Assembly: GCF_016859125.1 (NCBI RefSeq)
Contig: NZ_CP069338.1
Span: 1,426,001 to 1,490,000 of the forward strand
Source: Archangium violaceum
GTDB lineage: Bacteria > Myxococcota > Myxococcia > Myxococcales > Myxococcaceae
DNA: 64,000 bases
Reading direction: 5' to 3'
Position 1 is the first letter of the stretch. The number at the start of each line of letters is the position of its first letter. The translations under genes were made by a program, and so were the position numbers. The notes beneath the pieces are model-generated. The model was not told where the DNA came from. It was given only the letters and a program-made list of their open reading frames with translations, and did no database searches. Positions 1 to 64,000 of the stretch are shown here, piece by piece.

Positions 1-1278
1 GATCCGGTGGTAGCCGGCTCCCAGGTGGAGCACTTGCCAGTGCTGGTTCGAGGCCGCAGCGGTGCCGCAGGGTCGCTGGGTCACCCCTACCCCGTCGCCC
101 CTCGAGCTCTCATCCTTGAGTAGGGGGCCATCGGTAAAGCGCCGCACAGCCAGGCACTCGTCCTTGTGCTGGGCTCGCAACTGCTCGTACGCGTGTCCGG
201 AGCCGACGCCCCTCACCACGCCGGTTGTGGTGTCGATGGACACCTGCGGGTGCCAGCGCATCGACAGCGACCTGTCGGTCGGGAATTGGAGCGGCAGCCA
301 GACGTGCTCGCTGTCGCTGAGGTTGCCATGCCAGGCGTTCCCATGCCGGTCGCCCATGTAGAGGTAGGAGGTCGTGTTGCTGCCCTGGATCGGCAGGATG
401 TACGTGGGCTGCGAGCCGTAGGTGGTGCTGTCGCCGAGGTTCGCCATGCCGCTCCAAGGGCCTTTGATGCTGGTCGCGGTAGCGTATTTGGCTTGATTGG
501 GATGCCAGCCGGTGAGGCCAGAGGTTACCAGGAAGTAGACACCGTTGCGCTTGAACATCGTCTGCGCTTCCCGTTTGACGTTGGAGAAGACGTGCTCCCT
601 GGCGGCGACATCGAGGTAGTCGGGGGTCAGGCGGTAGATGGTGAGGTGCAGCTGCTTCTCACCGGTCGTCGAGATCAGGTACGCAGTGCGGTCGCGATCA
701 TCATCCTGGAACACGCTCACGTCGGAGGATAATTCCCCGAGGGGATGGAAGTCGCCCCGGTATGTGTAGTCGCCGTCCACCGTGGGCGACGTGGCGACCC
801 CGACCCGGTTCTCCACCAAGGGAAATGGGTGGTTCTCCTTGCGCATGAAGAGTACGTATTGCCCGGTGCGGGAGTTGTAGATGACCTTGGGGCGGTGGAG
901 GTTCTTCACTCCGCGGGCCGAGGTCTCGGTCAGCACGTGTTTGCGAAACTCCCAGGCATGCAGATCAGTCGAGCGGTACACCGAGATGTACTGGAAGCTG
1001 TTGTCGGGGTGGGGGTTCGCGCCGAACCAGTAGTAGTACTTGCCCACCTTGATCATGCCGCCGTCGTGCCCGCGCACCACGTTGCCGGCGGTGTCGGTGA
1101 ACTGCACTCCGTTGGTGACCGTGACCGGGGCGGCGACGGCCTCGCCGCCAGCAGCCAGCAAAATCAATAAAAGGCCGACGCGAGCTGCGACGGCAATCGG
1201 ACGATGATGCGCGGTGCTTTGCGTACAGGTGCGCCCCTTACTTCTACGACAAGCGCGTGACACAGGGTTCCTTTCCAC
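1..1278 (-). CDS. GH43-type secreted glycoside hydrolase with lectin-like tail (partial, 3' end outside window)
   Basis: The reverse strand is open from a GTG at 1278 to the window edge. An AAAGGAG stretch lies about 5 nt upstream of the GTG. A basic N-terminus and the hydrophobic run VGLLLILLAAGG suggest a signal peptide, so the enzyme is probably exported. The body reads like a five-bladed beta-propeller glycosidase of the GH43 / galactan 1,3-beta-galactosidase type: GHDGGMIKVGKYYYWFGAN near the start, then repeated blades such as SVYRSTDLHAWE and RTAYLISTTGEKQLHLTIYR. The visible end (CLAVRRFTDG, then NQHWQVLHLGAGYHRI) resembles a ricin-type beta-trefoil carbohydrate-binding module with its Q-x-W motif. 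A role in plant or microbial polysaccharide breakdown is likely; the substrate cannot be read from the sequence. Family assignment is from remembered patterns. The C-terminus is missing. Confidence 0.72.
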   Translation of the reverse strand, partial: MERNPVSRACRRSKGRTCTQSTAHHRPIAVAARVGLLLILLAAGGEAVAAPVTVTNGVQFTDTAGNVVRGHDGGMIKVGKYYYWFGANPHPDNSFQYISVYRSTDLHAWEFRKHVLTETSARGVKNLHRPKVIYNSRTGQYVLFMRKENHPFPLVENRVGVATSPTVDGDYTYRGDFHPLGELSSDVSVFQDDDRDRTAYLISTTGEKQLHLTIYRLTPDYLDVAAREHVFSNVKREAQTMFKRNGVYFLVTSGLTGWHPNQAKYATATSIKGPWSGMANLGDSTTYGSQPTYILPIQGSNTTSYLYMGDRHGNAWHGNLSDSEHVWLPLQFPTDRSLSMRWHPQVSIDTTTGVVRGVGSGHAYEQLRAQHKDECLAVRRFTDGPLLKDESSRGDGVGVTQRPCGTAAASNQHWQVLHLGAGYHRI

Positions 1279-1608
1279 AGGCTCTCCTTTCTTCTTGCAT
1301 GAACTGACAACCCGAACAGATGACGCCCCCCAGGGGGCTAGACACCATAGAACGAGAATGACACCTTTCTCAAGGAAAGCCAGAGACTTGAGCGGGCCCA
1401 ATCAGTAGCACGGTTTGGGCATCGAGGGCTATTAGCCCCGATTGCCCTGTGACTGGCTGAGGGCACCGCATCCGCCGTGGTGTTGTGAAACGCCATCGTC
1501 CCGGGTCCCCCACGTCATCACGGCGCTGCTCTCAATGAGAAGGATGCAACGGGCGGTTGCTCTGTTGGCAAGAGACAATACCGGAGAAAGCAGCAACGAC
1601 ATACAGTC
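1279..1608. other. Intergenic region between the glycosidase gene and the repA relic
   Basis: This stretch of about 330 bases holds the leader of the leftward glycosidase gene and the region upstream of the decayed RepA-like gene. Only short, unconvincing reading frames are seen. A small palindromic run (CCCCCCAGGGGG, about 1326-1337) is present, but I see no clear promoter or operator. Confidence 0.4.
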
Positions 1609-2450
1609 GTGAGGCGGGAGGCCAGACAAGCTCCCGGACGAGGGGAACATGGGAAGAAGCGAGGGGGGCCCAAGCACGGCGTCAAGGTGACGTTGTTGTC
1701 AGAGGAGCGAGAGGCACGGCGCAACGTGGATCACTACTTCACGTTCAGCCTCGAGCGCTTCGTCATCGGCCTGCCCTACACCAAGCAGGCAGAGCCACGG
1801 TATGAGCGAAAGGACGGAGGTGCTTCTCTCCCCCCCTCCGCTCCCACGAGCGGCCGGTGCCCTTCGGCCTGGACAGGCTCTCCACGCTCTGGCTTGCGGC
1901 CGCCTTCGACGCGAGCGGCCGGCCTGCGGATGGCACCATTCACGTCGCAAGTGAGGAGCACATCGTCGAGGCCTTTGGGCTGTCGAAGGACGAGGAGGAG
2001 AGCTGGGTCCTTCTCACGGGTTTCAACCGGCTCGCTTCGGCCATGCTCTTCGTCCGTGACGAGCGCCAGGGCACAGGCCGCCGAGCGGACAACGAGCGGT
2101 TGCGCGCTGCCCGCTTCGAGCTTCTCTGCGATAGCGGGATCCGGATCGCGGAGACGGGGCCCGCCGGTGAGCAGGAGCTGCTGTTCCCCCTCTCACCTGA
2201 CTTCGCGGCGTCGCTGCGGCATGACGGAATGCCCCTGAGCCTCCAGGTGGCGGCGGCACTCCGCTCTGAGTTCGGCGCCCTGGACTTGTATGTCTGGCAG
2301 GGCATGCGCTGCCGGATTCTCCAGCGTCACGGCCTCGAGTCCTTCTTGGTGCCACTCTTCGGGACCGACGGACTCCTCGCCCAGCTCGGGCGCGAGGTAG
2401 CCTCGAGCATAGCGGTGATGAAGCGGCTGGCCGGCCACATGCGTGGAGGC
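1609..2450 (+). pseudogene. Decayed plasmid RepA-like replication protein gene (frameshifted, 3' end lost)
   Basis: Two reading frames carry one protein. The first (from 1609) includes SLERFVIGLPYTKQAEPRYE. The second is open from 1806 and reads VPFGLDRLSTLWLAAAFDA, then HIVEAFGLSKDEEESW, then FGALDLYVWQGMRCRIL and FLVPLFGTDGLLAQLG. The order (a proline-x-G-x-x-R-L-x-x-x-W block, a central helix-rich part, an ALDLYVW block, an LFG block) matches what I know of plasmid RepA-family initiators (RepA_C type). The frames switch near a run of seven C at 1830-1836, so a small indel there is the likely lesion, or a sequencing error. The C-terminus ends near 2450, where IS110 sequence begins. It is probably a remnant of an integrated plasmid or integrative element. 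No origin repeats were recognised. Confidence 0.5.
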
Positions 2451-3010
2451 CCACCGAGCCCTACCTTGCGGCGGTGCGGAGGTGACCGCCGAAGTGGGGG
2501 AAGTGGGCGATGGAATACATCGGCATCGATGTGCACAAGCGGGACAGCCAGGTGTGCATTCTGGGCGAGGGTGGAGAGGTGGTGCTGGAGCAGCGGGTGC
2601 GCACGCAACGGGAGCGGTTGGGGGAGCTGCTGAGCAAGCGCTCGAAGTCCCGGGTGCTGCTGGAGGCTTCCACCGAGAGCGAGTGGGTGGCGCGGTGCCT
2701 GGAGGGGTGGGGGCAGGAGGTGGTAGTGAAAGGCACCAACTTCGCGCCCATGTACGCCACGCGCAGCCGCCGGGTGAAGACGGACAAGCGGGACGCACGC
2801 ACCCTGGCGTTGCCGGGCAGGCTGAAGGCGGAGGTGGCCCCGCTGCTGAGCCTCCTGCTGCACCTCAACGAGCAGATTGCCTTCGAGGCGGTGCAGCCCC
2901 TTTGGGCACACGCCGGCCCAGGTGGCCCTGGGTGCTTCAACTCCCAGAGAGCGCTCGACACCCGAGAGGGCCTCATGGTGCCCATGCCCACCCGGGGCCG
3001 TGCCCAACTG
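2451..3010 (+). mobile_element. IS110-family insertion sequence relic (5' part of transposase)
   Basis: From ATG 2510 the protein starts MEYIGIDVHKRDSQVCIL, the characteristic RuvC-like DEDD N-terminus of IS110-family transposases, and continues to RRVKTDKRDARTLA, the family's K-T-D-x-R-D-A block. A further short match (LLSLLLHLNEQIAF) follows directly, which suggests an internal deletion. The Tnp20 C-terminal domain with its catalytic serine is absent. About 60 bases upstream of the ATG contain an imperfect hairpin (CGGCGGT...ACCGCCG) such as occurs in IS110 non-coding ends. The frame stays open into the downstream hydrolase, giving an artificial fusion. The element cannot be active as it stands. 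It abuts the truncated RepA-like gene. Confidence 0.75.
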
Positions 3011-3067
3011 ACGCCATCGCGAGCGGAGGGCTCGCCAGACAGTACCGGGGACGGGCAGACTCCTCAC

Positions 3068-3808
3068 ATGCCCGACGCGTACCGCTTCCGCGTGGATGGT
3101 CACATCCCCGTCCTCAAGGTGCACTACGAGCCCCGGCCCGGCCCCGCCGTCGTCGTGCTACACGGGCTCTTCTCCAATGCCGACGCGCAGCGCTGGGAAC
3201 TGGACGCGCTCGCGAAGTGGGGCATGGCCGCCGTCGGCATGGACGCCCCGCACCATGGCGCCCGGCGTGACAGCTGGCTCGACGGGATGCCCTCGCTCGG
3301 CCCGACGGACTACCACGCGCGCCTGCTCTACTTCATCCGCGAGGCCGTCCCCGAGGTTTCACGGGTCATCGACCATCTGGTGGGGGAAGGCCACGGGCCC
3401 ATCGGGCTCGCGGGCGTGTCGTTCGGCGCATACACGGCGCTGGCGGTGGCGGCCCGGGACTCTCGCGTCCAGGCGACGGTGTCCATTCTCGGCTCGCCGG
3501 ACTGGACGCCCCGGGATGGCCACGTCACCGATGAGCTGCGCTGGCTGATGCAGGACGCGCCCGTCCACCGTCCCTGGGACTGCGCGCGCGCCCCGCTGCT
3601 CCTGCTGAACGCGGGGAAGGATCAGCTCGTCCCCGCGCACCAGGCCCGGGACTTCGCGCACCGGCTCTGGGGCGAGTTCCCCTGGCTGGGCTCGCACGTC
3701 GGGCACTACGAGTACCCGGAGTCGGACCACTACATGCGCGGGGAGGACTGGAACGACGCCTGGGACCGGGCGCTCGGCTTCCTGCGGCGCACCCTCTATC
3801 GGGAGTGA
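3068..3808 (+). CDS. Alpha/beta hydrolase (dienelactone-hydrolase/esterase type)
   Basis: The 246-residue protein has the alpha/beta-hydrolase order: an oxyanion loop (VVLHGLFSNAD), the nucleophile elbow G-V-S-F-G around GLAGVSFGAYTAL, a late strand with the acid residue (LLLNAGKDQLVP) and the histidine (YPESDHYM). No signal peptide is seen, so it is probably cytoplasmic. The start is uncertain because the frame is open upstream into the IS110 relic. ATG 3068 was chosen because homology begins there (MPDAYRFRVDGHIPVLKVHY). The substrate is unknown. The original promoter was probably displaced by the IS110 fragment. Confidence 0.8.
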   Translation: MPDAYRFRVDGHIPVLKVHYEPRPGPAVVVLHGLFSNADAQRWELDALAKWGMAAVGMDAPHHGARRDSWLDGMPSLGPTDYHARLLYFIREAVPEVSRVIDHLVGEGHGPIGLAGVSFGAYTALAVAARDSRVQATVSILGSPDWTPRDGHVTDELRWLMQDAPVHRPWDCARAPLLLLNAGKDQLVPAHQARDFAHRLWGEFPWLGSHVGHYEYPESDHYMRGEDWNDAWDRALGFLRRTLYRE

Positions 3809-3906
3809 CACCGGGCCGGGTGCCCTACACCGAGGCGCCCACCTGGCCTGTCTCCAGAATTTTCAGTAGGGCCTGTCAGCGAAGAACAACCAAGAAGAAA
3901 TACGCC

Positions 3907-4266
3907 ATGTTCAATGAGCTGTATGGCGAGATTGACTTCAGGCGCTCAAGCGCCAGAAAGGCCGAAACGACGCCCGTCAAGCTCCCGTCTGGCTCAGTAT
4001 ACGGCATATTTGCTTATCCAGATAACAAGGCGGCAGGGAAGGCGCTGCTCGAGGCGACCCACTGTGAGGCTTCAGAGGTCGAGCCCATTGATGGCGGCGC
4101 CTACCCCTTGTACTGGGGGCGAGACATCCACCCGGGAAGCCGGGTAATGGCCCACGCAAGGGTGCGTAACGGCAATACCGGGAACGCAAAGCTGGAACAG
4201 ATTCCCGCCCTCCAGAAATGCAAGGTCCTCTTCAAGGTTTCCCAGTTCACCAAAATCCTGTCGTAG
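3907..4266 (+). CDS. Small protein with a GIY-YIG-like motif, function unknown
   Basis: A 119-residue product starts at ATG 3907, behind an AAGAAGAAA purine stretch. It contains VYGIFAYPDN followed by YPLYWGRDIHPGSRVMAHAR. That spacing of a G-x-F strand, a Y-W-G-x-D turn and an R-x-x-x-H helix recalls the GIY-YIG nuclease fold, with W in place of the usual I. This is a resemblance only; a downstream catalytic glutamate was not located. Base composition is visibly less GC-rich than its neighbours, consistent with horizontal acquisition. The frame is open further upstream, so an older, longer N-terminus may have been lost. The neighbours (IS relics, DUF4336 gene) give no functional hint. Confidence 0.5.
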   Translation: MFNELYGEIDFRRSSARKAETTPVKLPSGSVYGIFAYPDNKAAGKALLEATHCEASEVEPIDGGAYPLYWGRDIHPGSRVMAHARVRNGNTGNAKLEQIPALQKCKVLFKVSQFTKILS

Positions 4267-4332
4267 GTCTCCCTGGTTGAGGTAGGATCGAACGCCAGGA
4301 TTCGCTTTTCATGACCAAGGCAGGGAGCCGGG

Positions 4333-4998
4333 ATGGCAATCGCAGGATTGGAGTGTATCGAAAGCACCGTTCAGATGCCTCTGACGCCGCTGCCTGTGCG
4401 GACCGTGATTGCCCCCCTCGCCTCCGGCCGGGTGTTGCTGTCGCCCGCGTCGACCCTGACGCAGGAGGCGCTCCTTCGAGCAGGACCGGTGACGGACATC
4501 GTGGCGCCGAACCTGTTCCATACCGGGGGCATCCAGGCCGCTTCCGCCGCCCACCCACAGGCGCGCGTGTGGGGCCCTCCCGGATGCCGTGAGAAGCAGC
4601 CGGGCGTCACCTGGCACGGGCTGCTCGGCAAGGACCCCTGGCCCCATGAGGGCGAGCTGCCGGTGTTCCAGGTGGAGGGGATGCCGGGGTTCCACGAGCA
4701 CGTCTTCCTCCACAAGGCGAGCCGTTCCCTGCTGGTCTCCGACCTGGTCTTCAATGTGGTCGATGCGCGAGGCCTGGGGGCGTGGCTCATCTTCTCGCTG
4801 TTCGGCACCTACCGCCGACTCGGCGTCAGCAGACTGTTCCTGAGGTACGCGAAGGATCGCCCGGCCTTCGAGTCCTCCCTGAAGAAGATCACGGCGCTGG
4901 AGTTCGACCACCTCCTTCCGGGCCATGGCGCGGTGGTGATGAACGACGGCCGGGCCGCACTCATCGGGGCCCTGCGCGAGCGCGGCGTGCGCGTCTGA
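4333..4998 (+). CDS. DUF4336 domain protein (metallo-beta-lactamase-like)
   Basis: This 221-residue protein matches my memory of the DUF4336 family: an N-terminal two-strand unit ending in a phrase like VLLSPAS, then VTDIVAPNLFHTGGIQAA, a PPGCREKQPG block, and a C-terminal LEFDHLLPGHGAVVMNDGR block with the H-x-G-H-like turn of metallo-beta-lactamase folds. The full H-x-H-x-D-H zinc signature is not present, so catalysis is doubtful. ATG 4333 follows GGGAGCCGGG. No signal peptide is seen. It sits alone between a GIY-like gene and an IS1182-type fragment. Confidence 0.7.
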   Translation: MAIAGLECIESTVQMPLTPLPVRTVIAPLASGRVLLSPASTLTQEALLRAGPVTDIVAPNLFHTGGIQAASAAHPQARVWGPPGCREKQPGVTWHGLLGKDPWPHEGELPVFQVEGMPGFHEHVFLHKASRSLLVSDLVFNVVDARGLGAWLIFSLFGTYRRLGVSRLFLRYAKDRPAFESSLKKITALEFDHLLPGHGAVVMNDGRAALIGALRERGVRV

Positions 4999-5002
4999 GC
5001 GC

Positions 5003-5100
5003 GCCCTCAACTCCTGCACCACGGATGCGGATGCGCGGGTGATGAAGATGGCCGATGGGGGCTTCCGACCCGCCTACAACCTGCAATTGGCGGTGGCCGG
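5003..5100 (+). mobile_element. IS1182-type transposase fragment
   Basis: Just after the DUF4336 stop codon, one forward frame reads TTDADARVMKMADGGFRPAY and then NLQLAVAG. This is close to the conserved block STTDPEARVMKMADGGFRPAYN of IS1182-family (IS5-related) transposases. Only about 32 codons survive. The fragment has no start, no stop of its own and no catalytic triad. It ends where sequence related to the IS91-type relic begins. Confidence 0.65.
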
Positions 5101-5146
5101 GAGGCGCTGGGAGGGCCACGAACGATTGTGGGAGTGGAAGTCACCA

Positions 5147-5203
5147 AGAGCATAGGACGGATTGAAGGCCTGTTGAGAGGTGGAGGACTGGAGCGGAGGG
5201 GCC
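5147..5203. repeat. 57-bp repeat, copy 1 (end of IS91-type relic)
   Basis: This sequence matches 7634-7690 in direct orientation with about three mismatches over 57 bases. Both copies lie at the 3' side of IS91-type transposase remnants, so they probably mark the same terminus of one element family. Confidence 0.8.
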
Positions 5204-5450
5204 AGCCTCTCTCCTGCCGTGGGCAGTCCCAGGTTCTTCACAATCGCTCTCACCCCTCCTGCTCCCTTCATGTACGCCAGCACCCGCCGCCTTCCTCCAC
5301 ACCTCACGCAGGCGAATACGTCGCAGTCGAACGTCCTCCTCAGCACCTCTGCCTGGTCCACACGCTGCCTCCTCTCCCTCTTCGCCTCCTTCCTGGCCGC
5401 TGCCTGGGGCTCCACCCTCGCCTCCTCCCCTCCGGCTTGGGGGAGCCATG
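5147..5450 (-). mobile_element. IS91-family transposase relic, copy 1 (C-terminal part)
   Basis: The reverse strand encodes LPQAGGEEARVEPQ, then TFDCDVFACVRCGGRRRVLA and GGVRAIVKNLGLPTAGE. This is the C-terminal zinc-finger-like tail (C-x-x-C-G-G, then a VRAIL-x-x-LGLP helix) of IS91-type HUH transposases common in myxobacteria and planctomycetes. The N-terminal zinc finger and the HUH/Y2 catalytic core are missing. The fragment joins the truncated AraC-type gene near 5450, which suggests that insertion followed by deletion removed that gene's DNA-binding half. A second remnant of the same family lies at 7634-8461. Confidence 0.75.
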
Positions 5451-5839
5451 AGCCGCTCACGCAGCGAGCGGCTCGAGGAGCCCCACAGCGCTTCCAGAGA
5501 GAGAGTCTGCTCTGCAAGTGCATCGGCAGGGACATCGAAGAAAGGGAGGGCGCCGCCAGGTCTGAATTTGACGCCGACGATGGGGCCAAGAGAGGTACCG
5601 ATGAGCAGCGGGCTGCTCCGTGCACCGCATAAGATTGCGCCGGAGTGGTCGGCGGACTCGCTCGTGCTCTCGCCGGCGTAGATACGAACCGGGCTCTCGC
5701 CGAGGAGGACCACGAGCGCCTGCGCACCGGTCGGCAGCACGCGCTGTCGCGGTGCCTGCCCGACGTAGTTGTCGGAGACCCATAGGGATTCGACGAGCCG
5801 ATCGAGCGGTGGCCTTGGCCGATAGAGCGTGTGCATCAT
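5451..5839 (-). pseudogene. Truncated AraC-family regulator (N-terminal ligand domain only)
   Basis: From ATG 5836 or 5839 the reverse strand encodes about 125 residues starting MHTLYRPRPPLDRLVESLWV, followed by QRVLPTGAQALVVLLGE and VGVKFRPGGALPFFDVPADA. This is the N-terminal domain (DUF6597-like) of a common AraC/XylS subfamily, where the phrase 'I-G-V-x-F-x-P-G-A' is typical. The expected C-terminal double helix-turn-helix is absent: sequence changes to the IS91-type relic near residue 129. Without DNA-binding helices it should not act as a regulator. Confidence 0.8.
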
Positions 5840-5918
5840 GGCGTGCGTTAACAGGTCTTGCAGATTAGGATGGGAAGCTGATGGACCGGCGAATATCGAC
5901 GTCACCCGAGGAAGCCAA

Positions 5919-6659
5919 ATGAGCACTCCGGCACGGTTGGACGGTACGGTATTCGCGTCGGGGACGCGGATGCTCTATGTGGGCCCCCTGGTTGCCACGA
6001 GGCGGCACGCGCACCATGCGGCCCAGATCGTCATGGCGCCGCAGGGGCTATCCATTGATGACGGTGCCAACGGACGCATTCGCACCTGCACGGCCGTCAT
6101 TCCCCCACGCCAGCCCCATGGACACGGCGCGTGCCCACATGCTGCCGTCCTGTTCCTCGACGGAGACGACTTGGCGAGCCGAGCGCTCTCTCGTAACGCC
6201 GAGCCTCGGTGCGAGACGTGGGGGCGCGACACGCTCGGTGTGAGGGTCCCTCGCGATCCTACGCCGGAGCAGGCACGCGCTCTCATCGCCTCGATTCTCT
6301 CCGCCGTCGACCTGCGCCAGCCACCGGGACCGCGACACCCGGCGGCACGCAGGATGTGCGCGTACCTCGATAGCTCCGACCCCGTCGACCTCGCGAGCCT
6401 CTCACACGAGGCCGGGCTCTCGCCCCGGCAGATGCGTCATGCCTTCGCGCGTGACGTCGGGCTCCCGATGCGCGCGTATCTGCGGTGGAAGCGCTTGCGC
6501 CGCGCCATCGCCGCGGTGGAGGAGGGGGCGAGCCTGAGTGCCGCCGCGGCCTCTGCCGGGTTCGCGGACAGCGCCCACCTGAGCCGCGTCTTCCGGGAGC
6601 AGTTCGGCATGACGCCAACGCAGGGGCTGAGCTCGGTCACGTGGCGGACGCTCGACTGA
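5919..6659 (+). CDS. AraC-family transcriptional regulator
   Basis: The product has 246 residues. The start ATG at 5919 follows GAGGAAGCCAA; the frame is open further upstream but without homology. The first 140 residues form a short cupin-like sensing domain (LYVGPLVATRRHAHHAAQIV, with several His that could bind metal). The C-terminal 100 residues hold the two AraC helix-turn-helix motifs: DLASLSHEAGLSPRQMRHAF and then SLSAAAASAGFADSAHLSRV with FREQFGMTPTQ. It is divergent from the truncated AraC gene and overlaps the convergent DinB gene by 23 bases at their 3' ends. The target is unknown. Confidence 0.88.
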   Translation: MSTPARLDGTVFASGTRMLYVGPLVATRRHAHHAAQIVMAPQGLSIDDGANGRIRTCTAVIPPRQPHGHGACPHAAVLFLDGDDLASRALSRNAEPRCETWGRDTLGVRVPRDPTPEQARALIASILSAVDLRQPPGPRHPAARRMCAYLDSSDPVDLASLSHEAGLSPRQMRHAFARDVGLPMRAYLRWKRLRRAIAAVEEGASLSAAAASAGFADSAHLSRVFREQFGMTPTQGLSSVTWRTLD

Positions 6660-7170
6660 CGAGGAACTCGGGGAATCCGTCCCTCCGGCGCGGCATCCCG
6701 GCTTGGTACATGATGACGTCCACGTTTCCGCGATGATGGGTCGTGTGTGTGACCACGTGGAGAATCATCGTGGCGGCGCTCATCGTCACGATCTTCCCGT
6801 CGGTGAAGCGCACGTCGCGAGGTCGTGCGAGCTCCTCCGGTCGGAGCGACGCCGTGGTCTCCACATACCAGCGGTCGATGGTCTCGGATTCGAGATCGAG
6901 CTCCTCGAGAGAGGGAATGACCGCCCTCTGTGTAGACTCGTAACCGTGCGGAACACCCTGCAGGTGGGCCTGAAAGATGTGTCTGACGACATGGATGTGA
7001 TCGAGGGCCCGCACGATCAAGTCTGCGCCCTTCTGCGACTCGAAGGACTCGACCGCGCGAAGGGCGGCGAAGAGCTGTCGGTTGGCCCACGCGGTGTGAG
7101 TGACGAGCATTTGGAGGGGCGTTGGCGCGAGGGACTCATCAGCGGACGCTATCTGGAGATGACGGTTCAT
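6637..7170 (-). CDS. DinB family protein
   Basis: The 177-residue protein has the DinB/YfiT four-helix pattern: an early WANRQLFAALRAV helix with its first His (THTAWAN), a middle ALDHIHVVRHIFQAHL helix, and the closing metal motif HVVTHTTHHRGNVDVIMYQ with H-x3-H. DinB proteins bind a divalent metal and often act as thiol-dependent transferases or are stress-induced; the substrate is unknown. The start may be ATG 7170 or ATG 7182. GGAGGT lies directly before 7170, too close for ideal spacing. The 3' end overlaps the neighbouring AraC gene tail to tail. It is one of the few intact genes in a decayed stretch. Confidence 0.85.
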   Translation of the reverse strand: MNRHLQIASADESLAPTPLQMLVTHTAWANRQLFAALRAVESFESQKGADLIVRALDHIHVVRHIFQAHLQGVPHGYESTQRAVIPSLEELDLESETIDRWYVETTASLRPEELARPRDVRFTDGKIVTMSAATMILHVVTHTTHHRGNVDVIMYQAGMPRRRDGFPEFLVSRASAT

Positions 7171-7633
7171 ACCTCCGAACATAGGCAGCGATCGGACGGA
7201 GCGCTTGAACGCAACGGCGGACCCGACGCCAGGTCGCCAACGAGGAGCGCTGGATCGTGGAGCGAACGTTCGGGTGGCTGATGAGTCTTCTCGCGCACGA
7301 TGTGCCACTCGCGGTGCCCACCTGCTCGGAGCAACTCGATCACGAAGCCGAGCTCGCGGTGGTGGTGGTGGGGCGGCGGGGGTGCAACATTCCTCGGGAC
7401 CGGGCGCTGGAGTGGACAGGACTGATCCAAGGTCCGCAGGAGAGGGTTTGAAGAGGCGGGGAGCAAGTCCAGACATTCTCGGGCAAAGAGGGCGCATCCC
7501 TCCGGACGGCGGCTGAAAGCGGATCGCCGTGGAAGGCCAGGACAGAGGGTGCACGGGCCGGACAGCCAGGGGAGAGAAGGCGGGGAAGGCCGGAGCGGAA
7601 ACAGCTGGCGGGCGCTCAGGCAAGTGTGGCCAG
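7171..7633. other. Gene-poor stretch between the DinB gene and IS91 relic copy 2
   Basis: About 460 bases without a complete gene. It includes the short IS5-type fragment at 7233-7290 and a G-rich GGTGGTGGTGGGGCGG stretch near 7360. The rest shows no recognisable coding signature. It probably consists of mobile-element debris. Confidence 0.4.
7233..7290 (+). mobile_element. IS5-type transposase fragment
   Basis: A forward frame reads VANEERWIVERTFGWLMS. The phrase R-W-x-V-E-R-T-F-x-W-L is the conserved block of the last catalytic domain in IS5/IS427-group transposases. Homology fades within about 20 codons on either side. It is too short for anything but a relic. Confidence 0.5.
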
Positions 7634-7690
7634 AGAGCATAGGAAGGATTGAAGGCATGTTGAGAGGTGGTGGACTGGAGCGGAGGGGCC
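7634..7690. repeat. 57-bp repeat, copy 2 (end of IS91-type relic)
   Basis: Direct repeat of 5147-5203 with about three mismatches. Similar sequence resumes after a copy-specific insertion of roughly 180 bases (about 7700-7880), so the two elements diverged by insertion or deletion after transposition. Confidence 0.8.
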
Positions 7691-8461
7691 GAGGAGGGCC
7701 GCTGACGGGGGCCGCCCGAGCAGTGCACCAGTCGGTGGAGAAGCCGCGCAGCCCGTTGGGGTACACGCCGGCCCTGGCCGCGCTCCCAGCAGGTGCGAGG
7801 CAGGGGCCTGGCTCTCTTGGCTGGGGCGGCTCGAGCCTCAACACCACGCGGCTTGAGGGGGCTCGCGCGCCGGGGCCTGCCTCTCTCCTGTCGGGGGCTG
7901 GCCCAGGTGCTCCACAATCGCTCTCCCCCCCCTTCCTTCACCTACGCCAGCACCCGCCGCCTTCCTCCACACCTCACACACGCGAACACGTCCCGTGCTT
8001 TCCGTCCTGCGCAGCAGCCCGGCCTGGTCCCATCGGAGTGTGCGCTCCTTCTTCGGCTCCTCCTCCTTCTCGGCAAAAGACGGGCTCTCCTCCTCTGGCT
8101 CCCGCTTCACCCCTGCTTGGGGGACCAGAAATGGCCGCAGTTGGGCGCCTGGAGCGAAGACGCCGTGGAACCTCGTGAGATTTGCCCGAGGTGGAGGCAC
8201 CAGGGATGTCACACGCCGTAACAGTTCCAGGCCGGTGAAGACGCAGCCGCTGCTGTAGCGACTGCGCCTGGTACGCCTGCCGCGCATCCTCGGTCCCTTG
8301 CGCGGGCAGGACCCCTCTTCTTTCCAACAACCGCAGCACCCGGTGGCGCACCACCCTCAGCAGCCGCACCACCTCTGCTTGCGTGGGCGGCGGCAAAGGC
8401 TCGAAGCGCACGCCGCCCTCCCTTGGCACGAAAACACCGTCCAGCACCAGCGAGTGGAAGG
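7634..8461 (-). mobile_element. IS91-family transposase relic, copy 2 (multiply frameshifted)
   Basis: Several reverse frames together encode most of the C-terminal half of an IS91-type transposase: HAFHSLVLDGVFVPREGG, then LPPPTQAEVVRLLRVVRHR, then LVPPPRANLTRFHGVFAPGA with LRPFLVPQAG, then WDQAGLLRRT and RAIVEHLGQPPTGE. These correspond to the family's H-x-x-x-L-D-G-V-F block, the P-P-x-R-x-x-x-x-x-H-G-V block and the C-terminal helix. At least two frameshifts separate the blocks. The 5' boundary lies at about 8461, immediately after the helix-turn-helix of a LysR-type gene. Confidence 0.75.
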
Positions 8462-8621
8462 CGTGGTGCGGTGCAGGAGCTGCACCCCGACATGGCCCTC
8501 CAGGAAGGCGATGGCTCGAGTGACAGCGGCCGGAGAGCGGCCCAGGCGCCGACCGGGCCCCTGCCAGGCTCCCCTCGTCCACCGCCGTCACGAATACCCG
8601 CATCGCATCAAACCGATCCAT
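8462..8621 (-). pseudogene. LysR-type regulator fragment (frameshifted, truncated)
   Basis: ATG 8621 begins MDRFDAMRVFVTAVDEGSLA, the standard start of a LysR DNA-binding domain. After a one-base shift near 8560 the next frame continues GRRLGRSPAAVTRAIAFLEG and then HVGVQLLHRTT, completing the winged helix-turn-helix. The protein then changes to IS91-type sequence. The effector domain is gone. An extra C in a GGGGCCC stretch explains the shift. It was probably the divergent regulator of the broken hydrolase gene at 8758. Confidence 0.8.
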
Positions 8622-8757
8622 TCTTCCTCTTCGCGAAAGAGTGACTTGTGGTGGAGCCTAGAGGTTCAGGCGCTCCACGCAGCGGACTATCTCTCCTCAC
8701 ACAGACGCGATGCCGCGTCGCGGACGCCATCCGACGTCTGAACCGAGGAGTCCGTCC

Positions 8758-9190
8758 ATGTCAGTCTCCACTGCTCGTATTGCTGCATGGCTTCCCGACG
8801 TCATCTCACATGTATCTCAACCTCATCCCCGCGCTGGCGGACCGCTATCACGTCATCGCGCCCGACTACCCCGGCTTCGGGCTGAGCGCGATGCCGGACC
8901 GGAGGGAATTCAACTACAGCTTCGCGACGTTCACGGACCTCGTCGATGGGCTCCTGAGCCAGCTCGGCGCCACGCGCTACACGTTGTATGTGATGGATTA
9001 CGGTGCGCCGGTCGGCTTCCGGTTGGCGTTGAAGCACCCGAAGCGGGTTACCGCGCTCATCGTGCAGAACGGCAACGCCTATGAAGAGGGCCTCCAGTCC
9101 TTCTGGGATCCGCTGAGGGCCTACTGGGCGGACGGCTCGGCCACCCATCGCGAGGCGCTGCGCCCGACCCTGGGGCTGGTGTTACCGCGC
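8758..9190 (+). pseudogene. Broken haloalkane dehalogenase/epoxide hydrolase-like gene
   Basis: An ATG at 8758 with GAGGAG nearby starts a few codons, but the homologous frame begins only at about 8763 with SPLLVLLHGFPTSSHMYLN, so the N-terminal strands are lost or shifted. It continues HVIAPDYPGFGLSAMPDRRE, LYVMDYGAPVGFRLAL (nucleophile Asp in a D-Y-G-A-P elbow) and ALIVQNGNAYEEGL. Homology stops near 9165, about 140 residues before the expected lid, acid and His region. This elbow is typical of the haloalkane dehalogenase/epoxide hydrolase branch of the alpha/beta-hydrolases. It is inactive as read. Confidence 0.75.
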
Positions 9191-9307
9191 ACGCTTGTTG
9201 ATGGAGATTTGTACCGGCTGGTTGATGGGCATCAGCGAGGGCGCACGGGCGCGCGTCACGCTCGTTGCTTCCCGCCACGTCCCGGTAGTCATCAGTCCCA
9301 ATCCCCC

Positions 9308-10375
9308 TCATTCGGCTGCCGTACCGCCCTCTCCGTTCACGCGCCACGCCCGCGGAGACAGGCCCGTCCAACGACGGAAGGCGTGGTGGAAGGCGCTCGG
9401 CGCGGAATAGCCGAGCCGCCACGCGACCTCGGCGATAGGGGTGCCCGCTTCGAGGAGCGTGCACGCCTGCTGCCGCCGGAAGGCCTCGCGCTCGGCCTCC
9501 AGTGACGTGCCCTCGTCACGAAGGCGTCGCTGAAGCGTACGGGGGCTCATCCGCAGGCGGGCCGCCAGCTGCGTGAGCTCCGCGCCCGGCTCAGGCAACA
9601 GCTCGGGCATCAGTGCCCGGACCCGATCCACCGTGCGGGACGAGGAGGGAAGGCCCGCCAGCATCCGCTCCGCGGCCCGCTCGAGCACACCCGACAAGCC
9701 CGCGTCTCCTCCGGGCAACGGTCTCGCGAGAAGGGCGACCGGAAACACCAGCTCGTCCTGGGGCGCACGGAAGGAGACCGGCACGCCAAGCACGCGCGCA
9801 TACACCGAGGCCTCCCTGGGGCGAGGCCCGCGCAACCGGAGGCGGGCCCCCGGCAGTCCTCCCACCAGCCGCCCCCCATTCACGAGGAGATCCGCGAAGA
9901 CGAGCTGGGCCATCAAGCGGTGCGCGGGGCGCTCGGGCCCGTACGGGTGGTACGTCACCGACACCCGCCCGGCTCCTCGCTCCATCGCGAAGCGCTCCCC
10001 CTCGCTCCACAGGCGCTGGTACCGCAGCACGTGCTCCAGCGCCTCACCGAACGTGCGGCTGCTCACCATGAGGAAACCGAGCGCATCGAGATCCTCCGCC
10101 CGGAGGGCCTCGCCCACGTGCAACCCGAGACATCCGTCCCCCAACCGAGCCGCCGCTTCCTCCAGGAGCGTGTAGACGGAGAGCAGAGGCACTCGCGCCT
10201 CCGGCTCGGTGAGCCGCACGCGCTCGAGCCCGGAGGCCTCCAGCAGGACACGCCGGGGAAGGCCCCTGGCCTCGGCGGAGTCGAGCACGCGCAGCACCCA
10301 TCCGGCCCAGGCGGTGGGGCCCGCGGGTGCCGGGGGCGGTTGGCGCGTGGGAGCACTCCTTCTGTCGCGTGGCAT
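9308..10375 (-). CDS. AraC-family regulator with arabinose-binding-like N-domain (OruR/OntR type)
   Basis: The 355-residue protein has the layout of AraC regulators with the long N-terminal 'Arabinose_bd' domain. Signs are LLEASGLERVRLTEPEARVP, then GLHVGEALRAEDLDALGFLM and LEHVLRYQRLWSEGERFAME. The C-terminal helix-turn-helix pair comprises LTQLAARLRMSPRTLQRRLR, where regulators of ornithine or amino-acid catabolism have the same S-x-R-T-L-Q-R-R-L, and AEVAWRLGYSAPSAFHHAF with RRWTGLSPRAWR. The start is ATG 10375, or the adjoining GTG 10378. It is divergent from the Rieske oxygenase gene 36 bases away and is its obvious candidate regulator. Confidence 0.9.
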   Translation of the reverse strand: MPRDRRSAPTRQPPPAPAGPTAWAGWVLRVLDSAEARGLPRRVLLEASGLERVRLTEPEARVPLLSVYTLLEEAAARLGDGCLGLHVGEALRAEDLDALGFLMVSSRTFGEALEHVLRYQRLWSEGERFAMERGAGRVSVTYHPYGPERPAHRLMAQLVFADLLVNGGRLVGGLPGARLRLRGPRPREASVYARVLGVPVSFRAPQDELVFPVALLARPLPGGDAGLSGVLERAAERMLAGLPSSSRTVDRVRALMPELLPEPGAELTQLAARLRMSPRTLQRRLRDEGTSLEAEREAFRRQQACTLLEAGTPIAEVAWRLGYSAPSAFHHAFRRWTGLSPRAWRVNGEGGTAAE

Positions 10376-10411
10376 CACTCACGTCCGATGGGGCTTCTCT
10401 AACTTGGAGAC

Positions 10412-11461
10412 ATGGAAAGCCCTGGACGGATGATAACGGATGAGGACAAGCGGATACGGGGAATGGAGGCACGAGAGGACTTCGTGCGCGACACGTGGTA
10501 CCCGATATGGGAATCGAAGCGGTTGGGCCGTCAGCCGGTGCGAGTCACCCGGCTCGGCCGCGAGCTCGTGCTGTGGCGGGACGGCCAGGGCCAACCGGTG
10601 GCCCAGGAGGCAGCCTGCCCCCACCGGGGCGCCGACCTCTCGCGGGGCCGGGTGGTGGGCGGGTGCCTGGAGTGCCCCTACCACGGCATGCGCTTCGCGG
10701 CGGATGGCGCGTGCGTGCGCGTGCCCTGCGAGGGAAAGGCGCGACCGATCCGAGCCGACCTGCGGGTGAAGGGATACGCGGTGCGGGAAAGCCTCGGGCT
10801 GGTGTGGCTGTGGTGGGGCGAGCAACGGGAGGAGCTTCCCCCGCTGCCCTGGAACCACGAGATTCCCGGGACGGGAGCGGGCACGTGCACGGCCACGTTG
10901 ACCTGGAATGTCCCCTTCGCCCGGGTGATGGAGGGGAACCTGGATCTGCATCACTTTCCCTTCGCGCACCGCCGGTGGGCTCCGGGGATGGGGACCTGGT
11001 TGGACCCATACACGGCGCGCCTCGAGGGCGACGTCATCCACACCCACGGCGTCATGAGAGAGGACGACGGCAAACCCTGGGACGGCCGAAGCGGTTTCGA
11101 GGCGGAGCTCAGGGTGCTCTTTCCTCATCTGCTGCTCGCCCGCTTCGGCCGCCGCACCCAGGCCCTGGTGGCGGCCACGCCCATCGACGCGGAGAACACC
11201 TGGGTGGTCTTCCGCTACCGCAGCCAACTCCCGCTCGTGGGCGGGCTGGTGGCGTGGCTCCTCGTTCAAACGGAGCTGCGATTCATCCAACCGGAGGACT
11301 ACGCGCTGCTGCGCGACAGCGAGCCGAGGCACCCCGTCCGGCAGGACTTCCACCTGGTGAGAGCCGACGCGGGTATCGCGCTCTGGTTCCGATTGTATGA
11401 GCGGCGGCTGGAGGCCCAGCGGACGCCGTCCAGTCACGCGCCAGTCATGCATGTCCCCTAG
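10412..11461 (+). CDS. Rieske (2Fe-2S) non-haem iron oxygenase, alpha-subunit type
   Basis: The 349-residue protein carries a Rieske cluster site C69-x-H71 (CPHRGADLSRG) and C88-x2-H91 (CPYHGMRF). It also has a mononuclear iron motif E174-x3-D178-x2-H181-x4-H186 within VMEGNLDLHHFPFAHRR. N-terminal REDFVRDTWYPIWES is typical of the single-component PaO/VanA/KSH-like branch, which uses an external ferredoxin-type reductase to hydroxylate or demethylate aromatic, steroid or pigment substrates. A C-terminal hydrophobic stretch (LVGGLVAWLLVQTEL) may lie at the membrane. ATGs at 10412, 10430 and 10463 are possible starts. No reductase gene is adjacent. Regulation by the divergent AraC protein is likely. 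Confidence 0.88.
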   Translation: MESPGRMITDEDKRIRGMEAREDFVRDTWYPIWESKRLGRQPVRVTRLGRELVLWRDGQGQPVAQEAACPHRGADLSRGRVVGGCLECPYHGMRFAADGACVRVPCEGKARPIRADLRVKGYAVRESLGLVWLWWGEQREELPPLPWNHEIPGTGAGTCTATLTWNVPFARVMEGNLDLHHFPFAHRRWAPGMGTWLDPYTARLEGDVIHTHGVMREDDGKPWDGRSGFEAELRVLFPHLLLARFGRRTQALVAATPIDAENTWVVFRYRSQLPLVGGLVAWLLVQTELRFIQPEDYALLRDSEPRHPVRQDFHLVRADAGIALWFRLYERRLEAQRTPSSHAPVMHVP

Positions 11462-11463
11462 GG

Positions 11464-11489
11464 TGCCTGGGCTTTCAAGGTCCCGGGCA
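11464..11489. terminator. Hairpin between convergent genes
   Basis: TGCCTGGG pairs with CCCGGGCA (8 bp with one G-T pair) around a 10-base loop, just after the Rieske stop codon and before the convergent gene's 3' end. No strong T-tract. Confidence 0.45.
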
Positions 11490-11499
11490 TCCCCCTCCT

Positions 11500-11952
11500 T
11501 CAAAGGACGACAGCATGAAAAAGCGACTGCTCATGGGACTTCTTGGCTTCACACGGCTCACGGCGCTGCGACTGGCAATCCTGTAGATTCCGGTACACCC
11601 ATCCATCACGAGTCGAAATGTACACGGTCCCCCCCGGCCCCCTCAGGCCCGGCAGGACCTTCACACAGCCCGACTTGTAGTCAAAAGAGACATAGAGGCC
11701 GTCCTCGATGCGGGCCTCCTGCACCGAGACGATGACATTGTCCGTGCCGACGCCATCCATCTCCAGCGAGAAGCCAGAGGGGGAACGATAGGTGCAGAGT
11801 GTCGCGCCATCACCGTACTTCTTCGGTTCGCATTTCCTGGAGCGCGAGAGCAGATCGAAGGTCATCCCATAAGAGGTTGCCGAAGCAGGCTCCAGCAGAA
11901 GCAGGGGCACGAGGAAGGCGAGGACACGGCTCTCATGGAGACCCCGACACAT
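11500..11952 (-). CDS. Small secreted protein of unknown function
   Basis: About 150 residues. The signal peptide (RVLAFLVPLLLLEPASA) ends before TSYGMTFDLL. The mature part has four or more cysteines (KCEPKKYGDGATLC, YKSGCVKVLP, LQDCQSQRREPC), suggesting disulphides and a periplasmic or extracellular location. ATG 11952 was preferred over the upstream ATG at 11973 because GAAGG lies about 7 bases before it and the signal peptide is then of normal length. No domain was recognised. It converges on the Rieske gene. Confidence 0.6.
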   Translation of the reverse strand: MCRGLHESRVLAFLVPLLLLEPASATSYGMTFDLLSRSRKCEPKKYGDGATLCTYRSPSGFSLEMDGVGTDNVIVSVQEARIEDGLYVSFDYKSGCVKVLPGLRGPGGTVYISTRDGWVYRNLQDCQSQRREPCEAKKSHEQSLFHAVVL

Positions 11953-11988
11953 CGAAGACCTTCGATCTGGCATGGGCAGCCATTCTAG

Positions 11989-12750
11989 CTATGCGGCGAG
12001 GAAGCCGCCATCAACGGCCAGCGGCGTGCCGGTGACGAAGCCCGCGCCGTCGGAGCACAGCCAGAGCACGGAGCTGGCGATCTCCTCTTCCGTGGCCATC
12101 CGCCCCATCGGGTGCTGGGAGACGAGCCCCCGGACGATGTCGGGCATGAACGTCTCCGCCTTGCGCATGCCGTCGGTCCGGGTGGCCCCGGCGCAGAGGG
12201 CATTCACGCGGATGCCGCGCGTCGCGAACTCGAGCGCCACGGACCGCGTCATTCCGACCACCGCGTGCTTCGAGGCGACATAGGCGTGGTACTCCGCCCG
12301 TCCGGCGAGGCCGAAGATGGAGCTGATGTTGACGATGGAGCCTCCGCCCGTGGCCAGCATCGCCGGGATTTCGTGGCGCATGGCCAGCCAGACACCTCGG
12401 GCATTGACGGCCATGACGTCGTCCCAGACGTCCTGGTTCGTCTTCTCCAGCGGGGCCATGTCACCGGCGCCCGCGCTGTTGACGGCGAAGTCGAGCCGGC
12501 CGAAGTGCTTCACGGTTCCTTCCACGGCCCTCGCCACGGAGGCTTCGTCCCGCACGTCGGTGGAGAAGAAGAGGACGCGGGCGCCTTCGGCCTCCAGGGC
12601 CGCGCGGGCCTCACGTCCCGCCTCCTCGCCCCGGGCGGCGAGCGCGACGCTGGCGCCCGCCCGGGCGAAGGCTCGCGCCGAGGCGAGGCCGATTCCGGAG
12701 GTGCCTCCGATGACGAAGGCGACGCGTCCGGTGAAGTCATGGCGAATCAT
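11989..12750 (-). CDS. SDR-family oxidoreductase
   Basis: A 253-residue classical short-chain dehydrogenase. It has the nucleotide-binding motif VIGGTSGIGLASARAF (T-G-x3-G-I-G variant GGTSGIG), NSAG in place of NNAG, the catalytic Ser in NISSIFGLAG, the Y-x3-K pair in YHAYVASKHAVVG, and the C-terminal VTGTPLAVDGGFLA. Cofactor and substrate cannot be assigned. Its ATG overlaps the TetR gene's stop by four bases (ATGA), so the two are translationally coupled and presumably share TetR control. Confidence 0.92.
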   Translation of the reverse strand: MIRHDFTGRVAFVIGGTSGIGLASARAFARAGASVALAARGEEAGREARAALEAEGARVLFFSTDVRDEASVARAVEGTVKHFGRLDFAVNSAGAGDMAPLEKTNQDVWDDVMAVNARGVWLAMRHEIPAMLATGGGSIVNISSIFGLAGRAEYHAYVASKHAVVGMTRSVALEFATRGIRVNALCAGATRTDGMRKAETFMPDIVRGLVSQHPMGRMATEEEIASSVLWLCSDGAGFVTGTPLAVDGGFLAA

Positions 12751-13415
12751 CGTGTCTTCCTTTCCGAGCCCAGTCCGTTGCGGATGAAGAGGATGGCCTG
12801 GCGGGCGAGGGCCCGCCGGCGCTTGAGGTTCAGTCGCTTGCGCAGGGAGTCCGAGGCGAGGACCTCGTGGAGCTCGGCGCCGAGTTCGTGGAGGATCACA
12901 TCCGTCAGGCCGGGGCCGATGACGGTGGAGACGAAGCGGGTGGCGATGTCGAGGTCCGGCGCGTCGAGGGCACCATCTCGGGTCCCCTCCTCCAGGACGG
13001 CGCGAAGCTCCACGATGCCGGCCTCGCAGATGGCCTTGTAGAGGCCGCGCACCTCCACCACCGCCGTCGGCGCGGCGGCGGCCGCGGAGAGCCGGGCCAG
13101 ACGCGGGTGCTCGACGAGGAACGCCATGCCGCGCTCGATGAACGTCTCGAGACGAGCCCAGAAGTCGCCCTCCGGGGGCGCCGCGCCGATGAACTCACGC
13201 TTGCGGCGCGGGGCCTCCTCGGTGAGGAGCCAGCGGTACAGGTCGAGCTTGTCCTCGAAGTACTGGTAGACGCTGCCCTTGGGGATGCTCGCGCGGCTCG
13301 CGATCTGCGAGAGCGAGGCCTCGGTGTAGCTCCGCTCGGAGAACTCGATGATGGCCTCGTTCACGAGGCGGTCCCTGCGCTCGTCCGGGAGCCGGAAGAA
13401 GGTGCTCGTAGGCAT
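12747..13415 (-). CDS. TetR/AcrR-family transcriptional regulator
   Basis: A 222-residue regulator. The N-terminal helix-turn-helix reads YTEASLSQIASRASIPKGSV followed by YQYFEDKLDLYRWLL, the standard TetR recognition region. The C-terminal 150 residues form the helical ligand/dimer domain. Two GACCGGCC-type palindromes begin three bases upstream of its start codon, which implies direct autorepression. It is transcribed with the SDR gene downstream, so the SDR substrate or product may be the ligand. Confidence 0.92.
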   Translation of the reverse strand: MPTSTFFRLPDERRDRLVNEAIIEFSERSYTEASLSQIASRASIPKGSVYQYFEDKLDLYRWLLTEEAPRRKREFIGAAPPEGDFWARLETFIERGMAFLVEHPRLARLSAAAAAPTAVVEVRGLYKAICEAGIVELRAVLEEGTRDGALDAPDLDIATRFVSTVIGPGLTDVILHELGAELHEVLASDSLRKRLNLKRRRALARQAILFIRNGLGSERKTR

Positions 13416-13417
13416 GT

Positions 13418-13445
13418 GACCGGCCAGTCATATGACCGGCCGGTC
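13418..13445. promoter_or_regulatory. Tandem palindromic operator of the TetR gene
   Basis: GACCGGCCAGTC (13418-13429) and GACCGGCCGGTC (13434-13445) are two 12-bp palindromes, the second perfect, with centres 16 bp apart. They start 3 bp upstream of the TetR start codon (13413-13415). Dyad symmetry and position are typical of TetR operators that block their own promoter. The closeness to the ATG suggests a very short or absent leader. Confidence 0.75.
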
Positions 13446-13472
13446 GCATTGGCAAGAGGCGTTTCCGGAGGA

Positions 13473-13500
13473 GCGCGGCCGGGGTAACACCCGGCCGCGC
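13473..13500 (-). terminator. Strong hairpin downstream of Hint protein A
   Basis: GCGCGGCCGGG pairs perfectly with CCCGGCCGCGC (11 bp) around GTAACA, 20 bases beyond the stop codon of the leftward Hint gene. No long T-tract. Confidence 0.6.
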
Positions 13501-13520
13501 CGGCCTCACGGGGCGTCAGC

Positions 13521-14360
13521 TCACAGGCCGCTGACATCCACCTCTTCACGGATGGACAGGCGGTAGTCGTCCGATGCCCACTCGTTCTGGTAACGCACGG
13601 AGCCGGTGAGGAAGCCTTCCGCGCTCATCACGTTCTCCGTCTTGTTCTGGCTCGCCGGGCGCACGTTCCACACCTTGCCCTTGAAGCTGAAGACGCTGAC
13701 GCTGGACAGCTCGAGCTTGCTGCCATCCGAGCCCAGCAGGCGGTCGCCTTCCTTCAACGCGTGGGCCTTCACCATGGTGCCATCCGCCAGGAGCATCGGG
13801 TGCGTGGAGGTGACCTCGATGCGGCGGCCGTCCGAGGACTGGAGCAGGAAGATGTCCTCCTGGGTATCGCCCGCCACGTAGGAGCGGATGGGCTGATTCC
13901 CGAAGCTCAGCGCATCCAGCCGGGCGTCCGCCGTGAGCGCGGTGACCTGGGTCAACCCGGACGCGTAGGCCTCGGGGACGGTCACGTCCCGCCCGCCGAA
14001 GTCCACATGCTGGGAGGGGGTGAAGCAGCCGGCCACGCACGTGCCCAGCTTGATCAGCCCCGTGAGGCAGGCCTGCGCCTCACTGGCGGGGACGTGGAAG
14101 GAGCACGTCGAACCGGCCGGCACGTTCGGGTACGCGTAGCAACCGTTGGTGAACACCTGGTATTCGTTGGCCTCGTTCAGGTAGGCCTCACGCGCGGCGG
14201 TGATGAGGCCGCACTTCCGGGCCCATGCGTTGCGGCCACGAGCCAGCTCGGAGGTCTCCAGCTGGTCATCCTGGAAGCAGCGGGTCTGGAGCTGGGCCAG
14301 GGCCGTGCTGGACATGGAGGTGGCGACGACGGCGAGCGCGATCAGGATATTCTTCTTCAT
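13521..14360 (-). CDS. Secreted Hint-domain protein A
   Basis: The 279-residue product starts at ATG 14360 behind GAGGGAGACC. A signal peptide (MKKNILIALAVVATSMSSTA) precedes a Cys-rich N-domain (TRCFQDDQ, GRNAWARKCG, GCYAYPN, CSFHVP). The C-terminal half looks like a Hint (Hedgehog/intein) fold: a Cys start in CVAGCFTPS, PIRSYVAGDTQEDIFLL, block-B-like IEVTSTHPMLLADGTMV, then LKEGDRLLGSDG and GKVWNVRP. The C-terminal His-Asn of splicing inteins is absent, so any autocatalysis would stop at ester formation or N-terminal cleavage. It is paralogous to 18866-19708; both end in DVSGL. It lies 42 bases downstream of the M4 peptidase gene and is probably cotranscribed. Confidence 0.75.
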   Translation of the reverse strand: MKKNILIALAVVATSMSSTALAQLQTRCFQDDQLETSELARGRNAWARKCGLITAAREAYLNEANEYQVFTNGCYAYPNVPAGSTCSFHVPASEAQACLTGLIKLGTCVAGCFTPSQHVDFGGRDVTVPEAYASGLTQVTALTADARLDALSFGNQPIRSYVAGDTQEDIFLLQSSDGRRIEVTSTHPMLLADGTMVKAHALKEGDRLLGSDGSKLELSSVSVFSFKGKVWNVRPASQNKTENVMSAEGFLTGSVRYQNEWASDDYRLSIREEVDVSGL

Positions 14361-14402
14361 GAATGGTCTCCCTCGGGGTTTCTCAGAGGCGGGAACGGGC
14401 GC

Positions 14403-15968
14403 TCACTGCACACCCACGGCGCTCCACGCGTCGCGGACGGCGTTGACGGTGTCCGCCGGGTACCGGTCCGCCGCCGCCTGGATGGTGAGGGCGCGTGCAT
14501 CGGACATGTTGATGTTGGCGGTGAAGTAGTTCTGGTTGGCGAAGTAGAAGGTCTGCGCCGCGCGGTTCATGCCCACGCCGGCCACGTTGACGGCCGTCTT
14601 GCCTCGCGGGTGCGAGCCGCCGGTGACGAGCAGCTTGAAGGCGAGGTTGGGGATGCCCGAGTTCCAGTGCACGCCACCGTTGTCCGCGGTGCCGACGTAG
14701 CGCTCCGGGTAGTAGTCACGGGACGAGCCGTCCTGCGTCGGGTTGGCCATGTAGCGCAGGGCGTCGCCCGCGGTACCCGGCGTCCAGATGTCCTCGCCGA
14801 TCTTCCACACGTCGGCGTCCACGGTGCCACGCGCCCAGCTCTCGCAGATGGCCGCCGCGATGTCCGACAAGCTCTCGTTGAGCGCGCCGGAGTCGTTGCG
14901 GTAGACGAGGCCGGAATCGTACTGGGTCACCGCGTGGGTGAACTCGTGCGAGACCACGTCCAGGTCGCGGCCCAGCTGGCCGGAGTTGAAGTTGTCACCG
15001 TCGCCGAAGACGATCTGCGTGCCGTTCCAGAAGGCGTTGACGTAGTTGTTGCCGTAGTGGACGGTGCTGGTGATGGTGGCGCCCGCGTCGTTGAACGAGT
15101 CACGCGCGAAGATGGTCTCGTAGCAGGCATACGTCGTGCCGATGTGGTCGTAGTTCTGGTCCACGTGGGCGTCACCGACCGCGCCGTTGCCCTCCGCGCG
15201 CCGCAGCGTGCCGGGCAGGGCCGAGCCGTTGTTGGCGGTGTGGACACGCCGGTTCTGGGCCGAGTGGAGCTGCGGGTGCACGTCCAGCACGCGGCCGCTG
15301 GCGGCATCCACATACACGATGTCCCGCGCCGGCTCGCCGTCGCGCTCGCCCGAGCGGATCTGCTCATAGGCCAGCGACAGCGTGCCCTGGGCATCCAGGA
15401 AGTACACCAACTGGGCCTCGCCCTCGGGCTTCAGCGTGGAGATGCCCTCCAGCGCAGCGACGGCCGCGGCCTCCGGCGTCATGCGCGCCAGCGTCATCGG
15501 CTCGGGCGCGCCCCGGGCCGAGCCATTCACCGCGTACACCCCACCCGACGCGTCCACGTGAAGGATGAGCTCGCCGCCCACCACGCGCACCCCGTTGCGT
15601 ACCTGGTCGTAACGCACGTGGGTGATGCCGACCTCGTCCACGCGCGCGGAGCGCACGCGCAGCTCCTTGGGACTCAGGCGGAACAGGGGGGCAACGCCGT
15701 TGAGCACGGGCGCCAACGCCTGCTCGGCCTCGGCCGCCAGGCTCTTGCCACGCAACCCGGAGCGGGCCAGCGACGTCTTCACCGAGCCGAAGTTCCCGCG
15801 GATGAACGTGGGCACCCCTCCTGGTCCCTCGGTGACAACCTGGGCCGACAGGCCTGTCTTCGTCTCCCCGGCCCCCTCCAACGCACCGGCGTCGGACTCA
15901 CCGCCGCACGCTGAACCCAGGGTGATGAGGCACACTCCCGCCAGACTGCGCTTCCAGTTCGTATTCAA
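14403..15968 (-). CDS. M4 family metallopeptidase (thermolysin/bacillolysin type), preproprotein
   Basis: This 521-residue protein starts at a TTG (15968) with AGGAGG six bases upstream; no in-frame ATG lies between the upstream stop and this codon. The N-terminus ends in GSAC (Cys21), a possible lipidation site. Residues about 50-230 form an FTP/PepSY propeptide (FRLSPKELRVRSARVD, VVGGELILHVDASGGVYAVN). The catalytic domain has H341-E-F-T-H345 and the third zinc ligand E365 in GALNESLSDI, plus the M4 C-terminal phrase TFYFANQNYFTANINMSDAR. It lacks PPC modules, unlike the second M4 enzyme at 51.5 kb. The 42-base gap to Hint protein A suggests an operon. Confidence 0.93.
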   Translation of the reverse strand: MNTNWKRSLAGVCLITLGSACGGESDAGALEGAGETKTGLSAQVVTEGPGGVPTFIRGNFGSVKTSLARSGLRGKSLAAEAEQALAPVLNGVAPLFRLSPKELRVRSARVDEVGITHVRYDQVRNGVRVVGGELILHVDASGGVYAVNGSARGAPEPMTLARMTPEAAAVAALEGISTLKPEGEAQLVYFLDAQGTLSLAYEQIRSGERDGEPARDIVYVDAASGRVLDVHPQLHSAQNRRVHTANNGSALPGTLRRAEGNGAVGDAHVDQNYDHIGTTYACYETIFARDSFNDAGATITSTVHYGNNYVNAFWNGTQIVFGDGDNFNSGQLGRDLDVVSHEFTHAVTQYDSGLVYRNDSGALNESLSDIAAAICESWARGTVDADVWKIGEDIWTPGTAGDALRYMANPTQDGSSRDYYPERYVGTADNGGVHWNSGIPNLAFKLLVTGGSHPRGKTAVNVAGVGMNRAAQTFYFANQNYFTANINMSDARALTIQAAADRYPADTVNAVRDAWSAVGVQ

Positions 15969-16108
15969 GACATCCTCCTTCTCTGCATGTGGTTGCTACC
16001 GCTGTTGCGCTTCGGCATGAGGACAGACGTCTCCCGTTCCGGTGAGGCCGGGAGACACTGCTTGGACCGAACACAATGGACCGTCCGGGTGCCGGACGGA
16101 TGTGGGAG

Positions 16109-16124
16109 CCCGCGTTTCCGCGGG
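16109..16124 (-). terminator. Hairpin after the membrane-anchored protein gene
   Basis: CCCGCG-TTTC-CGCGGG directly follows the TAA of the leftward gene at 16126. A second hairpin (CCGTCCGG/CCGGACGG) lies just beyond, near 16081-16100. Confidence 0.5.
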
Positions 16125-16125
16125 A

Positions 16126-16989
16126 TTAGAGGTGATGCGTCAGCCGCTGGACCTCGTCCGTCGTGGCCCCTGACTCATACAGCCCCGCCAGCAGCGCGTT
16201 GCGCAGCAGGCTCTTGAGCTTGTCACTCCCCAACTGCTTGAAGGTGCTCACCGCGCGCTGACGATCCAGCTGGGCCAGCCGGAAGAAGAGATCATACTTC
16301 TCACCGACCAGGCTCTTCTTCGCCACCTCGGACAGTGCTGGGTCGATGGGCTCCAGCGCGAGCGAAACCATGGCGTCACGCGCCGCCGCGTCCTCGGGAG
16401 CCAGGGAGTGGAGCAGGTCGATCATCGCCATGCGATCCAGCACGGCCTCGGGCTTGCCCTCCACGAACCGCGTGTCCGCCGGCAGGGCCGCGAGTGCGCT
16501 GGGATCCGCCAGTTCCTGCTGGAGCGCCGTGATGTTCTCACGCCCGCCACGGTTCAGCTCCTGGATGAGGGTCTCCTCGCGAAAGAAGACATTGAAGCGT
16601 CCCTCGCGATACGTGCGCGCGGCCGTCCGGATGGCCTCGCGGCGCGCGGCCGGAGTATCCGCGGGGGCGGGCATGGGGGGCGGCTCCGGGGCAGCCCCCC
16701 TGCCCCCGGAAGCAACCGCCTCCCGTGACGCCGCGCTGGAATCGCCCGTGGAGGCGCCCGCCGCGGTGCCCGGAGCCCTCTCCTCCCGGGCAGCCGCCCT
16801 GACCGCCGCTGGAGGGCTGGAAGGCGCCGGCCGGGGAACCTCGGCTCCGGATTGCCGGGACAGCGCATGAGGCCAGAACTGGATGACGACGGTGTACATG
16901 CCAGCCGCACCGAGCAGCAACAGGGCAATGGCTGGCGCTACCCACCGGGCCACGAGGGCCTTCCGGTGGGGAAGGTCATTGCTTCGCAT
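16126..16989 (-). CDS. Membrane-anchored protein of unknown function
   Basis: A 287-residue protein from ATG 16989 with GAGGAGGATCC in front. One transmembrane segment (about residues 16-36, VAPAIALLLLGAAGMYTVVI) is followed by an Ala/Pro/Ser-rich linker (about residues 50-110). A helical C-terminal domain follows (REGRFNVFFREETLIQELNR, ADTRFVEGKPEAVLDRMAMI, AKKSLVGEKYDLFFRLAQLD). It has one membrane pass near the N-terminus and a probable periplasmic body. No domain is recognised. It sits between the M1 and M4 peptidase genes on the same strand, so a role in handling secreted peptidases is possible but only by association. Confidence 0.65.
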   Translation of the reverse strand: MRSNDLPHRKALVARWVAPAIALLLLGAAGMYTVVIQFWPHALSRQSGAEVPRPAPSSPPAAVRAAAREERAPGTAAGASTGDSSAASREAVASGGRGAAPEPPPMPAPADTPAARREAIRTAARTYREGRFNVFFREETLIQELNRGGRENITALQQELADPSALAALPADTRFVEGKPEAVLDRMAMIDLLHSLAPEDAAARDAMVSLALEPIDPALSEVAKKSLVGEKYDLFFRLAQLDRQRAVSTFKQLGSDKLKSLLRNALLAGLYESGATTDEVQRLTHHL

Positions 16990-17034
16990 GGATCATCCTC
17001 CTCGAATGGGACCCTGGCAGCAGTCCGGTTCCGG

Positions 17035-18783
17035 CTAGAAGAGCCACCGTTGCGGCGGCGCTTCCAGGGACTGCAAGCCATTGGACTGATTCCAACTGAC
17101 GACCCGGTTCTCTGGATCCACCGCCACCGAGACGACCGGCTCCCCGAAGGGCACCGTGGCGCTGGTGGTGGCCTCGGTGGGTTGCAGCCCGAAGCTCACG
17201 GGGACGTTCACCGTCTGCGTCGGACCCTTCACCTGGATCACCACGCTCACAGGATAGATCTTTCCCGAGAAGAAGGTCTTCTGTGTCACCTCCACGCGCA
17301 GCTCGCCATTCTGCTGTGTGGTGTTCACCGTGAAGGTGGGCCAGTCCGTCTCCCCCGCCCCATACACCCAGGCATTGAAGTAGGCGTCCAGGTCCCGCCC
17401 CGAAGCCCGCTCCAGCTCTGCTTGCAGATCCGCGACGCCGCGCGTGCCAGGCGAACCCGAGAGGAATTCCTTGATGGCCTGGACGATGGTGTCCTGGCCG
17501 CCAGGCAGCAGATCCTCCAGCTGCACGAAGAAGAGCATGGAGCCGGTGCCGTACGTCTCCATCGCATAGGACAGGAAGGGGGTCGGGCGATCAGTCGGCC
17601 GTGGATGGTAGAAGGCGGTGCGCGCCAGACGATCCCAATACGCGCGTGTCCGCGCGGCGTCCGCGGGCCAGTTCCTGACCTCGTAGACATAGGTCAGGTA
17701 TTCGGCGATGGCCTCCTTCCATGCGAAGTCATACGCGTCCGCGAGGGTGGTGCGATTGCCCGCCCACTGGTGGACGATCTCGTGCATGAGCGTGTGGCGC
17801 GTCATGTCCGCGTATTCCCTGGGGGGGAGATCCGGCAGATCCTCACGCAGGATGATGTTGGCGGGATGCTCCACGCCCAGCCATTGGGTGGGCGCCCCGG
17901 CGATGCGCAGCTCCTCGCCATAGGGGAGCGGCCCGAGCAGGCCCTTGATCCACCGCACGTAGCCCGCCATGACGCTCTTGGAGAGCGACGCGGCGAGCCG
18001 GCCACCCGGCACCTCGAAGAAGACCAGCTTCGTGCCATCCACGTCGAGCCATTGATTCCTGCTCCACGCGCGATTGGAGGCGACGGCGAAGGAGGAATAG
18101 GTGGGCGCTGGCGTCTGCAGCAGCTCGCAGCGCGTCTTGGTGCTGTTCACCCGGGTGCGTTTGCCCGGGCAGAGGGTGACCTCCCCATCGGCATGGGTCA
18201 CCTCGAGGACATATCTGGCGAGCTGCCCCGGATCGTCATTGCACGGGCCAAACCTGTCACATTGCTCGACCCAGTTGAGGAGGTATGAGAAGGTGTTGCC
18301 AGCGTGATCCCTCGTCCGGGTGAATCCCACGGGGGAGAAGTCGTACGTCTGCTCGGGGACGGTGATGCCGCCTTCCAGCAGGACCTGGCCGGCGAAGAGC
18401 GGCTCGCCGCAAACGCGCAGGGTGCCACTGGCCGGCTGGACGCTGACGGGCTGCCCCGTGTTCCACCGGATGTCGGTGACATTGTCGGGGGCGTCCAGCG
18501 TGATGCAATCCCCCCCAGGAGGGGCCACGTCGAAGTAGAGGCTCGAGCGAGCCTCACGCGTGGTGAGGTTGAAGTCGTAGTGGTATCGCTGGATGTCCGG
18601 TGGGAGCTCGCCGGGAGCGACGTCGACATGCCCTGAATCCATGTCGATGTCACCTGGCTCATCCGGGCCCGCCTCGGTGCAGCCGGCTCCCAGCGCCCCC
18701 AGGGTCGACAGCACAACCGCGAGCCTGGTGCGACGGAAGATTCTGGTGCGACAGAATATTTTGGAAGAGAATGTTCGAAGCAC
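17035..18783 (-). CDS. M1 family metallopeptidase, lipoprotein
   Basis: The 582-residue product starts at GTG 18783 after a G-rich stretch. The signal ends in LGAGC (Cys35), a good lipobox, so it is probably anchored at the cell envelope. The gluzincin motif H334-E-I-V-H338-x18-E357 (MHEIVHQWAGNRTTLADAYD, then KEAIAEYL) is that of aminopeptidase-N-like M1 enzymes. The exopeptidase GAMEN motif is not evident at the usual distance upstream, where APTQWLGVEHPANIILRED occurs instead (M1-like 'GVEHPAN'). The C-terminal 100 residues are beta-rich (LRVEVTQKTFFSGKIYPVSV). It lies upstream of the membrane protein and M4 genes and downstream of Hint protein B. Confidence 0.88.
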   Translation of the reverse strand: MLRTFSSKIFCRTRIFRRTRLAVVLSTLGALGAGCTEAGPDEPGDIDMDSGHVDVAPGELPPDIQRYHYDFNLTTREARSSLYFDVAPPGGDCITLDAPDNVTDIRWNTGQPVSVQPASGTLRVCGEPLFAGQVLLEGGITVPEQTYDFSPVGFTRTRDHAGNTFSYLLNWVEQCDRFGPCNDDPGQLARYVLEVTHADGEVTLCPGKRTRVNSTKTRCELLQTPAPTYSSFAVASNRAWSRNQWLDVDGTKLVFFEVPGGRLAASLSKSVMAGYVRWIKGLLGPLPYGEELRIAGAPTQWLGVEHPANIILREDLPDLPPREYADMTRHTLMHEIVHQWAGNRTTLADAYDFAWKEAIAEYLTYVYEVRNWPADAARTRAYWDRLARTAFYHPRPTDRPTPFLSYAMETYGTGSMLFFVQLEDLLPGGQDTIVQAIKEFLSGSPGTRGVADLQAELERASGRDLDAYFNAWVYGAGETDWPTFTVNTTQQNGELRVEVTQKTFFSGKIYPVSVVIQVKGPTQTVNVPVSFGLQPTEATTSATVPFGEPVVSVAVDPENRVVSWNQSNGLQSLEAPPQRWLF

Positions 18784-18825
18784 CGCGCCCCCCCCTGTGG
18801 GAATTGCTTGTGTATGGTGAGACCC

Positions 18826-18849
18826 GCGTCCCCGCTTTCGCGGGGACGC
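18826..18849 (-). terminator. Perfect 10-bp hairpin after Hint protein B
   Basis: GCGTCCCCGC and GCGGGGACGC flank a TTTC loop, 17 bases past the stop of the leftward gene at 18866. It suggests that M1 transcription can be uncoupled from Hint B. Confidence 0.6.
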
Positions 18850-18865
18850 TCAGGCCCGGCGTTGC

Positions 18866-19708
18866 TCAGAGCCCGCTGACGTCCGCGTCCTCACGGACCG
18901 ACAGGCGGAAGTAGTCCTGGGACCACTCGTTCTGGAAGCGCACGGAGCCGGTCATCAGGCCCTCCACGTCCAGCACGTTCTCCATCTTGACCTTGCTGAC
19001 GGGCTGCACGTTCCAGACCTTGCCCGTGTAGCGGAACACGCTCACCTGGCTCAATTCCACCTTCTGGCCGTCAACGCCCAGCAGCACGTCACCCGCCTTG
19101 AGCGTCCTCGCGCGCACCATGATGCCATCACCGTTGACCATCGGGTGCTCGGAGGTCACCTCGACGCGGCGGCCGTCCACGGTCTCCAGGACGAAGATGT
19201 CCTCCACGGTGTCGCCCGCGACGAAGGTGCGGATGGGTTGCTCGGAGAACTCCGGCCGAGCCAGCGTGGCGTTCTGGGTGAGCGCCGTCACCGTGCTCAG
19301 TCCGGCGAAGGGGGCTTCGGCGATGGGCCAATACTTCTCACCGAAGCGCACCTCTTCCGTGCCGGTGTAGCAACCCACCATGCACGTTCCCAGGTACGTC
19401 GGGGTGAACGACAGGCAAGGCTCGGCTTCGGAAACAGGGACGCGGAAGGTGCAGGCGGTACCCGTCGTGTGATTCGGATAGGTATGGCACCCGCTCGCGA
19501 AGATGACGTAGTCTCCGAAGGAGTTGTAGGCCGTCTCGCGCGCCGCATTGATGTAACCACATTTCCTCGCCCACGCGTTACGGCCCACGGCCTGCTCCGG
19601 ATACAGGATTTGATCATCCTGGAAGCAGCGCGTCTCGACTTGCGCCCACGCCGACGACGAGATCGAAAAAGCAGCCACGACAATCAGACGCACAAACATG
19701 ATTCTCAT
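18866..19708 (-). CDS. Secreted Hint-domain protein B
   Basis: A 280-residue paralogue of Hint protein A with the same layout. The signal peptide (VRLIVVAAFSISSSAWA) precedes a Cys-rich domain (TRCFQDDQ, GRNAWARKCGYINAARET, GCHTYPN, CTFRVP) and a C-terminal Hint-like part: GTCMVGCYTGTEEVRFGE, PIRTFVAGDTVEDIFVLE, VEVTSEHPMVNGDGIMV, LKAGDVLLGVDGQKVELS, GKVWNVQP, ending DVSGL. The T-x-E-H-P block and the G-C start are conserved between the two copies while surrounding residues differ, so selection appears to act on both. ATG 19708 or 19699 could be the start. It heads the block of secreted-peptidase genes and may be transcribed first. Confidence 0.75.
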   Translation of the reverse strand: MRIMFVRLIVVAAFSISSSAWAQVETRCFQDDQILYPEQAVGRNAWARKCGYINAARETAYNSFGDYVIFASGCHTYPNHTTGTACTFRVPVSEAEPCLSFTPTYLGTCMVGCYTGTEEVRFGEKYWPIAEAPFAGLSTVTALTQNATLARPEFSEQPIRTFVAGDTVEDIFVLETVDGRRVEVTSEHPMVNGDGIMVRARTLKAGDVLLGVDGQKVELSQVSVFRYTGKVWNVQPVSKVKMENVLDVEGLMTGSVRFQNEWSQDYFRLSVREDADVSGL

Positions 19709-20078
19709 GTGAGCATCACCCCTTTTATGCCTCGAAAGGCAGTCAGGCGTTATAAGCCGGACTCACACCAAAAGTGAAGACTAAATAAACACCCTGTAAA
19801 ACATTCAGGATGGGGAATTCCCTCCATCCGCGCTACCTGTTCTTCACGGACCTCTAGAGTGAGAGCGACGGACTGGCCCTCGGTACGCGAAATCGCATAC
19901 GCGTAACCTCATACGCACAATCGCATATGCGACGCCGTATAGGTGAAATTCCCTACAACAGCCGCATAGCCGGGTTTCCTGGGCGCTCGGCACCCCGCCT
20001 GGACTCATCTATGAGGGAATCCCCTCCAAATCCCTTGGAGCCAGGAGTCGCGGGATGCAAAACAACACAGGGTAGTGG
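19709..20078. other. Divergent intergenic region between Hint protein B and the RCC1 gene
   Basis: About 370 bases, clearly lower in GC than the surroundings. It holds two 20-bp near-repeats at 19884-19931 and presumably the promoters of both flanking genes. No complete gene is seen. Confidence 0.5.
19884..19931. repeat. Two 20-bp direct repeats with internal dyads (possible operator)
   Basis: TACGCGAAATCGCATACGCG (19884-19903) and TACGCACAATCGCATATGCG (19912-19931) differ at four positions and start 28 bp apart. Each contains inverted TACGCG/CGCGTA or CGCATATGCG half-sites. Position in a divergent intergenic region suggests a binding site for a regulator. Confidence 0.5.
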
Positions 20079-20792
20079 ATGCCCGGGCTGTTGGGAGTCT
20101 GGCTCGGAGTCCTGCTGACTGTTGGCTGTGGGAGGCCCGTCGGCGTTCCAGAAGAGCCGGAGGTGCTGGACTCCGCTCTGCAAGACACGCGGGCGGGAGA
20201 CCGTATCGCGGCGGGAGTCAGCCATTCGTTGGCGGTGCGCCCGGATGGCACGGTCTGGGCTGTGGGCGGCAACGGCTATGGCCAGCTGGGAGGTGGGACC
20301 ACGAGCGCTCGCCGGACGCCGGTGCAGGTGCAAGGGCTGAGCGGAGTGGCGGCCGTGGATGTGGGCTCCAACCACTCGCTGGCGGTGCTCTCCGACGGTA
20401 CCGTGTGGGCCTGAGGTGACAACTCCACCGGCCAGCTGGGGGATGGCACCACGAACCCCAGCTCCGAGCCCGTGCAGGTGCGCGAGCTGAGCGGGGTGGT
20501 GGCCGTGGCCGCTGGCACCCTTCACTTGTTGGCGGTGCTCTCCGACGGCACCCTGTGGGCATGGGGCTCCAACGAATACGGCCAGCGGGGAGATGGGTCC
20601 ACGGCCTGGCTCTCCTCGCCGGTGCGGGTGCAGGGGCTGAGCGGAGTGGTGGCCACGGCCGCTGGCGGCGGCCATGTGTTGGCGGTGCGCTCCGACGGCA
20701 CCCTGTGGTCCTGGGGATACAACCCCTACGGCCAGTTGGGCAATGGAGCGCCCGTGTACGCCACCACAGCCATCCGCTCCCTGCTGTATTGA
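20079..20792 (+). pseudogene. RCC1-repeat lipoprotein gene with one premature stop
   Basis: The frame from ATG 20079 encodes a lipoprotein signal ending LLTVGC, then RCC1-type beta-propeller repeats (HSLAVRPDGTVWAVGGNGYG, then HSLAVLSDGTVWA). A TGA at 20412-20414 interrupts it exactly where the repeat calls for Trp (W-A-W-G-D-N). The same frame then continues GDNSTGQLGDGTTNPSSEPV, HLLAVLSDGTLWAWGSNEYG and HVLAVRSDGTLWSWGYNPYG to 20792. A single G-to-A change (TGG to TGA) therefore explains the break; about four repeats are present, fewer than the seven of a full propeller. Myxobacteria have many such surface lipoproteins. Sequencing error or readthrough are alternatives. Confidence 0.75.
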
Positions 20793-20817
20793 ATTGCGAG
20801 GCCCCGTGGCCACGCCT

Positions 20818-20845
20818 CCCTCTCCGCGGGAACATGCGGAGAGGG
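20818..20845. terminator. Hairpin between RCC1 and dioxygenase genes
   Basis: CCCTCTCCGC pairs perfectly with GCGGAGAGGG (10 bp) around GGGAACAT, between two convergent 3' ends. Confidence 0.6.
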
Positions 20846-20866
20846 AACGGGCTGAATGACCGCGGA

Positions 20867-21682
20867 CTACACCGAGATGCCCACCGGCAGGGTGGCGATG
20901 TAACCCGCCGTGGGGCTGCCCGTGACGCTCGCCATCTGGAGTGACGTCCCGTCCCGGAAGACCATGTCCGTGGCGAAGCTGACCCTGGACAGGTTGGTCT
21001 GGCTCACGCTGTACCCCGTGGTGGAATACACCGTCTTGCAGACATCCAACGGGAAGGCGATCTGCGAGGTCTTGATCTTGTAGCTGGCGGACGTGGCCTT
21101 CGCGAGGCTGGGGTAGATCTCGAAGTGCAGGTGCGGCACCCGGCCGTCATAACAACCCGGGAAGATGGTCTTGAAGGTCACCGTCCCGTCGCTGCCCGTT
21201 TCCTGCACGCCTCTCAGATAGTTCTGGTTGGGAAGGGCATACATCGAGTACTTGCCGTCACGGTCACACTGCCAGAGGTAGATGGCGTAGCCCGACAGTG
21301 GGGCGCAGCTCTGCCTGGAGTTGACCAGGGTGAGCTTGAGCGTGAGCAGGACGCCCGCCGCGGTACCGGTTGCACCGGCGATGCTGGAGCGGATGTCACT
21401 GCGCACGATGCCCGACAGCTTGAGCGCGTTGGGTCCGTTGGACCCATCACCCGGATACGGCCCCTGGGTCTCCTCGGGGATCGTCGCACAGCTCGCAAGC
21501 CCGTCCTCGGTGAGGAGGCCCTCGCCACCGATGCCCTCCTCGGCGCCGGCCCCGCAGCCCACCAGGGGCATGAGCGTGGCCCCAGCCATCAACTGCAGGA
21601 TTTGTCTGCGGCCCGTCCTCTGCGCCAGGATCTTCAGATCGTGCTCGAGGCCCTTGTCGTGATCGTGATCATTTTCAATCAT
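20867..21682 (-). CDS. Intradiol ring-cleavage dioxygenase-like protein, exported
   Basis: From ATG 21682 (GGGGGAC just upstream) the protein has 271 residues. The N-terminus GRRQILQLMAG resembles a Tat twin-arginine signal and runs into LVGC, a lipobox. The core carries the intradiol signature: ATIPEETQGPYPGDG, a YSMY region, and FKTIFPGCYDGRVPHLHFEI, which supplies Tyr178, His184 and His186. These, with Tyr145 or Tyr148, would bind Fe(III). Cytoplasmic homologues open catechol or protocatechuate; exported, lipidated ones are known but their substrates mostly are not. It is divergent from the trypsin-like protease gene. Confidence 0.85.
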   Translation of the reverse strand: MIENDHDHDKGLEHDLKILAQRTGRRQILQLMAGATLMPLVGCGAGAEEGIGGEGLLTEDGLASCATIPEETQGPYPGDGSNGPNALKLSGIVRSDIRSSIAGATGTAAGVLLTLKLTLVNSRQSCAPLSGYAIYLWQCDRDGKYSMYALPNQNYLRGVQETGSDGTVTFKTIFPGCYDGRVPHLHFEIYPSLAKATSASYKIKTSQIAFPLDVCKTVYSTTGYSVSQTNLSRVSFATDMVFRDGTSLQMASVTGSPTAGYIATLPVGISV

Positions 21683-22035
21683 TGTGTCCCCCGTGGGTTG
21701 CAGCACGAGGAAGGTAGAAGGCCTTTCTTAAGCATTCCTTAAGCAGAACAGGAAATCATTACAAACACATCTTCTTCGAATATGTGGAATATCACGTAAG
21801 TCCAACCTGCAGAGGCTCGGCCCTCGACAGGAACCCTGTCGCAGTGGCAACTGCAACACGGTTTCAGCTTCCTGGTAGAATTCGACCGTGCCCGTTGCCG
21901 GGACTTTTCCCCTCGAAGCGAGCCCTGTGGCGACACAGCCGTAACAAAAAGAAAGATGCGAAATCAGCGTTGACTCGGTGTGTCGCGCAACTCCACAATA
22001 AGCGCGTCTCATACCCCCCGTCACCCGAGGTCAGA
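21683..22035. other. Divergent intergenic region with CTTAAGCA direct repeats
   Basis: About 350 bases of reduced GC content between the dioxygenase and protease genes. CTTAAGCA occurs at 21727-21734 and 21738-21745, one helical turn apart, about 45 bases upstream of the dioxygenase start; this could be a regulator site. The frame of the protease is open through much of this stretch, but no homology supports coding. Confidence 0.4.
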
Positions 22036-23202
22036 ATGTCCCCAAGCTTGTTCGTGCGCCGCTGGGCCGTTGCCAGCACGATGTCGCTGCTGGTGGGTTG
22101 TGGTTCGGAGGCTCTCGAGGAGAAGCAGACGCAGGAGCCGGTCCAGGCCAGCGAGCAGGAGATTGTCGGCGGAACCAACACGACGATCGCCGCCAATCCC
22201 TGGCAGGTGTCGCTGCAGTCCAGCTCGGGCTCCCACTTCTGCGGCGGCTCGATCCTCAACGAGAACTGGATCCTCACCGCGCAGCACTGCGTGAAGTCGG
22301 GTGGGACCGTCAGCAAGCCGGGCCGGGTGGCGGCGGGCAGCACCACGCGCAGCGGGATGAGCACCTCCGGGCAGATCCGCCAGGTCGCCGAGGTCATCGT
22401 CTATCCCGGCTACCAGGATGCCAACTACGGCAAGGACGTGGCGCTGCTGCGCCTGTCCACTCCGCTGGACCTGAGCGGGTCGAACGTAAAGGCCATCGGC
22501 CTCGTCACGAAGGCCGACGCGTCCGCGGGCGTCACCAACACGGGCGTCACCGCGCGCGTCACCGGCTGGGGCACGCTCACCAGCGGCGGCAGCACGCTTC
22601 CGGACACGTTGCAGACCGTGGACGTGAAAATCATCAGCAACAGCCAGGCCCAGTCGTCCTACCCGAGTGAGAGCATCGGCGCGGACCAGCTCGGCGCGGC
22701 CGCGGCGGGCAAGGACTCGTGCCAGGGCGACAGCGGCGGTCCGCTCACGGTGCTCAAGGGCAGCACGCGCGTGCTGGCCGGCGTCGTCAGCTGGGGCTAC
22801 GGCTGCGCCGACTCGCGCTACCCAGGCATGTACGCGCGCGTATCGGAGTTCGAGAGCTGGATTACCTCGAAGATCGGCGGTGGCGGCGGCGAGCCGCCGC
22901 CGTCGACGTTGCTCTCCAAGACGGGCCTCTCGGGCGCGAGCAGCAGCTGGCAGCACTTCGCCATCACCGTCCCGTCCGGCGCCACCAGCCTCACGGTGAG
23001 TCAGTCCGGCGGCACGGGTGATGCGGACCTCTACGTCCGCGCCGGCTCGCAGCCGACGACGAGCGCGTACAACTGCCGCCCGTACGAGGACGGCAACACC
23101 GAGAGCTGCTCGTTCAGCAACCCGACGGCCGGAACCTGGTACGTCTCCGTGCGCGGCTACTCGTCGTACTCGGGCGTGTCGCTGACCGCGACCATCCCGT
23201 AA
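22036..23202 (+). CDS. Trypsin-like serine protease with C-terminal PPC domain, lipoprotein
   Basis: 388 residues from ATG 22036. The frame is open farther upstream, but the lipoprotein signal (FVRRWAVASTMSLLVGC, Cys22) begins here. A short propeptide ends before IVGG (residues 43-46), the usual trypsin activation site. The catalytic triad is His84 (LTAQHC), Asp134 (YGKDVALLRL) and Ser233 (DSCQGDSGGPL). The Cys expected shortly before the active serine loop (L-C-A-G) is replaced in LGAAAAGKDSC, so one disulphide may be missing. Residues about 293-388 are a PPC module (GDADLYVRAGSQPTTSAYNC), nearly the same type as in the M4 peptidase at 51.5 kb. It is probably secreted and self-processing. 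Confidence 0.92.
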   Translation: MSPSLFVRRWAVASTMSLLVGCGSEALEEKQTQEPVQASEQEIVGGTNTTIAANPWQVSLQSSSGSHFCGGSILNENWILTAQHCVKSGGTVSKPGRVAAGSTTRSGMSTSGQIRQVAEVIVYPGYQDANYGKDVALLRLSTPLDLSGSNVKAIGLVTKADASAGVTNTGVTARVTGWGTLTSGGSTLPDTLQTVDVKIISNSQAQSSYPSESIGADQLGAAAAGKDSCQGDSGGPLTVLKGSTRVLAGVVSWGYGCADSRYPGMYARVSEFESWITSKIGGGGGEPPPSTLLSKTGLSGASSSWQHFAITVPSGATSLTVSQSGGTGDADLYVRAGSQPTTSAYNCRPYEDGNTESCSFSNPTAGTWYVSVRGYSSYSGVSLTATIP

Positions 23203-23227
23203 GTCACGCGTCCGTTCCCTTCACGCC

Positions 23228-23256
23228 GGCGCCGGTCCTCGCGAGGGGCCGGCGCC
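23228..23256. terminator. Strong hairpin between convergent genes
   Basis: GGCGCCGG and CCGGCGCC pair around TCCTCGCGAGGGG, itself partly paired, 26 bases after the protease stop and 38 before the 3' end of the leftward gene. Confidence 0.65.
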
Positions 23257-23293
23257 GTCGTATATGCGGGGCCCGCGGCTTCCTGGCGAGCGC

Positions 23294-25027
23294 TCATTTC
23301 ACCTCCGTGCGCCGCGTGAGATGGAAGTCCGCCAGCAGCGCCGCCAGCAGCACCAGCAAGGGCCAGCGCGCCCGGCCAGAAGGAGCGCCTCCCTCGTCGT
23401 CACCAACTCCGGCCTGAGCGGGCCTGTCCCCCCCACCGCGACCGCGCAGGTCCGACTCGCGGGCATCCAGCGGCAGCACCTCCACCACATCCACCGGCTC
23501 GCCGTCCCGCTCGAGCGTGTAACGGCCCGGCTCCGCGGGAGGTGGCAGCTCCAGGGAGCCCGCGCCGAAGAGGGAGCGCTCTCCTTCAGGGCCCTTCAGC
23601 GTGTAGCGCGCGCCCGAGCGCGTCACCACCGACAGGGGCTCGCCGAGCGAGAGCTGCCGCCGGGGGAAGCCCTCCTGTGAGCGCCGCACCTCGCGCAGCA
23701 GGTTGCCCAGCAGCACCGGCCACGCGGGCGTGCGCTGCACGTTGGAGCGCGAGAGGTCCACGTTGAGGTGCAGGCGGCCCTCGTCCTCGGAGAGGAGCAC
23801 CACGTCCCCCGCCGTCATGAGGGGCCGGCCCGGGGGAGCCTCGCCGCCAGCCGCCCAGCGCACGCCGCCGAGCTGCACGTCATCCAACAGCGGGTGGCCC
23901 TTCTCCACGAAGAAGGGGCCCACGAAGGTGCGCACGGTGCCGCCCGCGCCCACCGTCACCCGCGCGTCCGAGCCCCGGGGGCCCACGAGGAGCGCCCCCT
24001 CACCGGGGCCCAGCTCCAGCCCGGGCGCCACCGAGAGGAAGCGCTCCAGCGCCGAGCGCGCCCGCGCGTCCAGTCCCTCGGCCAGCGCCACGCGCACCCG
24101 GCGCTCCGGGGCGGGCGGCAGGCGGACCTCACCGTCCTCGGGCAGCGCGTCCGTGGGCAGGGACACCTCCACATCGCCCGCGTTCTCGAAAGTGAAGCGC
24201 AGCGTGGCCGCGCCCCCCTCGGGCAGCCGCACCCGCTCGCGCCGCTCGGTGCCTTCCTTCGCGCCCGGACCGGGCCTCGCCACAGCGTGGACTTCCGTCT
24301 CCTCGGGTCCCACGCCGAAGCGCGCCACCCGCAGCGTCACCGTGGCCGTGGAGCCCTCGTCCCGACGCCACGCCGACAGCAGCGCCACGTTGTCCCGGGG
24401 CGCGCCCAGGGCCGTCCACCGCACCGCCGGGGGCACGGCCAGTCCTTCCGCGGGAGGGGCGTCGGTGAAGAAGTGCACGCGCCTGCCCGGGCCCGCCAAC
24501 TCCTGGGCCCACAGCAGGGTGGGCGCCACGTCGTGGTCCGCCCCCAGGGCACGGAAGGACTCCAGCGCGGCCAGGGCGCGCGAGGGCTCCGCCTCCGGCC
24601 CCGCCAGCACGCGTGGCATCGTGCCGCTGGCCAGCAGCGTCACGCGCGAGGCCTTCTCCTCCTCCACGCGCCGGGCCGCCTCCGCCCGCACCTTCTCCAG
24701 CACGGGGCGTCCGTCCGGCCCCCGAGCGGACAGCGAGAGGCTTCCATCCACCACCAGCACCAGGTGCCGCGTCCGGGTGTCCTCGCCCAGCCGCACGTCC
24801 GCGAGGAAGAGGGCCGCGGCCACCACCGCCAGCATCTCCAGCAGCAGCGAGGCCTCGCGGGTGAAGCGCTCGAAGCGCGGGCCTGCCTCGGCGCGGGGAC
24901 GGGGCGTGCGCCAGAGGAAGAGGGCGCTCACCACCACCGGCTTCTGCTTGCGCCGTAGGAAGTACGCCGCCACCAGCGGCACGAGCGCGCCCAGCGCCAG
25001 CAGTCCCCAGGGGAAGCCGAAGCTCAT
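23294..25027 (-). CDS. BatA-like membrane protein with VWA-type domain
   Basis: A 577-residue protein. The N-terminus FPWGLLALGALVPLVAAYFL followed by RRKQKPVVVSALFLWR is the BatA N-terminal double-membrane module, with a second segment at LLLEMLAVVAAALFLADVRL. A von Willebrand A-like domain follows, HLVLVVDGSLSLSARGPDG, whose D-x-S-x-S metal site is present as DGSLS. The remainder is periplasmic beta-rich sequence, and a final transmembrane helix (WPLLVLLAALLADF) closes the protein. BatA proteins work with MoxR ATPases and DUF58 proteins in envelope stress or cofactor and metal insertion. It is the last gene of the operon and overlaps the DUF58 gene by four bases. Confidence 0.85.
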   Translation of the reverse strand: MSFGFPWGLLALGALVPLVAAYFLRRKQKPVVVSALFLWRTPRPRAEAGPRFERFTREASLLLEMLAVVAAALFLADVRLGEDTRTRHLVLVVDGSLSLSARGPDGRPVLEKVRAEAARRVEEEKASRVTLLASGTMPRVLAGPEAEPSRALAALESFRALGADHDVAPTLLWAQELAGPGRRVHFFTDAPPAEGLAVPPAVRWTALGAPRDNVALLSAWRRDEGSTATVTLRVARFGVGPEETEVHAVARPGPGAKEGTERRERVRLPEGGAATLRFTFENAGDVEVSLPTDALPEDGEVRLPPAPERRVRVALAEGLDARARSALERFLSVAPGLELGPGEGALLVGPRGSDARVTVGAGGTVRTFVGPFFVEKGHPLLDDVQLGGVRWAAGGEAPPGRPLMTAGDVVLLSEDEGRLHLNVDLSRSNVQRTPAWPVLLGNLLREVRRSQEGFPRRQLSLGEPLSVVTRSGARYTLKGPEGERSLFGAGSLELPPPAEPGRYTLERDGEPVDVVEVLPLDARESDLRGRGGGDRPAQAGVGDDEGGAPSGRARWPLLVLLAALLADFHLTRRTEVK

Positions 25028-25890
25028 GCCACCCCCGCCGGGCGGAAGAGGGGCCGCAGCGGACCTCCCACCAGCGCGCGCAGGGACTGGGACGCGGGGA
25101 CCACCAGGTGGGCGGCCCGGGCCCTCGCCGCCGCGGCCGAGAGGGACTTCTGGTGCTCGGCGAAGCGTCGCGTGTACGCGGCCAGCACGTCTTCCGTGAG
25201 GAGCTCCTCCAGCGCCGCGCCGCTCTCCGCGTCCACCAGCCGCGCGCCCTCGCCGCCCGTGGGCTCGAGGTCCTCCGCGTCCAGCACCTGCACCAGGAAG
25301 AGGGCCGAGGCCCCCTGCGCCAGCCGCGACACGAGTGCCGGCAGCGGGGCCTCGAAGAGGAAGTCACTCACCACCACGCGCAGGCCGCACGGGCGCAGCG
25401 GCGGCAAGCGCCCGAGGGCCGCGTACAGGTCATCCCTCGCGTCGAAGGAGACGGCGCGCAGGGCGGAGCGGCACACCTGGCCCAGCACCCGCTCCGGGCG
25501 CGAGCCACCCACCAGCAACGTGGGGCCGAGTCCCTGCCGCGCACCCACCTCCGTGGCCAGCAGCGCCAGCTCGCGCGCGCACCCGGCCTTGCGCGGCGAC
25601 AACGCCATGCTGCGCGAGCCGTCCAGCAGCACCTCCAGGCGCGGGGACACCTCGTCCTGGCGTACGCGAAGGATCAGCTCGCCGGTGCGCGCCACCGCGT
25701 TCCAGTCCAGCTGCCGCAGGTCGTCTCCCGGCTGGTAGGTGCGGAAGTCGTGCAGCTCCAACGAGGCCCCGGCCGAGGCCGCGCGCACCTCGCCCGTCCT
25801 GCCCCGCTGGGGTGTGCGAGGCAGCGCCAGGACGAGGCCCGGGGCCAGCCGGGCCACCTCCGCTTCATCGAAGTCCAGGTGCGCGCTCAT
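25024..25890 (-). CDS. DUF58 domain protein
   Basis: A 288-residue soluble protein from ATG 25890 (ATGA overlap with the permease stop). The conserved DUF58 motif is clear: ELHDFRTYQPGDDLRQLDWN followed by AVARTGELILRVRQDE. Next comes a VWA-like strand, RLEVLLDGSRSMALS, with its metal-site D-x-S-x-S as DGSRS, and LRVVVSDFLFEAPLPALVS. DUF58 proteins are adaptor partners of MoxR AAA+ ATPases. It is coupled by overlap to the genes on both sides, so the stoichiometry of permease, DUF58 and BatA is probably kept constant. Confidence 0.9.
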   Translation of the reverse strand: MSAHLDFDEAEVARLAPGLVLALPRTPQRGRTGEVRAASAGASLELHDFRTYQPGDDLRQLDWNAVARTGELILRVRQDEVSPRLEVLLDGSRSMALSPRKAGCARELALLATEVGARQGLGPTLLVGGSRPERVLGQVCRSALRAVSFDARDDLYAALGRLPPLRPCGLRVVVSDFLFEAPLPALVSRLAQGASALFLVQVLDAEDLEPTGGEGARLVDAESGAALEELLTEDVLAAYTRRFAEHQKSLSAAAARARAAHLVVPASQSLRALVGGPLRPLFRPAGVA

Positions 25891-27392
25891 GAGGCGTGGG
25901 CCCGGCGCTCGCGCTCCACGAGGGCCCGGTCCGCGGCGAAGGCGGTGAGCACGGCCACCAACCACACACAGGCGAGCATCCCCGGGGTCATCTTCGGCTC
26001 GCCCAGGTCGTAATCGTAGTCGCTGAAGTTCTCCAGGCCGATGAAGGGGTTGAGCAGGTTGAAGAGCGGGTCCTCCGCGTTCTGGCCGAAGAGGACGGCC
26101 AGCAGCGGAGGCAGCGCTCCAGCCAGTCCCGCCAGCACGAAGAAGAGGACGCGCACCACCGCCGGAGAGGCGAGCCGGTCCGAGCGCGGCAGGCGCCCCA
26201 CCAGCAGCGCCAGCGAGAGGAAGAGGAGCGAGTACGCCGGCGCGACGAGCACCGTGAGGAACTCGGCATCGGGGAATCTGTTCGAGCTCCCGGACAGGAA
26301 GTAGAGCGCGACGCACAGGCCCGTCCAGAAGAGCAACAGCAGGATGACGAGCCGGAAGCCGCGCACCGCCCCCGGACGCAGCAGGGACCAGGGCCGGGTG
26401 GCGGCGCGCAGGGGCCGGGCCTGGCCGTCCGCGTCCGTGGCAACGAAGACCCCCGTCAGGGACAGGAACAGACACCCGGCGCAGCTCGCCGCCTGGGCAT
26501 TGTGGATGGACTGGCCCCCCGCCAGCCACCAGCCCAACAGGAGGGCACCGGAGAGCAGCACCTGGAGGGCGAACGCCAGCCGTGGGCCCCGGGAGTAGTT
26601 CTCCGTGGACAGCGACAGCCGGGCGGCGGCCGTCTCGAAGAGCAGCCACCCATAGGTGAGCATCGCCCAGAGGAAGCCGATGGTGAATTTGACGAAGTCG
26701 TCGTCGCGGGTGACGACGCGGTAGCCCTGCTCGCTGAGGAAGTAGGCCGCCACCAGCGCGTACATCAGCGACAGGCCGAGCAGGGCCAGCAGGACGAGGT
26801 GCACCAGGGCACGTCCCATGCGCGCGTCGGCGAGCGTGGCCGCGCCCACCGCCACCACGGTGAGGAAGACGAGCCAGGAGGCGCCCAGCGTGAGCACCAG
26901 GAGGATGGTCGGCAGGTCGATGCCGTTGAGGTAGTAGCTGAAGAGCAGGAAGGGCCCCACGGCGGAGGCGTAGAGCCCGGCCTGCACCAGGAAGGAGAAC
27001 ACCTTGCCGCGAAGAATCCGCCGGGGCCCCAGGCCGGTGAGCAGCAGGAGCACCCACGTCTCGTCCTCGCGTTCGCGGGCCAGGGAGCGGTAGGCGCTGT
27101 AGGGGATGACGAAGAAGTGCACCACGCCCAGGCAGACGAAGAAGGCGAAGAAGAAGCCCTGTCCCTGGCTGCTGAGGCTCGCGCGCAGAGAGGTGACGTA
27201 GGCCACCATCGACAGGATGAGGCAGGCCAGCAACATCAACCCGAAGCTCACCCAGAAGACGCGGGAGCGGACGCCCTGGCGGACCTCCTTCACCACGAGA
27301 GGGTTGAGCCTGTCTCCCAGCCGCTCCAACAACCCGGGCCGGGCCTCCTCGCGCGCAGCGGTGCCCGCGCTCTCCGTGACCGTCGCGCTCAC
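25887..27392 (-). CDS. ABC-2 type transporter permease
   Basis: A 501-residue polytopic protein from GTG 27392 (GTGA overlap with the ATPase stop, GGGGAGGG in front). It has about twelve hydrophobic segments. The first half has NPLVVKEVRQGVRSRVFW, then VFWVSFGLMLLACLILSMVA and a cytoplasmic EREDETWVLLLLTGLGPRRI block like that of ABC-2 export permeases ('LLLTPLSPREIL'). The second half repeats hydrophobic helices to the C-terminus. With the adjoining ATPase it would form an exporter or a lipid/polymer-handling complex. Gliding-associated GldF is one relative by architecture, but no gliding function is claimed here. Confidence 0.87.
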   Translation of the reverse strand: MSATVTESAGTAAREEARPGLLERLGDRLNPLVVKEVRQGVRSRVFWVSFGLMLLACLILSMVAYVTSLRASLSSQGQGFFFAFFVCLGVVHFFVIPYSAYRSLAREREDETWVLLLLTGLGPRRILRGKVFSFLVQAGLYASAVGPFLLFSYYLNGIDLPTILLVLTLGASWLVFLTVVAVGAATLADARMGRALVHLVLLALLGLSLMYALVAAYFLSEQGYRVVTRDDDFVKFTIGFLWAMLTYGWLLFETAAARLSLSTENYSRGPRLAFALQVLLSGALLLGWWLAGGQSIHNAQAASCAGCLFLSLTGVFVATDADGQARPLRAATRPWSLLRPGAVRGFRLVILLLLFWTGLCVALYFLSGSSNRFPDAEFLTVLVAPAYSLLFLSLALLVGRLPRSDRLASPAVVRVLFFVLAGLAGALPPLLAVLFGQNAEDPLFNLLNPFIGLENFSDYDYDLGEPKMTPGMLACVWLVAVLTAFAADRALVERERRAHAS

Positions 27393-28375
27393 GCCACCCT
27401 CCCCTTCGTCACGTGCATGAAGGCATCCTCCAGGTTGCGCTCGCGGTGGCTGAAGGCGCACACGGGCACGCCCGCCCCCACCAGTACCGCCAGCAGCCGC
27501 GCCGCCACCGCGTCCGCCTGGTTGCTGGAGGCCGTTCCCTCCTCCCGGGGCTCCAGCCGGACTCGCAACGCTTCACCCTCGCGGGCCACCTGACTCACCC
27601 CGGGTTGCTCCAACAACAGCCGCTCGGCGCGGGCCCACACCGCCTCGCCCTCCTCTCCCGGGAAGAGGCGCACCATCAACTCCACCACCGACGCTCCAGC
27701 GGCCTGGGCGAGCAGGTCCGCCACCTTGCCCGTGGCCAACAGCCGACCCTGCTCGATGATGGCGCAGGTGTCACAGATCTCGGCCAGCTCGGTGAGGATG
27801 TGGCTGGAGATGAGCACCGCCTTGCCCTGGTCCGCGAGCGCGCGCAACAGCTCGCGCAATTCGATCCGGGCACGTGGGTCCAGGCCGTCCGCCGGCTCGT
27901 CGAGGATGAGCAGCTTCGGATCGTGCAGCAGCGTGCGCCCGAGCGCCACGCGCTGCTTCATCCCCTTGGAGAGCGCACTGGTGAGCTTGTCCTGGAGCGG
28001 GAGCAACCCGGTGAACTCCATGACCGAGGCCACGCGCTTCGTCCGGGCCTGGCCCTGGAGGCCATAGGCGCGCGCGAAGAAGTCGAGGAACTCGAGCACG
28101 GTGACATCGTCGTAGGTGCCATAGCGGTCCGGCATGTAGCCAATGAGCGGCCGCGCCTTGTCCGGGGCGTCCACGAGCGAGTGCCCGTCCAGCGTCACCT
28201 GGCCCGCGGTGGGCGTGTCCAGGGTGGCGATGATGCGCATGGTGGTGCTCTTGCCGGCACCGTTGGGACCGATGAAGCCCAGGATGGTGCCCGCCTCCAG
28301 CTCGAAGGACACGTCGTCCACCGCGCGCAGGGCGCCGTAGTCGCGCCGCAGCCCCTTCACCTCCAACAGGCTCAT
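27389..28375 (-). CDS. ABC transporter ATP-binding protein
   Basis: 328 residues from ATG 28375, which overlaps the upstream stop by four bases. Walker A is GFIGPNGAGKSTTMRII; the Q-loop region is IGYMPDRYGTYDDVTVLEFL; the signature is ALSKGMKQRVALGRTLL (LSKGM in place of LSGGQ); Walker B is LLILDEPADGLDP; the switch His is in LISSHILTEL. The C-terminal 90 residues resemble the regulatory extension of drug/NodI-type ATPases. It powers the permease encoded immediately downstream. Confidence 0.94.
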   Translation of the reverse strand: MSLLEVKGLRRDYGALRAVDDVSFELEAGTILGFIGPNGAGKSTTMRIIATLDTPTAGQVTLDGHSLVDAPDKARPLIGYMPDRYGTYDDVTVLEFLDFFARAYGLQGQARTKRVASVMEFTGLLPLQDKLTSALSKGMKQRVALGRTLLHDPKLLILDEPADGLDPRARIELRELLRALADQGKAVLISSHILTELAEICDTCAIIEQGRLLATGKVADLLAQAAGASVVELMVRLFPGEEGEAVWARAERLLLEQPGVSQVAREGEALRVRLEPREEGTASSNQADAVAARLLAVLVGAGVPVCAFSHRERNLEDAFMHVTKGRVA

Positions 28376-30237
28376 GGTCCGTCCACCCTTCCCCTCATGA
28401 GATGAAGGCCCTCGTGCAGCTCCACCGGGAGCACCGCCGTGGGCATCAGGCCTGGACCCTCCAGCCTCGCGAGGAAGCCGCCCTCTGGCAGCGGCTTGTC
28501 GAGCTCGGCCCAGGGCACGTTGATGAAGCGGTTCTCCACGTGCTCGGAGAAGAGCGAGAGCCGCAGGGCCGTCTTCCGGGAGGCGGAATCGGGTATGGGA
28601 GTGAGCACCCCCTCCGCGCCATCGGCGAGCGCCGGCAGCGACCACACCTTGCCGTCGAGCCGCACGTACCCCTCCGCGAGCGGCGCGCCGAGCGCGTTCT
28701 GGACGCGCAGCCCCTCACCCTCGCGCCGCACGGTGAGCCGGGCCCGAGAGGGAAGCACCGCCAGCTCCCCCCACTCGCGATAGGTGCGCGAGGACAGGAA
28801 GCCGCCCGTCACCGCCATGCCATTCGTCCAGTCCGCCTCCACGACCTGCGGCTCCCAGGCCACGTCTGGCCCCAGGAGCGTGGCCAGGGCGGGCACGTGG
28901 AAGCCCTCCGGTTCCAGGTTGGCGTAGTAGCTCCCGAGGCCGACCATCACGGCCCGATCCCCATCCCTATCCAGCCAGATGAGGCTGTAGCGAGAGGCAT
29001 GAAGGGAGAAGCCATCCACGAACACGGACCAGACGACGAGGGACAGGCACGTGACGAACGCCACGGAGGGCACGGCGATGAGCAGCGCCACCGGCCCCTT
29101 GCGCCGGGCGAGCGCGAGCCCCCCGGGCCCCACCGCCAGGACGAAGAGGGTGATGAGGAAGAGGAAGCGGCCCACGGGCGCCTGGACTCCAGGCAGCAGC
29201 GGCTGCGCGCCACCGGCCAGCATATAGGTGTTGCGCTGCCAGCTCGGCGCCGGCGCGGCGGGGAGGATGATGCCCTCGATGGGGGTGCCGCCGCCCGTCT
29301 CGCTCCAGGTCGGTTTGTTCGTGGCATCCGCGTCGGAGAGCAGCGCGGAGCCACACGCGTCCGCCGCGCCGCACAGCCGCACCTGGCCAAAACCATAGGG
29401 GTGCACGCCGCCCGAGGTGGTGCCAGCGAGCAGGGGCAGGCGCACGTCCACGTCTCGCGGTGGGTGGAGGAGGACCAGGAATCCGCCGGTGGAGGCATAG
29501 GCCTCGAGCGCGCTCCAGGTGTCCGCTGGGAGGGAGGTGACGTCCCCGGCCACCACCACCAGGGAGTGGCCCGCGTACAAGGCGAGCTCGCGTGGCGCGG
29601 CCTCCGGCGCGACGAATTGGACCGACAGCCGCGAGTGAGTCTTCACACGGGGGAGACGGGTGCCGGACTGGAAGGCCCGCTCCGAGCCCAACACCAGCAC
29701 CGGGTCCCCCCCGGGTTCCACCGTGTAGAAGGAGAAGGCGCGCAGGGAGAGTCCCGGAGTGAGCACGCGCACGATGCCGCCGCGGGCGGCGACCGGAATG
29801 GGCAGCCAGACGGAGAGCCGCTGACGGGGGCCGACCTCCACCTGCCGCGAGGCGACTTCGCCGCGACCCCTCCCGGTGGTCTCGACGTCGACGCGCGCGA
29901 CGCGAGGCGTGGAGCCCTGGTTGTGGAGCACCACCTCCAGCGGGGCATAGCCACGCGGGGGGCGCAGCACGGCGGTGCTCACGGAGACGCGCAGGTCTCC
30001 CTCCGTCGCGTTCTCCGGCTGGCTCTGCACCTCGTCGTAACCACGGACCCTCTCCTCCTCGTAGTCCTCCCCGCGCACTTCGCTGTCCGCCTCAACCTCC
30101 GCGAGCTCCGCCTCCTCCGTCGGAGCCACCTCGGCCTGGGCGGGAGCGGGAGGCGGGGGGAGCGGGGCTTCCGCCCGCACGGGGCTCGCCGCGCATAGGA
30201 GGAGCGCGAGGAGCACGGGGGTCAGGCGCTCACGCAC
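28372..30237 (-). CDS. Large membrane protein with glutaminase-like (GATase1-like) extracytoplasmic domain, function unknown
   Basis: 621 residues from GTG 30237, overlapping the MoxR gene's end by eight bases. A signal peptide (LTPVLLALLLCAASPVRAEA) is followed by an acidic Pro/Glu-rich stretch. An extracytoplasmic part of about 270 residues contains a Rossmann-like run, LYAGHSLVVVAGDVTSLPAD followed by TGGFLVLLHPP, of the kind seen in GATase1-like/DUF4350 proteins. Two transmembrane helices come next (FLFLITLFVLAVGPGGLALA; LIAVPSVAFVTCLSLVVWSV), then a C-terminal beta-rich domain. Similar proteins accompany ABC-2 permeases, as GldG does GldF. It lies between MoxR and the ATPase gene. Confidence 0.65.
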   Translation of the reverse strand: MRERLTPVLLALLLCAASPVRAEAPLPPPPAPAQAEVAPTEEAELAEVEADSEVRGEDYEEERVRGYDEVQSQPENATEGDLRVSVSTAVLRPPRGYAPLEVVLHNQGSTPRVARVDVETTGRGRGEVASRQVEVGPRQRLSVWLPIPVAARGGIVRVLTPGLSLRAFSFYTVEPGGDPVLVLGSERAFQSGTRLPRVKTHSRLSVQFVAPEAAPRELALYAGHSLVVVAGDVTSLPADTWSALEAYASTGGFLVLLHPPRDVDVRLPLLAGTTSGGVHPYGFGQVRLCGAADACGSALLSDADATNKPTWSETGGGTPIEGIILPAAPAPSWQRNTYMLAGGAQPLLPGVQAPVGRFLFLITLFVLAVGPGGLALARRKGPVALLIAVPSVAFVTCLSLVVWSVFVDGFSLHASRYSLIWLDRDGDRAVMVGLGSYYANLEPEGFHVPALATLLGPDVAWEPQVVEADWTNGMAVTGGFLSSRTYREWGELAVLPSRARLTVRREGEGLRVQNALGAPLAEGYVRLDGKVWSLPALADGAEGVLTPIPDSASRKTALRLSLFSEHVENRFINVPWAELDKPLPEGGFLARLEGPGLMPTAVLPVELHEGLHLMRGRVDGP

Positions 30238-31225
30238 GAGGCACCTCGGGGACGGCCTGGAGCAGGGCGCGCACCACGTCCATCGTCCCCACCTTCTCCA
30301 GCGAGGCCTCGTAGGCGAGCACCAGCCGGTGGTTGAGGACGGCGGGAGCGGCGGCCACCACCTCGTCGAAGCCCACGTTGGGCTTGCCCCGCATCAACGC
30401 GAGCGCCCGTCCGGCGGCGGCCAACGCCAGTGCCGCGCGAGGGCTGGCCCCGTAACGCACGAAGCGACGCACCGGCTCCGGCGCGCCCGGGCCGCGTGGA
30501 TCACTCGCCTCCACCAGCCGTCCGATGAAGTCCGCCACCGGCACGGGCAGGTGCACCCGGTCCACCGCGGCGAAGAGGGAGGCGAGCCCCTCGGCGTCCG
30601 TGGCGGGCGGCAGCACGGGCGGGGTGCCGCGCACGCGCGTGGTGAGCAGGGTGGTGAGCGTCTTCGCGCCCACGGGCGGCACCTGGACGCGGAAGAGGAA
30701 GCGGTCGAGCTGCGCCTCGGGCAGGGGGTAGGTGCCCTCCAGCTCGATGGGGTTCTGGGTGGCGAGCACGAAGAAGGGCTCGGGCAGCGGGCGCGTCTGG
30801 CCGAGCACCGTGACGCCGCGCTCCTGCATGGCCTCCAGCAGCGCGGCCTGTGTCTTGGGGCTGGAGCGGTTGATTTCGTCCGCGAGCACCACGTTGGCGA
30901 AGAGGGGCCCCTCGCGGAAGGTGAAGTCGCGGCGGCCCTCGCCCTCGAGGACGTAGGTGCCGGTGATGTCGCCGGGCAGCAGGTCCGGGGTGAACTGGAT
31001 GCGGCGGAAGGGCAGCCCGAGCAGCCGCGCGAGCGCCTTGCACAACTCCGTCTTGCCGAGACCCGGCAGGCCCTCGAGCAGCACGTGGCCTCGCGCGAGC
31101 ACCGCCGCCGCCACCTGCTCCACCACCTGCGTCTGGTCGAGCAGCACCTGGTTCAGCCCCTTCTGGAGCTGAGCCACCTTCTCCGCCGCCCCCTGTACCT
31201 CGGCGGGGCTCAACAGTTCCGACAC
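30230..31225 (-). CDS. MoxR-family AAA+ ATPase
   Basis: 331 residues from GTG 31225 with GGAGAGGAG upstream. Walker A is LLEGLPGLGKTELCKAL (residues about 50-64), Walker B is VVLADEINRSSPKTQAALLE, sensor 1 is FVLATQNPIELEGTYPLPEA, and an arginine-finger region GASPRAALALAAAGRALAL follows. This is the standard MoxR sequence pattern. MoxR proteins remodel or activate partners with VWA domains; the DUF58 and BatA-like proteins encoded downstream are its expected partners. Confidence 0.95.
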   Translation of the reverse strand: MSELLSPAEVQGAAEKVAQLQKGLNQVLLDQTQVVEQVAAAVLARGHVLLEGLPGLGKTELCKALARLLGLPFRRIQFTPDLLPGDITGTYVLEGEGRRDFTFREGPLFANVVLADEINRSSPKTQAALLEAMQERGVTVLGQTRPLPEPFFVLATQNPIELEGTYPLPEAQLDRFLFRVQVPPVGAKTLTTLLTTRVRGTPPVLPPATDAEGLASLFAAVDRVHLPVPVADFIGRLVEASDPRGPGAPEPVRRFVRYGASPRAALALAAAGRALALMRGKPNVGFDEVVAAAPAVLNHRLVLAYEASLEKVGTMDVVRALLQAVPEVPRA

Positions 31226-31239
31226 AGCCGACTCCTCTC

Positions 31240-32628
31240 CTAGGGTTCCCCCCCGAAATACCGCTTCACCAGCTCCCGGTTGCGGGGCAGCAGAGGCCCC
31301 GCGGAATGTCCCGCCTCCGCGTCGCCCCGGGCGCTCGTCCCCTGCCCGCCGCCGCCTCCACCGCCCTCGCGCTTCTCCGGGTCCGCGGACTTCAGGCCCC
31401 AGAGTCCCTGCGCCTCACCGCCATGGCCCTCGGGCAGCGGTTTGAAGGCGAGCCGCTCCGGATCCATCTCCGCCTTGTCGCCGAAGACGAGCGGCTGACT
31501 CTCCCCGCCACGCCCGGGCCCCGCGCCGCCCTTCCCCACCTGACGGCTCACATGGCCGCCCGGCTGTCCCGGACCCTGGCCCTGAGCGTCGCGCGAGCCG
31601 TTGCGTCCGGCGCCCTGGCCGAAGCGCTGCTCCAGCTCGCGCTGACGGCGCTCGAGCGTCTCGCGCAGCTGGGCCACCTCGTCACGGGAGCGCGGGCCAC
31701 TCCGGCCGGAGCCCCCTTGCCTCGCCTGCCCGGAGCCGGTGCCGCCATCCCCCGCCCCCGCGCCACCGCTCCCGGTCCCCGACGGGTCGTCTCCATCCTG
31801 GCCCCGCTGGGATGGGGAGGTGGCGTTGTCGTGGCCCAGGGCCATCAACGCGCTCTCGAGCGCCTCGCGCTCCCGGGCGGCGGCCTCGGCTCCGGCGGCG
31901 GCATCCAGCGACTCCTCCAACTCCCGCGCGGCCTCGGACGCGGAGGCCAGCTCGGCGGCGGCCTTCGCGGCGCGGGCCTCGAGCGACTTCTCCAGGCCAT
32001 CGGCGGCCTCCCAGTCGGCGGCGTCGAAGCGTCCCTCGGCCACCTCCTCGGACAACCGACGCAGCTCCTCTTCCAGGGGGGAGCCCAGCGGCTCCTCACG
32101 AGCGAGGGCCTCGGCCTTGGCCTGCACGGAGGCCACCTTCGCCGCGGCGGCCGCGTTGGCGGGGCGCACCTGGCGCGCGGGCAGCGGCAGGAGGAAGCCC
32201 ACCGTGAGGAAGGCGAGCGCCGCGAGCAGCGCCCCCACCGGGCGCTTCCATTGCACCGGGGGTGGCGTCACGGCGCGGGCATATTGGTTGGCGGCGAGCT
32301 CCCACTCACCCACGGGGCGCTCCAGCCGGGTGAGCAGCAGCCCGCCGGCGCCGGCCGAGCGGTCCGCCAGCACCGCCGCATGCATCAAGGACACGCCCCG
32401 GGCGCGGGCCCGGACGAACCACCAGGCCCCCGCGGCGAGCAGCGGCACCGGGAGCACCCAGGGGGCGGCGTCCCTCGCCATCAGCCGGGTCAGTACGCAT
32501 CCCGTGGCGGCGGCCCACACGGGAGCCACGCCGGCCTCGGTCCAGATGACGGCATTGAGGCGCCGCCGCACGCGCCGGACAGGCGCGAGGATGAGAGCCT
32601 GTAGACGGCGTTCGTCACTTGCGGGCAT
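31240..32628 (-). CDS. Membrane protein with coiled coil and Gly-rich low-complexity region (DUF4175-like architecture)
   Basis: About 462 residues from ATG 32628; the frame is open upstream but homology-like sequence begins here. Two membrane helices lie near the N-terminus (WAAATGCVLTRLMA..., WVLPVPLLAAGAWWFVRARA) and a third at VGALLAALAFLTVGFLLPLP. These are followed by a long charged coiled coil (AAAKVASVQAKAEALAREEP, LRRLSEEVAEGRFDAADWEA), then Gly/Gln/Ser-rich sequence. A conserved-looking tail ends in LPRNRELVKRYFGGEP. This order recalls DUF4175 proteins that accompany MoxR/DUF58/BatA genes. The family link is inference. It is first in the operon, 14 bases before MoxR. Confidence 0.6.
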   Translation of the reverse strand: MPASDERRLQALILAPVRRVRRRLNAVIWTEAGVAPVWAAATGCVLTRLMARDAAPWVLPVPLLAAGAWWFVRARARGVSLMHAAVLADRSAGAGGLLLTRLERPVGEWELAANQYARAVTPPPVQWKRPVGALLAALAFLTVGFLLPLPARQVRPANAAAAAKVASVQAKAEALAREEPLGSPLEEELRRLSEEVAEGRFDAADWEAADGLEKSLEARAAKAAAELASASEAARELEESLDAAAGAEAAAREREALESALMALGHDNATSPSQRGQDGDDPSGTGSGGAGAGDGGTGSGQARQGGSGRSGPRSRDEVAQLRETLERRQRELEQRFGQGAGRNGSRDAQGQGPGQPGGHVSRQVGKGGAGPGRGGESQPLVFGDKAEMDPERLAFKPLPEGHGGEAQGLWGLKSADPEKREGGGGGGGQGTSARGDAEAGHSAGPLLPRNRELVKRYFGGEP

Positions 32629-32697
32629 GGACGCCCCGAGTCTCGGACACTCGGACGTCTCTCCACAAGCCGAAGGCCCGCCCCTTCGAACGACGAA

Positions 32698-32725
32698 GGC
32701 CCCGGTCTTCATGAAGACCGGAGCC
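32698..32725 (-). terminator. Palindromic terminator hairpin
   Basis: CCGGTCTTCATGAAGACCGG (32702-32721) is a perfect 20-bp palindrome, extended to 13 pairs by flanking GGC/GCC with one mismatch. On the reverse strand it is followed by TTCGTCG. It lies downstream of the frameshifted gene at 32762 and upstream of the operon. Confidence 0.65.
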
Positions 32726-32761
32726 CCGTGGACCTCTCGTCCTGTCGCGGCGTCGCTCGCG

Positions 32762-33127
32762 CTACTGCTGGAGCGCCCCGCCCTGGCTGCCGCCCAGGTC
32801 CTGGTACGAGGCACGCACCTGGCTCCCCTTGGGAATGTCGGCGAGCGACCCCTGATGGCCGTTCACCATCACCTGCGTCTGCTCGTTGGCCTGCAGGCGG
32901 ATCTGCGCCTGCTCCGGAGCCCCGAGCTGCTGAGCAGCAACTCATCCGGGCTCGAGCTCACCACCTGACCCGTCACCATCTGCTGCCGCTGCTGCGTCCG
33001 CTGCTCGGCCGTCTGCTGCTGGGTCCGCGCCATCTGCTCCTGCTGCTGGGCGGCCTGCTGCTGGGATTGCTGGACCTCCGCCCGGGCCTGCCGCGCCTGA
33101 TGAGCTGAGACAGACGAAAGATGGAGT
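32762..33127 (-). pseudogene. Frameshifted Gln-rich coiled-coil gene of a myxobacterial unknown family
   Basis: One reverse frame gives a Gln-rich coiled coil (ARAEVQQSQQQAAQQQEQMA) leading to MVTGQVVSSSPDELLLSSSG. A one-base shift in a GGGG run (about 32924) moves the frame, which then continues APEQAQIRLQANEQTQVMVN and LADIPKGSQVRASYQDLGG to the stop at 32762. The second part resembles a small-domain family I associate with myxobacterial genomes, in which a short beta-strand domain follows a coiled coil. No start codon or signal peptide is found in frame before the coiled coil: a TGA lies at about 33128. The 5' end is therefore also damaged, or further shifts exist. Confidence 0.6.
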
Positions 33128-33484
33128 CAGACAGCGCGGCGCCAACCCGCGGTGCGCTCGGGTTTCGCTGCTCCGCCAGCCCGCCCGCCAGCCATGAAAA
33201 GCAAAGATTGTTTCCAGGCAGGTGGCTCAGCGTCGGCCCGCGGCCTGTCGCTCGCCTGCCCGATCGCCTGGTCCAGCAACATCCCCGAGAGCAGGCTCGG
33301 TCGCGGCATCTAACGACTCGCACTCCAAAATTGCCGCTCCATCGGAAAGACAGACCCCAGTATACACACTTTTCCCAATAGTTAGCGGGATTGACTGTAC
33401 GCCCCGGCCCCACACACGATTGGCAGTCAACGGCGGCCTGAAGACAGGGGGCCGCTCCATCCGCAATACCGAGGTGAAGAGCGA
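33128..33484. other. Promoter region upstream of the SusC-like gene
   Basis: About 355 bases without a convincing gene. The right half is less GC-rich (for example AGTATACACACTTTTCCC near 33360) and would hold the promoter of the susC-susD pair. A TTGACT hexamer lies near 33391, but no well-spaced -10 partner is evident. Confidence 0.35.
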
Positions 33485-36487
<3,003 letters not shown>

Positions 36488-36491
36488 GACC

Positions 36492-37862
36492 ATGAGGATT
36501 CGCGACATGAAGAACATGAAGAAGGTGGTCCTGGCGCTGTGCGCCACCGTGGGGCTCGGCGGCTGCGGAGACCTGACGGTTCCCGACCTGAACAACCCCA
36601 GCTTCGAGTCGTTCGAGGAGACCCCGACGCGCACGGCCGTGATCAACTCGGCCACGGGCCTGCTCATCGGGACGCGCGCGGTCATGTCCAACCAGAACGG
36701 GTACGTGGCCCTCCTGGGCGTGCTCGGGCGCGAGGGCGTCGTGCTGGACTCGGCGGATCCCCGCTACATCGGCGAGATGTTGCAGGGGCCCGGGTTGAAC
36801 GGGGGGAGCCCCGCCTTCGGCGGCAACTTCTGGAACGCCCCCTACGCCAACATCCGCAACGCCAACACCCTGCTCAACGCCCTGGAGAAGGTGGACGGGG
36901 TGAGCGAAGCCGAGAAGAACGCCATCCGTGGCTTCGCGAAGACGATCCAGGCGCTGGACTTCCTGGTCATCATCACCACCCGGGACAAGGCGGGCGCGCC
37001 CATCGACGTGAACCGCCCCTTCGGCAGCGAGCTGGCCCCCATCGTGACGAAGGAGGAGGTGTACAGCCACATCGCCAGGCTGCTCGACGAGGCCAAGGCG
37101 CACCTGCAGGCCGGCGGGAACGCCTTCCCCTTCCCGCTCAGCAGCGGCTTCAGGGGATTCGACACGCCCGCCAGCTTCCTCGAGTTCAACCGCGCGCTGA
37201 AGGCGCGGGTGGACGTGTACCGCGAGGACTGGAGCGGGGCGCTGGCCGACCTGGACGAGTCGTTCCTCGATGAGGCGGCCTCGTTCGACCTGGGCGTGTA
37301 CCACGCCTTCGGCACCGGCTCCGGTGACGTGAAGAACACGCTCAACGGCCCCAACATCTACGCCAACCCCAGCCTCGTGGCGGACGCGCGCAAGCAGGCG
37401 GATGACACCACACCCGACGCCCGCGTGCAGCGCAAGGTGGCCGTGACGACCAAGACGGGCGAGATGCCGGGCGCCCAGTCGGTGTTCAATCTGGCCTTCA
37501 CCCAGTACAAGTCGGACACCGCGCCCATCCCCATCATCCGCAACGAGGAGCTCATCCTCCTGCGCGCCGAGGCCCGCATCCGGCTGGAGCAGTACGCGGC
37601 CGCCAATGAAGACCTCAACATCATCCGGACGCGCTCGGGCAACATTCCCCGGGTGGAAGAGGCGCTGAGTGGCGACGCCGCCATCTCCGAGCTGCTCTAC
37701 CAGCGCCGCTACTCGCTGCTCTTCGAGGGCGGGCACCGGTGGATCGACATGCGCCGCTACGGAAAGCTGGAGGAGCTGCGCCAGGAGGATCCCGCGGGCA
37801 TGGACTTCACCGTCCACGATCACTTCCCCATCCCGAAGTCCGAGACGGACGCGCGTCAGTAG
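36492..37862 (+). CDS. SusD/RagB-type surface lipoprotein
   Basis: 456 residues from ATG 36492 (AGGACC just before), 4 bases after the SusC stop. Other ATGs at 36507 and 36516 are possible. The signal ends in GLGGC, a lipobox. SusD features include ANIRNANTLLNALEKVDGVS, IRGFAKTIQALDFLVIITTR, the helical middle part, and the closing NEELILLRAEARIRLEQYAA, RTRSG and YQRRYSLLFEGGHRWIDMRR, a strong family signature. SusD covers the SusC barrel as a ligand-binding lid. Coupling to susC by spacing is clear. Confidence 0.93.
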   Translation: MRIRDMKNMKKVVLALCATVGLGGCGDLTVPDLNNPSFESFEETPTRTAVINSATGLLIGTRAVMSNQNGYVALLGVLGREGVVLDSADPRYIGEMLQGPGLNGGSPAFGGNFWNAPYANIRNANTLLNALEKVDGVSEAEKNAIRGFAKTIQALDFLVIITTRDKAGAPIDVNRPFGSELAPIVTKEEVYSHIARLLDEAKAHLQAGGNAFPFPLSSGFRGFDTPASFLEFNRALKARVDVYREDWSGALADLDESFLDEAASFDLGVYHAFGTGSGDVKNTLNGPNIYANPSLVADARKQADDTTPDARVQRKVAVTTKTGEMPGAQSVFNLAFTQYKSDTAPIPIIRNEELILLRAEARIRLEQYAAANEDLNIIRTRSGNIPRVEEALSGDAAISELLYQRRYSLLFEGGHRWIDMRRYGKLEELRQEDPAGMDFTVHDHFPIPKSETDARQ

Positions 37863-37884
37863 TCCCCTCGTCGTTCCCCGGTGA

Positions 37885-37916
37885 CGGGAGCGGGGCCATC
37901 CCGGGTTCCGCTCCCG
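37885..37916 (+). terminator. Hairpin after the SusD-like gene
   Basis: CGGGAGCGG pairs with CCGCTCCCG (9 bp) around a 14-base loop, 23 bases after the stop codon and before the Hsp70-like gene. Confidence 0.5.
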
Positions 37917-37946
37917 CACTCCGGGTCGGGGTACACTGGGGCCCCC

Positions 37947-39482
37947 ATGAGCGGCCCCATCCTCGGCATCGACTTCGGCACGACCAACACGGCGGCGGCG
38001 TTCTTCGACCGTCAGGGCAAGCTCAGGCTCGTCCCCATCTCGGAGAAGAACTTCATCCTCCCGTCCGTGGCCTGGTACCACTCCACGGACAAGGCCCTCG
38101 TCGGCCTCGCCGCGCGCCGGCAGATCATCGACGATCCGCGCCACACCCTCTTCGGCACCAAGCGCTTCCTCGGCCGGCGCTACCAGTCCGAGTTCGTCCA
38201 GCGGCACCGCGAGCGCTTCGCCTTCAACCTGATGGAGGGCCCGGATGGCTACTGCGCCGTGAAGGTGTATGGCCGGGTGGCGCCGCTCAACGAGGTGGCC
38301 TGGTTCATCATCCGGCAGGTGCTCACGCTGGCCAACCACGCCGCGGGCGAGCCCTTCACCGAGTGCGTGCTCACCGTGCCGGCCCACGCAAGCATCCGCC
38401 AGCGCGAGGCGGTGCGCCACGCGGCCGAGCGCGCCGGCCTGAAGGTGCGCGCCATCATCAACGAGCCCACCGCCGCGGCGCTCTACTACGCCAACCTGCG
38501 CAGCCCCGAGCAGACGGTGATGGTGTTCGACCTGGGCGGCGGCACCTTCGACGCCACGCTCATGTCCGTGCGCAACCGGGTGGTGAAGGTGATGGCCACC
38601 GGCGGCGACGCCTTCCTCGGCGGCGCCAACTTCGACGAGTGCATCGTCGAGCACCTGGTGGAGGAGTTCCGCCAGCAACACGGCGTGGAGCTGCGCGGCA
38701 ACAAGGTCGTCATGCAGCGGCTCGTCTTCGCCGCCGAGTCGGTGAAGATTCAACTCTCCCGGGCCGAGGTGGCGGACATGCGCGTGCCCTGCATCGCGCA
38801 GGGGTCGGACGGCGGCTTCCTGGACTTCCAGTTCCGCCTCACCCGCAAGCGGCTGGAGGAGATGACCTCCCGGCTCATCGATCGCACCGTGTCCGCGTGC
38901 GACGACGTGCTGGAGCGCGCGGGCCTGAAGGCGGCCCAGGTGGATGAGCTGGTGCTGGTGGGCGGCCAGACGCGCATGCCCGCCCTGCGCGAGCGCCTCT
39001 CGCACTTCCGCCGCTTCTCCTCGGAGAAGGACGTGCACCCGGAGCTGGGCGTGGCCGTGGGCGCCGCCATCCTCGGCCGCAACCTGTCGCGGCCCGGCGG
39101 CACCGGGTTGATGGACGTGGTGCCCATGCCCCTGAGCGTCATGCTCCCCGGCGGCGCCACGCACGAGGTCATCCCCGCCAACACCCCCGTGCCCTGCCGC
39201 AAGGCCGTGTCCCTCGTGGGTCTGCCTCCGGGCACCACGCCCGTCCCCGTGCTCGTCTTCGAGTCGCTGGACACCACCAGCGTGGACCGCGAAATCCTCG
39301 GCACCCTTCAGGTGGGCCCCGAGTGGCGCACCGGCCGCGGCGGCCCTCCCCGGCTCGAGCTGCACATGGGACAGGACTTCGTGCTCGAGGCCTTCCTCGT
39401 CGCGCCCGACGGCCGCCTCTTCCCCGCTCCCATCGCGGATGCCAGGCCTCAAATGAGAGTGCCCCGGGCCGCGGCCTCCTGA
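37947..39482 (+). CDS. Hsp70-family (DnaK-like) protein
   Basis: 511 residues from ATG 37947 (frame open upstream; GIDFGTTNT begins right after this start). The actin-like ATPase has all phosphate loops: ILGIDFGTTNTAAAFF, VPAHASIRQREAVRHAAERA, RAIINEPTAAALYYANL, VFDLGGGTFDATLMSV, and VLVGGQTRMPALRERL. The C-terminal 130 residues form a shorter substrate-binding beta domain (MPLSVMLPGGATHEVIPANT, PVPVLVFESLDTTSVDREIL). The helical lid and acidic tail of DnaK are missing. No dnaJ or grpE is next to it. Myxobacteria carry many such divergent Hsp70 genes. Confidence 0.92.
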   Translation: MSGPILGIDFGTTNTAAAFFDRQGKLRLVPISEKNFILPSVAWYHSTDKALVGLAARRQIIDDPRHTLFGTKRFLGRRYQSEFVQRHRERFAFNLMEGPDGYCAVKVYGRVAPLNEVAWFIIRQVLTLANHAAGEPFTECVLTVPAHASIRQREAVRHAAERAGLKVRAIINEPTAAALYYANLRSPEQTVMVFDLGGGTFDATLMSVRNRVVKVMATGGDAFLGGANFDECIVEHLVEEFRQQHGVELRGNKVVMQRLVFAAESVKIQLSRAEVADMRVPCIAQGSDGGFLDFQFRLTRKRLEEMTSRLIDRTVSACDDVLERAGLKAAQVDELVLVGGQTRMPALRERLSHFRRFSSEKDVHPELGVAVGAAILGRNLSRPGGTGLMDVVPMPLSVMLPGGATHEVIPANTPVPCRKAVSLVGLPPGTTPVPVLVFESLDTTSVDREILGTLQVGPEWRTGRGGPPRLELHMGQDFVLEAFLVAPDGRLFPAPIADARPQMRVPRAAAS

Positions 39483-39539
39483 CGGGCCACGGCTCCGGGG
39501 CGGGGATTCAACCCGGGGTGACGGGTACCCTCACCCCGT

Positions 39540-39560
39540 CCCTCTCCCGAAGGGAGAGGG
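39540..39560. terminator. Hairpin between convergent Hsp70 and M28 genes
   Basis: CCCTCTCCC-GAA-GGGAGAGGG is a perfect 9-bp stem with a stable triloop between two 3' ends. Confidence 0.7.
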
Positions 39561-39571
39561 GGGGTCTTCGC

Positions 39572-41368
39572 TCACTGCACCGTGAAGATCAGGTCGTCGC
39601 GGTCATCGTACGAGCCCGTGCTGCACGTGGACGCGGAGCCGTTGTAGCGGAAGTTCGCGCGGATGGCCTGCAGGCTCCCCGTGGGCAACGTGTACGTGGC
39701 GGAGATCGTCGTCGCACCCTTGCTGCCCGGCTTGTACGAGCCGATGAGCTTCCACGACGGGTTGCTGGCGCTCGCCGAGTAGTAGAGGTCCAGCGTGTCC
39801 GCCGTGGTGGAGTAGGCCCACACCGTGGCCTCCACCTTCACCTGCTTGCCGGCGGCCAGGTTCGTCCCGTCCGTCGTGGTCACCTTGAGGCGGTCGTTCG
39901 ACTCGTCCGAGTGGTAGGAGCCCGAGGTCCCATCCGTGCACGTGCCGTTGATGGTGTTGGGCTTGTTCGTCTCGGGGCCCACGCCACCGCGGCCATTGAG
40001 CAGCGTGCCCGAGTCGCAACCCGCCCCCGCGGCCGCGCACTTGGGCGCCTTCAGCGTCGCGTCATAGGTGGCGGTGTTGATGGTGCCCCCCCCACCCCCA
40101 CCATCCGAGCCCCCACCCGTCGGCGGCGGGGTGTTGCCCGTCGTCGCGCCCTTGGCCACCTCGCCCAGGAAGGCCGCGGCCAGCTTCGCGAACTTCACCG
40201 AGTTGTTCGCGTTGCCGGACGTCACCGACAGGGTGTCGCTCGAGGTGTGGATGTTCGGATTGTCCGAGCTCAGCGTCCCCTCGAAGGGCATCACGGCCGG
40301 GTAGCCCGCGCTGTTCCACGAGGCGTGGTCCGAGCAGCCGTAGCCGCACGTGAAGCGGGTGTACGTCATCCCCGGCAGGTACGTGGTGATGAGGCTGGTG
40401 GTGAAGGAGGTCAGCGACTCGTTGGTGTTGTCCGTCACCATGCCGAAATCGTAGGTGGAGCCCTTGTAGTTGGTCATGTCCAGCTGCAACACGCCCACCA
40501 CGTTCGCCATGCTGCTCTTGTGCTGGTTGGCGATGTCCGCCGAGCCCTTCAGGCCGATCTCCTCGGCGGCATAGGCCATGAACTTCACCGTACGCGCCGG
40601 CTTGTAGCCACTGGCCATGGCCACCCGGAAGGCCTCGGTGAGCGAGGCCACGCCCGAGGCATCGTCATCCGCGCCCGGCGCGGCGTAGGAGGAGCCGTTG
40701 GTGTTGATGGAGTCCAGGTGGCCTCCAATCACCACCACCTCGTCGGGCAACGTGGTGCCCTTGATGGTGGCGATGACGGACGGCTGCGGAGAGACGCTGC
40801 TGGGGTGCGCGTGGAACGCCACCGTGACGTCGGTCCGCCCGTTGGCGATGGTGGTCCACTGGTCCTTCAGCCACGTGGCCGCGTCGATACCCGACTGCAG
40901 GTTGTAACGGCGCGACGTCCAGTTCGTCGACAGCGAGTTGATGGTGTTGCGGATGTTGATTTCCTGCACCCCCGCCATCATCGCGTTCACCGACGGACCG
41001 TTGTTGATGTTGTAGCTGATCGCCGCCGCCAGGGCCTGCGGCGGCGCGCTGGCGCTCTCCACCTCCGCCAGGGCCTTCTCCTCCGAGTCATGGGCGACGA
41101 AGCCCGCGCACCGGTGGAGCTTGTCGTGCATCACGCCCGCGAGCTTGTCGATCTGCGACTCGCGGATGCGCAGCGCCGCCACGCCCCCCTTCTCGCGCAG
41201 CGAGGCCGACAGCGCCACGCCCTGCGCCTTGAACGAAGCACGTACCGTGGGCAGCGCGTCCGTCCCGATGGTGATCCACACGTCCTTGTCCTGCTGGGGG
41301 GCCTCCGCGAACGCGGGGGTGGAACACACGAGCCACACGGCGATCGGCCCGAACTTCCTCGTACCCAT
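39572..41368 (-). CDS. M28 family zinc aminopeptidase, secreted
   Basis: 598 residues. The signal peptide (FGPIAVWLVCSTPAFA) is followed by a propeptide of about 130 residues. The catalytic domain has the M28 di-zinc ligands in order: VVIGGHLDSINTNGSS, PGADDDASGVASLTEAFRVA, YAAEEIGLKGSADIA, LQLDMTNYKG and IHTSSDTL. CGYGCSDHASWNSAGYP is typical of the leucyl aminopeptidase (Vibrio/Aeromonas) branch. A Gly-rich linker precedes a C-terminal domain (CAAAGAGCDSGTLLNGRGG, AIRANFRYNGSASTCSTGSY) seen as an extra module in secreted myxobacterial proteins. Likely role: release of N-terminal residues from prey or environmental peptides. Confidence 0.93.
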   Translation of the reverse strand: MGTRKFGPIAVWLVCSTPAFAEAPQQDKDVWITIGTDALPTVRASFKAQGVALSASLREKGGVAALRIRESQIDKLAGVMHDKLHRCAGFVAHDSEEKALAEVESASAPPQALAAAISYNINNGPSVNAMMAGVQEINIRNTINSLSTNWTSRRYNLQSGIDAATWLKDQWTTIANGRTDVTVAFHAHPSSVSPQPSVIATIKGTTLPDEVVVIGGHLDSINTNGSSYAAPGADDDASGVASLTEAFRVAMASGYKPARTVKFMAYAAEEIGLKGSADIANQHKSSMANVVGVLQLDMTNYKGSTYDFGMVTDNTNESLTSFTTSLITTYLPGMTYTRFTCGYGCSDHASWNSAGYPAVMPFEGTLSSDNPNIHTSSDTLSVTSGNANNSVKFAKLAAAFLGEVAKGATTGNTPPPTGGGSDGGGGGGTINTATYDATLKAPKCAAAGAGCDSGTLLNGRGGVGPETNKPNTINGTCTDGTSGSYHSDESNDRLKVTTTDGTNLAAGKQVKVEATVWAYSTTADTLDLYYSASASNPSWKLIGSYKPGSKGATTISATYTLPTGSLQAIRANFRYNGSASTCSTGSYDDRDDLIFTVQ

Positions 41369-41672
41369 GGGATTCTCCTCGGCACTGGTGCTTCTTCGTG
41401 GGGGCTTGCCCGAACCCGATAGCTCCGGTTCGCGCGAAAGGCGGTCTTATCCACCAACACGAGAACTTATCGCCGACGAGGGAGGTTAGGAAATAACATA
41501 AATTGTAGAACTACAAACGATACCTCCTTGGAGCCCCGCCGAGCGCTGTCGCCCTCGAAGCCCACCGGGAGCATGCACCCCAGGGGCGGGGGCATTCGTG
41601 GTAGCAAGGCGGTCACGGGCCGGTCCGCGCGGAGGACTTCCCCTTCCCCGGCACCGCGACAAGGTTTCAAGG
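41369..41672. other. Divergent intergenic region with a TTGTAG/CTACAA dyad
   Basis: About 300 bases between the M28 and SET genes. It has an AT-rich block (41490-41520) containing TTGTAGAACTACAA at 41503-41516, a 6-bp dyad with a 2-base spacer that could be an operator. No gene is seen. Confidence 0.4.
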
Positions 41673-42095
41673 ATGCAGGCAGGTGAGCCGCTCTTCGTTC
41701 ATCCCGGGCTGAAGGTACGTCCGTGCGAGTGGGGTTACGGCGTCTTCACGGACCAGGCCATCCCCGAGGGCGCTGTCATCGAGGAGTGCCACTACCTCAA
41801 GGTGCCCTTCCGCTCGGTGCGCAGCTCGATCGTCACGGACTACGTGTTCAACATCGAGTGGGGCCCGCACGAAGAGGACCGGGGCGGCGAGTGGGTGGCG
41901 ATCGTGATGGGCTTCGGGATGATCTACAACCACGCGCAGGAGCCCAACGTGTCGTACTACCGGGGCTACCAGCGGGGGGAGGCGCCCAAGGACGTCTTCA
42001 CCTTCTACGCGCTGCGTGACATCGAGCCGGGCGAGCAGCTGTGCATCAGCTACGGCGAGAACTGGTGGAAGACGCGCGGCCAGGACATGCCCTGA
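41673..42095 (+). CDS. Small SET-domain protein
   Basis: 140 residues from ATG 41673 (CAAGG 5 bases upstream). The whole protein is a minimal SET fold: KVRPCEWGYGVFTDQAIPEG at the start (G-x-G-V-F), the knot motif YNHAQEPNVSYYRGY (N-H-x3-P-N) and the closing FYALRDIEPGEQLCISYGEN with the C-terminal Y-G-x-x-W. SET proteins are S-adenosylmethionine-dependent lysine methyltransferases. Bacterial examples may modify chromatin-like or ribosomal proteins. No post-SET cysteines are present. The gene appears monocistronic. Confidence 0.88.
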   Translation: MQAGEPLFVHPGLKVRPCEWGYGVFTDQAIPEGAVIEECHYLKVPFRSVRSSIVTDYVFNIEWGPHEEDRGGEWVAIVMGFGMIYNHAQEPNVSYYRGYQRGEAPKDVFTFYALRDIEPGEQLCISYGENWWKTRGQDMP

Positions 42096-42149
42096 GCCGG
42101 AAGCCCGCTTGCTTGTCGCTGCGTCGAGGCACGTGACATAAAACGGTGC

Positions 42150-43811
42150 ATGCGCATCGGACGTCTCGGTCTCGTGGGTGTGGCCACGCTGGTGGCCTCG
42201 TGCGGTGGGAAGGAGTTCCGCGTCGGAGGAACGATCAGCGGGCTCTCCGGCGGTATCACCCTCCAGCTCAACGGGCAGGAAGACCTCACCCGGGAGGCGG
42301 ACGGACCGTTCTCGTTCGAGACCCGTGTCGAGGATGGGGAGGACTACGCGGTGACGGTGGCCACCGCGCCTCCCGAGCAGGACTGCACCGTCGAGGGGGG
42401 AACGGGGAAGGTGGCCGGCGCGGACGTGGGCTCGGTCCAGGTGCGCTGCGCGGCGAGGACGTACTCGCTCGGCGGCACGGTGGAGGGCCTGGACGGGACG
42501 CTCGAGCTGAGCCTCGGCGGCGAGACGCTCCGGGTCACCACGAATGGCCGCTACACCTTCGCGACGAAGCTGCCCCGGGGCGGCACGTACACGGTGGGCG
42601 TGGCCTCGCAGCCCGCGAACCAGCGCTGCTCCGTGTCGAACGGGAGCGGGACGGTGGCGGGCAACGTGGAGGACCTCTCGGTCCGGTGCGTCCACTGGTA
42701 CGTGCTGGACAACCATCAGGCCGCCAGCGTGGTCATCGGCCAGAAGGACTTCACCAGCGGCGTTCCGGACCAGGGAAACGCCACCGCGGGTGCGAACACC
42801 CTGAATGGGCCCTGGGGCAACCCGGTGCTCGCGGGCGGACGGCTCTACGTCTCGGACCAGAGCTCCCACCGCGTCCTCGGCTTCGACGGAGTGCCCGCGG
42901 CCCACGACGCCTCCGCGACCTTCGTGCTCGGGCAGGCGGATTTCACGGGCAGCACGCCGGGATTCGGGCAGAGCGGACTCGAGAGACCCGAGGGCCTCGC
43001 CAGTGATGGGACCCGCCTGGCCGTGGTGGACTATCTCAACAACCGCGTCCTCCTCTACCCGGCGCTCCCCACGAGCAGCGAGGCTCCGGCCACGCGGGTG
43101 CTCGGCCAACCCGGCTTCGACGAGAACGACACCGAACCCGGCCCGTGTGACGCGAGCTCGTTCCACCTCCCCGAGGGCGCGTTCATCGGCCACGGCAAGG
43201 TGCTCGTGGCCGACAGCGCCCACAACCGCGTCCTCGTGTGGAACACGATTCCCACCACGAACGGAGCCCCGGCGGACCTCGTCCTCGGACAGCGCTCGTT
43301 CGACACCTGCGCCTCCAATGACACGACGGGGGACGGCGTGAGTGACGGCGCCCCCTCCGCCTCCACCCTCTGGAACCCCATGGGCGTGTGGACGGATGGA
43401 ACGCGCCTCGTCGTGGTGGATGGCGCGAACAGCCGCGTGCTCATCTGGAACCAGTTCCCCACCTCGAACGGGCAGGGCGCGGACCTCGTCCTCGGGCAGC
43501 CGGACTTCACCTCCCGCGGCACGGCCACCACCGCGTCCGGACTGAGAATCCCCTCCTACGTCGCCTCCACCGGGCTGCAGCTCTTCGTGGCCGACAGCCA
43601 GAACCACCGGGTGCTGGGGTGGAACCAGTTCCCCACCACGAACGGGGCGGAAGCGGACCTCGTCCTCGGACAGCCGGACTTCACCTCCGCGACGGAGTCC
43701 GCCCCGAGCGACCGCGGCCTCCACCAGCCGGGTGGCCTCCTCCTGGCGTGGCCTCACGTGGTGGTGCCGGACACCAACAACAACCGCCTCCTCGTCTTCA
43801 CCAGCCGCTGA
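42150..43811 (+). CDS. NHL-repeat beta-propeller lipoprotein
   Basis: 553 residues. The signal ends in LVASC, a lipobox. Two N-terminal carboxypeptidase-regulatory-like beta domains follow (FRVGGTISGLSGGITLQLNG, then YSLGGTVEGLDGTLELSLGG), each ending in C-S/T-V and V-R-C. The rest consists of NHL-type repeats with the recurring pattern R-V-L-x-W-N-x-x-P-T (HNRVLVWNTIPTTNGAPADL, NSRVLIWNQFPTSNGQGADL, NHRVLGWNQFPTTNGAEADL) alternating with LVLGQPDFTS. About six blades can be counted. It is probably a surface or periplasmic binding protein; the ligand is unknown. Confidence 0.85.
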   Translation: MRIGRLGLVGVATLVASCGGKEFRVGGTISGLSGGITLQLNGQEDLTREADGPFSFETRVEDGEDYAVTVATAPPEQDCTVEGGTGKVAGADVGSVQVRCAARTYSLGGTVEGLDGTLELSLGGETLRVTTNGRYTFATKLPRGGTYTVGVASQPANQRCSVSNGSGTVAGNVEDLSVRCVHWYVLDNHQAASVVIGQKDFTSGVPDQGNATAGANTLNGPWGNPVLAGGRLYVSDQSSHRVLGFDGVPAAHDASATFVLGQADFTGSTPGFGQSGLERPEGLASDGTRLAVVDYLNNRVLLYPALPTSSEAPATRVLGQPGFDENDTEPGPCDASSFHLPEGAFIGHGKVLVADSAHNRVLVWNTIPTTNGAPADLVLGQRSFDTCASNDTTGDGVSDGAPSASTLWNPMGVWTDGTRLVVVDGANSRVLIWNQFPTSNGQGADLVLGQPDFTSRGTATTASGLRIPSYVASTGLQLFVADSQNHRVLGWNQFPTTNGAEADLVLGQPDFTSATESAPSDRGLHQPGGLLLAWPHVVVPDTNNNRLLVFTSR

Positions 43812-44047
43812 GCTCCATCCCGCTCTTGCCTGTCTGGCCGCTCTCCTGGCGGGAGACCTCGTTTTCCGAGGAACCAGAAACTTAGTAGGGGCACGGACTA
43901 TCCGAGTTTCATTCCCGGTGTATGATTACGCACACTCGCGGGGAATAAAGGGGACGACACAGGAAGCTCCGGAATCCGGACCATCTCGTGGAGTCCTCCC
44001 GAAGCTCCCCTTCGAGCGTGAGTGCTTCGTAGGGGACGCCGCCGGAC

Positions 44048-47056
<3,009 letters not shown>

Positions 47057-47061
47057 GAAGG

Positions 47062-48243
47062 ATGATGAACACGTCCAAGGTCGCTCTCACCATGTCGGCG
47101 GCGCTCCTGGCGCTGTGGGCGGTGCCCGCGGAGGCCCAGCGGCCCCGCCCCCGGCAGCAGGCCGGCGCGCAGAAGTCCGCCAGGAAGCAAACCGGCTCCA
47201 AACAGCGGGGCCGCGCCCGGCCCGACTCGCCCGCCGCCGAGTCCGCCCATGCGGGCACGACCCCGGATGCCCCCGTCCTGGCGTCACAGCCCACCTCTCC
47301 ACAGCAGCCGAACACCTCGCTCGAGCCGGTCGGGGAGCGGCCCTGGGCCAACGGCGTGTCCAAGCAGCAGCAGGACACCGCGATGGCGCTCTTCCAGGCG
47401 GGCAACACGCTGCTCAAGGAGTCCGTCTTCGTCCAGGCCGCCGAGAAGTACCGCCAGGCGCTCGCGGCATGGGATCACCCGGCCATCCACTACAACCTGG
47501 CGCTGGCGCTGATGAACCTCGATCAACCCATCGAGGTCCACGAGCACCTGGTGGCGGCGCTGCGCTACGGCCCGGCGCCCCTCGAGAACGAGAAGTTCGA
47601 GTACGCCCGCAACTACAAGACGCTCATGGAGCGGCAGCTCGCCCGGGTGGACATCTCCTGTGACACGCCCGGCGCCACCGTGACGATGGACGGCCAGACG
47701 CTGTTCGTGGCCCCCGGACGCTACACGGGGCTGGTACGCCCCGGCGCGCACAGCATCGTCGCCTCGAAGGAGGGCTTCCTCCCCACCGACCAGAGCCGCA
47801 CGCTGCTGCCCGGTGAGACGACGACCCTCGAGCTGAAGATGTTCACCTCCGAGGACCTCATCGAGTACCGGAGGAAGTGGCCCGCGTGGATGCCCTGGCT
47901 GGTGGCCGGTGCGGGCATGGCCGTGGGCGGGGGAAGCAGCTGGCTCCACCTGCAGGCCCGCGACAACATCCGCGCCCTCGATGCCGGGGTCACGGAGTGT
48001 GGTGGCTGCTTCCTGACGCCGAGCCTCGACGCCAACCGAACCCGCGCCAACACCTACCAGACCCTGGCCATCGGTGGGTATGCCGTCGGCGGGGCCGCGC
48101 TCATCACCGGCGTGGTGCTCGTCTACCTCAATCAACCCCAGCCCCATCGCATCGATCCCACCCAGAAGAAGGTGGAGGTCGTGGGTGTCACCCCCCTGAT
48201 CGGCGGCGGCACGGGCGGTCTCCTGACGACGTTCCGTTTCTGA
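47062..48243 (+). CDS. PEGA-domain protein with TPR-like region, exported
   Basis: 393 residues from ATG 47062 (or 47065), behind GAGAAGG and five bases after the kinase stop. A signal peptide (VALTMSAALLALWAVPAEA) leads to a basic/Pro-rich segment. A TPR-like helical pair follows (AMALFQAGNTLLKESVFVQA, YNLALALMNLDQPIEVHEHL). The PEGA domain is RVDISCDTPGATVTMDGQTL through VRPGAHSIVASKEGFLPTD. Two hydrophobic segments lie near the C-terminus (WMPWLVAGAGMAVGGG; LAIGGYAVGGAALITGVVLV). PEGA proteins often accompany bacterial Ser/Thr kinases and bind surface structures. It is coupled to the kinase by spacing. Confidence 0.85.
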   Translation: MMNTSKVALTMSAALLALWAVPAEAQRPRPRQQAGAQKSARKQTGSKQRGRARPDSPAAESAHAGTTPDAPVLASQPTSPQQPNTSLEPVGERPWANGVSKQQQDTAMALFQAGNTLLKESVFVQAAEKYRQALAAWDHPAIHYNLALALMNLDQPIEVHEHLVAALRYGPAPLENEKFEYARNYKTLMERQLARVDISCDTPGATVTMDGQTLFVAPGRYTGLVRPGAHSIVASKEGFLPTDQSRTLLPGETTTLELKMFTSEDLIEYRRKWPAWMPWLVAGAGMAVGGGSSWLHLQARDNIRALDAGVTECGGCFLTPSLDANRTRANTYQTLAIGGYAVGGAALITGVVLVYLNQPQPHRIDPTQKKVEVVGVTPLIGGGTGGLLTTFRF

Positions 48244-48251
48244 GGTCTCCC

Positions 48252-51173
48252 ATGAGACGTGAGCAGCCTCCTCCCATGACCGGCCGTATCGCCACGATCG
48301 CGCTGGCGCTGCTGGTCCTCCCCTTCCTCCCCTCCTGCTTCGAGCCCACGAGCGTCGAGTGCCCCTCCGGGCTCTTCTGCCCCACCGGCCAGAAGTGCGC
48401 CGCCAAACAGGACGTGTGCATCAAGACGGACTGTGGCGACGGCATCATCCAGGAGGGCGAGGCCTGCGACGACGGCAACATCGTCGACGGCGACGGCTGT
48501 AGCCGCACCTGTACGTCGACGGAGATCTGCGGCAACCAGATCGTCGACACGGCGCGGGAGGAGGTCTGCGACGACGGCAACACCCGCGGCAAGGACGGCT
48601 GCAGCGCCGACTGCAAGTCCAGCGAGCTGTGCGGCAACGGCATCGTGGACCGGGCCGTGGGCGAGGTCTGCGACGACTACAACACCCGCTCGGGTGACGG
48701 CTGCAGCGCCGACTGTCTGTCCATCGAGACGTGCGGCAACGGCTACGTGGACACCGCCAAGAACGAGAAGTGCGACGACGGCAACACCGACAGCGGTGAC
48801 GGCTGCAGCGCCGACTGCCGCTCCCAGGAGAGCTGCGGCAACGGCTACGTGGACATCGCCAAGGGCGAGGTCTGCGACGACGGCAACAACGTGAACACCG
48901 ATGGCTGCAGCTCCGACTGCAAGTCCAACGAGACGTGCGGCAACGGCGTCAAGGACATCTCGGTCGGCGAGTTCTGCGACGACGGCAACAACGTGAGCGG
49001 CGACGGCTGCAGCGCCGACTGCAAGTCGGGCGAGGGCTGTGGCAACGGCGTGCGCGACTCCGACGAGCAGTGCGACGACGGGGGCGAGTCGCCCAACTGC
49101 AACGCCAACTGCACGCTGCGCATCTGCGGTGACGGCATCGTCAACCACACCGCGGGGGAGCAGTGCGACGACAGGGGCGAGTCGCCCAACTGCAACGCCA
49201 ACTGCACGCTGCGCCAGTGCGGCGATGGCATCGTGAACTCCAGGGCCGGGGAGCAGTGCGACAACGGTACCACCGCGGACAGCCCCAACTGCGACAACGA
49301 CTGCACCATCCCCTTCTGCGGCGACAGCCACGTCAACGGCACTCTCGGCGAGGTGTGCGACACGGGCGGCAATACGCCGACGTGCAACGCCAACTGCAAA
49401 CCGGCCGCCTGCGGCGACAAGTACCTCAACACGGCGGCTGGCGAGCAGTGCGACGATGGCCCGAACTCGCCCTACTGCGACAACGACTGCACGCCGCCCC
49501 TGTGTGGTGACAACACCCTCAACACGGCGGCCGGCGAGCGGTGCGACGACGGCAACACCAGCAACGACGACGACTGCCTCGGCTCGTGCCAGCCCAACAT
49601 CTGCGGCGATGGCAGGGTCAACGTCTCCGGTCCGACGCGCACCGAGGCCTGCGACGACGGCAACACCACCACCGAGTCCGAGTGCGCGTACAACACCCGC
49701 ACCTGCACCTACTGCAACGCGACCTGCTCCGCCGTCCTCGACCTCACGGGCCGCTACTGCGGCGACGGCTCGAGGAACGACCCGAGCGAGCGGTGCGACG
49801 ACGGCAACACCACCACCGAGACCGAGTGCTCGTACGGCAACGCGAGCTGCTCGGCGTGTGACGCGGCCTGCTCGACGGTGCTCAACCTCACGGGCCGCTA
49901 CTGCGGCGACGGCGCGAAGAACGACCCCAGCGAGGCGTGCGACGACGGCAACAAGGTCACCGAGACGGAGTGCAGGTACGGCGACGAGACCTGCACCCTG
50001 TGTAACGAGACCTGCTCGGCCACCCTCAACCTCACGGGCCGCTATTGCGGCGACGGCGCGAAGAACGACCCCAGCGAGGCGTGCGACGACGGCAACAAGG
50101 TCACCGAGACCAGCTGCCCCTACGGCCAGGAGAACTGCACCCGGTGCAACGCGACCTGCTCCACCGTCCTCAACCTCACCGGCCCCCACTGCGGTGATGG
50201 CATCAAGAACGACCCGAGCGAGGTCTGTGACGACGGCGACAAGATCACCAACACCGAGTGTCCCTATGGCCAGCAGACCTGCACCCTGTGCAACGCGACG
50301 TGCACGGAAACCATCGCGCTCACGGGCCGCTACTGTGGTGACGGCACGAAGGACGCGAGCGAGACCTGCGACGACGGCAATACCACCACCGAGACGTCCT
50401 GCCCCTACGGCGAGGCGAGCTGCACCCGCTGCAACGCGACCTGCTCCGCCGTCCTCAACCTCACCGGCCCCCACTGCGGGGACGGCACGAAGGACGAGAG
50501 CGAGGTCTGCGACGACGGCAACACCATCACCGAGACCTCATGCCCCTACGGCACCTTGAGCTGCACCCGGTGCGACGCGACCTGCTCGGCCCCCCTCAAC
50601 CTCAACGGCCCCTACTGCGGTGACGGGCTCGTCACCAACTCCGAGGTGTGCGACGACGGCAACTCCAATACCTGCGGCACCTGCAATGCCTCGTGCACGC
50701 AGAACCAGCTCGAGAGGGCCACCGGCACCATCACCACCGTTGGGGGCACGAGCCTCAATGATGGCGACAGGTTCACCATCATCGATGGCATCAACAGCAC
50801 CACGGTCACCTTCGAGTTCGACAGGTTCGGAGGTGGAGTCGGCGGGAGCAATATCGCGATCCCCTACGCGAACTCCGATTCGTCGAGCCAGATCGCCAAC
50901 TACGTCGCGGAAGCCATCAATACGAAGGTGACCGTTCCCTTCGATATCTCCGCGACGGCAAGCGGAAACACCGTGACCGTCGAGCACCAATTGGAGGGCG
51001 CGTACGGCAACCGCGCCATGACCGAGAACGTCAACGGGAGCGCCTCCTTCAAGGTCAACGGGCTGTCCGGTGGCGGCGGCTACGACTGCCCGGCGGGCAC
51101 CGGGTGCACGAGAGACCAGGACTGCGACCCCAGCCTGGTGTGCATGCCCGACGGCACCTGCGGAACGCCGTAG
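48252..51173 (+). CDS. Very Cys-rich DUF4215-repeat lipoprotein
   Basis: 973 residues from ATG 48252 (GAGG upstream; a second ATG at 48276). The signal ends LPFLPSC, a probable lipobox. Roughly twenty repeats of a DUF4215-type unit follow: C-G-D/N-G-x-x-x-x-x-x-E-x-C-D-D-G-N-x-x-x-x-D-G-C-S-x-x-C, with early copies like CDDGNIVDGDGCSRTC and later copies of a longer type with CDDGNTTTETECSYG. Their aspartates and Cys pairs would bind calcium and form disulphides. A final 130-residue beta domain (DGDRFTIIDGINSTTVTFEF) precedes a short Cys-rich end. It is probably an elongated surface stalk and is cotranscribed with the kinase and PEGA genes. Confidence 0.87.
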   Translation: MRREQPPPMTGRIATIALALLVLPFLPSCFEPTSVECPSGLFCPTGQKCAAKQDVCIKTDCGDGIIQEGEACDDGNIVDGDGCSRTCTSTEICGNQIVDTAREEVCDDGNTRGKDGCSADCKSSELCGNGIVDRAVGEVCDDYNTRSGDGCSADCLSIETCGNGYVDTAKNEKCDDGNTDSGDGCSADCRSQESCGNGYVDIAKGEVCDDGNNVNTDGCSSDCKSNETCGNGVKDISVGEFCDDGNNVSGDGCSADCKSGEGCGNGVRDSDEQCDDGGESPNCNANCTLRICGDGIVNHTAGEQCDDRGESPNCNANCTLRQCGDGIVNSRAGEQCDNGTTADSPNCDNDCTIPFCGDSHVNGTLGEVCDTGGNTPTCNANCKPAACGDKYLNTAAGEQCDDGPNSPYCDNDCTPPLCGDNTLNTAAGERCDDGNTSNDDDCLGSCQPNICGDGRVNVSGPTRTEACDDGNTTTESECAYNTRTCTYCNATCSAVLDLTGRYCGDGSRNDPSERCDDGNTTTETECSYGNASCSACDAACSTVLNLTGRYCGDGAKNDPSEACDDGNKVTETECRYGDETCTLCNETCSATLNLTGRYCGDGAKNDPSEACDDGNKVTETSCPYGQENCTRCNATCSTVLNLTGPHCGDGIKNDPSEVCDDGDKITNTECPYGQQTCTLCNATCTETIALTGRYCGDGTKDASETCDDGNTTTETSCPYGEASCTRCNATCSAVLNLTGPHCGDGTKDESEVCDDGNTITETSCPYGTLSCTRCDATCSAPLNLNGPYCGDGLVTNSEVCDDGNSNTCGTCNASCTQNQLERATGTITTVGGTSLNDGDRFTIIDGINSTTVTFEFDRFGGGVGGSNIAIPYANSDSSSQIANYVAEAINTKVTVPFDISATASGNTVTVEHQLEGAYGNRAMTENVNGSASFKVNGLSGGGGYDCPAGTGCTRDQDCDPSLVCMPDGTCGTP

Positions 51174-51399
51174 GTCCGTCGTCCATCAGTGGAGCCGCCG
51201 GCGCCAGGACGTGGCCGGCGGCCGCGTTTCCAGCGCTCGACGGCACCGGCGACTCCCCGCCCCCACCGCGAGGACACCTTCCGGCCACGAGTGGCTCCGA
51301 CTTGTCCGACAGTCGGACACGTTCGCGAAGAACGCGGCCGGAAGGCCGGTGGGGCTCGCGAACGAACACAGGGCCCGGCTCGGGCACACCCGAAAAGAA

Positions 51400-51430
51400 G
51401 ACGCCCGGGGCCTTGGGGCACCCGGGCGTC
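51400..51430 (-). terminator. Intrinsic terminator of the second M4 peptidase gene
   Basis: GACGCCCGGG pairs perfectly with CCCGGGCGTC (10 bp) around an 11-base loop. On the reverse strand it is followed by TTCTTTTCGGG, a T-rich tail, 29 bases past the M4 stop. Confidence 0.75.
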
Positions 51431-51458
51431 AGGACTTCAGCGCTTCAGCGCGAGGGCT

Positions 51459-53717
51459 TCAGTAGGTGCCCTTCATCGTCACGTTGGTGTACGCGCTGTA
51501 GCCGTACGAGCAGGCGTACCAGGTGCCGGCGCTCGGATTGCTGATGGTGCAGCTCTCCGTGTTGCCGCTCTTGTACGGACGGCAGTTGTAGCTGCTGGTG
51601 GTGGGCTGCGCGCCGAAGCGCACGTACAGGTCCGCGTCGCCCGAGGTGCCCGTCTTGCCCGTCTGGTTGAAGACCACCGACGTCTTCCCGCTCGGCACGC
51701 TCAGCGTGAAGCAGGTCCACGAGCTCTTGGCGCCCGAGTACTGGGCCGACTCCACGCCGCTGGTCAGCACGTTGCCCCCTCCGTCGGAGCCCGTGGTGTA
51801 CGCGCCCTTCAGGCTCATGCTCGAGGCGGCCGAGTAGCCGTAGATCTTCACATACCAGGTACCGGCGCTCGGCGTGGCGAAGGAGCAGCTCTCCGTGTTG
51901 CCGCTCTTGTACGGACGGCAGTCGTACGAGGAGCTGGTCGGCTCGGCGCCGAACTTCACGTACATGTCGCCGTCACCCGAGCCACCGCTCAGGTCGAACT
52001 TCAGGTTGGAGGAGCCCGCGGGCACGGCCAGCGTATAGGTGCAGCTCCACGCGCCGGAGGCCACGGAGATGCCGGTCACCGCCGTGCCGTTGGTGAGCGC
52101 GACGGGCGTCGTGCAGGTCGGCGGCGGAGGCGTGGTGGCGCCCACCCCCACGGCCGTCCAGGCCGCCGTCACGCCCTCCACGGTGGCCGTGTCGTAGCCG
52201 AGCGCCGTCGCGGCCTGCTCGGTGTACGTCTTGGCCTGGGCGAACGTGGTGGACGCCGTGAAGTAGTCCGTGTTGGCCTTGTAGAAGATGCGGCCCGCCG
52301 TCTCCACGCCCAGCGTCGGCACCACCGTGGTGCTCTTGCCGCGCGGGTGCGTGCCACCCTTCGACATGAGCGCGAAGGCCAGGTTGCTGATACCCGAGCT
52401 GTAGTGCACGTCCACGCCCGAGGAGTAGTCCGGGAACCAGTCGAGCGAGTCACCGTCCTTGGCCGGGTCGTCCATGTAACGGAGCGCGTCGTTGGGCGTG
52501 GCCGGCGTCCAGATGTCCTCGCCGATCATGAAGATGTCCGGGGTCGTGGCCCAGGTGCCGGTGAAGTAGCTCTCGCACACGCCGGCGAAGATGTCGGACA
52601 TGGACTCGTTGAGGCCGCCGGACTGGCCCGAGTAGATGAGGTTGGACTCGTGCTCGGTCACCGCGTGGGTGAGCTCGTGCACGGTCACGTCCAGGTCCTT
52701 GCCCAGCTCGATGGAGTTCACGCCGTCCCCATCGCCGTACACCATCTGGGTGCCGTCCCAGTAGGCGTTCACGTAGTTGCGGCTGTAGTGGACCGTACTG
52801 ATGAGCGTGCCGCCCGCGTTGTCGATGGAGTCGCGGCCGAAGAGGTTCTTGTAGCAGTTGTAGGTGTCGCCGAGCTTGTCGTAGTTGGTGTCGACGTGGG
52901 CGTCGCCCGTGGCGGCCTGGCCCTCGCCGCGCTTGAGGGTTCCCGGCGTACTCGTGCCGTTGTTGGCCGAGTACACCTTGCGGTTGAGCGCCGTGTGGAT
53001 CTCCGAGGCACGGCCGAGGAGGGAGCCATCGCGCGCGCTCACGAAGACGTGGTCACGCACGGGCAGCGTCGGGCCCTCGCCCGTCACCTCCACCTCGTAG
53101 GCCAGCTGGAGGCCGCCGACCTCGGGACGGTAGTAGACGAGCCGCGCGCTCCGGGCGGCGAGGCCCGTGCCCTTCGTGTTGCGCAGGGCGGCCGTGGTGG
53201 CGGCATCCCGGTCGATGCGCGCGGTGGCCGGAACGTTCTCACCGTCGCGGGCGGTGCCGTTGACGGCGTAGACGCGGCCGCTCTCGTCCACGTGCACGAT
53301 GAGCTCGTGGCCCACCACCGGCAGCCCGTTCTTCATCTGGGCATAGCGGATGTGGGTGTGGCCCCGCTCGTCCACCGTGGTGCGCCAGGCCACCAGATCC
53401 GCCACATCCAGACGGAAGATGGGGGCGATGCGGGTGAGCGCGTCACCCACCCGGGCGCTCGCGTCTCCGGCCGCGAGACCCCGAAGCGACTCGCCCGCGG
53501 AGCCGAAGTCACCGCGCACGAAGAAGGGAATCACCCCGTCCGAGTGCCTGCCGAGCACCTCGGCACCGGGGATGACGCTCAAGGCGGCCTTCACGTCGGC
53601 CGAGGAAAGGGTGCCAACATCGCCGGTGCTCTCCGGCGGAGACTTGTCCGAGCCCTCCACACCGCACGCCGCCAGGGGGAGCGCGAGGAGCGCAGCCAGA
53701 ATCCGATTACGTACCAA
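51459..53717 (-). CDS. M4 family metallopeptidase with two PPC domains, lipoprotein-type signal
   Basis: 752 residues from a TTG at 53717 preceded by AGGAGGT about 8 bases upstream; no in-frame ATG or GTG fits. The signal ends in LAAC (Cys18). An FTP/PepSY propeptide (FRLDVADLVAWRTTVDERGH, VVGHELIVHVDESGRVYAVN) precedes the catalytic domain with H347-E-L-T-H351 and Glu371 (GGLNESMSDIF). Two PPC modules follow (GDGDMYVKFGAEPTSSSYDC and GDADLYVRFGAQPTTSSYNC). PPC domains are usually removed after export. Its own hairpin terminator lies downstream. It is a paralogue of the shorter M4 enzyme at 14.4 kb. Confidence 0.94.
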   Translation of the reverse strand: MVRNRILAALLALPLAACGVEGSDKSPPESTGDVGTLSSADVKAALSVIPGAEVLGRHSDGVIPFFVRGDFGSAGESLRGLAAGDASARVGDALTRIAPIFRLDVADLVAWRTTVDERGHTHIRYAQMKNGLPVVGHELIVHVDESGRVYAVNGTARDGENVPATARIDRDAATTAALRNTKGTGLAARSARLVYYRPEVGGLQLAYEVEVTGEGPTLPVRDHVFVSARDGSLLGRASEIHTALNRKVYSANNGTSTPGTLKRGEGQAATGDAHVDTNYDKLGDTYNCYKNLFGRDSIDNAGGTLISTVHYSRNYVNAYWDGTQMVYGDGDGVNSIELGKDLDVTVHELTHAVTEHESNLIYSGQSGGLNESMSDIFAGVCESYFTGTWATTPDIFMIGEDIWTPATPNDALRYMDDPAKDGDSLDWFPDYSSGVDVHYSSGISNLAFALMSKGGTHPRGKSTTVVPTLGVETAGRIFYKANTDYFTASTTFAQAKTYTEQAATALGYDTATVEGVTAAWTAVGVGATTPPPPTCTTPVALTNGTAVTGISVASGAWSCTYTLAVPAGSSNLKFDLSGGSGDGDMYVKFGAEPTSSSYDCRPYKSGNTESCSFATPSAGTWYVKIYGYSAASSMSLKGAYTTGSDGGGNVLTSGVESAQYSGAKSSWTCFTLSVPSGKTSVVFNQTGKTGTSGDADLYVRFGAQPTTSSYNCRPYKSGNTESCTISNPSAGTWYACSYGYSAYTNVTMKGTY

Positions 53718-54143
53718 AGGGGGTACCTCCTGCTGGCCGGTGACGAAGATGTCACCGCAGCCGGGGCTTGCTTTCAGCAGGATGCATGCCGTTCAGATAA
53801 AAATGTCTTCCCCTCTGATACGCGCTTTCCTGAGTAACTAATTGGAGCACCAACGCTCCATCTTTCTCAAGAAACAAGTATCAACATTTGACAAACACCT
53901 CGCCAAGGGCGCGAAACTACGGATTGTTTGGCGTTCCCGCCATCTGTCCTGATTTCGGACACCTCCCGGGTGGTGGGTCACGGGCCACCCTGCGTCCCGT
54001 ACAGAAATCCCGAGAGGAGGGGCAGGCAGGGAAGCGAGGGAGCGGCTGGCGGGTTCATTTGACTTTCAAGGCGATGCGGAAGAATGGAAGCGTCGCGTCA
54101 GCGTTACTCCGGGGCACACCCCTTCACCTCATCGCAGGTCTCC
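53718..54143. other. Divergent intergenic region between the M4 gene and the TonB operon
   Basis: About 425 bases, lower in GC than its surroundings at 53750-53940. TGGAGC/GCTCCA forms a 6-bp hairpin at 53843-53860 followed by TCTTTCT. A TTGACA hexamer lies at 53888-53893 but lacks a good -10 at 17 bases. It probably holds the promoters of both flanking units. The frame of the TolQ/ExbB gene is open back to 54084 without homology. Confidence 0.4.
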
Positions 54144-54857
<714 letters not shown>

Positions 54858-54860
54858 CTC

Positions 54861-55295
54861 ATGGCCGGCGGCGCGCAGGACAACGACGACGAGATCACGG
54901 GCATCAACGTCACCCCGCTGGTGGACGTGGTGCTGGTGCTCCTCATCATCTTCATGGTGACGGCCAACTTCATCGTCCGCGAGACGGTGGAGGTGGACCT
55001 GCCCCGCGCCGCCAATGGAGGCGAGACGGTCCAGGGGCTCGTCAACGTGGTGCTCGACAAGCAGGGCAAGCTCTTCTTCGACGGAGCGGAGGTGAGCGAG
55101 GACGAGCTGCGGCGCAAGGTGGTCGAGTCGCTGGCGAAGGACAAGGACACGCGCGCCATCATCAGCGCGGACCAGAGCCTGCCGTACGGGCGGGTGATGC
55201 GGCTCATCGACGTGGTGAAGGGCGAGGGCATCGCCAAATTCGCGCTCAACATCGAGAAGGACGTGGCGCCCGCGGCTGCACCCGCGGCGCCCTGA
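54861..55295 (+). CDS. ExbD/TolR-family biopolymer transport protein
   Basis: 144 residues, 3 bases after the channel gene. It has the usual N-terminus EITGINVTPLVDVVLVLLII with the functional aspartate of the membrane helix (PLVD), then a periplasmic domain with VEVDLPRAANGG, LVNVVLDKQGKLFFDG and AIISADQSLPYGRVMRLIDV. The Asp carries protons between membrane sides. It works in complex with the upstream protein and energises the TonB protein encoded next. Confidence 0.94.
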   Translation: MAGGAQDNDDEITGINVTPLVDVVLVLLIIFMVTANFIVRETVEVDLPRAANGGETVQGLVNVVLDKQGKLFFDGAEVSEDELRRKVVESLAKDKDTRAIISADQSLPYGRVMRLIDVVKGEGIAKFALNIEKDVAPAAAPAAP

Positions 55296-55311
55296 AGGGA
55301 GTCCCAGGGCC

Positions 55312-56115
55312 ATGAGCCAGGCCGCGCTCGACTCCCCGCTGTCCGTCCGCCGCGACCGCTCGTCGCTGGCGGTGCTCCTCTTCCTGCTCGTGTCCCTCGC
55401 GGTGCACGGCGTGGGCTTCGTGCTGCTGTCGCGCATGGCGGAGCGTCCCTCGCCCGTGGTGCAGCGCCCCGTGGAGCTGGTGATGGTGGAGGTTCAGAAG
55501 CCGCCTCCTCCCCCGCCTCCGCCGCCCCAGGAGGAGCCCAAGCCGCCGCCACCCAAACCCAAGGCCGCGCCCAAGCCGCCTCCGGTGAAGGTGGCCCAGG
55601 CCGAGAAGCCGCCGCCCCCGCCTCCGCCGGACGCGGCGCCCCCGCCGCCCAATGACGCGCCTCCGCCCGAGCAGCCCTCCAAGCCGGTGCCGCTGGTGGT
55701 GGGCATCTCCATGTCCTCCACCACGAGCGCGGGTGGCTTCGCCGCCCCGGTGGGCAACACCGTCTATGGAAAGACGGGCGACAAGGCCGCGGATCCCAAG
55801 GACGTGAAGGCCTACTCGGCGCCCAGGTACGTGCCGGTGTACCAGGTGGACACCCAGCCCACCGTGGCCTCGGAGGTGAAGATTCCCTATCCCGACGAGG
55901 CCCGGCGCGCGGGCGTCGAGGGCACGGTGACGCTCTCCATCACCGTCGACAACGAGGGCCGCGTGGTGAAGGCCGTCGTCATCAAGGGCATCGGCTACGG
56001 CTGCGACGAGGCCGCGCGCACCGCCCTGCTGCGCTTCCGCTTCAAGCCCGCCATCAAGAATGGCGAGGCCGTGTCCACGGAGATGAAGTACTCGTACACC
56101 TTCCTCCTGGACTGA
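55312..56115 (+). CDS. TonB family energy transducer
   Basis: 267 residues. One N-terminal membrane helix (SSLAVLLFLLVSLAVHGVGF) is followed by a Pro-rich segment (about residues 60-125, with many PPPPP and KP pairs) that spans the periplasm. A C-terminal TonB domain follows: KIPYPDEARRAGVEGTVTLS, VDNEGRVVKAVVIKGIGYG, then CDEAARTALLRFRFKPAIKN and a YTFLLD end. The order ExbB-ExbD-TonB makes a complete energy module. The SusC transporter at 33.5 kb is a possible client in this window. Confidence 0.95.
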   Translation: MSQAALDSPLSVRRDRSSLAVLLFLLVSLAVHGVGFVLLSRMAERPSPVVQRPVELVMVEVQKPPPPPPPPPQEEPKPPPPKPKAAPKPPPVKVAQAEKPPPPPPPDAAPPPPNDAPPPEQPSKPVPLVVGISMSSTTSAGGFAAPVGNTVYGKTGDKAADPKDVKAYSAPRYVPVYQVDTQPTVASEVKIPYPDEARRAGVEGTVTLSITVDNEGRVVKAVVIKGIGYGCDEAARTALLRFRFKPAIKNGEAVSTEMKYSYTFLLD

Positions 56116-56135
56116 GCGCCTCGTACCTGGAGTGA

Positions 56136-56155
56136 GGCGTCCACACCTGGACGCC
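56136..56155 (+). terminator. Hairpin after the TonB gene
   Basis: GGCGTCCA-CACC-TGGACGCC is a perfect 8-bp stem with a 4-base loop, 20 bases after the stop codon. Confidence 0.65.
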
Positions 56156-56227
56156 CACTCCCCCCCCACTCCCTCGCCCCTTCCGCCTCCGGTGTAGAGT
56201 CCCCGCACCTACCGCCGAGGAAGACGG

Positions 56228-56566
56228 ATGACGCTCTCCGCCGAGGATCGTTTCAACATCGAGGTCATCAAGCTGCTGCTCCAGGTCGCATGGGTGGACC
56301 GGGAGATCACCACCGCCGAGCGCATGGTCGTCCTCGGTCTGGGCCGCAGCTGGAGCGTGCCCGAGACAGAGCTGCACGCCTTGATGGACCGCTTCAAGGC
56401 GGGCGGGACGATGCCCGAGCCGGATCTCGAGGTGCTGCGCACCCGTCCGGACGAGGTGCTGGAGGCCGCGCGCGCCATGTGCGTCTCCGACGGCAAGCTC
56501 GCCGAGGGAGAGAAGGCCATGCTCGAGCGCATCAGCGCGAAGCTGGGCGTGACGCCGCAGGACTGA
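56228..56566 (+). CDS. TerB-like small helical protein
   Basis: 112 residues from ATG 56228 with GAGGAAGACGG upstream. The all-helical pattern with FNIEVIKLLLQVAWVDREIT, then a central turn and CVSDGKLAEGEKAMLERISA, resembles the TerB/tellurite-resistance-like fold, where an acidic D-G-x-x-x-x-x-E pair in each half binds divalent metal. Here WVDREIT-x-x-E and VSDGKLAEGE fill those positions. The role of stand-alone TerB-like proteins is unclear. It follows the TonB operon after a terminator and converges with the next gene. Confidence 0.75.
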   Translation: MTLSAEDRFNIEVIKLLLQVAWVDREITTAERMVVLGLGRSWSVPETELHALMDRFKAGGTMPEPDLEVLRTRPDEVLEAARAMCVSDGKLAEGEKAMLERISAKLGVTPQD

Positions 56567-56585
56567 TCCGCGGCGGACGCGTGAC

Positions 56586-57005
56586 TCAGGCCACCGCCGG
56601 CTTCGCGCCGGGCGCCAGGTGCACGTTGATGCTCTGCGTCCCCGTCACGCCCAGGTACGTCTCCACGTTGCCCTTGCCGCCCTGCTCGAAGGTGATGACC
56701 TGCGAGCGCGAGCCGATCTTCGCCTCGATGGTCAGCTTGTTGCCGTTGGCCGTGTACGTGGCCTGCGACGACCTGGAGCCATTGAGACTGATCTCCGCCT
56801 TGCCATCCTCGAGCAACTTCAGCGTGAGCGAGAGCTCGCCCTTGTAGAAGACCGTGTCGATCTTCCCCTTGAAGGCGGCCTGGGTGGCGCCCAGGTCGAT
56901 GAACTCGCCGCTGCCCACGTTCACGAAGAAGATGACCTGCGCGAGGATGTTCAGCTTCGTGCCCGCCGCCGTGCCACGCCCGATGAAGTTGCGGAAATCG
57001 ACCAT
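56586..57005 (-). CDS. Soluble protein of unknown function
   Basis: 139 residues without signal peptide or membrane helix. It is beta-rich: LNILAQVIFFVNVGSGEFID, FKGKIDTVFYKGELSLTLKL, EISLNGSRSSQATYTANGNK, LTIEAKIGSRSQVITFEQGG. The N-terminus MVDFRNFIGRGTAAGTK is polar. Third-position G/C bias matches the neighbours, so it is a genuine gene. I do not recognise the family. It converges with the TerB-like gene. Confidence 0.65.
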   Translation of the reverse strand: MVDFRNFIGRGTAAGTKLNILAQVIFFVNVGSGEFIDLGATQAAFKGKIDTVFYKGELSLTLKLLEDGKAEISLNGSRSSQATYTANGNKLTIEAKIGSRSQVITFEQGGKGNVETYLGVTGTQSINVHLAPGAKPAVA

Positions 57006-57126
57006 GTTCTCCCTGTCCGATGTCGGAACCCGCGCATCGTAACAACGGCGGATGGCCCACCCACCCGGCTTTCGTGACCGCGCGGGCGGGGGACCCGAGG
57101 AATGGTCGCCTGGAGAGCGTTCGCGC

Positions 57127-57384
57127 TCAGGGGCGGCGGCTCTTCACGGGCGCGAGCAGCACGGGGCGCGGCCGGGTGAAGCGGACCAGCCCGAGCGTGG
57201 GCGAGCTCACGTTCGCCACATTGGCCAGCATCAGCGTCATCAGGGCCGCCTTCTCGCCGAGCGGCCGCTTCAGCAGGGGCGCCGGGAAGGCCACCTGGAG
57301 CTGCTCCTCCAACGGGCTGCCGCGGTTGGAGCGGCCCTTGAACCCGCCCTCGGTGCGCTCCAGGACGTAGAGACAGGTCCCCAC
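57127..57384 (-). CDS. Small hypothetical protein downstream of the P450 gene
   Basis: A GTG at 57384 begins an 85-residue frame (GTCLYVLERTEGGFKGRSNR, LEEQLQVAFPAPLLKRPLGE, KAALMTLMLANVANVSSPTL). The frame is open upstream into the P450 gene, so the true start is uncertain. It begins 43 bases beyond the P450 stop on the same strand and has no convincing ribosome site. The amino-acid composition is plausible for a protein, but I cannot place it. It could also be spurious. Confidence 0.4.
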   Translation of the reverse strand: MGTCLYVLERTEGGFKGRSNRGSPLEEQLQVAFPAPLLKRPLGEKAALMTLMLANVANVSSPTLGLVRFTRPRPVLLAPVKSRRP

Positions 57385-57427
57385 GCGGCCATTACAGCCA
57401 GTTCCCCTCTCGACCCGCTCGCGGAGG

Positions 57428-58768
57428 CTACCGCGCGCGCAGCCGCACCTTCACCCCGTGCTTCGGGCGCAGGGTGATGGACGGCAGCAACTCCACCGCG
57501 TCGCCGGGTACCCGCTCGAAGCGGAACCGCTGGGCCAGCGTGGCCAGCACCAGCCGCGCCTCCATCATCGCGAAGCCCGAGCCGATGCACAGCCGAGGGC
57601 CTCCGCCGAACGGGAACCACGCGAAGCGTGGCAGGCGCTGCTCCAGCCCGCCCGCCCACCGCTGGGGACGGAAGGCCTCGGGCTCCTCGAAGAAGCGCGC
57701 GTCCCTGTGCACCGTCCATGGGTTCATCACCACCACCGCCCCCGCGGGGATGCGCCAACCGCCCACCTCGTCCTCCTCCAAGGCCTCGCGACTGAGGGAC
57801 CAGGCGGGGGGATAGAGCCGCAGGGACTCCTTCACCACGCACTCGGTGAAGGGCAGCGCGGGCAGGTCCTCCACCGTGGGCTCCCGCCCTCCCAGGACCG
57901 AGTCCAGCTCCCGGTGCAGCGCGGCCTCGGCCTCCGGGTTCCGGGCCAGCAGGTGGAAGCAGAAGGCCAGGGTGATGGACGTGGTCTCGTGGCCCGCGAG
58001 CGCCAGCGTCAGCACCTCGTCGCGGATCTGCTGGTCGCTCATCCGGCCCCCCTCCTCGTCCTGGACGTGGAGCAGCAGCGACAACAGGTCTCCCGCGTCA
58101 CCGCCCGCCTCGCGCCGCCGCTGGATGAGGTGGGAGACGAACACGTTCAGCCGCTCCACCGCCTCCCGGTAGCCCAGGTTCTCCGGCGTGGGCAGCCAAT
58201 CCGGGAACACCACGGACTGCAGCCGGGCGAAGTGCTCCATCACCCGGGCGAGCGCCGGGCCCACGGCCCCCGCCTCTCCCTCCGCCTCCAGGTCGAACAA
58301 GCTCTTGATGACGATGCCGAGCGTGAGCCGCATCATGTCCGCGTAGACGTCGTGGACCTCGCCGTCCCGCCAGGACGCGAGCTGGCGCCGGGCATGCCCG
58401 ACCATCACCTGCCCGTAGGCCGCGAGGCGCTGGCGATGGAAGGCGGGCTGCATGAGCCGACGCTGGCGCAGCCAGGAGTCGCCCTCGTTGGTGAGCAGTC
58501 CCTTGCCCAGCAGGCGGCCTCCCAGAATCCGTTGCTGGAGCTTGTCCTTGACGTAGTGCCGGTGACGGGTGACGAGGACGTGCTCGATGTGCTCCGGATG
58601 CTGGAGCACATACGTGGGCCCACTCAGGAAGTTGACGTACACCACGTCCCCGTACCCGCGAGCGCATCGCTCGATGAAGGCGAGCGGCTCCTTCGCGTAG
58701 TCGAGCACGGACCCGAGCACGGGCAGGGGACGGGGACCGGGGGGAAGCTGGGCGCGCGAGGTGCTCAT
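57428..58768 (-). CDS. Cytochrome P450
   Basis: 446 residues. The haem-binding loop is FAWFPFGGGPRLCIGSGFAM (F-G-G-G-P-R-x-C-x-G), with the Cys as axial ligand. The I-helix is ALAGHETTSITLAF (A-G-H-E-T-T), the K-helix is VVKESLRLYPP (E-x-x-R), and a PERF-like segment is FRPQRW. The start LPPGPRPLPVLGSVLDYAKE is typical of CYP-class proteins related to fatty-acid or terpene hydroxylases. No membrane anchor is seen, so it is soluble and needs a separate reductase. It follows the alpha/beta hydrolase gene by 37 bases on the same strand. Confidence 0.95.
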   Translation of the reverse strand: MSTSRAQLPPGPRPLPVLGSVLDYAKEPLAFIERCARGYGDVVYVNFLSGPTYVLQHPEHIEHVLVTRHRHYVKDKLQQRILGGRLLGKGLLTNEGDSWLRQRRLMQPAFHRQRLAAYGQVMVGHARRQLASWRDGEVHDVYADMMRLTLGIVIKSLFDLEAEGEAGAVGPALARVMEHFARLQSVVFPDWLPTPENLGYREAVERLNVFVSHLIQRRREAGGDAGDLLSLLLHVQDEEGGRMSDQQIRDEVLTLALAGHETTSITLAFCFHLLARNPEAEAALHRELDSVLGGREPTVEDLPALPFTECVVKESLRLYPPAWSLSREALEEDEVGGWRIPAGAVVVMNPWTVHRDARFFEEPEAFRPQRWAGGLEQRLPRFAWFPFGGGPRLCIGSGFAMMEARLVLATLAQRFRFERVPGDAVELLPSITLRPKHGVKVRLRAR

Positions 58769-58805
58769 GCACCCAGCTTGGGGGCCGCGCCGGCCAGGGG
58801 CAAGG

Positions 58806-59597
58806 CTAGCGGAGGAACTCCTCGATGGCCGCCGTGACGCCTTCCTCCTCCTCGATGTGAGGCAGGTGCCCGGAGCGCTCGAAGAGGCGCACCTGGGCCT
58901 GGGCGATGCGCTGGCGGAACTCCTCCGCGTACACCACCGGCACGATGCGATCGCTCTGACCCCAGACGATGAGCGTGGGGGCCTTGATGCGGTGCATCCG
59001 GCGCTTGAGTCCCTTGTCCGGGATGGGCCAGGTGAACTTGCCGGTGCAGGCGAGGCTCCAGGTGGCCTGGACGATGGCCTCCTTCATCTGCTCCGGGTCC
59101 GCGGGGAAGGCGGAGAACTGCCGCGCCTTCTCGCCACGAGGATCGTGGAAGCTCGCCTGGAACACCTGCTCGGGGGAGACGATCATCCAGTTGAGCAGGG
59201 GAGCGTCATCGCGCCACAGGCCCACGGGGCTGACGAGCACGAGCTTGCCCACCCGATCCGGCCGGGTGGCGGCGATCTCCGCGGCCACCATGCCACCGAA
59301 GGAGTGGCCCATGACGAAGGGCCGCTCCAGGCCCAGCGCGTCGAACAGCTCGTCGTAGAAGAGGACGAGCTCCCAGAGGGAGTCGATGGCGTGGATGGCA
59401 TTGGGCAGGCCCGCCGAGGTGCCGGGGTGCTCCGGCGCGTACACCGTGTAGCGATCGGCGAGGCGGCTCAGCCAGCCGTCCCACTTCGGGCCGGAGGCGC
59501 CGTGGAAGTAGACCAGGGGCGGGCCCTTGCCCGCGACCTTCACACGCGTCTCCACCTGACCGCGCCAGAGCGTCAGGGCGACATCCTTGGGCATCAT
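58806..59597 (-). CDS. Alpha/beta hydrolase
   Basis: 263 residues from ATG 59597, which overlaps the upstream stop (ATGA), with AGGAGGT in front. The oxyanion loop is LVYFHGASGPKWDGW, the nucleophile elbow is VMGHSFGGMVAAEIA (G-H-S-F-G), the acid lies in TLIVWGQSDRIVPVVY, and the His is in FERSGHLPHIEEEEG. This is the fold of C-C bond or ester hydrolases. Coupling to an LLM flavin oxidoreductase recalls degradation pathways in which a monooxygenase product is hydrolysed. The substrate is unknown. Confidence 0.92.
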   Translation of the reverse strand: MMPKDVALTLWRGQVETRVKVAGKGPPLVYFHGASGPKWDGWLSRLADRYTVYAPEHPGTSAGLPNAIHAIDSLWELVLFYDELFDALGLERPFVMGHSFGGMVAAEIAATRPDRVGKLVLVSPVGLWRDDAPLLNWMIVSPEQVFQASFHDPRGEKARQFSAFPADPEQMKEAIVQATWSLACTGKFTWPIPDKGLKRRMHRIKAPTLIVWGQSDRIVPVVYAEEFRQRIAQAQVRLFERSGHLPHIEEEEGVTAAIEEFLR

Positions 59598-60832
59598 CGC
59601 GACACCTCCTTCTGCCCCGCGTTGCGCTTGCCACGCAGCTTCTCCGGCCACCAGTGGTTCTCCCACTGGTCATCCCAGAGGTCGCGCACGTGGGGGAGCA
59701 CCTCCCGGGCGAAGAGATCGATGTTCTTGAGCGTCAGCTCATGCGGCATGGAGCCGATCTGCAGGAGCACCATGAGATTGCCCACGCGCAGGCTCTTGGC
59801 GGCCTCCTCCAGCTGCTGCCTCACGGACGCCGGGCTTCCGCCGATGACGAACTGGTTGTCGACGAAGTCCTTGAACTTCCAGTCCTTCCACGGCTTCTGC
59901 GTGATGGCCCCCTGGGAGCGCACGGCGCGCACCAGCGACGGGTGGTCCATGTAGCCCGGCGCGGCGTACCAGTGGGGCGGGAAGTGGAGGCACTTGTCGT
60001 AGAAGTAGCGCAGGTGCTTCTCGTAGTCCTCCGCGGCCTGGGCATCCGTCTCGGAGACGACGACCAGCTGGAGGAAGCCGGCGCGGTACGGGTTGGGCTC
60101 CAACCCGTTGCGGTCGACGAACTCCCAGAACCCATCCATCACCGACCTGGCGAACTGGTGCCCGAAGTAGCTGAGGTACGAGTAGCTGTAGTTGTTGCGG
60201 GCCACGAACTCCCACGTGCTCAGGCTGCCCGCTCCCGGCACCCAGATGGGCGGGGGCTGCTGGATGGGCCGCGGCCAGAGGTTCACCAGGGGCAGCTGCG
60301 TGTACTTGCCATTCCAGGCGAAGCTCTCGCGCGAGGACCAGGCCTTGCGCAGCAGCTCATGCGCCTCCCGGAACATCTCGCGCTGCTCGATGGGCGTAAT
60401 CCCGTAACAGAGGTTGGAGTCCGCCGAGCTGCCCAGCGGCAGGCCCGCCACCAGGCGGCCCCCACTGATGCAATCCAACATCGCGTACTCCTCCGCGACG
60501 CGGATGGGGGGGCTCGAGTTCACCATCGTCGCCCCGAGCACGACGATCGCCACCTCCAGGTCCCGGGTGGCGCGGGCCAGCGCGCTCGCCATCAGGTTGG
60601 GGCTGGCCATGAAGCCATAGGCGGCCTGGTGATGCTCGTTCACGCAGATGCCGTCGAGGCCCGCCTTCGCGGCGTGGATCAGCTCATCGAGCGTCTCGTT
60701 GTACGTGCGCCCGGCCTGCTCCGGGTTCGCCACCTCGAAGAAGGGCGGATCCACCACCGAGGACTGGTAGCGCTTCTCGAAATCCGCGGGCAGGTCCCTG
60801 TAGGGACACAGGTGGAACATCGAGACCTTCAC
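59594..60832 (-). CDS. LLM-class flavin-dependent oxidoreductase (luciferase-like monooxygenase)
   Basis: 412 residues from GTG 60832 with AAGGAG upstream. The TIM-barrel bacterial-luciferase pattern is clear: FEVANPEQAGRTYNETLDEL, the FDGICVNEHHQ-type motif DGICVNEHHQAAYG, VAIVVLGATMVNSSPPIRVA followed by EEYAMLDCISGGRLVAGLPL, and VIGGSPASVRQQLEEAA near the end. These enzymes use FMNH2 from a partner reductase. It is translationally coupled to the hydrolase, and the P450 follows, so the three may act in one catabolic or tailoring path. No flavin reductase is adjacent. Confidence 0.92.
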   Translation of the reverse strand: MKVSMFHLCPYRDLPADFEKRYQSSVVDPPFFEVANPEQAGRTYNETLDELIHAAKAGLDGICVNEHHQAAYGFMASPNLMASALARATRDLEVAIVVLGATMVNSSPPIRVAEEYAMLDCISGGRLVAGLPLGSSADSNLCYGITPIEQREMFREAHELLRKAWSSRESFAWNGKYTQLPLVNLWPRPIQQPPPIWVPGAGSLSTWEFVARNNYSYSYLSYFGHQFARSVMDGFWEFVDRNGLEPNPYRAGFLQLVVVSETDAQAAEDYEKHLRYFYDKCLHFPPHWYAAPGYMDHPSLVRAVRSQGAITQKPWKDWKFKDFVDNQFVIGGSPASVRQQLEEAAKSLRVGNLMVLLQIGSMPHELTLKNIDLFAREVLPHVRDLWDDQWENHWWPEKLRGKRNAGQKEVSR

Positions 60833-61108
60833 GGGCCAATCTCCTTGGTCAGAGCGGTGCCTCCAGGAAGGGTTCGCTGGTGGCGCTGGAAGACTTCCAT
60901 GTCACTGTTATCAGGTCAACACTTGCCAGAGGAAGGGGAAGAACACCTTTTCCGACATGATGCCCGTACGCACGCTGGGCAAACAGGCGCTCGGAGGCCC
61001 GTGCTTGTAGCCCTGTAGCCCAGTGCACATCTCGGAGTCGTTGACGGGCTACATGGGGGACGGCGGGTCCGAGACCCGATCGTTCCCCATCCGGGGGAGC
61101 GACGAGCG

Positions 61109-61474
61109 ATGCGAACGGCAATCGTGGGCGCGGGGCTGCTGCTGGGAGTGGCCGGCTGCGCCGGAGTCGGAGTGCAGAGGACGGTACCCACCGAACAACT
61201 GGTGGACTCACAGGTCAGCATCCGTCAGGCGGAGGCGGCCGGAGCCGAGTCCATCCCGGACGCGGCGCAGCACCTGCAGTGGGCCCGGGAGCAGACGAAC
61301 GAGGCGCGCAGGTTGCTCGAGAGCAACCGGCGGGACGAGGCCGCGCTCTTCCTGAAGCGCGCCGAGGCGGACGCGGAGCTGGCCCTGGCCCTGGCGCGCG
61401 AGGCCCCGGCCCGTGCCGAGGCCGATCGATTGCTCCAGCAGGTGCAGCAGCTCCAACAGGACACGGTGCAGTAG
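61109..61474 (+). CDS. DUF4398 lipoprotein
   Basis: 121 residues. The signal ends GVAGC, a lipobox. The mature part is one long helical hairpin of DUF4398 type: VSIRQAEAAGAESIPDAAQH, LQWAREQTNEARRLLESNRR, ALFLKRAEADAELALALARE. Such lipoproteins are envelope-anchored and usually sit next to OmpA-like partners, as here (48 bases to the next start). A frame-internal TPR-like periodicity of Ala and Glu is evident. Confidence 0.85.
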   Translation: MRTAIVGAGLLLGVAGCAGVGVQRTVPTEQLVDSQVSIRQAEAAGAESIPDAAQHLQWAREQTNEARRLLESNRRDEAALFLKRAEADAELALALAREAPARAEADRLLQQVQQLQQDTVQ

Positions 61475-61522
61475 CCACCACACATGAGGCGCGTCGCGGA
61501 CGCGATGCCGGAGGAGAAGGTC

Positions 61523-62623
61523 ATGCGGGGATGGAAGCGTCTGACTTGGGGGCTGCTCGGTGCCGCCACGCTGGTGGGCTGCGCGAGCACCCCGCCGCGC
61601 GAGCTCTTGGATGCGCGCTATGCCTTTCAACGGGCCTCCTCGGGTCCCGCGGCCCAGTACAGCCCGGACGCGCTCGCCGAGGCGCGCGAGGCTCTCCATG
61701 AAGCCAACCGCGCCTACGAGCGGGAGCGGGACTCGGAGCGCACGCGCACGCTGGCGTACGTGGCGCTGCGCAAGTCGCAGATCGCCGAGTCACGTGCCCG
61801 GACCCTCGTCGCCGAGCAGGAGCGCCAACAGGCGGAGCAACAGCTCGCCATGAGTCAGGCCTCCGAGAGCCTCCGCACGCGGCAGGAGCTCGACAGGGCG
61901 CGCGCCGAGCTCGCCGAGGCCCAACGTCTGCGCGAGGAGGCGGAGCAGCGACAGGCCGAGCTCGCGCGACAGCAACAGGAGGCGGCGCGGCAGCAGGCCG
62001 AGCAGCAGCGGCTGGAGCAGGCGCGGCGCGAGGAGCAGGAGCGTCAGGCCCGGCTCGACGAGGCCCAGGCGCGGATGGATCAGCTCAATGCCCAGCTCGA
62101 GCAGGAGCGCCAGGCACGGCTCGAGGCCGAGCAGCGCGCCGCCCGGGCGGAGGCCGAGGCTCGTGCCCAGGCCCAGGTGGCGGAAGACCTGCGCTCCATC
62201 CGGCAGGTCCAGGTGAAGGAGGAGCAACGGGGACTGGTGCTCACGCTCTCCGGAAGCGTGCTCTTCCGCTCGGGCAGCGTGGACCTGTTGCCCACGGCCC
62301 GGCGGAGGCTGGATGAGGTCGCCGAGGCGCTGAAGAAGACCCAGAACCCGCTCGTCATCGAGGGCCACACCGACAGCCAGGGGACCGAGGAGCTCAACGA
62401 GGAGCTCTCCTACCAGCGCGCCGAGTCCGTGAGGGACTACCTCGTCGAACGGGGCCTGGACAGCTCGCGCATCCGCATCGACGGACGGGGCGAGTCCCAA
62501 CCCGTCGCCTCCAACAGGACCGCCGAGGGCCGCGCGAACAACCGCCGGGTGGAGATCGTCATCGAGCGCGGTGTGGGCGGCGCCGGCCAGCAGGAGCCCC
62601 AGCAGTCCCAGCCCCGTGAATGA
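61523..62623 (+). CDS. OmpA-family lipoprotein with DUF4398-like coiled coil
   Basis: 366 residues from ATG 61523 (GGAGGAGAAGG upstream). The signal ends in LVGC, a lipobox. A DUF4398-like first part (DARYAFQRASSGPAAQYSPD, DALAEAREALHEANRAYERE) is followed by a coiled coil of about 110 residues very rich in Gln, Glu, Ala and Arg. The C-terminal OmpA domain binds peptidoglycan: VLFRSGSVDLLPTARRRLDE, LVIEGHTDSQGTEELNEELS, SYQRAESVRDYLVERGLDSS, RANNRRVEIVI, with the Asp and Arg that contact diaminopimelate. It ties the outer membrane to the wall. It is cotranscribed with the DUF4398 lipoprotein upstream. Confidence 0.92.
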   Translation: MRGWKRLTWGLLGAATLVGCASTPPRELLDARYAFQRASSGPAAQYSPDALAEAREALHEANRAYERERDSERTRTLAYVALRKSQIAESRARTLVAEQERQQAEQQLAMSQASESLRTRQELDRARAELAEAQRLREEAEQRQAELARQQQEAARQQAEQQRLEQARREEQERQARLDEAQARMDQLNAQLEQERQARLEAEQRAARAEAEARAQAQVAEDLRSIRQVQVKEEQRGLVLTLSGSVLFRSGSVDLLPTARRRLDEVAEALKKTQNPLVIEGHTDSQGTEELNEELSYQRAESVRDYLVERGLDSSRIRIDGRGESQPVASNRTAEGRANNRRVEIVIERGVGGAGQQEPQQSQPRE

Positions 62624-62627
62624 AAAA

Positions 62628-62658
62628 GGCCCCGCTGCCTCCCGGAGGCAACGGGGCC
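62628..62658. terminator. Bidirectional hairpin between OmpA and BMP genes
   Basis: GGCCCCGCTGCCTC pairs with GAGGCAACGGGGCC (one mismatch) around a short loop. A5 at 62623-62627 gives a T-run for the leftward gene. Confidence 0.75.
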
Positions 62659-62680
62659 CGACGGCCGAGCCGCCTGCGCG

Positions 62681-63886
62681 TTACGGCCGGGCAGGAGCGG
62701 CCGTGAGCTGCGCCGGATCGCTGGGGACCTGGATCTCCCCGGCGATGACCTTCGCGCGCAGTTCCTCGACCTTCTCGAGGAGCTCGGCCTTGTTCGGGAT
62801 CTCCACGCGCACGGGGGCGTAGGTGACGCCGCCCTCCTTCAGGCCCAGCACCACGTCCCCCCCCTGCAGCTTGCCCGCGGCCAGGTCACGCACGGCCTCG
62901 TAGACACCCAGGTCCACGCGCTTGAGCATCGAGGTCAGCACGGCCTCCGGAGCCAGGTGCGACTGATCCGAGTCCACGCCGATGACGAACACGTTCTTGT
63001 CGGCGGCGCGCGCCTCCTTCACCGCCTGGATGACGCCCAGGCCGTCCGAGCCGGCCGCGTGGTAGACGACATCCGCGCCCTTGTTCACCAGGTCCTGGCC
63101 CACCTGCTTGCCAGCGGCCACGTTGTCGAAGCTGCCCGTGTAGTTCACCAGCACGGTGGCCTTGGGGTTGGTGGCGGCCACGCCCGCGCGGAAGCCCGCC
63201 TCGAACTTCTTGATGAGGGGCACCTCCATGCCGCCCACGAAGCCCACCTTGTCGCCCTGGGTGACCAGGCCGGCCAGCGCGCCCACCAGGAAGCTGCCCT
63301 GCTCCTCGCGGAACGTCACCGTGCGCACGTTGGGCAGGGTGTAGGGCTTGTTGTCGGCGGAGACGATCGGGCTGTCGATGAGCAGGAACTTCGCGTCCGG
63401 GTTGCGCCTGGCCACCGTCTCCACGGCGTTCTCGAGCATGAAGCCCACGCCCACGGCCAGGGCCACGTTCTGGTCCACCAGCAGCTGCAGGTTGGGCTCG
63501 TAGTCCTCGGGCACCTTGCTCTGCAGCACCACGGGGGTGATGCCCACCGGGGCGATGTCGCGCGAGGCCAAGTCCTGCTGGAGCGTCGCCTTCAGCTCCT
63601 CCGGGGAGGCATCCTTGTAGCTGCCGCCCTCCATCTTCTTGCCCGCGCCCCACAGCTCCAGGCCGCGCAGCGCCGAGTCGTTGAAGGAGTGGTCACCCCG
63701 TCCACCCACGTCCGTCACCAAGCCCACCTTCAGGCTCTTTTCCTTCGGGGCGGCCGGAGCGGCGGCACCCTCCGAGGGCTTCGCGGCGGTGGCCTCCGGC
63801 TTCGTCTCCTCCTGCTTCTTGCAGGCGGACACGAGCACCAGGGCGGACAACAGGGACAGTCGCAGGAAGGGACGAGGAGTGGGCAT
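62681..63886 (-). CDS. BMP-family (Bmp/PnrA-like) substrate-binding lipoprotein
   Basis: About 401 residues, start near 63886 (MPTPRPFLRL); in-frame ATG 63919 and TTG 63922 are further upstream. The signal ends LVSAC, a lipobox. The periplasmic-binding fold has the BMP/PnrA features KVGLVTDVGGRGDHSFNDSA, then LRGLELWG, FLLIDSPIVSADNKPYTLPN, GSFLVGALAGLVTQGDKVGF, VVYHAAGSDGLGVIQAVKEA and VIGVDSDQSH. Relatives bind purine nucleosides or related ligands for ABC uptake. No permease or ATPase gene is visible next to it in this window. Confidence 0.93.
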   Translation of the reverse strand: MPTPRPFLRLSLLSALVLVSACKKQEETKPEATAAKPSEGAAAPAAPKEKSLKVGLVTDVGGRGDHSFNDSALRGLELWGAGKKMEGGSYKDASPEELKATLQQDLASRDIAPVGITPVVLQSKVPEDYEPNLQLLVDQNVALAVGVGFMLENAVETVARRNPDAKFLLIDSPIVSADNKPYTLPNVRTVTFREEQGSFLVGALAGLVTQGDKVGFVGGMEVPLIKKFEAGFRAGVAATNPKATVLVNYTGSFDNVAAGKQVGQDLVNKGADVVYHAAGSDGLGVIQAVKEARAADKNVFVIGVDSDQSHLAPEAVLTSMLKRVDLGVYEAVRDLAAGKLQGGDVVLGLKEGGVTYAPVRVEIPNKAELLEKVEELRAKVIAGEIQVPSDPAQLTAAPARP

Positions 63887-63934
63887 GGCGCGCCTGTAGC
63901 AGAGGCACGCCCTCCCCATCAAGTCAGGCCCCGG

Positions 63935-64000
63935 TCAGGCCAGGAGCGCCGCGCCGATCAGGCCGCTGTCGTCACCCAGCTCGGCGTCGGTGATGAGCAG
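63935..64000 (-). CDS. ROK-family kinase, C-terminal fragment (continues outside window)
   Basis: The last 21 codons before TGA (63935-63937) read LLITDAELGDDSGLIGAALL followed by A. This ending (A-x-L-G-D-D-x-G-x-I-G-A-A-x-L-A) is characteristic of ROK-family sugar kinases such as bacterial glucokinase. Only the tail is present, so function and substrate cannot be judged. It is upstream of the BMP gene on the same strand. Confidence 0.7.
   Translation of the reverse strand: MLITDAELGDDSGLIGAALLA

Follow-up and report, generated by a model that had tools for sequence, protein, structure and literature searches.

The window, a 64,000-nucleotide stretch of Archangium violaceum DNA, carries two secreted paralogues, HintA and HintB, which, as far as their sequences can tell, are probably (about 0.6) N-terminally self-cleaving proteins of a C-type-BIL-like kind, set in a conserved surface cassette. 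Hint proteins of this family are almost always accompanied by a membrane-anchored helical protein and by secreted peptidases or lipoproteins, and this recurrent company suggests an unstudied surface system built on protein self-cleavage. To our knowledge, the roles of bacterial Hint domains beyond inteins and toxins are poorly known. The conserved cassette combines several Hint paralogues and Hint-less relatives of the N-domain with a single dedicated partner in the membrane, and it offers concrete candidates for the acceptor and the purpose of cleavage.

Gene layout and the Hint domain

As the original prediction described, HintA and HintB bracket M1, single-TM and M4 genes on one strand (Table 1), and the intergenic gaps from HintB through M1, TM and M4 to HintA are 82, 45, 157 and 42 nt. 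The two proteins are 55% identical over their full length (E 3e-116), and each begins with a signal peptide that ends in A-x-A-Q. The predicted Cys-rich N-domain was found in both, with six conserved cysteines, as were the G-C start, the T-S-x-H-P block and the DVSGL ending. In HintA, the signal peptide covers residues 1-23, the N-domain residues ~24-111 (6 Cys) and the Hint domain residues 112-279, where Cys112 is Cys1, and Thr184 and His187 belong to block B. The M4 gene matched Peptidase_M4_C (1.2e-46) and an FTP propeptide (5.4e-16) in Pfam, and its product, a putative lipoprotein (LGSAC), has a HEFTH motif. The M1 gene just reaches the curated cut-off of Peptidase_M1 (2.4e-6, Pfam), and its product contains LGAGC and a HEIVHQWAGN...E zinc motif. 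Scans for promoters and terminators found none.

Table 1. Features of the Hint gene cluster, in window positions
Feature	Position	Strand	Basis
HintA: signal peptide, Cys-rich N-domain and C-terminal Hint domain	13521..14360	-	sequence, profile searches
Hint domain of HintA (Cys112 to Leu279)	13524..14027	-	profile and Foldseek matches
M4 (thermolysin-family) peptidase, putative lipoprotein	14403..15968	-	Pfam, sequence, synteny
Membrane-anchored helical partner, single TM	16126..16989	-	AF2 model, Hint linkage of homologues
M1-family peptidase-like putative lipoprotein	17035..18783	-	Pfam at cut-off, sequence, synteny
HintB: HintA paralogue, same architecture	18866..19708	-	sequence, profile searches

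The C-terminal ~168 residues of HintA and HintB are identified by profile as a Hint domain. An HMM search against Hint and intein profiles, proposed with the original prediction, matched inteins, BIL, PT-HINT and Intein_splicing. With a profile of 21 Hint sequences, inteins and a BIL domain were found in the PDB (4e2u, 4.4e-7; 6rpp, 4.8e-6; 2lwy, 7.2e-6), and the T-x-x-H of the family aligned opposite the intein T-x-x-H. In Pfam, PT-HINT and Intein_splicing were matched by 17 of the 21 relatives and the Hedgehog Hint model by 3, PT-HINT (PF07591) being the best match, while the scores of single Hint members fall under the curated cut-offs. No Pfam match to a VWA domain, which lies upstream in Vint proteins, was found in HintA or HintB. 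Structure prediction supported the expected fold, although with a low-confidence model. Foldseek gave 45 matches to HintA at E<=1e-3, among which the listed ones are inteins, BIL and Hedgehog (1at0, for instance, at 8e-4), and in VIA residues 112-233 matched the KlbA intein (Z 8.0, 109 aligned, 3.8 A). The expected placement of Cys and His did not gain the same support, since the mean pLDDT of 48 is low and the geometry of the catalytic site is beyond what such a model supports.

The catalytic residues are highly conserved. Among 55 aligned sequences, Cys1 is present in 54 (Ser in the other one), Thr in all and His in 54, and each of the three is present in all 21 members of the divergent set. 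In 68/69 proteins the Hint domain has no cysteine other than Cys1, and the number of N-domain cysteines is even in 64/69, which together suits a free catalytic thiol. The last N-domain cysteine stands at position -4 in most proteins, and exactly two N-domain cysteines, C28 and C108, are invariant in the A3 alignment. This conservation makes self-cleavage at G-C plausible. The splicing His-Asn is absent as predicted, with G-S, G-D or similar at that place in the 21 divergent relatives.

Company of the Hint genes

Hint relatives occur in 64 of the 195 genomes of the phylum. The order HintB-M1-TM-M4-HintA recurs in L034-L038, L040, L041 and L043, and a rearranged version is present in L042; because the same order recurs at a Hint identity of 53-78%, the arrangement is not due to chance. 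The hosts are predatory or multicellular bacteria, to whose way of life secreted peptidases and proteins of the cell surface are central. In addition, paralogues of the N-domain that lack the Hint domain adjoin Hint genes, and in 9 of 10 cases their homology ends around Cys112, between HintA residues 110 and 117. At L079, L080 and L081, N-domain proteins that lack Hint are arranged in tandem.

The Hint genes have a dedicated partner in the TM protein. All 52 copies found, in 39 genomes, are no more than 2,845 nt away from a Hint gene, and they adjoin lipoproteins and often peptidases (M4/M1, M4 or S8). The homologues were searched with the C-terminal domain; with a profile of this domain, the small-genome family f22 was also found to carry the partner (1e-21, 2e-19). 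In the AF2 model, an N-terminal TM helix is followed by a Pro/Ala-rich linker and an all-helical C-terminal domain (residues 113-284, mostly pLDDT ~90 or more). The partner has no family in Pfam, no PDB relative by sequence and no significant fold match. Our guess is that, at the inner membrane, it probably binds either the precursor or the neighbour of the precursor.

A reading of the partner as a lipase foldase, which has a similar layout of TM, Pro/Ala linker and helices, was set aside, as neither a PDB sequence nor a significant Foldseek match was obtained. No lipase foldase was among the 50 VIA matches listed, at the head of which stand armadillo/HEAT-like helical folds; their Z reaches 9.5, which is unconvincing for helices. 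Similarly, the Bdellovibrio TM protein P0002 is alike in layout, but the domain profile gave no match to it.

Possible fates of the N-domain

We infer the following course for the cleavage and its acceptor, and for what the partner proteins do. HintA and HintB would be exported as precursors, in which the Hint domain at the C-terminus follows a disulfide-rich N-domain. Once exported and folded, Cys112, aided by Thr184 and His187, would attack the Gly111 carbonyl, and the N-S acyl shift would transfer the N-domain to the Cys112 thiol. Water or another nucleophile would then break the thioester and free the N-domain from the Hint domain. Splicing could not follow, because the downstream part is no more than a tail of ~20 residues and the proteins lack the His-Asn motif. 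In the conserved surface cassette, the Hint protein(s) and the dedicated helical partner in the membrane are joined by large lipoproteins or peptidases, one or two in number; the freed N-domain would act with these.

It is possible, though only tentatively proposed, that the thioester is resolved by a specific acceptor, which would fix the N-domain covalently to the cell surface in a Hedgehog-like manner. The acceptor could be a lipid, a glycan, or an amine or hydroxyl on the helical partner or on a co-encoded lipoprotein. As in Hedgehog (Hog), a secreted N-domain precedes a C-terminal Hint domain with Gly-Cys and T-x-x-H and no His-Asn, in line with the fold match to 1at0, and the constant linkage with one dedicated partner also favours anchoring. 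Moreover, an acidic stretch ~20 residues before T-x-x-H (G-D-T-x-E-D in HintA/B, D-R-D or E-x-R-D elsewhere) lies near the place of Hedgehog Asp303, which couples cleavage to cholesterol transfer (PMC4695875), the equivalence being by approximate position. However, this family is bacterial, has several copies per locus along with dedicated partner genes, and lacks a sterol-recognition region; in HintA/B, only ~168 residues separate Cys1 from the protein end, and only ~20 come after the last Hint strand. In addition, no acceptor motif was identified, and the Hint-less paralogues suggest that the N-domain works unattached too. The family can serve as a bacterial comparison for Hedgehog-type processing minus the sterol part. 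No description of a cassette of Hint, partner and lipoprotein or peptidase was found in the literature, and one speculative extension is that these genes form an undescribed bacterial system that would use Hint chemistry to move a secreted domain rich in disulfides onto a specific surface acceptor, as a counterpart of Hedgehog anchoring, with the cargo differing by locus.

The Hint domain might instead have ceased to be a processing enzyme and be kept in a surface complex as a module for structure or binding. C-terminal cleavage residues are absent, and in a few relatives a catalytic residue has been replaced (Cys to Ser at L048 9517-10659; His to Gln at L046 6793-8037), so some copies may be inactive. 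Nevertheless, near-complete conservation of Cys1, Thr and His in highly divergent relatives and the retention of one unpaired cysteine are unexpected for mere structure, and we consider this explanation unlikely.

Peptidases of unrelated families (M4 with M1, M4, or S8) recur beside Hint genes in several clades, and the Hint clade correlates with the partner type. These peptidases may be cargo, activators or targets, as in the original prediction. A narrower reading is that the N-domain inhibits the co-encoded peptidases, acts as their propeptide or targets them, and that Hint cleavage would toggle their activity. This reading appears improbable, as the M4 and some S8 partners carry propeptide domains of their own (FTP or I9), and at L046, L047, L050 and L054 the Hint genes lie beside beta-propeller or unknown lipoproteins with no peptidase recognised nearby. 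In the survey of whether homologues always adjoin M4/M1 peptidases, the association was recurrent but failed at these four loci, so the arrangement can do without a peptidase. Hint genes are accompanied more constantly by the helical partner than by the peptidases. The lipoproteins of L055, L057, L058, L048, L078 and L083 have a conserved D, G-H-G and T-S-W resembling the S8 triad, but a PDB profile search and hhalign against the S8 partners gave nothing for them as S8 peptidases.

In PT-HINT polymorphic toxins, the toxin is located after the Hint domain. Release of a toxin by Hint is very improbable here even though PT-HINT is the nearest Pfam model, because in HintA/B the Hint domain is itself C-terminal, no toxin domain was found, and nothing matched in the defence and phage family libraries.

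Relation to described Hint proteins

HintA and HintB share the fold, Cys1 and block B with A-type BIL domains and inteins, but lack His-Asn and a C-terminal partner sequence to splice. This kind of Hint protein is already known (Bürglin 2008; Dori-Bachash et al. 2009, as cited in PMC9185962). Bürglin 2008 described a bacterial Hint subgroup (MXAN_6253, STIAU_1829 and others) of secreted proteins, whose C-terminal Hint-like domain contains motifs A and B and the beginning of motif F; upstream of it, two cysteines are conserved in all members (PMC2362128). Compared by description, the HintA/B family is similar in its signal peptide, C-terminal Hint domain and two invariant N-domain cysteines, whereas the account of the subgroup in that paper (PMC2362128) describes neither the neighbouring genes nor a partner protein, a Hint-less paralogue or a mechanism. 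Dori-Bachash et al. 2009, as cited in PMC9185962, described C-type BIL domains with a putative predator-specific domain, PPS-1, in predatory bacteria. The present family, found in Myxococcota and Bdellovibrio with a shared upstream N-domain, is likened to these by description only. The Bdellovibrio plasmid protein has the N-domain and the Hint domain in the same order as the Myxococcota family.

Gene order of the window locus

In the 12.7-Mb myxobacterial genome harbouring the window, genes for two secreted paralogues, HintA and HintB, bracket two peptidase-type genes and a single-transmembrane (TM) protein gene on one strand, and the original prediction of such a Hint pair agrees with the coordinates, the 55% identity of the two proteins and their common motifs (six conserved N-domain cysteines, G-C, T-S-x-H-P and a C-terminal DVSGL). 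Their signal peptides end A-L-A-Q or A-W-A-Q. Since the gaps from HintB to HintA are 82, 45, 157 and 42 nt, the arrangement is compatible with one transcript; a sigma-70 promoter and terminator scan returned zero sites. The same order is conserved in the Myxococcus-type loci L034-L038, L040, L041 and L043, while L042 carries the set rearranged. Upstream of HintB, short ORFs are similar to an RCC1-repeat protein, which appears fragmented in the window; the counterpart in L040 has ~676 aa.

Coordinates of the window locus genes and of related features (local to the locus for loci with L-numbers)
Locus	Feature	Coordinates	Strand	Transcription order
Window	HintB	18866-19708	minus	first
Window	M1-type peptidase-like putative lipoprotein	17035-18783	minus	second
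Window	Single-TM protein	16126-16989	minus	third
Window	M4 peptidase	14403-15968	minus	fourth
Window	HintA	13521-14360	minus	last
Window	RCC1-like short ORFs	20079-20792		
L040	RCC1-repeat protein	4102-6132		
L079	Tandem N-domains	6321-7454		
L080	Tandem N-domains	5747-7096		
L081	Tandem N-domains	1186-2328		
L040	N-domain with Cys-rich repeats	7720-8691		
L034	N-domain with Cys-rich repeats	10899-11870		
L043	N-domain with Cys-rich repeats	14890-15705		
L046	Paralogue, catalytic His to Gln	6793-8037		
L048	Paralogue, Cys1 to Ser	9517-10659		
L039	Long Hint family	7295-9907		
L056	Long Hint family	7312-9342		
L087	PKD/TSP1 lipoprotein ending in N-domain and Hint	3838-6573		
L087	TM-linker-helical protein	6570-7292		

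Hint domain and its conserved residues

Both paralogues have a C-terminal Hint domain. Searched one by one, they remain under the Pfam cut-off (PT-HINT 5.8e-5), while 17 of 21 divergent relatives match PT-HINT and Intein_splicing, and a profile of these 21 retrieves from the PDB inteins and the Clostridium thermocellum bacterial intein-like (BIL) domain (4.4e-7 to 7.2e-6), with the family T-x-x-H opposite that of intein block B; the predicted Hint assignment is thereby upheld. The AlphaFold model of HintA, built from 12 close sequences, is of poor quality (mean pLDDT 48); with this low-confidence model, Foldseek gave 45 matches at E<=1e-3, the matches listed being inteins, BIL domains and Hedgehog, and VIA aligned the model range 112-233 with the KlbA intein over 109 residues (Z 8.0, 3.8 A) and the model with Hedgehog 1at0 over 65 (Z 5.6, 2.1 A).

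Bürglin 2008 (PMC2362128) described a bacterial Hint subgroup to which MXAN_6253 belongs; its members have signal peptides and, upstream, a pair of conserved cysteines, features which fit this family. According to citing literature, a new type of BIL domain was reported from predatory bacteria in Dori-Bachash 2009, and a later paper (PMC9185962) uses the name C-type BILs for them and links these to a PPS-1 domain. HintA, HintB and their relatives are best placed in the Hint superfamily, where they match the Bürglin subgroup by its description and, judged from published descriptions, are probably C-type BILs. The cassette appears to be the new part, the Hint proteins being of a kind already known.

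In known Hint domains, Cys1 performs an N-S acyl shift aided by Thr and His (PMC4695875, PMC7765530). Cys1 (Cys112 of HintA) is conserved in 54 of 55 relatives, with Ser in the remaining one, block-B Thr in 55/55 and His in 54/55, and each is invariant in the divergent set (21/21). The splicing His-Asn is indeed absent, as had been noted, its position reading G-S, G-D or similar in the 21 divergent relatives. Among 69 proteins, the Hint domain (~170 residues) lacks any cysteine other than Cys1 in 68, and the N-domain cysteine count is even in 64, which we read as paired structural disulfides in the N-domain and one free catalytic thiol. The last N-domain cysteine lies at -4 from Cys1 in most of them and at -2 in one lipoprotein subgroup. 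Two paralogues, at L046 and L048, carry substituted catalytic residues.

Fate of the N-domain

The most likely reading, with a probability of roughly 0.6, is that Gly111-Cys112 undergoes an N-S acyl shift and the N-domain is then released, the cleavage being what we infer from the conserved residues. Transfer of the N-domain to a specific acceptor would be more exciting and is rather unlikely. A purely structural Hint domain is still less probable because of the residue conservation, and toxin processing is disfavoured by the protein architecture.

N-domains are also encoded without Hint. In Myxococcus-type loci the convergent gene beyond HintA is such a copy (44-53% identity), and homology ends at HintA residue 110-117, the Hint border, in 9/10 cases; at the more distant loci L079, L080 and L081, a gene adjoining the Hint gene encodes two tandem Hint-less N-domains. 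The window's genome yielded zero Hint-less copies. Since such proteins exist, an N-domain released by the proposed acyl shift would resemble proteins made free. At L040, L034 and L043, Hint-less N-domain proteins carry at their C-terminus a row of short Cys-rich repeats of the C-G-D-G-x-C type.

Cassette composition and distribution

Distant Hint loci have other large genes, yet again a TM protein with linker and helical domain. Searching 142 genomes of the order with two partner C-domain queries gave 36 and 17 matches, that is, 52 distinct partner genes in 39 genomes, and all 52 lie <=2,845 nt from a Hint gene; the TM helical protein is a constant partner of Hint genes. Its AlphaFold model has a confident all-helical domain (residues 113-284), and PDB searches by sequence and by fold gave zero significant matches. 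The reverse linkage is looser, and the long Hint family of L039 and L056 is a different group. These unrelated-looking proteins (650-870 aa, C-terminal Vint/Hint-like domain) occur as a tandem pair near position 2.22 Mb of the window's genome and singly in many relatives.

The large partners are mostly putative lipoproteins, by lipoboxes read from the sequences, and include M1 and M4 peptidases in the window, Big_5 and M4 (L044, L045), S8 subtilases (L049, L051, L052, L073, L074, L082, L084, L085) and SBBP propellers (L046, L047, L049, L051). Whether M4/M1 peptidases always neighbour Hint homologues had been asked; M1, M4 and S8 recur, but none was recognised near the Hint genes at L046, L047, L050 and L054 (a close relative of propeller-type L047), which makes a nearby peptidase a repeated rather than a universal feature. 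A further lipoprotein family, with conserved D, G-H-G and T-S-W, lies beside lipoprotein-type Hint genes (L055, L057, L058, L048, L078, L083) and may be a divergent serine peptidase, a reading that profile comparisons did not support.

In the Hint tree, HintA and HintB form two sister clades, both in each Myxococcus-type genome, and the L044 and L045 pairs arose inside their own lineages: multiple copies per locus evolved repeatedly.

Hint relatives occur in 55/145 genomes of the order and, by profile search, in 64/195 of the phylum. A Bdellovibrio sp. HAGR004 plasmid (L087) carries a lipoprotein with the family's N-domain and Hint, followed by a protein of partner-like layout, for which the C-domain profile detected no homology to the partner family. 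Five genomes of one family of the same phylum (G172, G173, G175, G178, G179; L073-L078), unusually small for it at 1.3-1.8 Mb, carry the Hint family, with the helical partner nearby in L073 (C-domain match 1e-21), L074 (2e-19) and, more weakly, L075 (8e-5), and S8 and kelch neighbours in L073 and L074.
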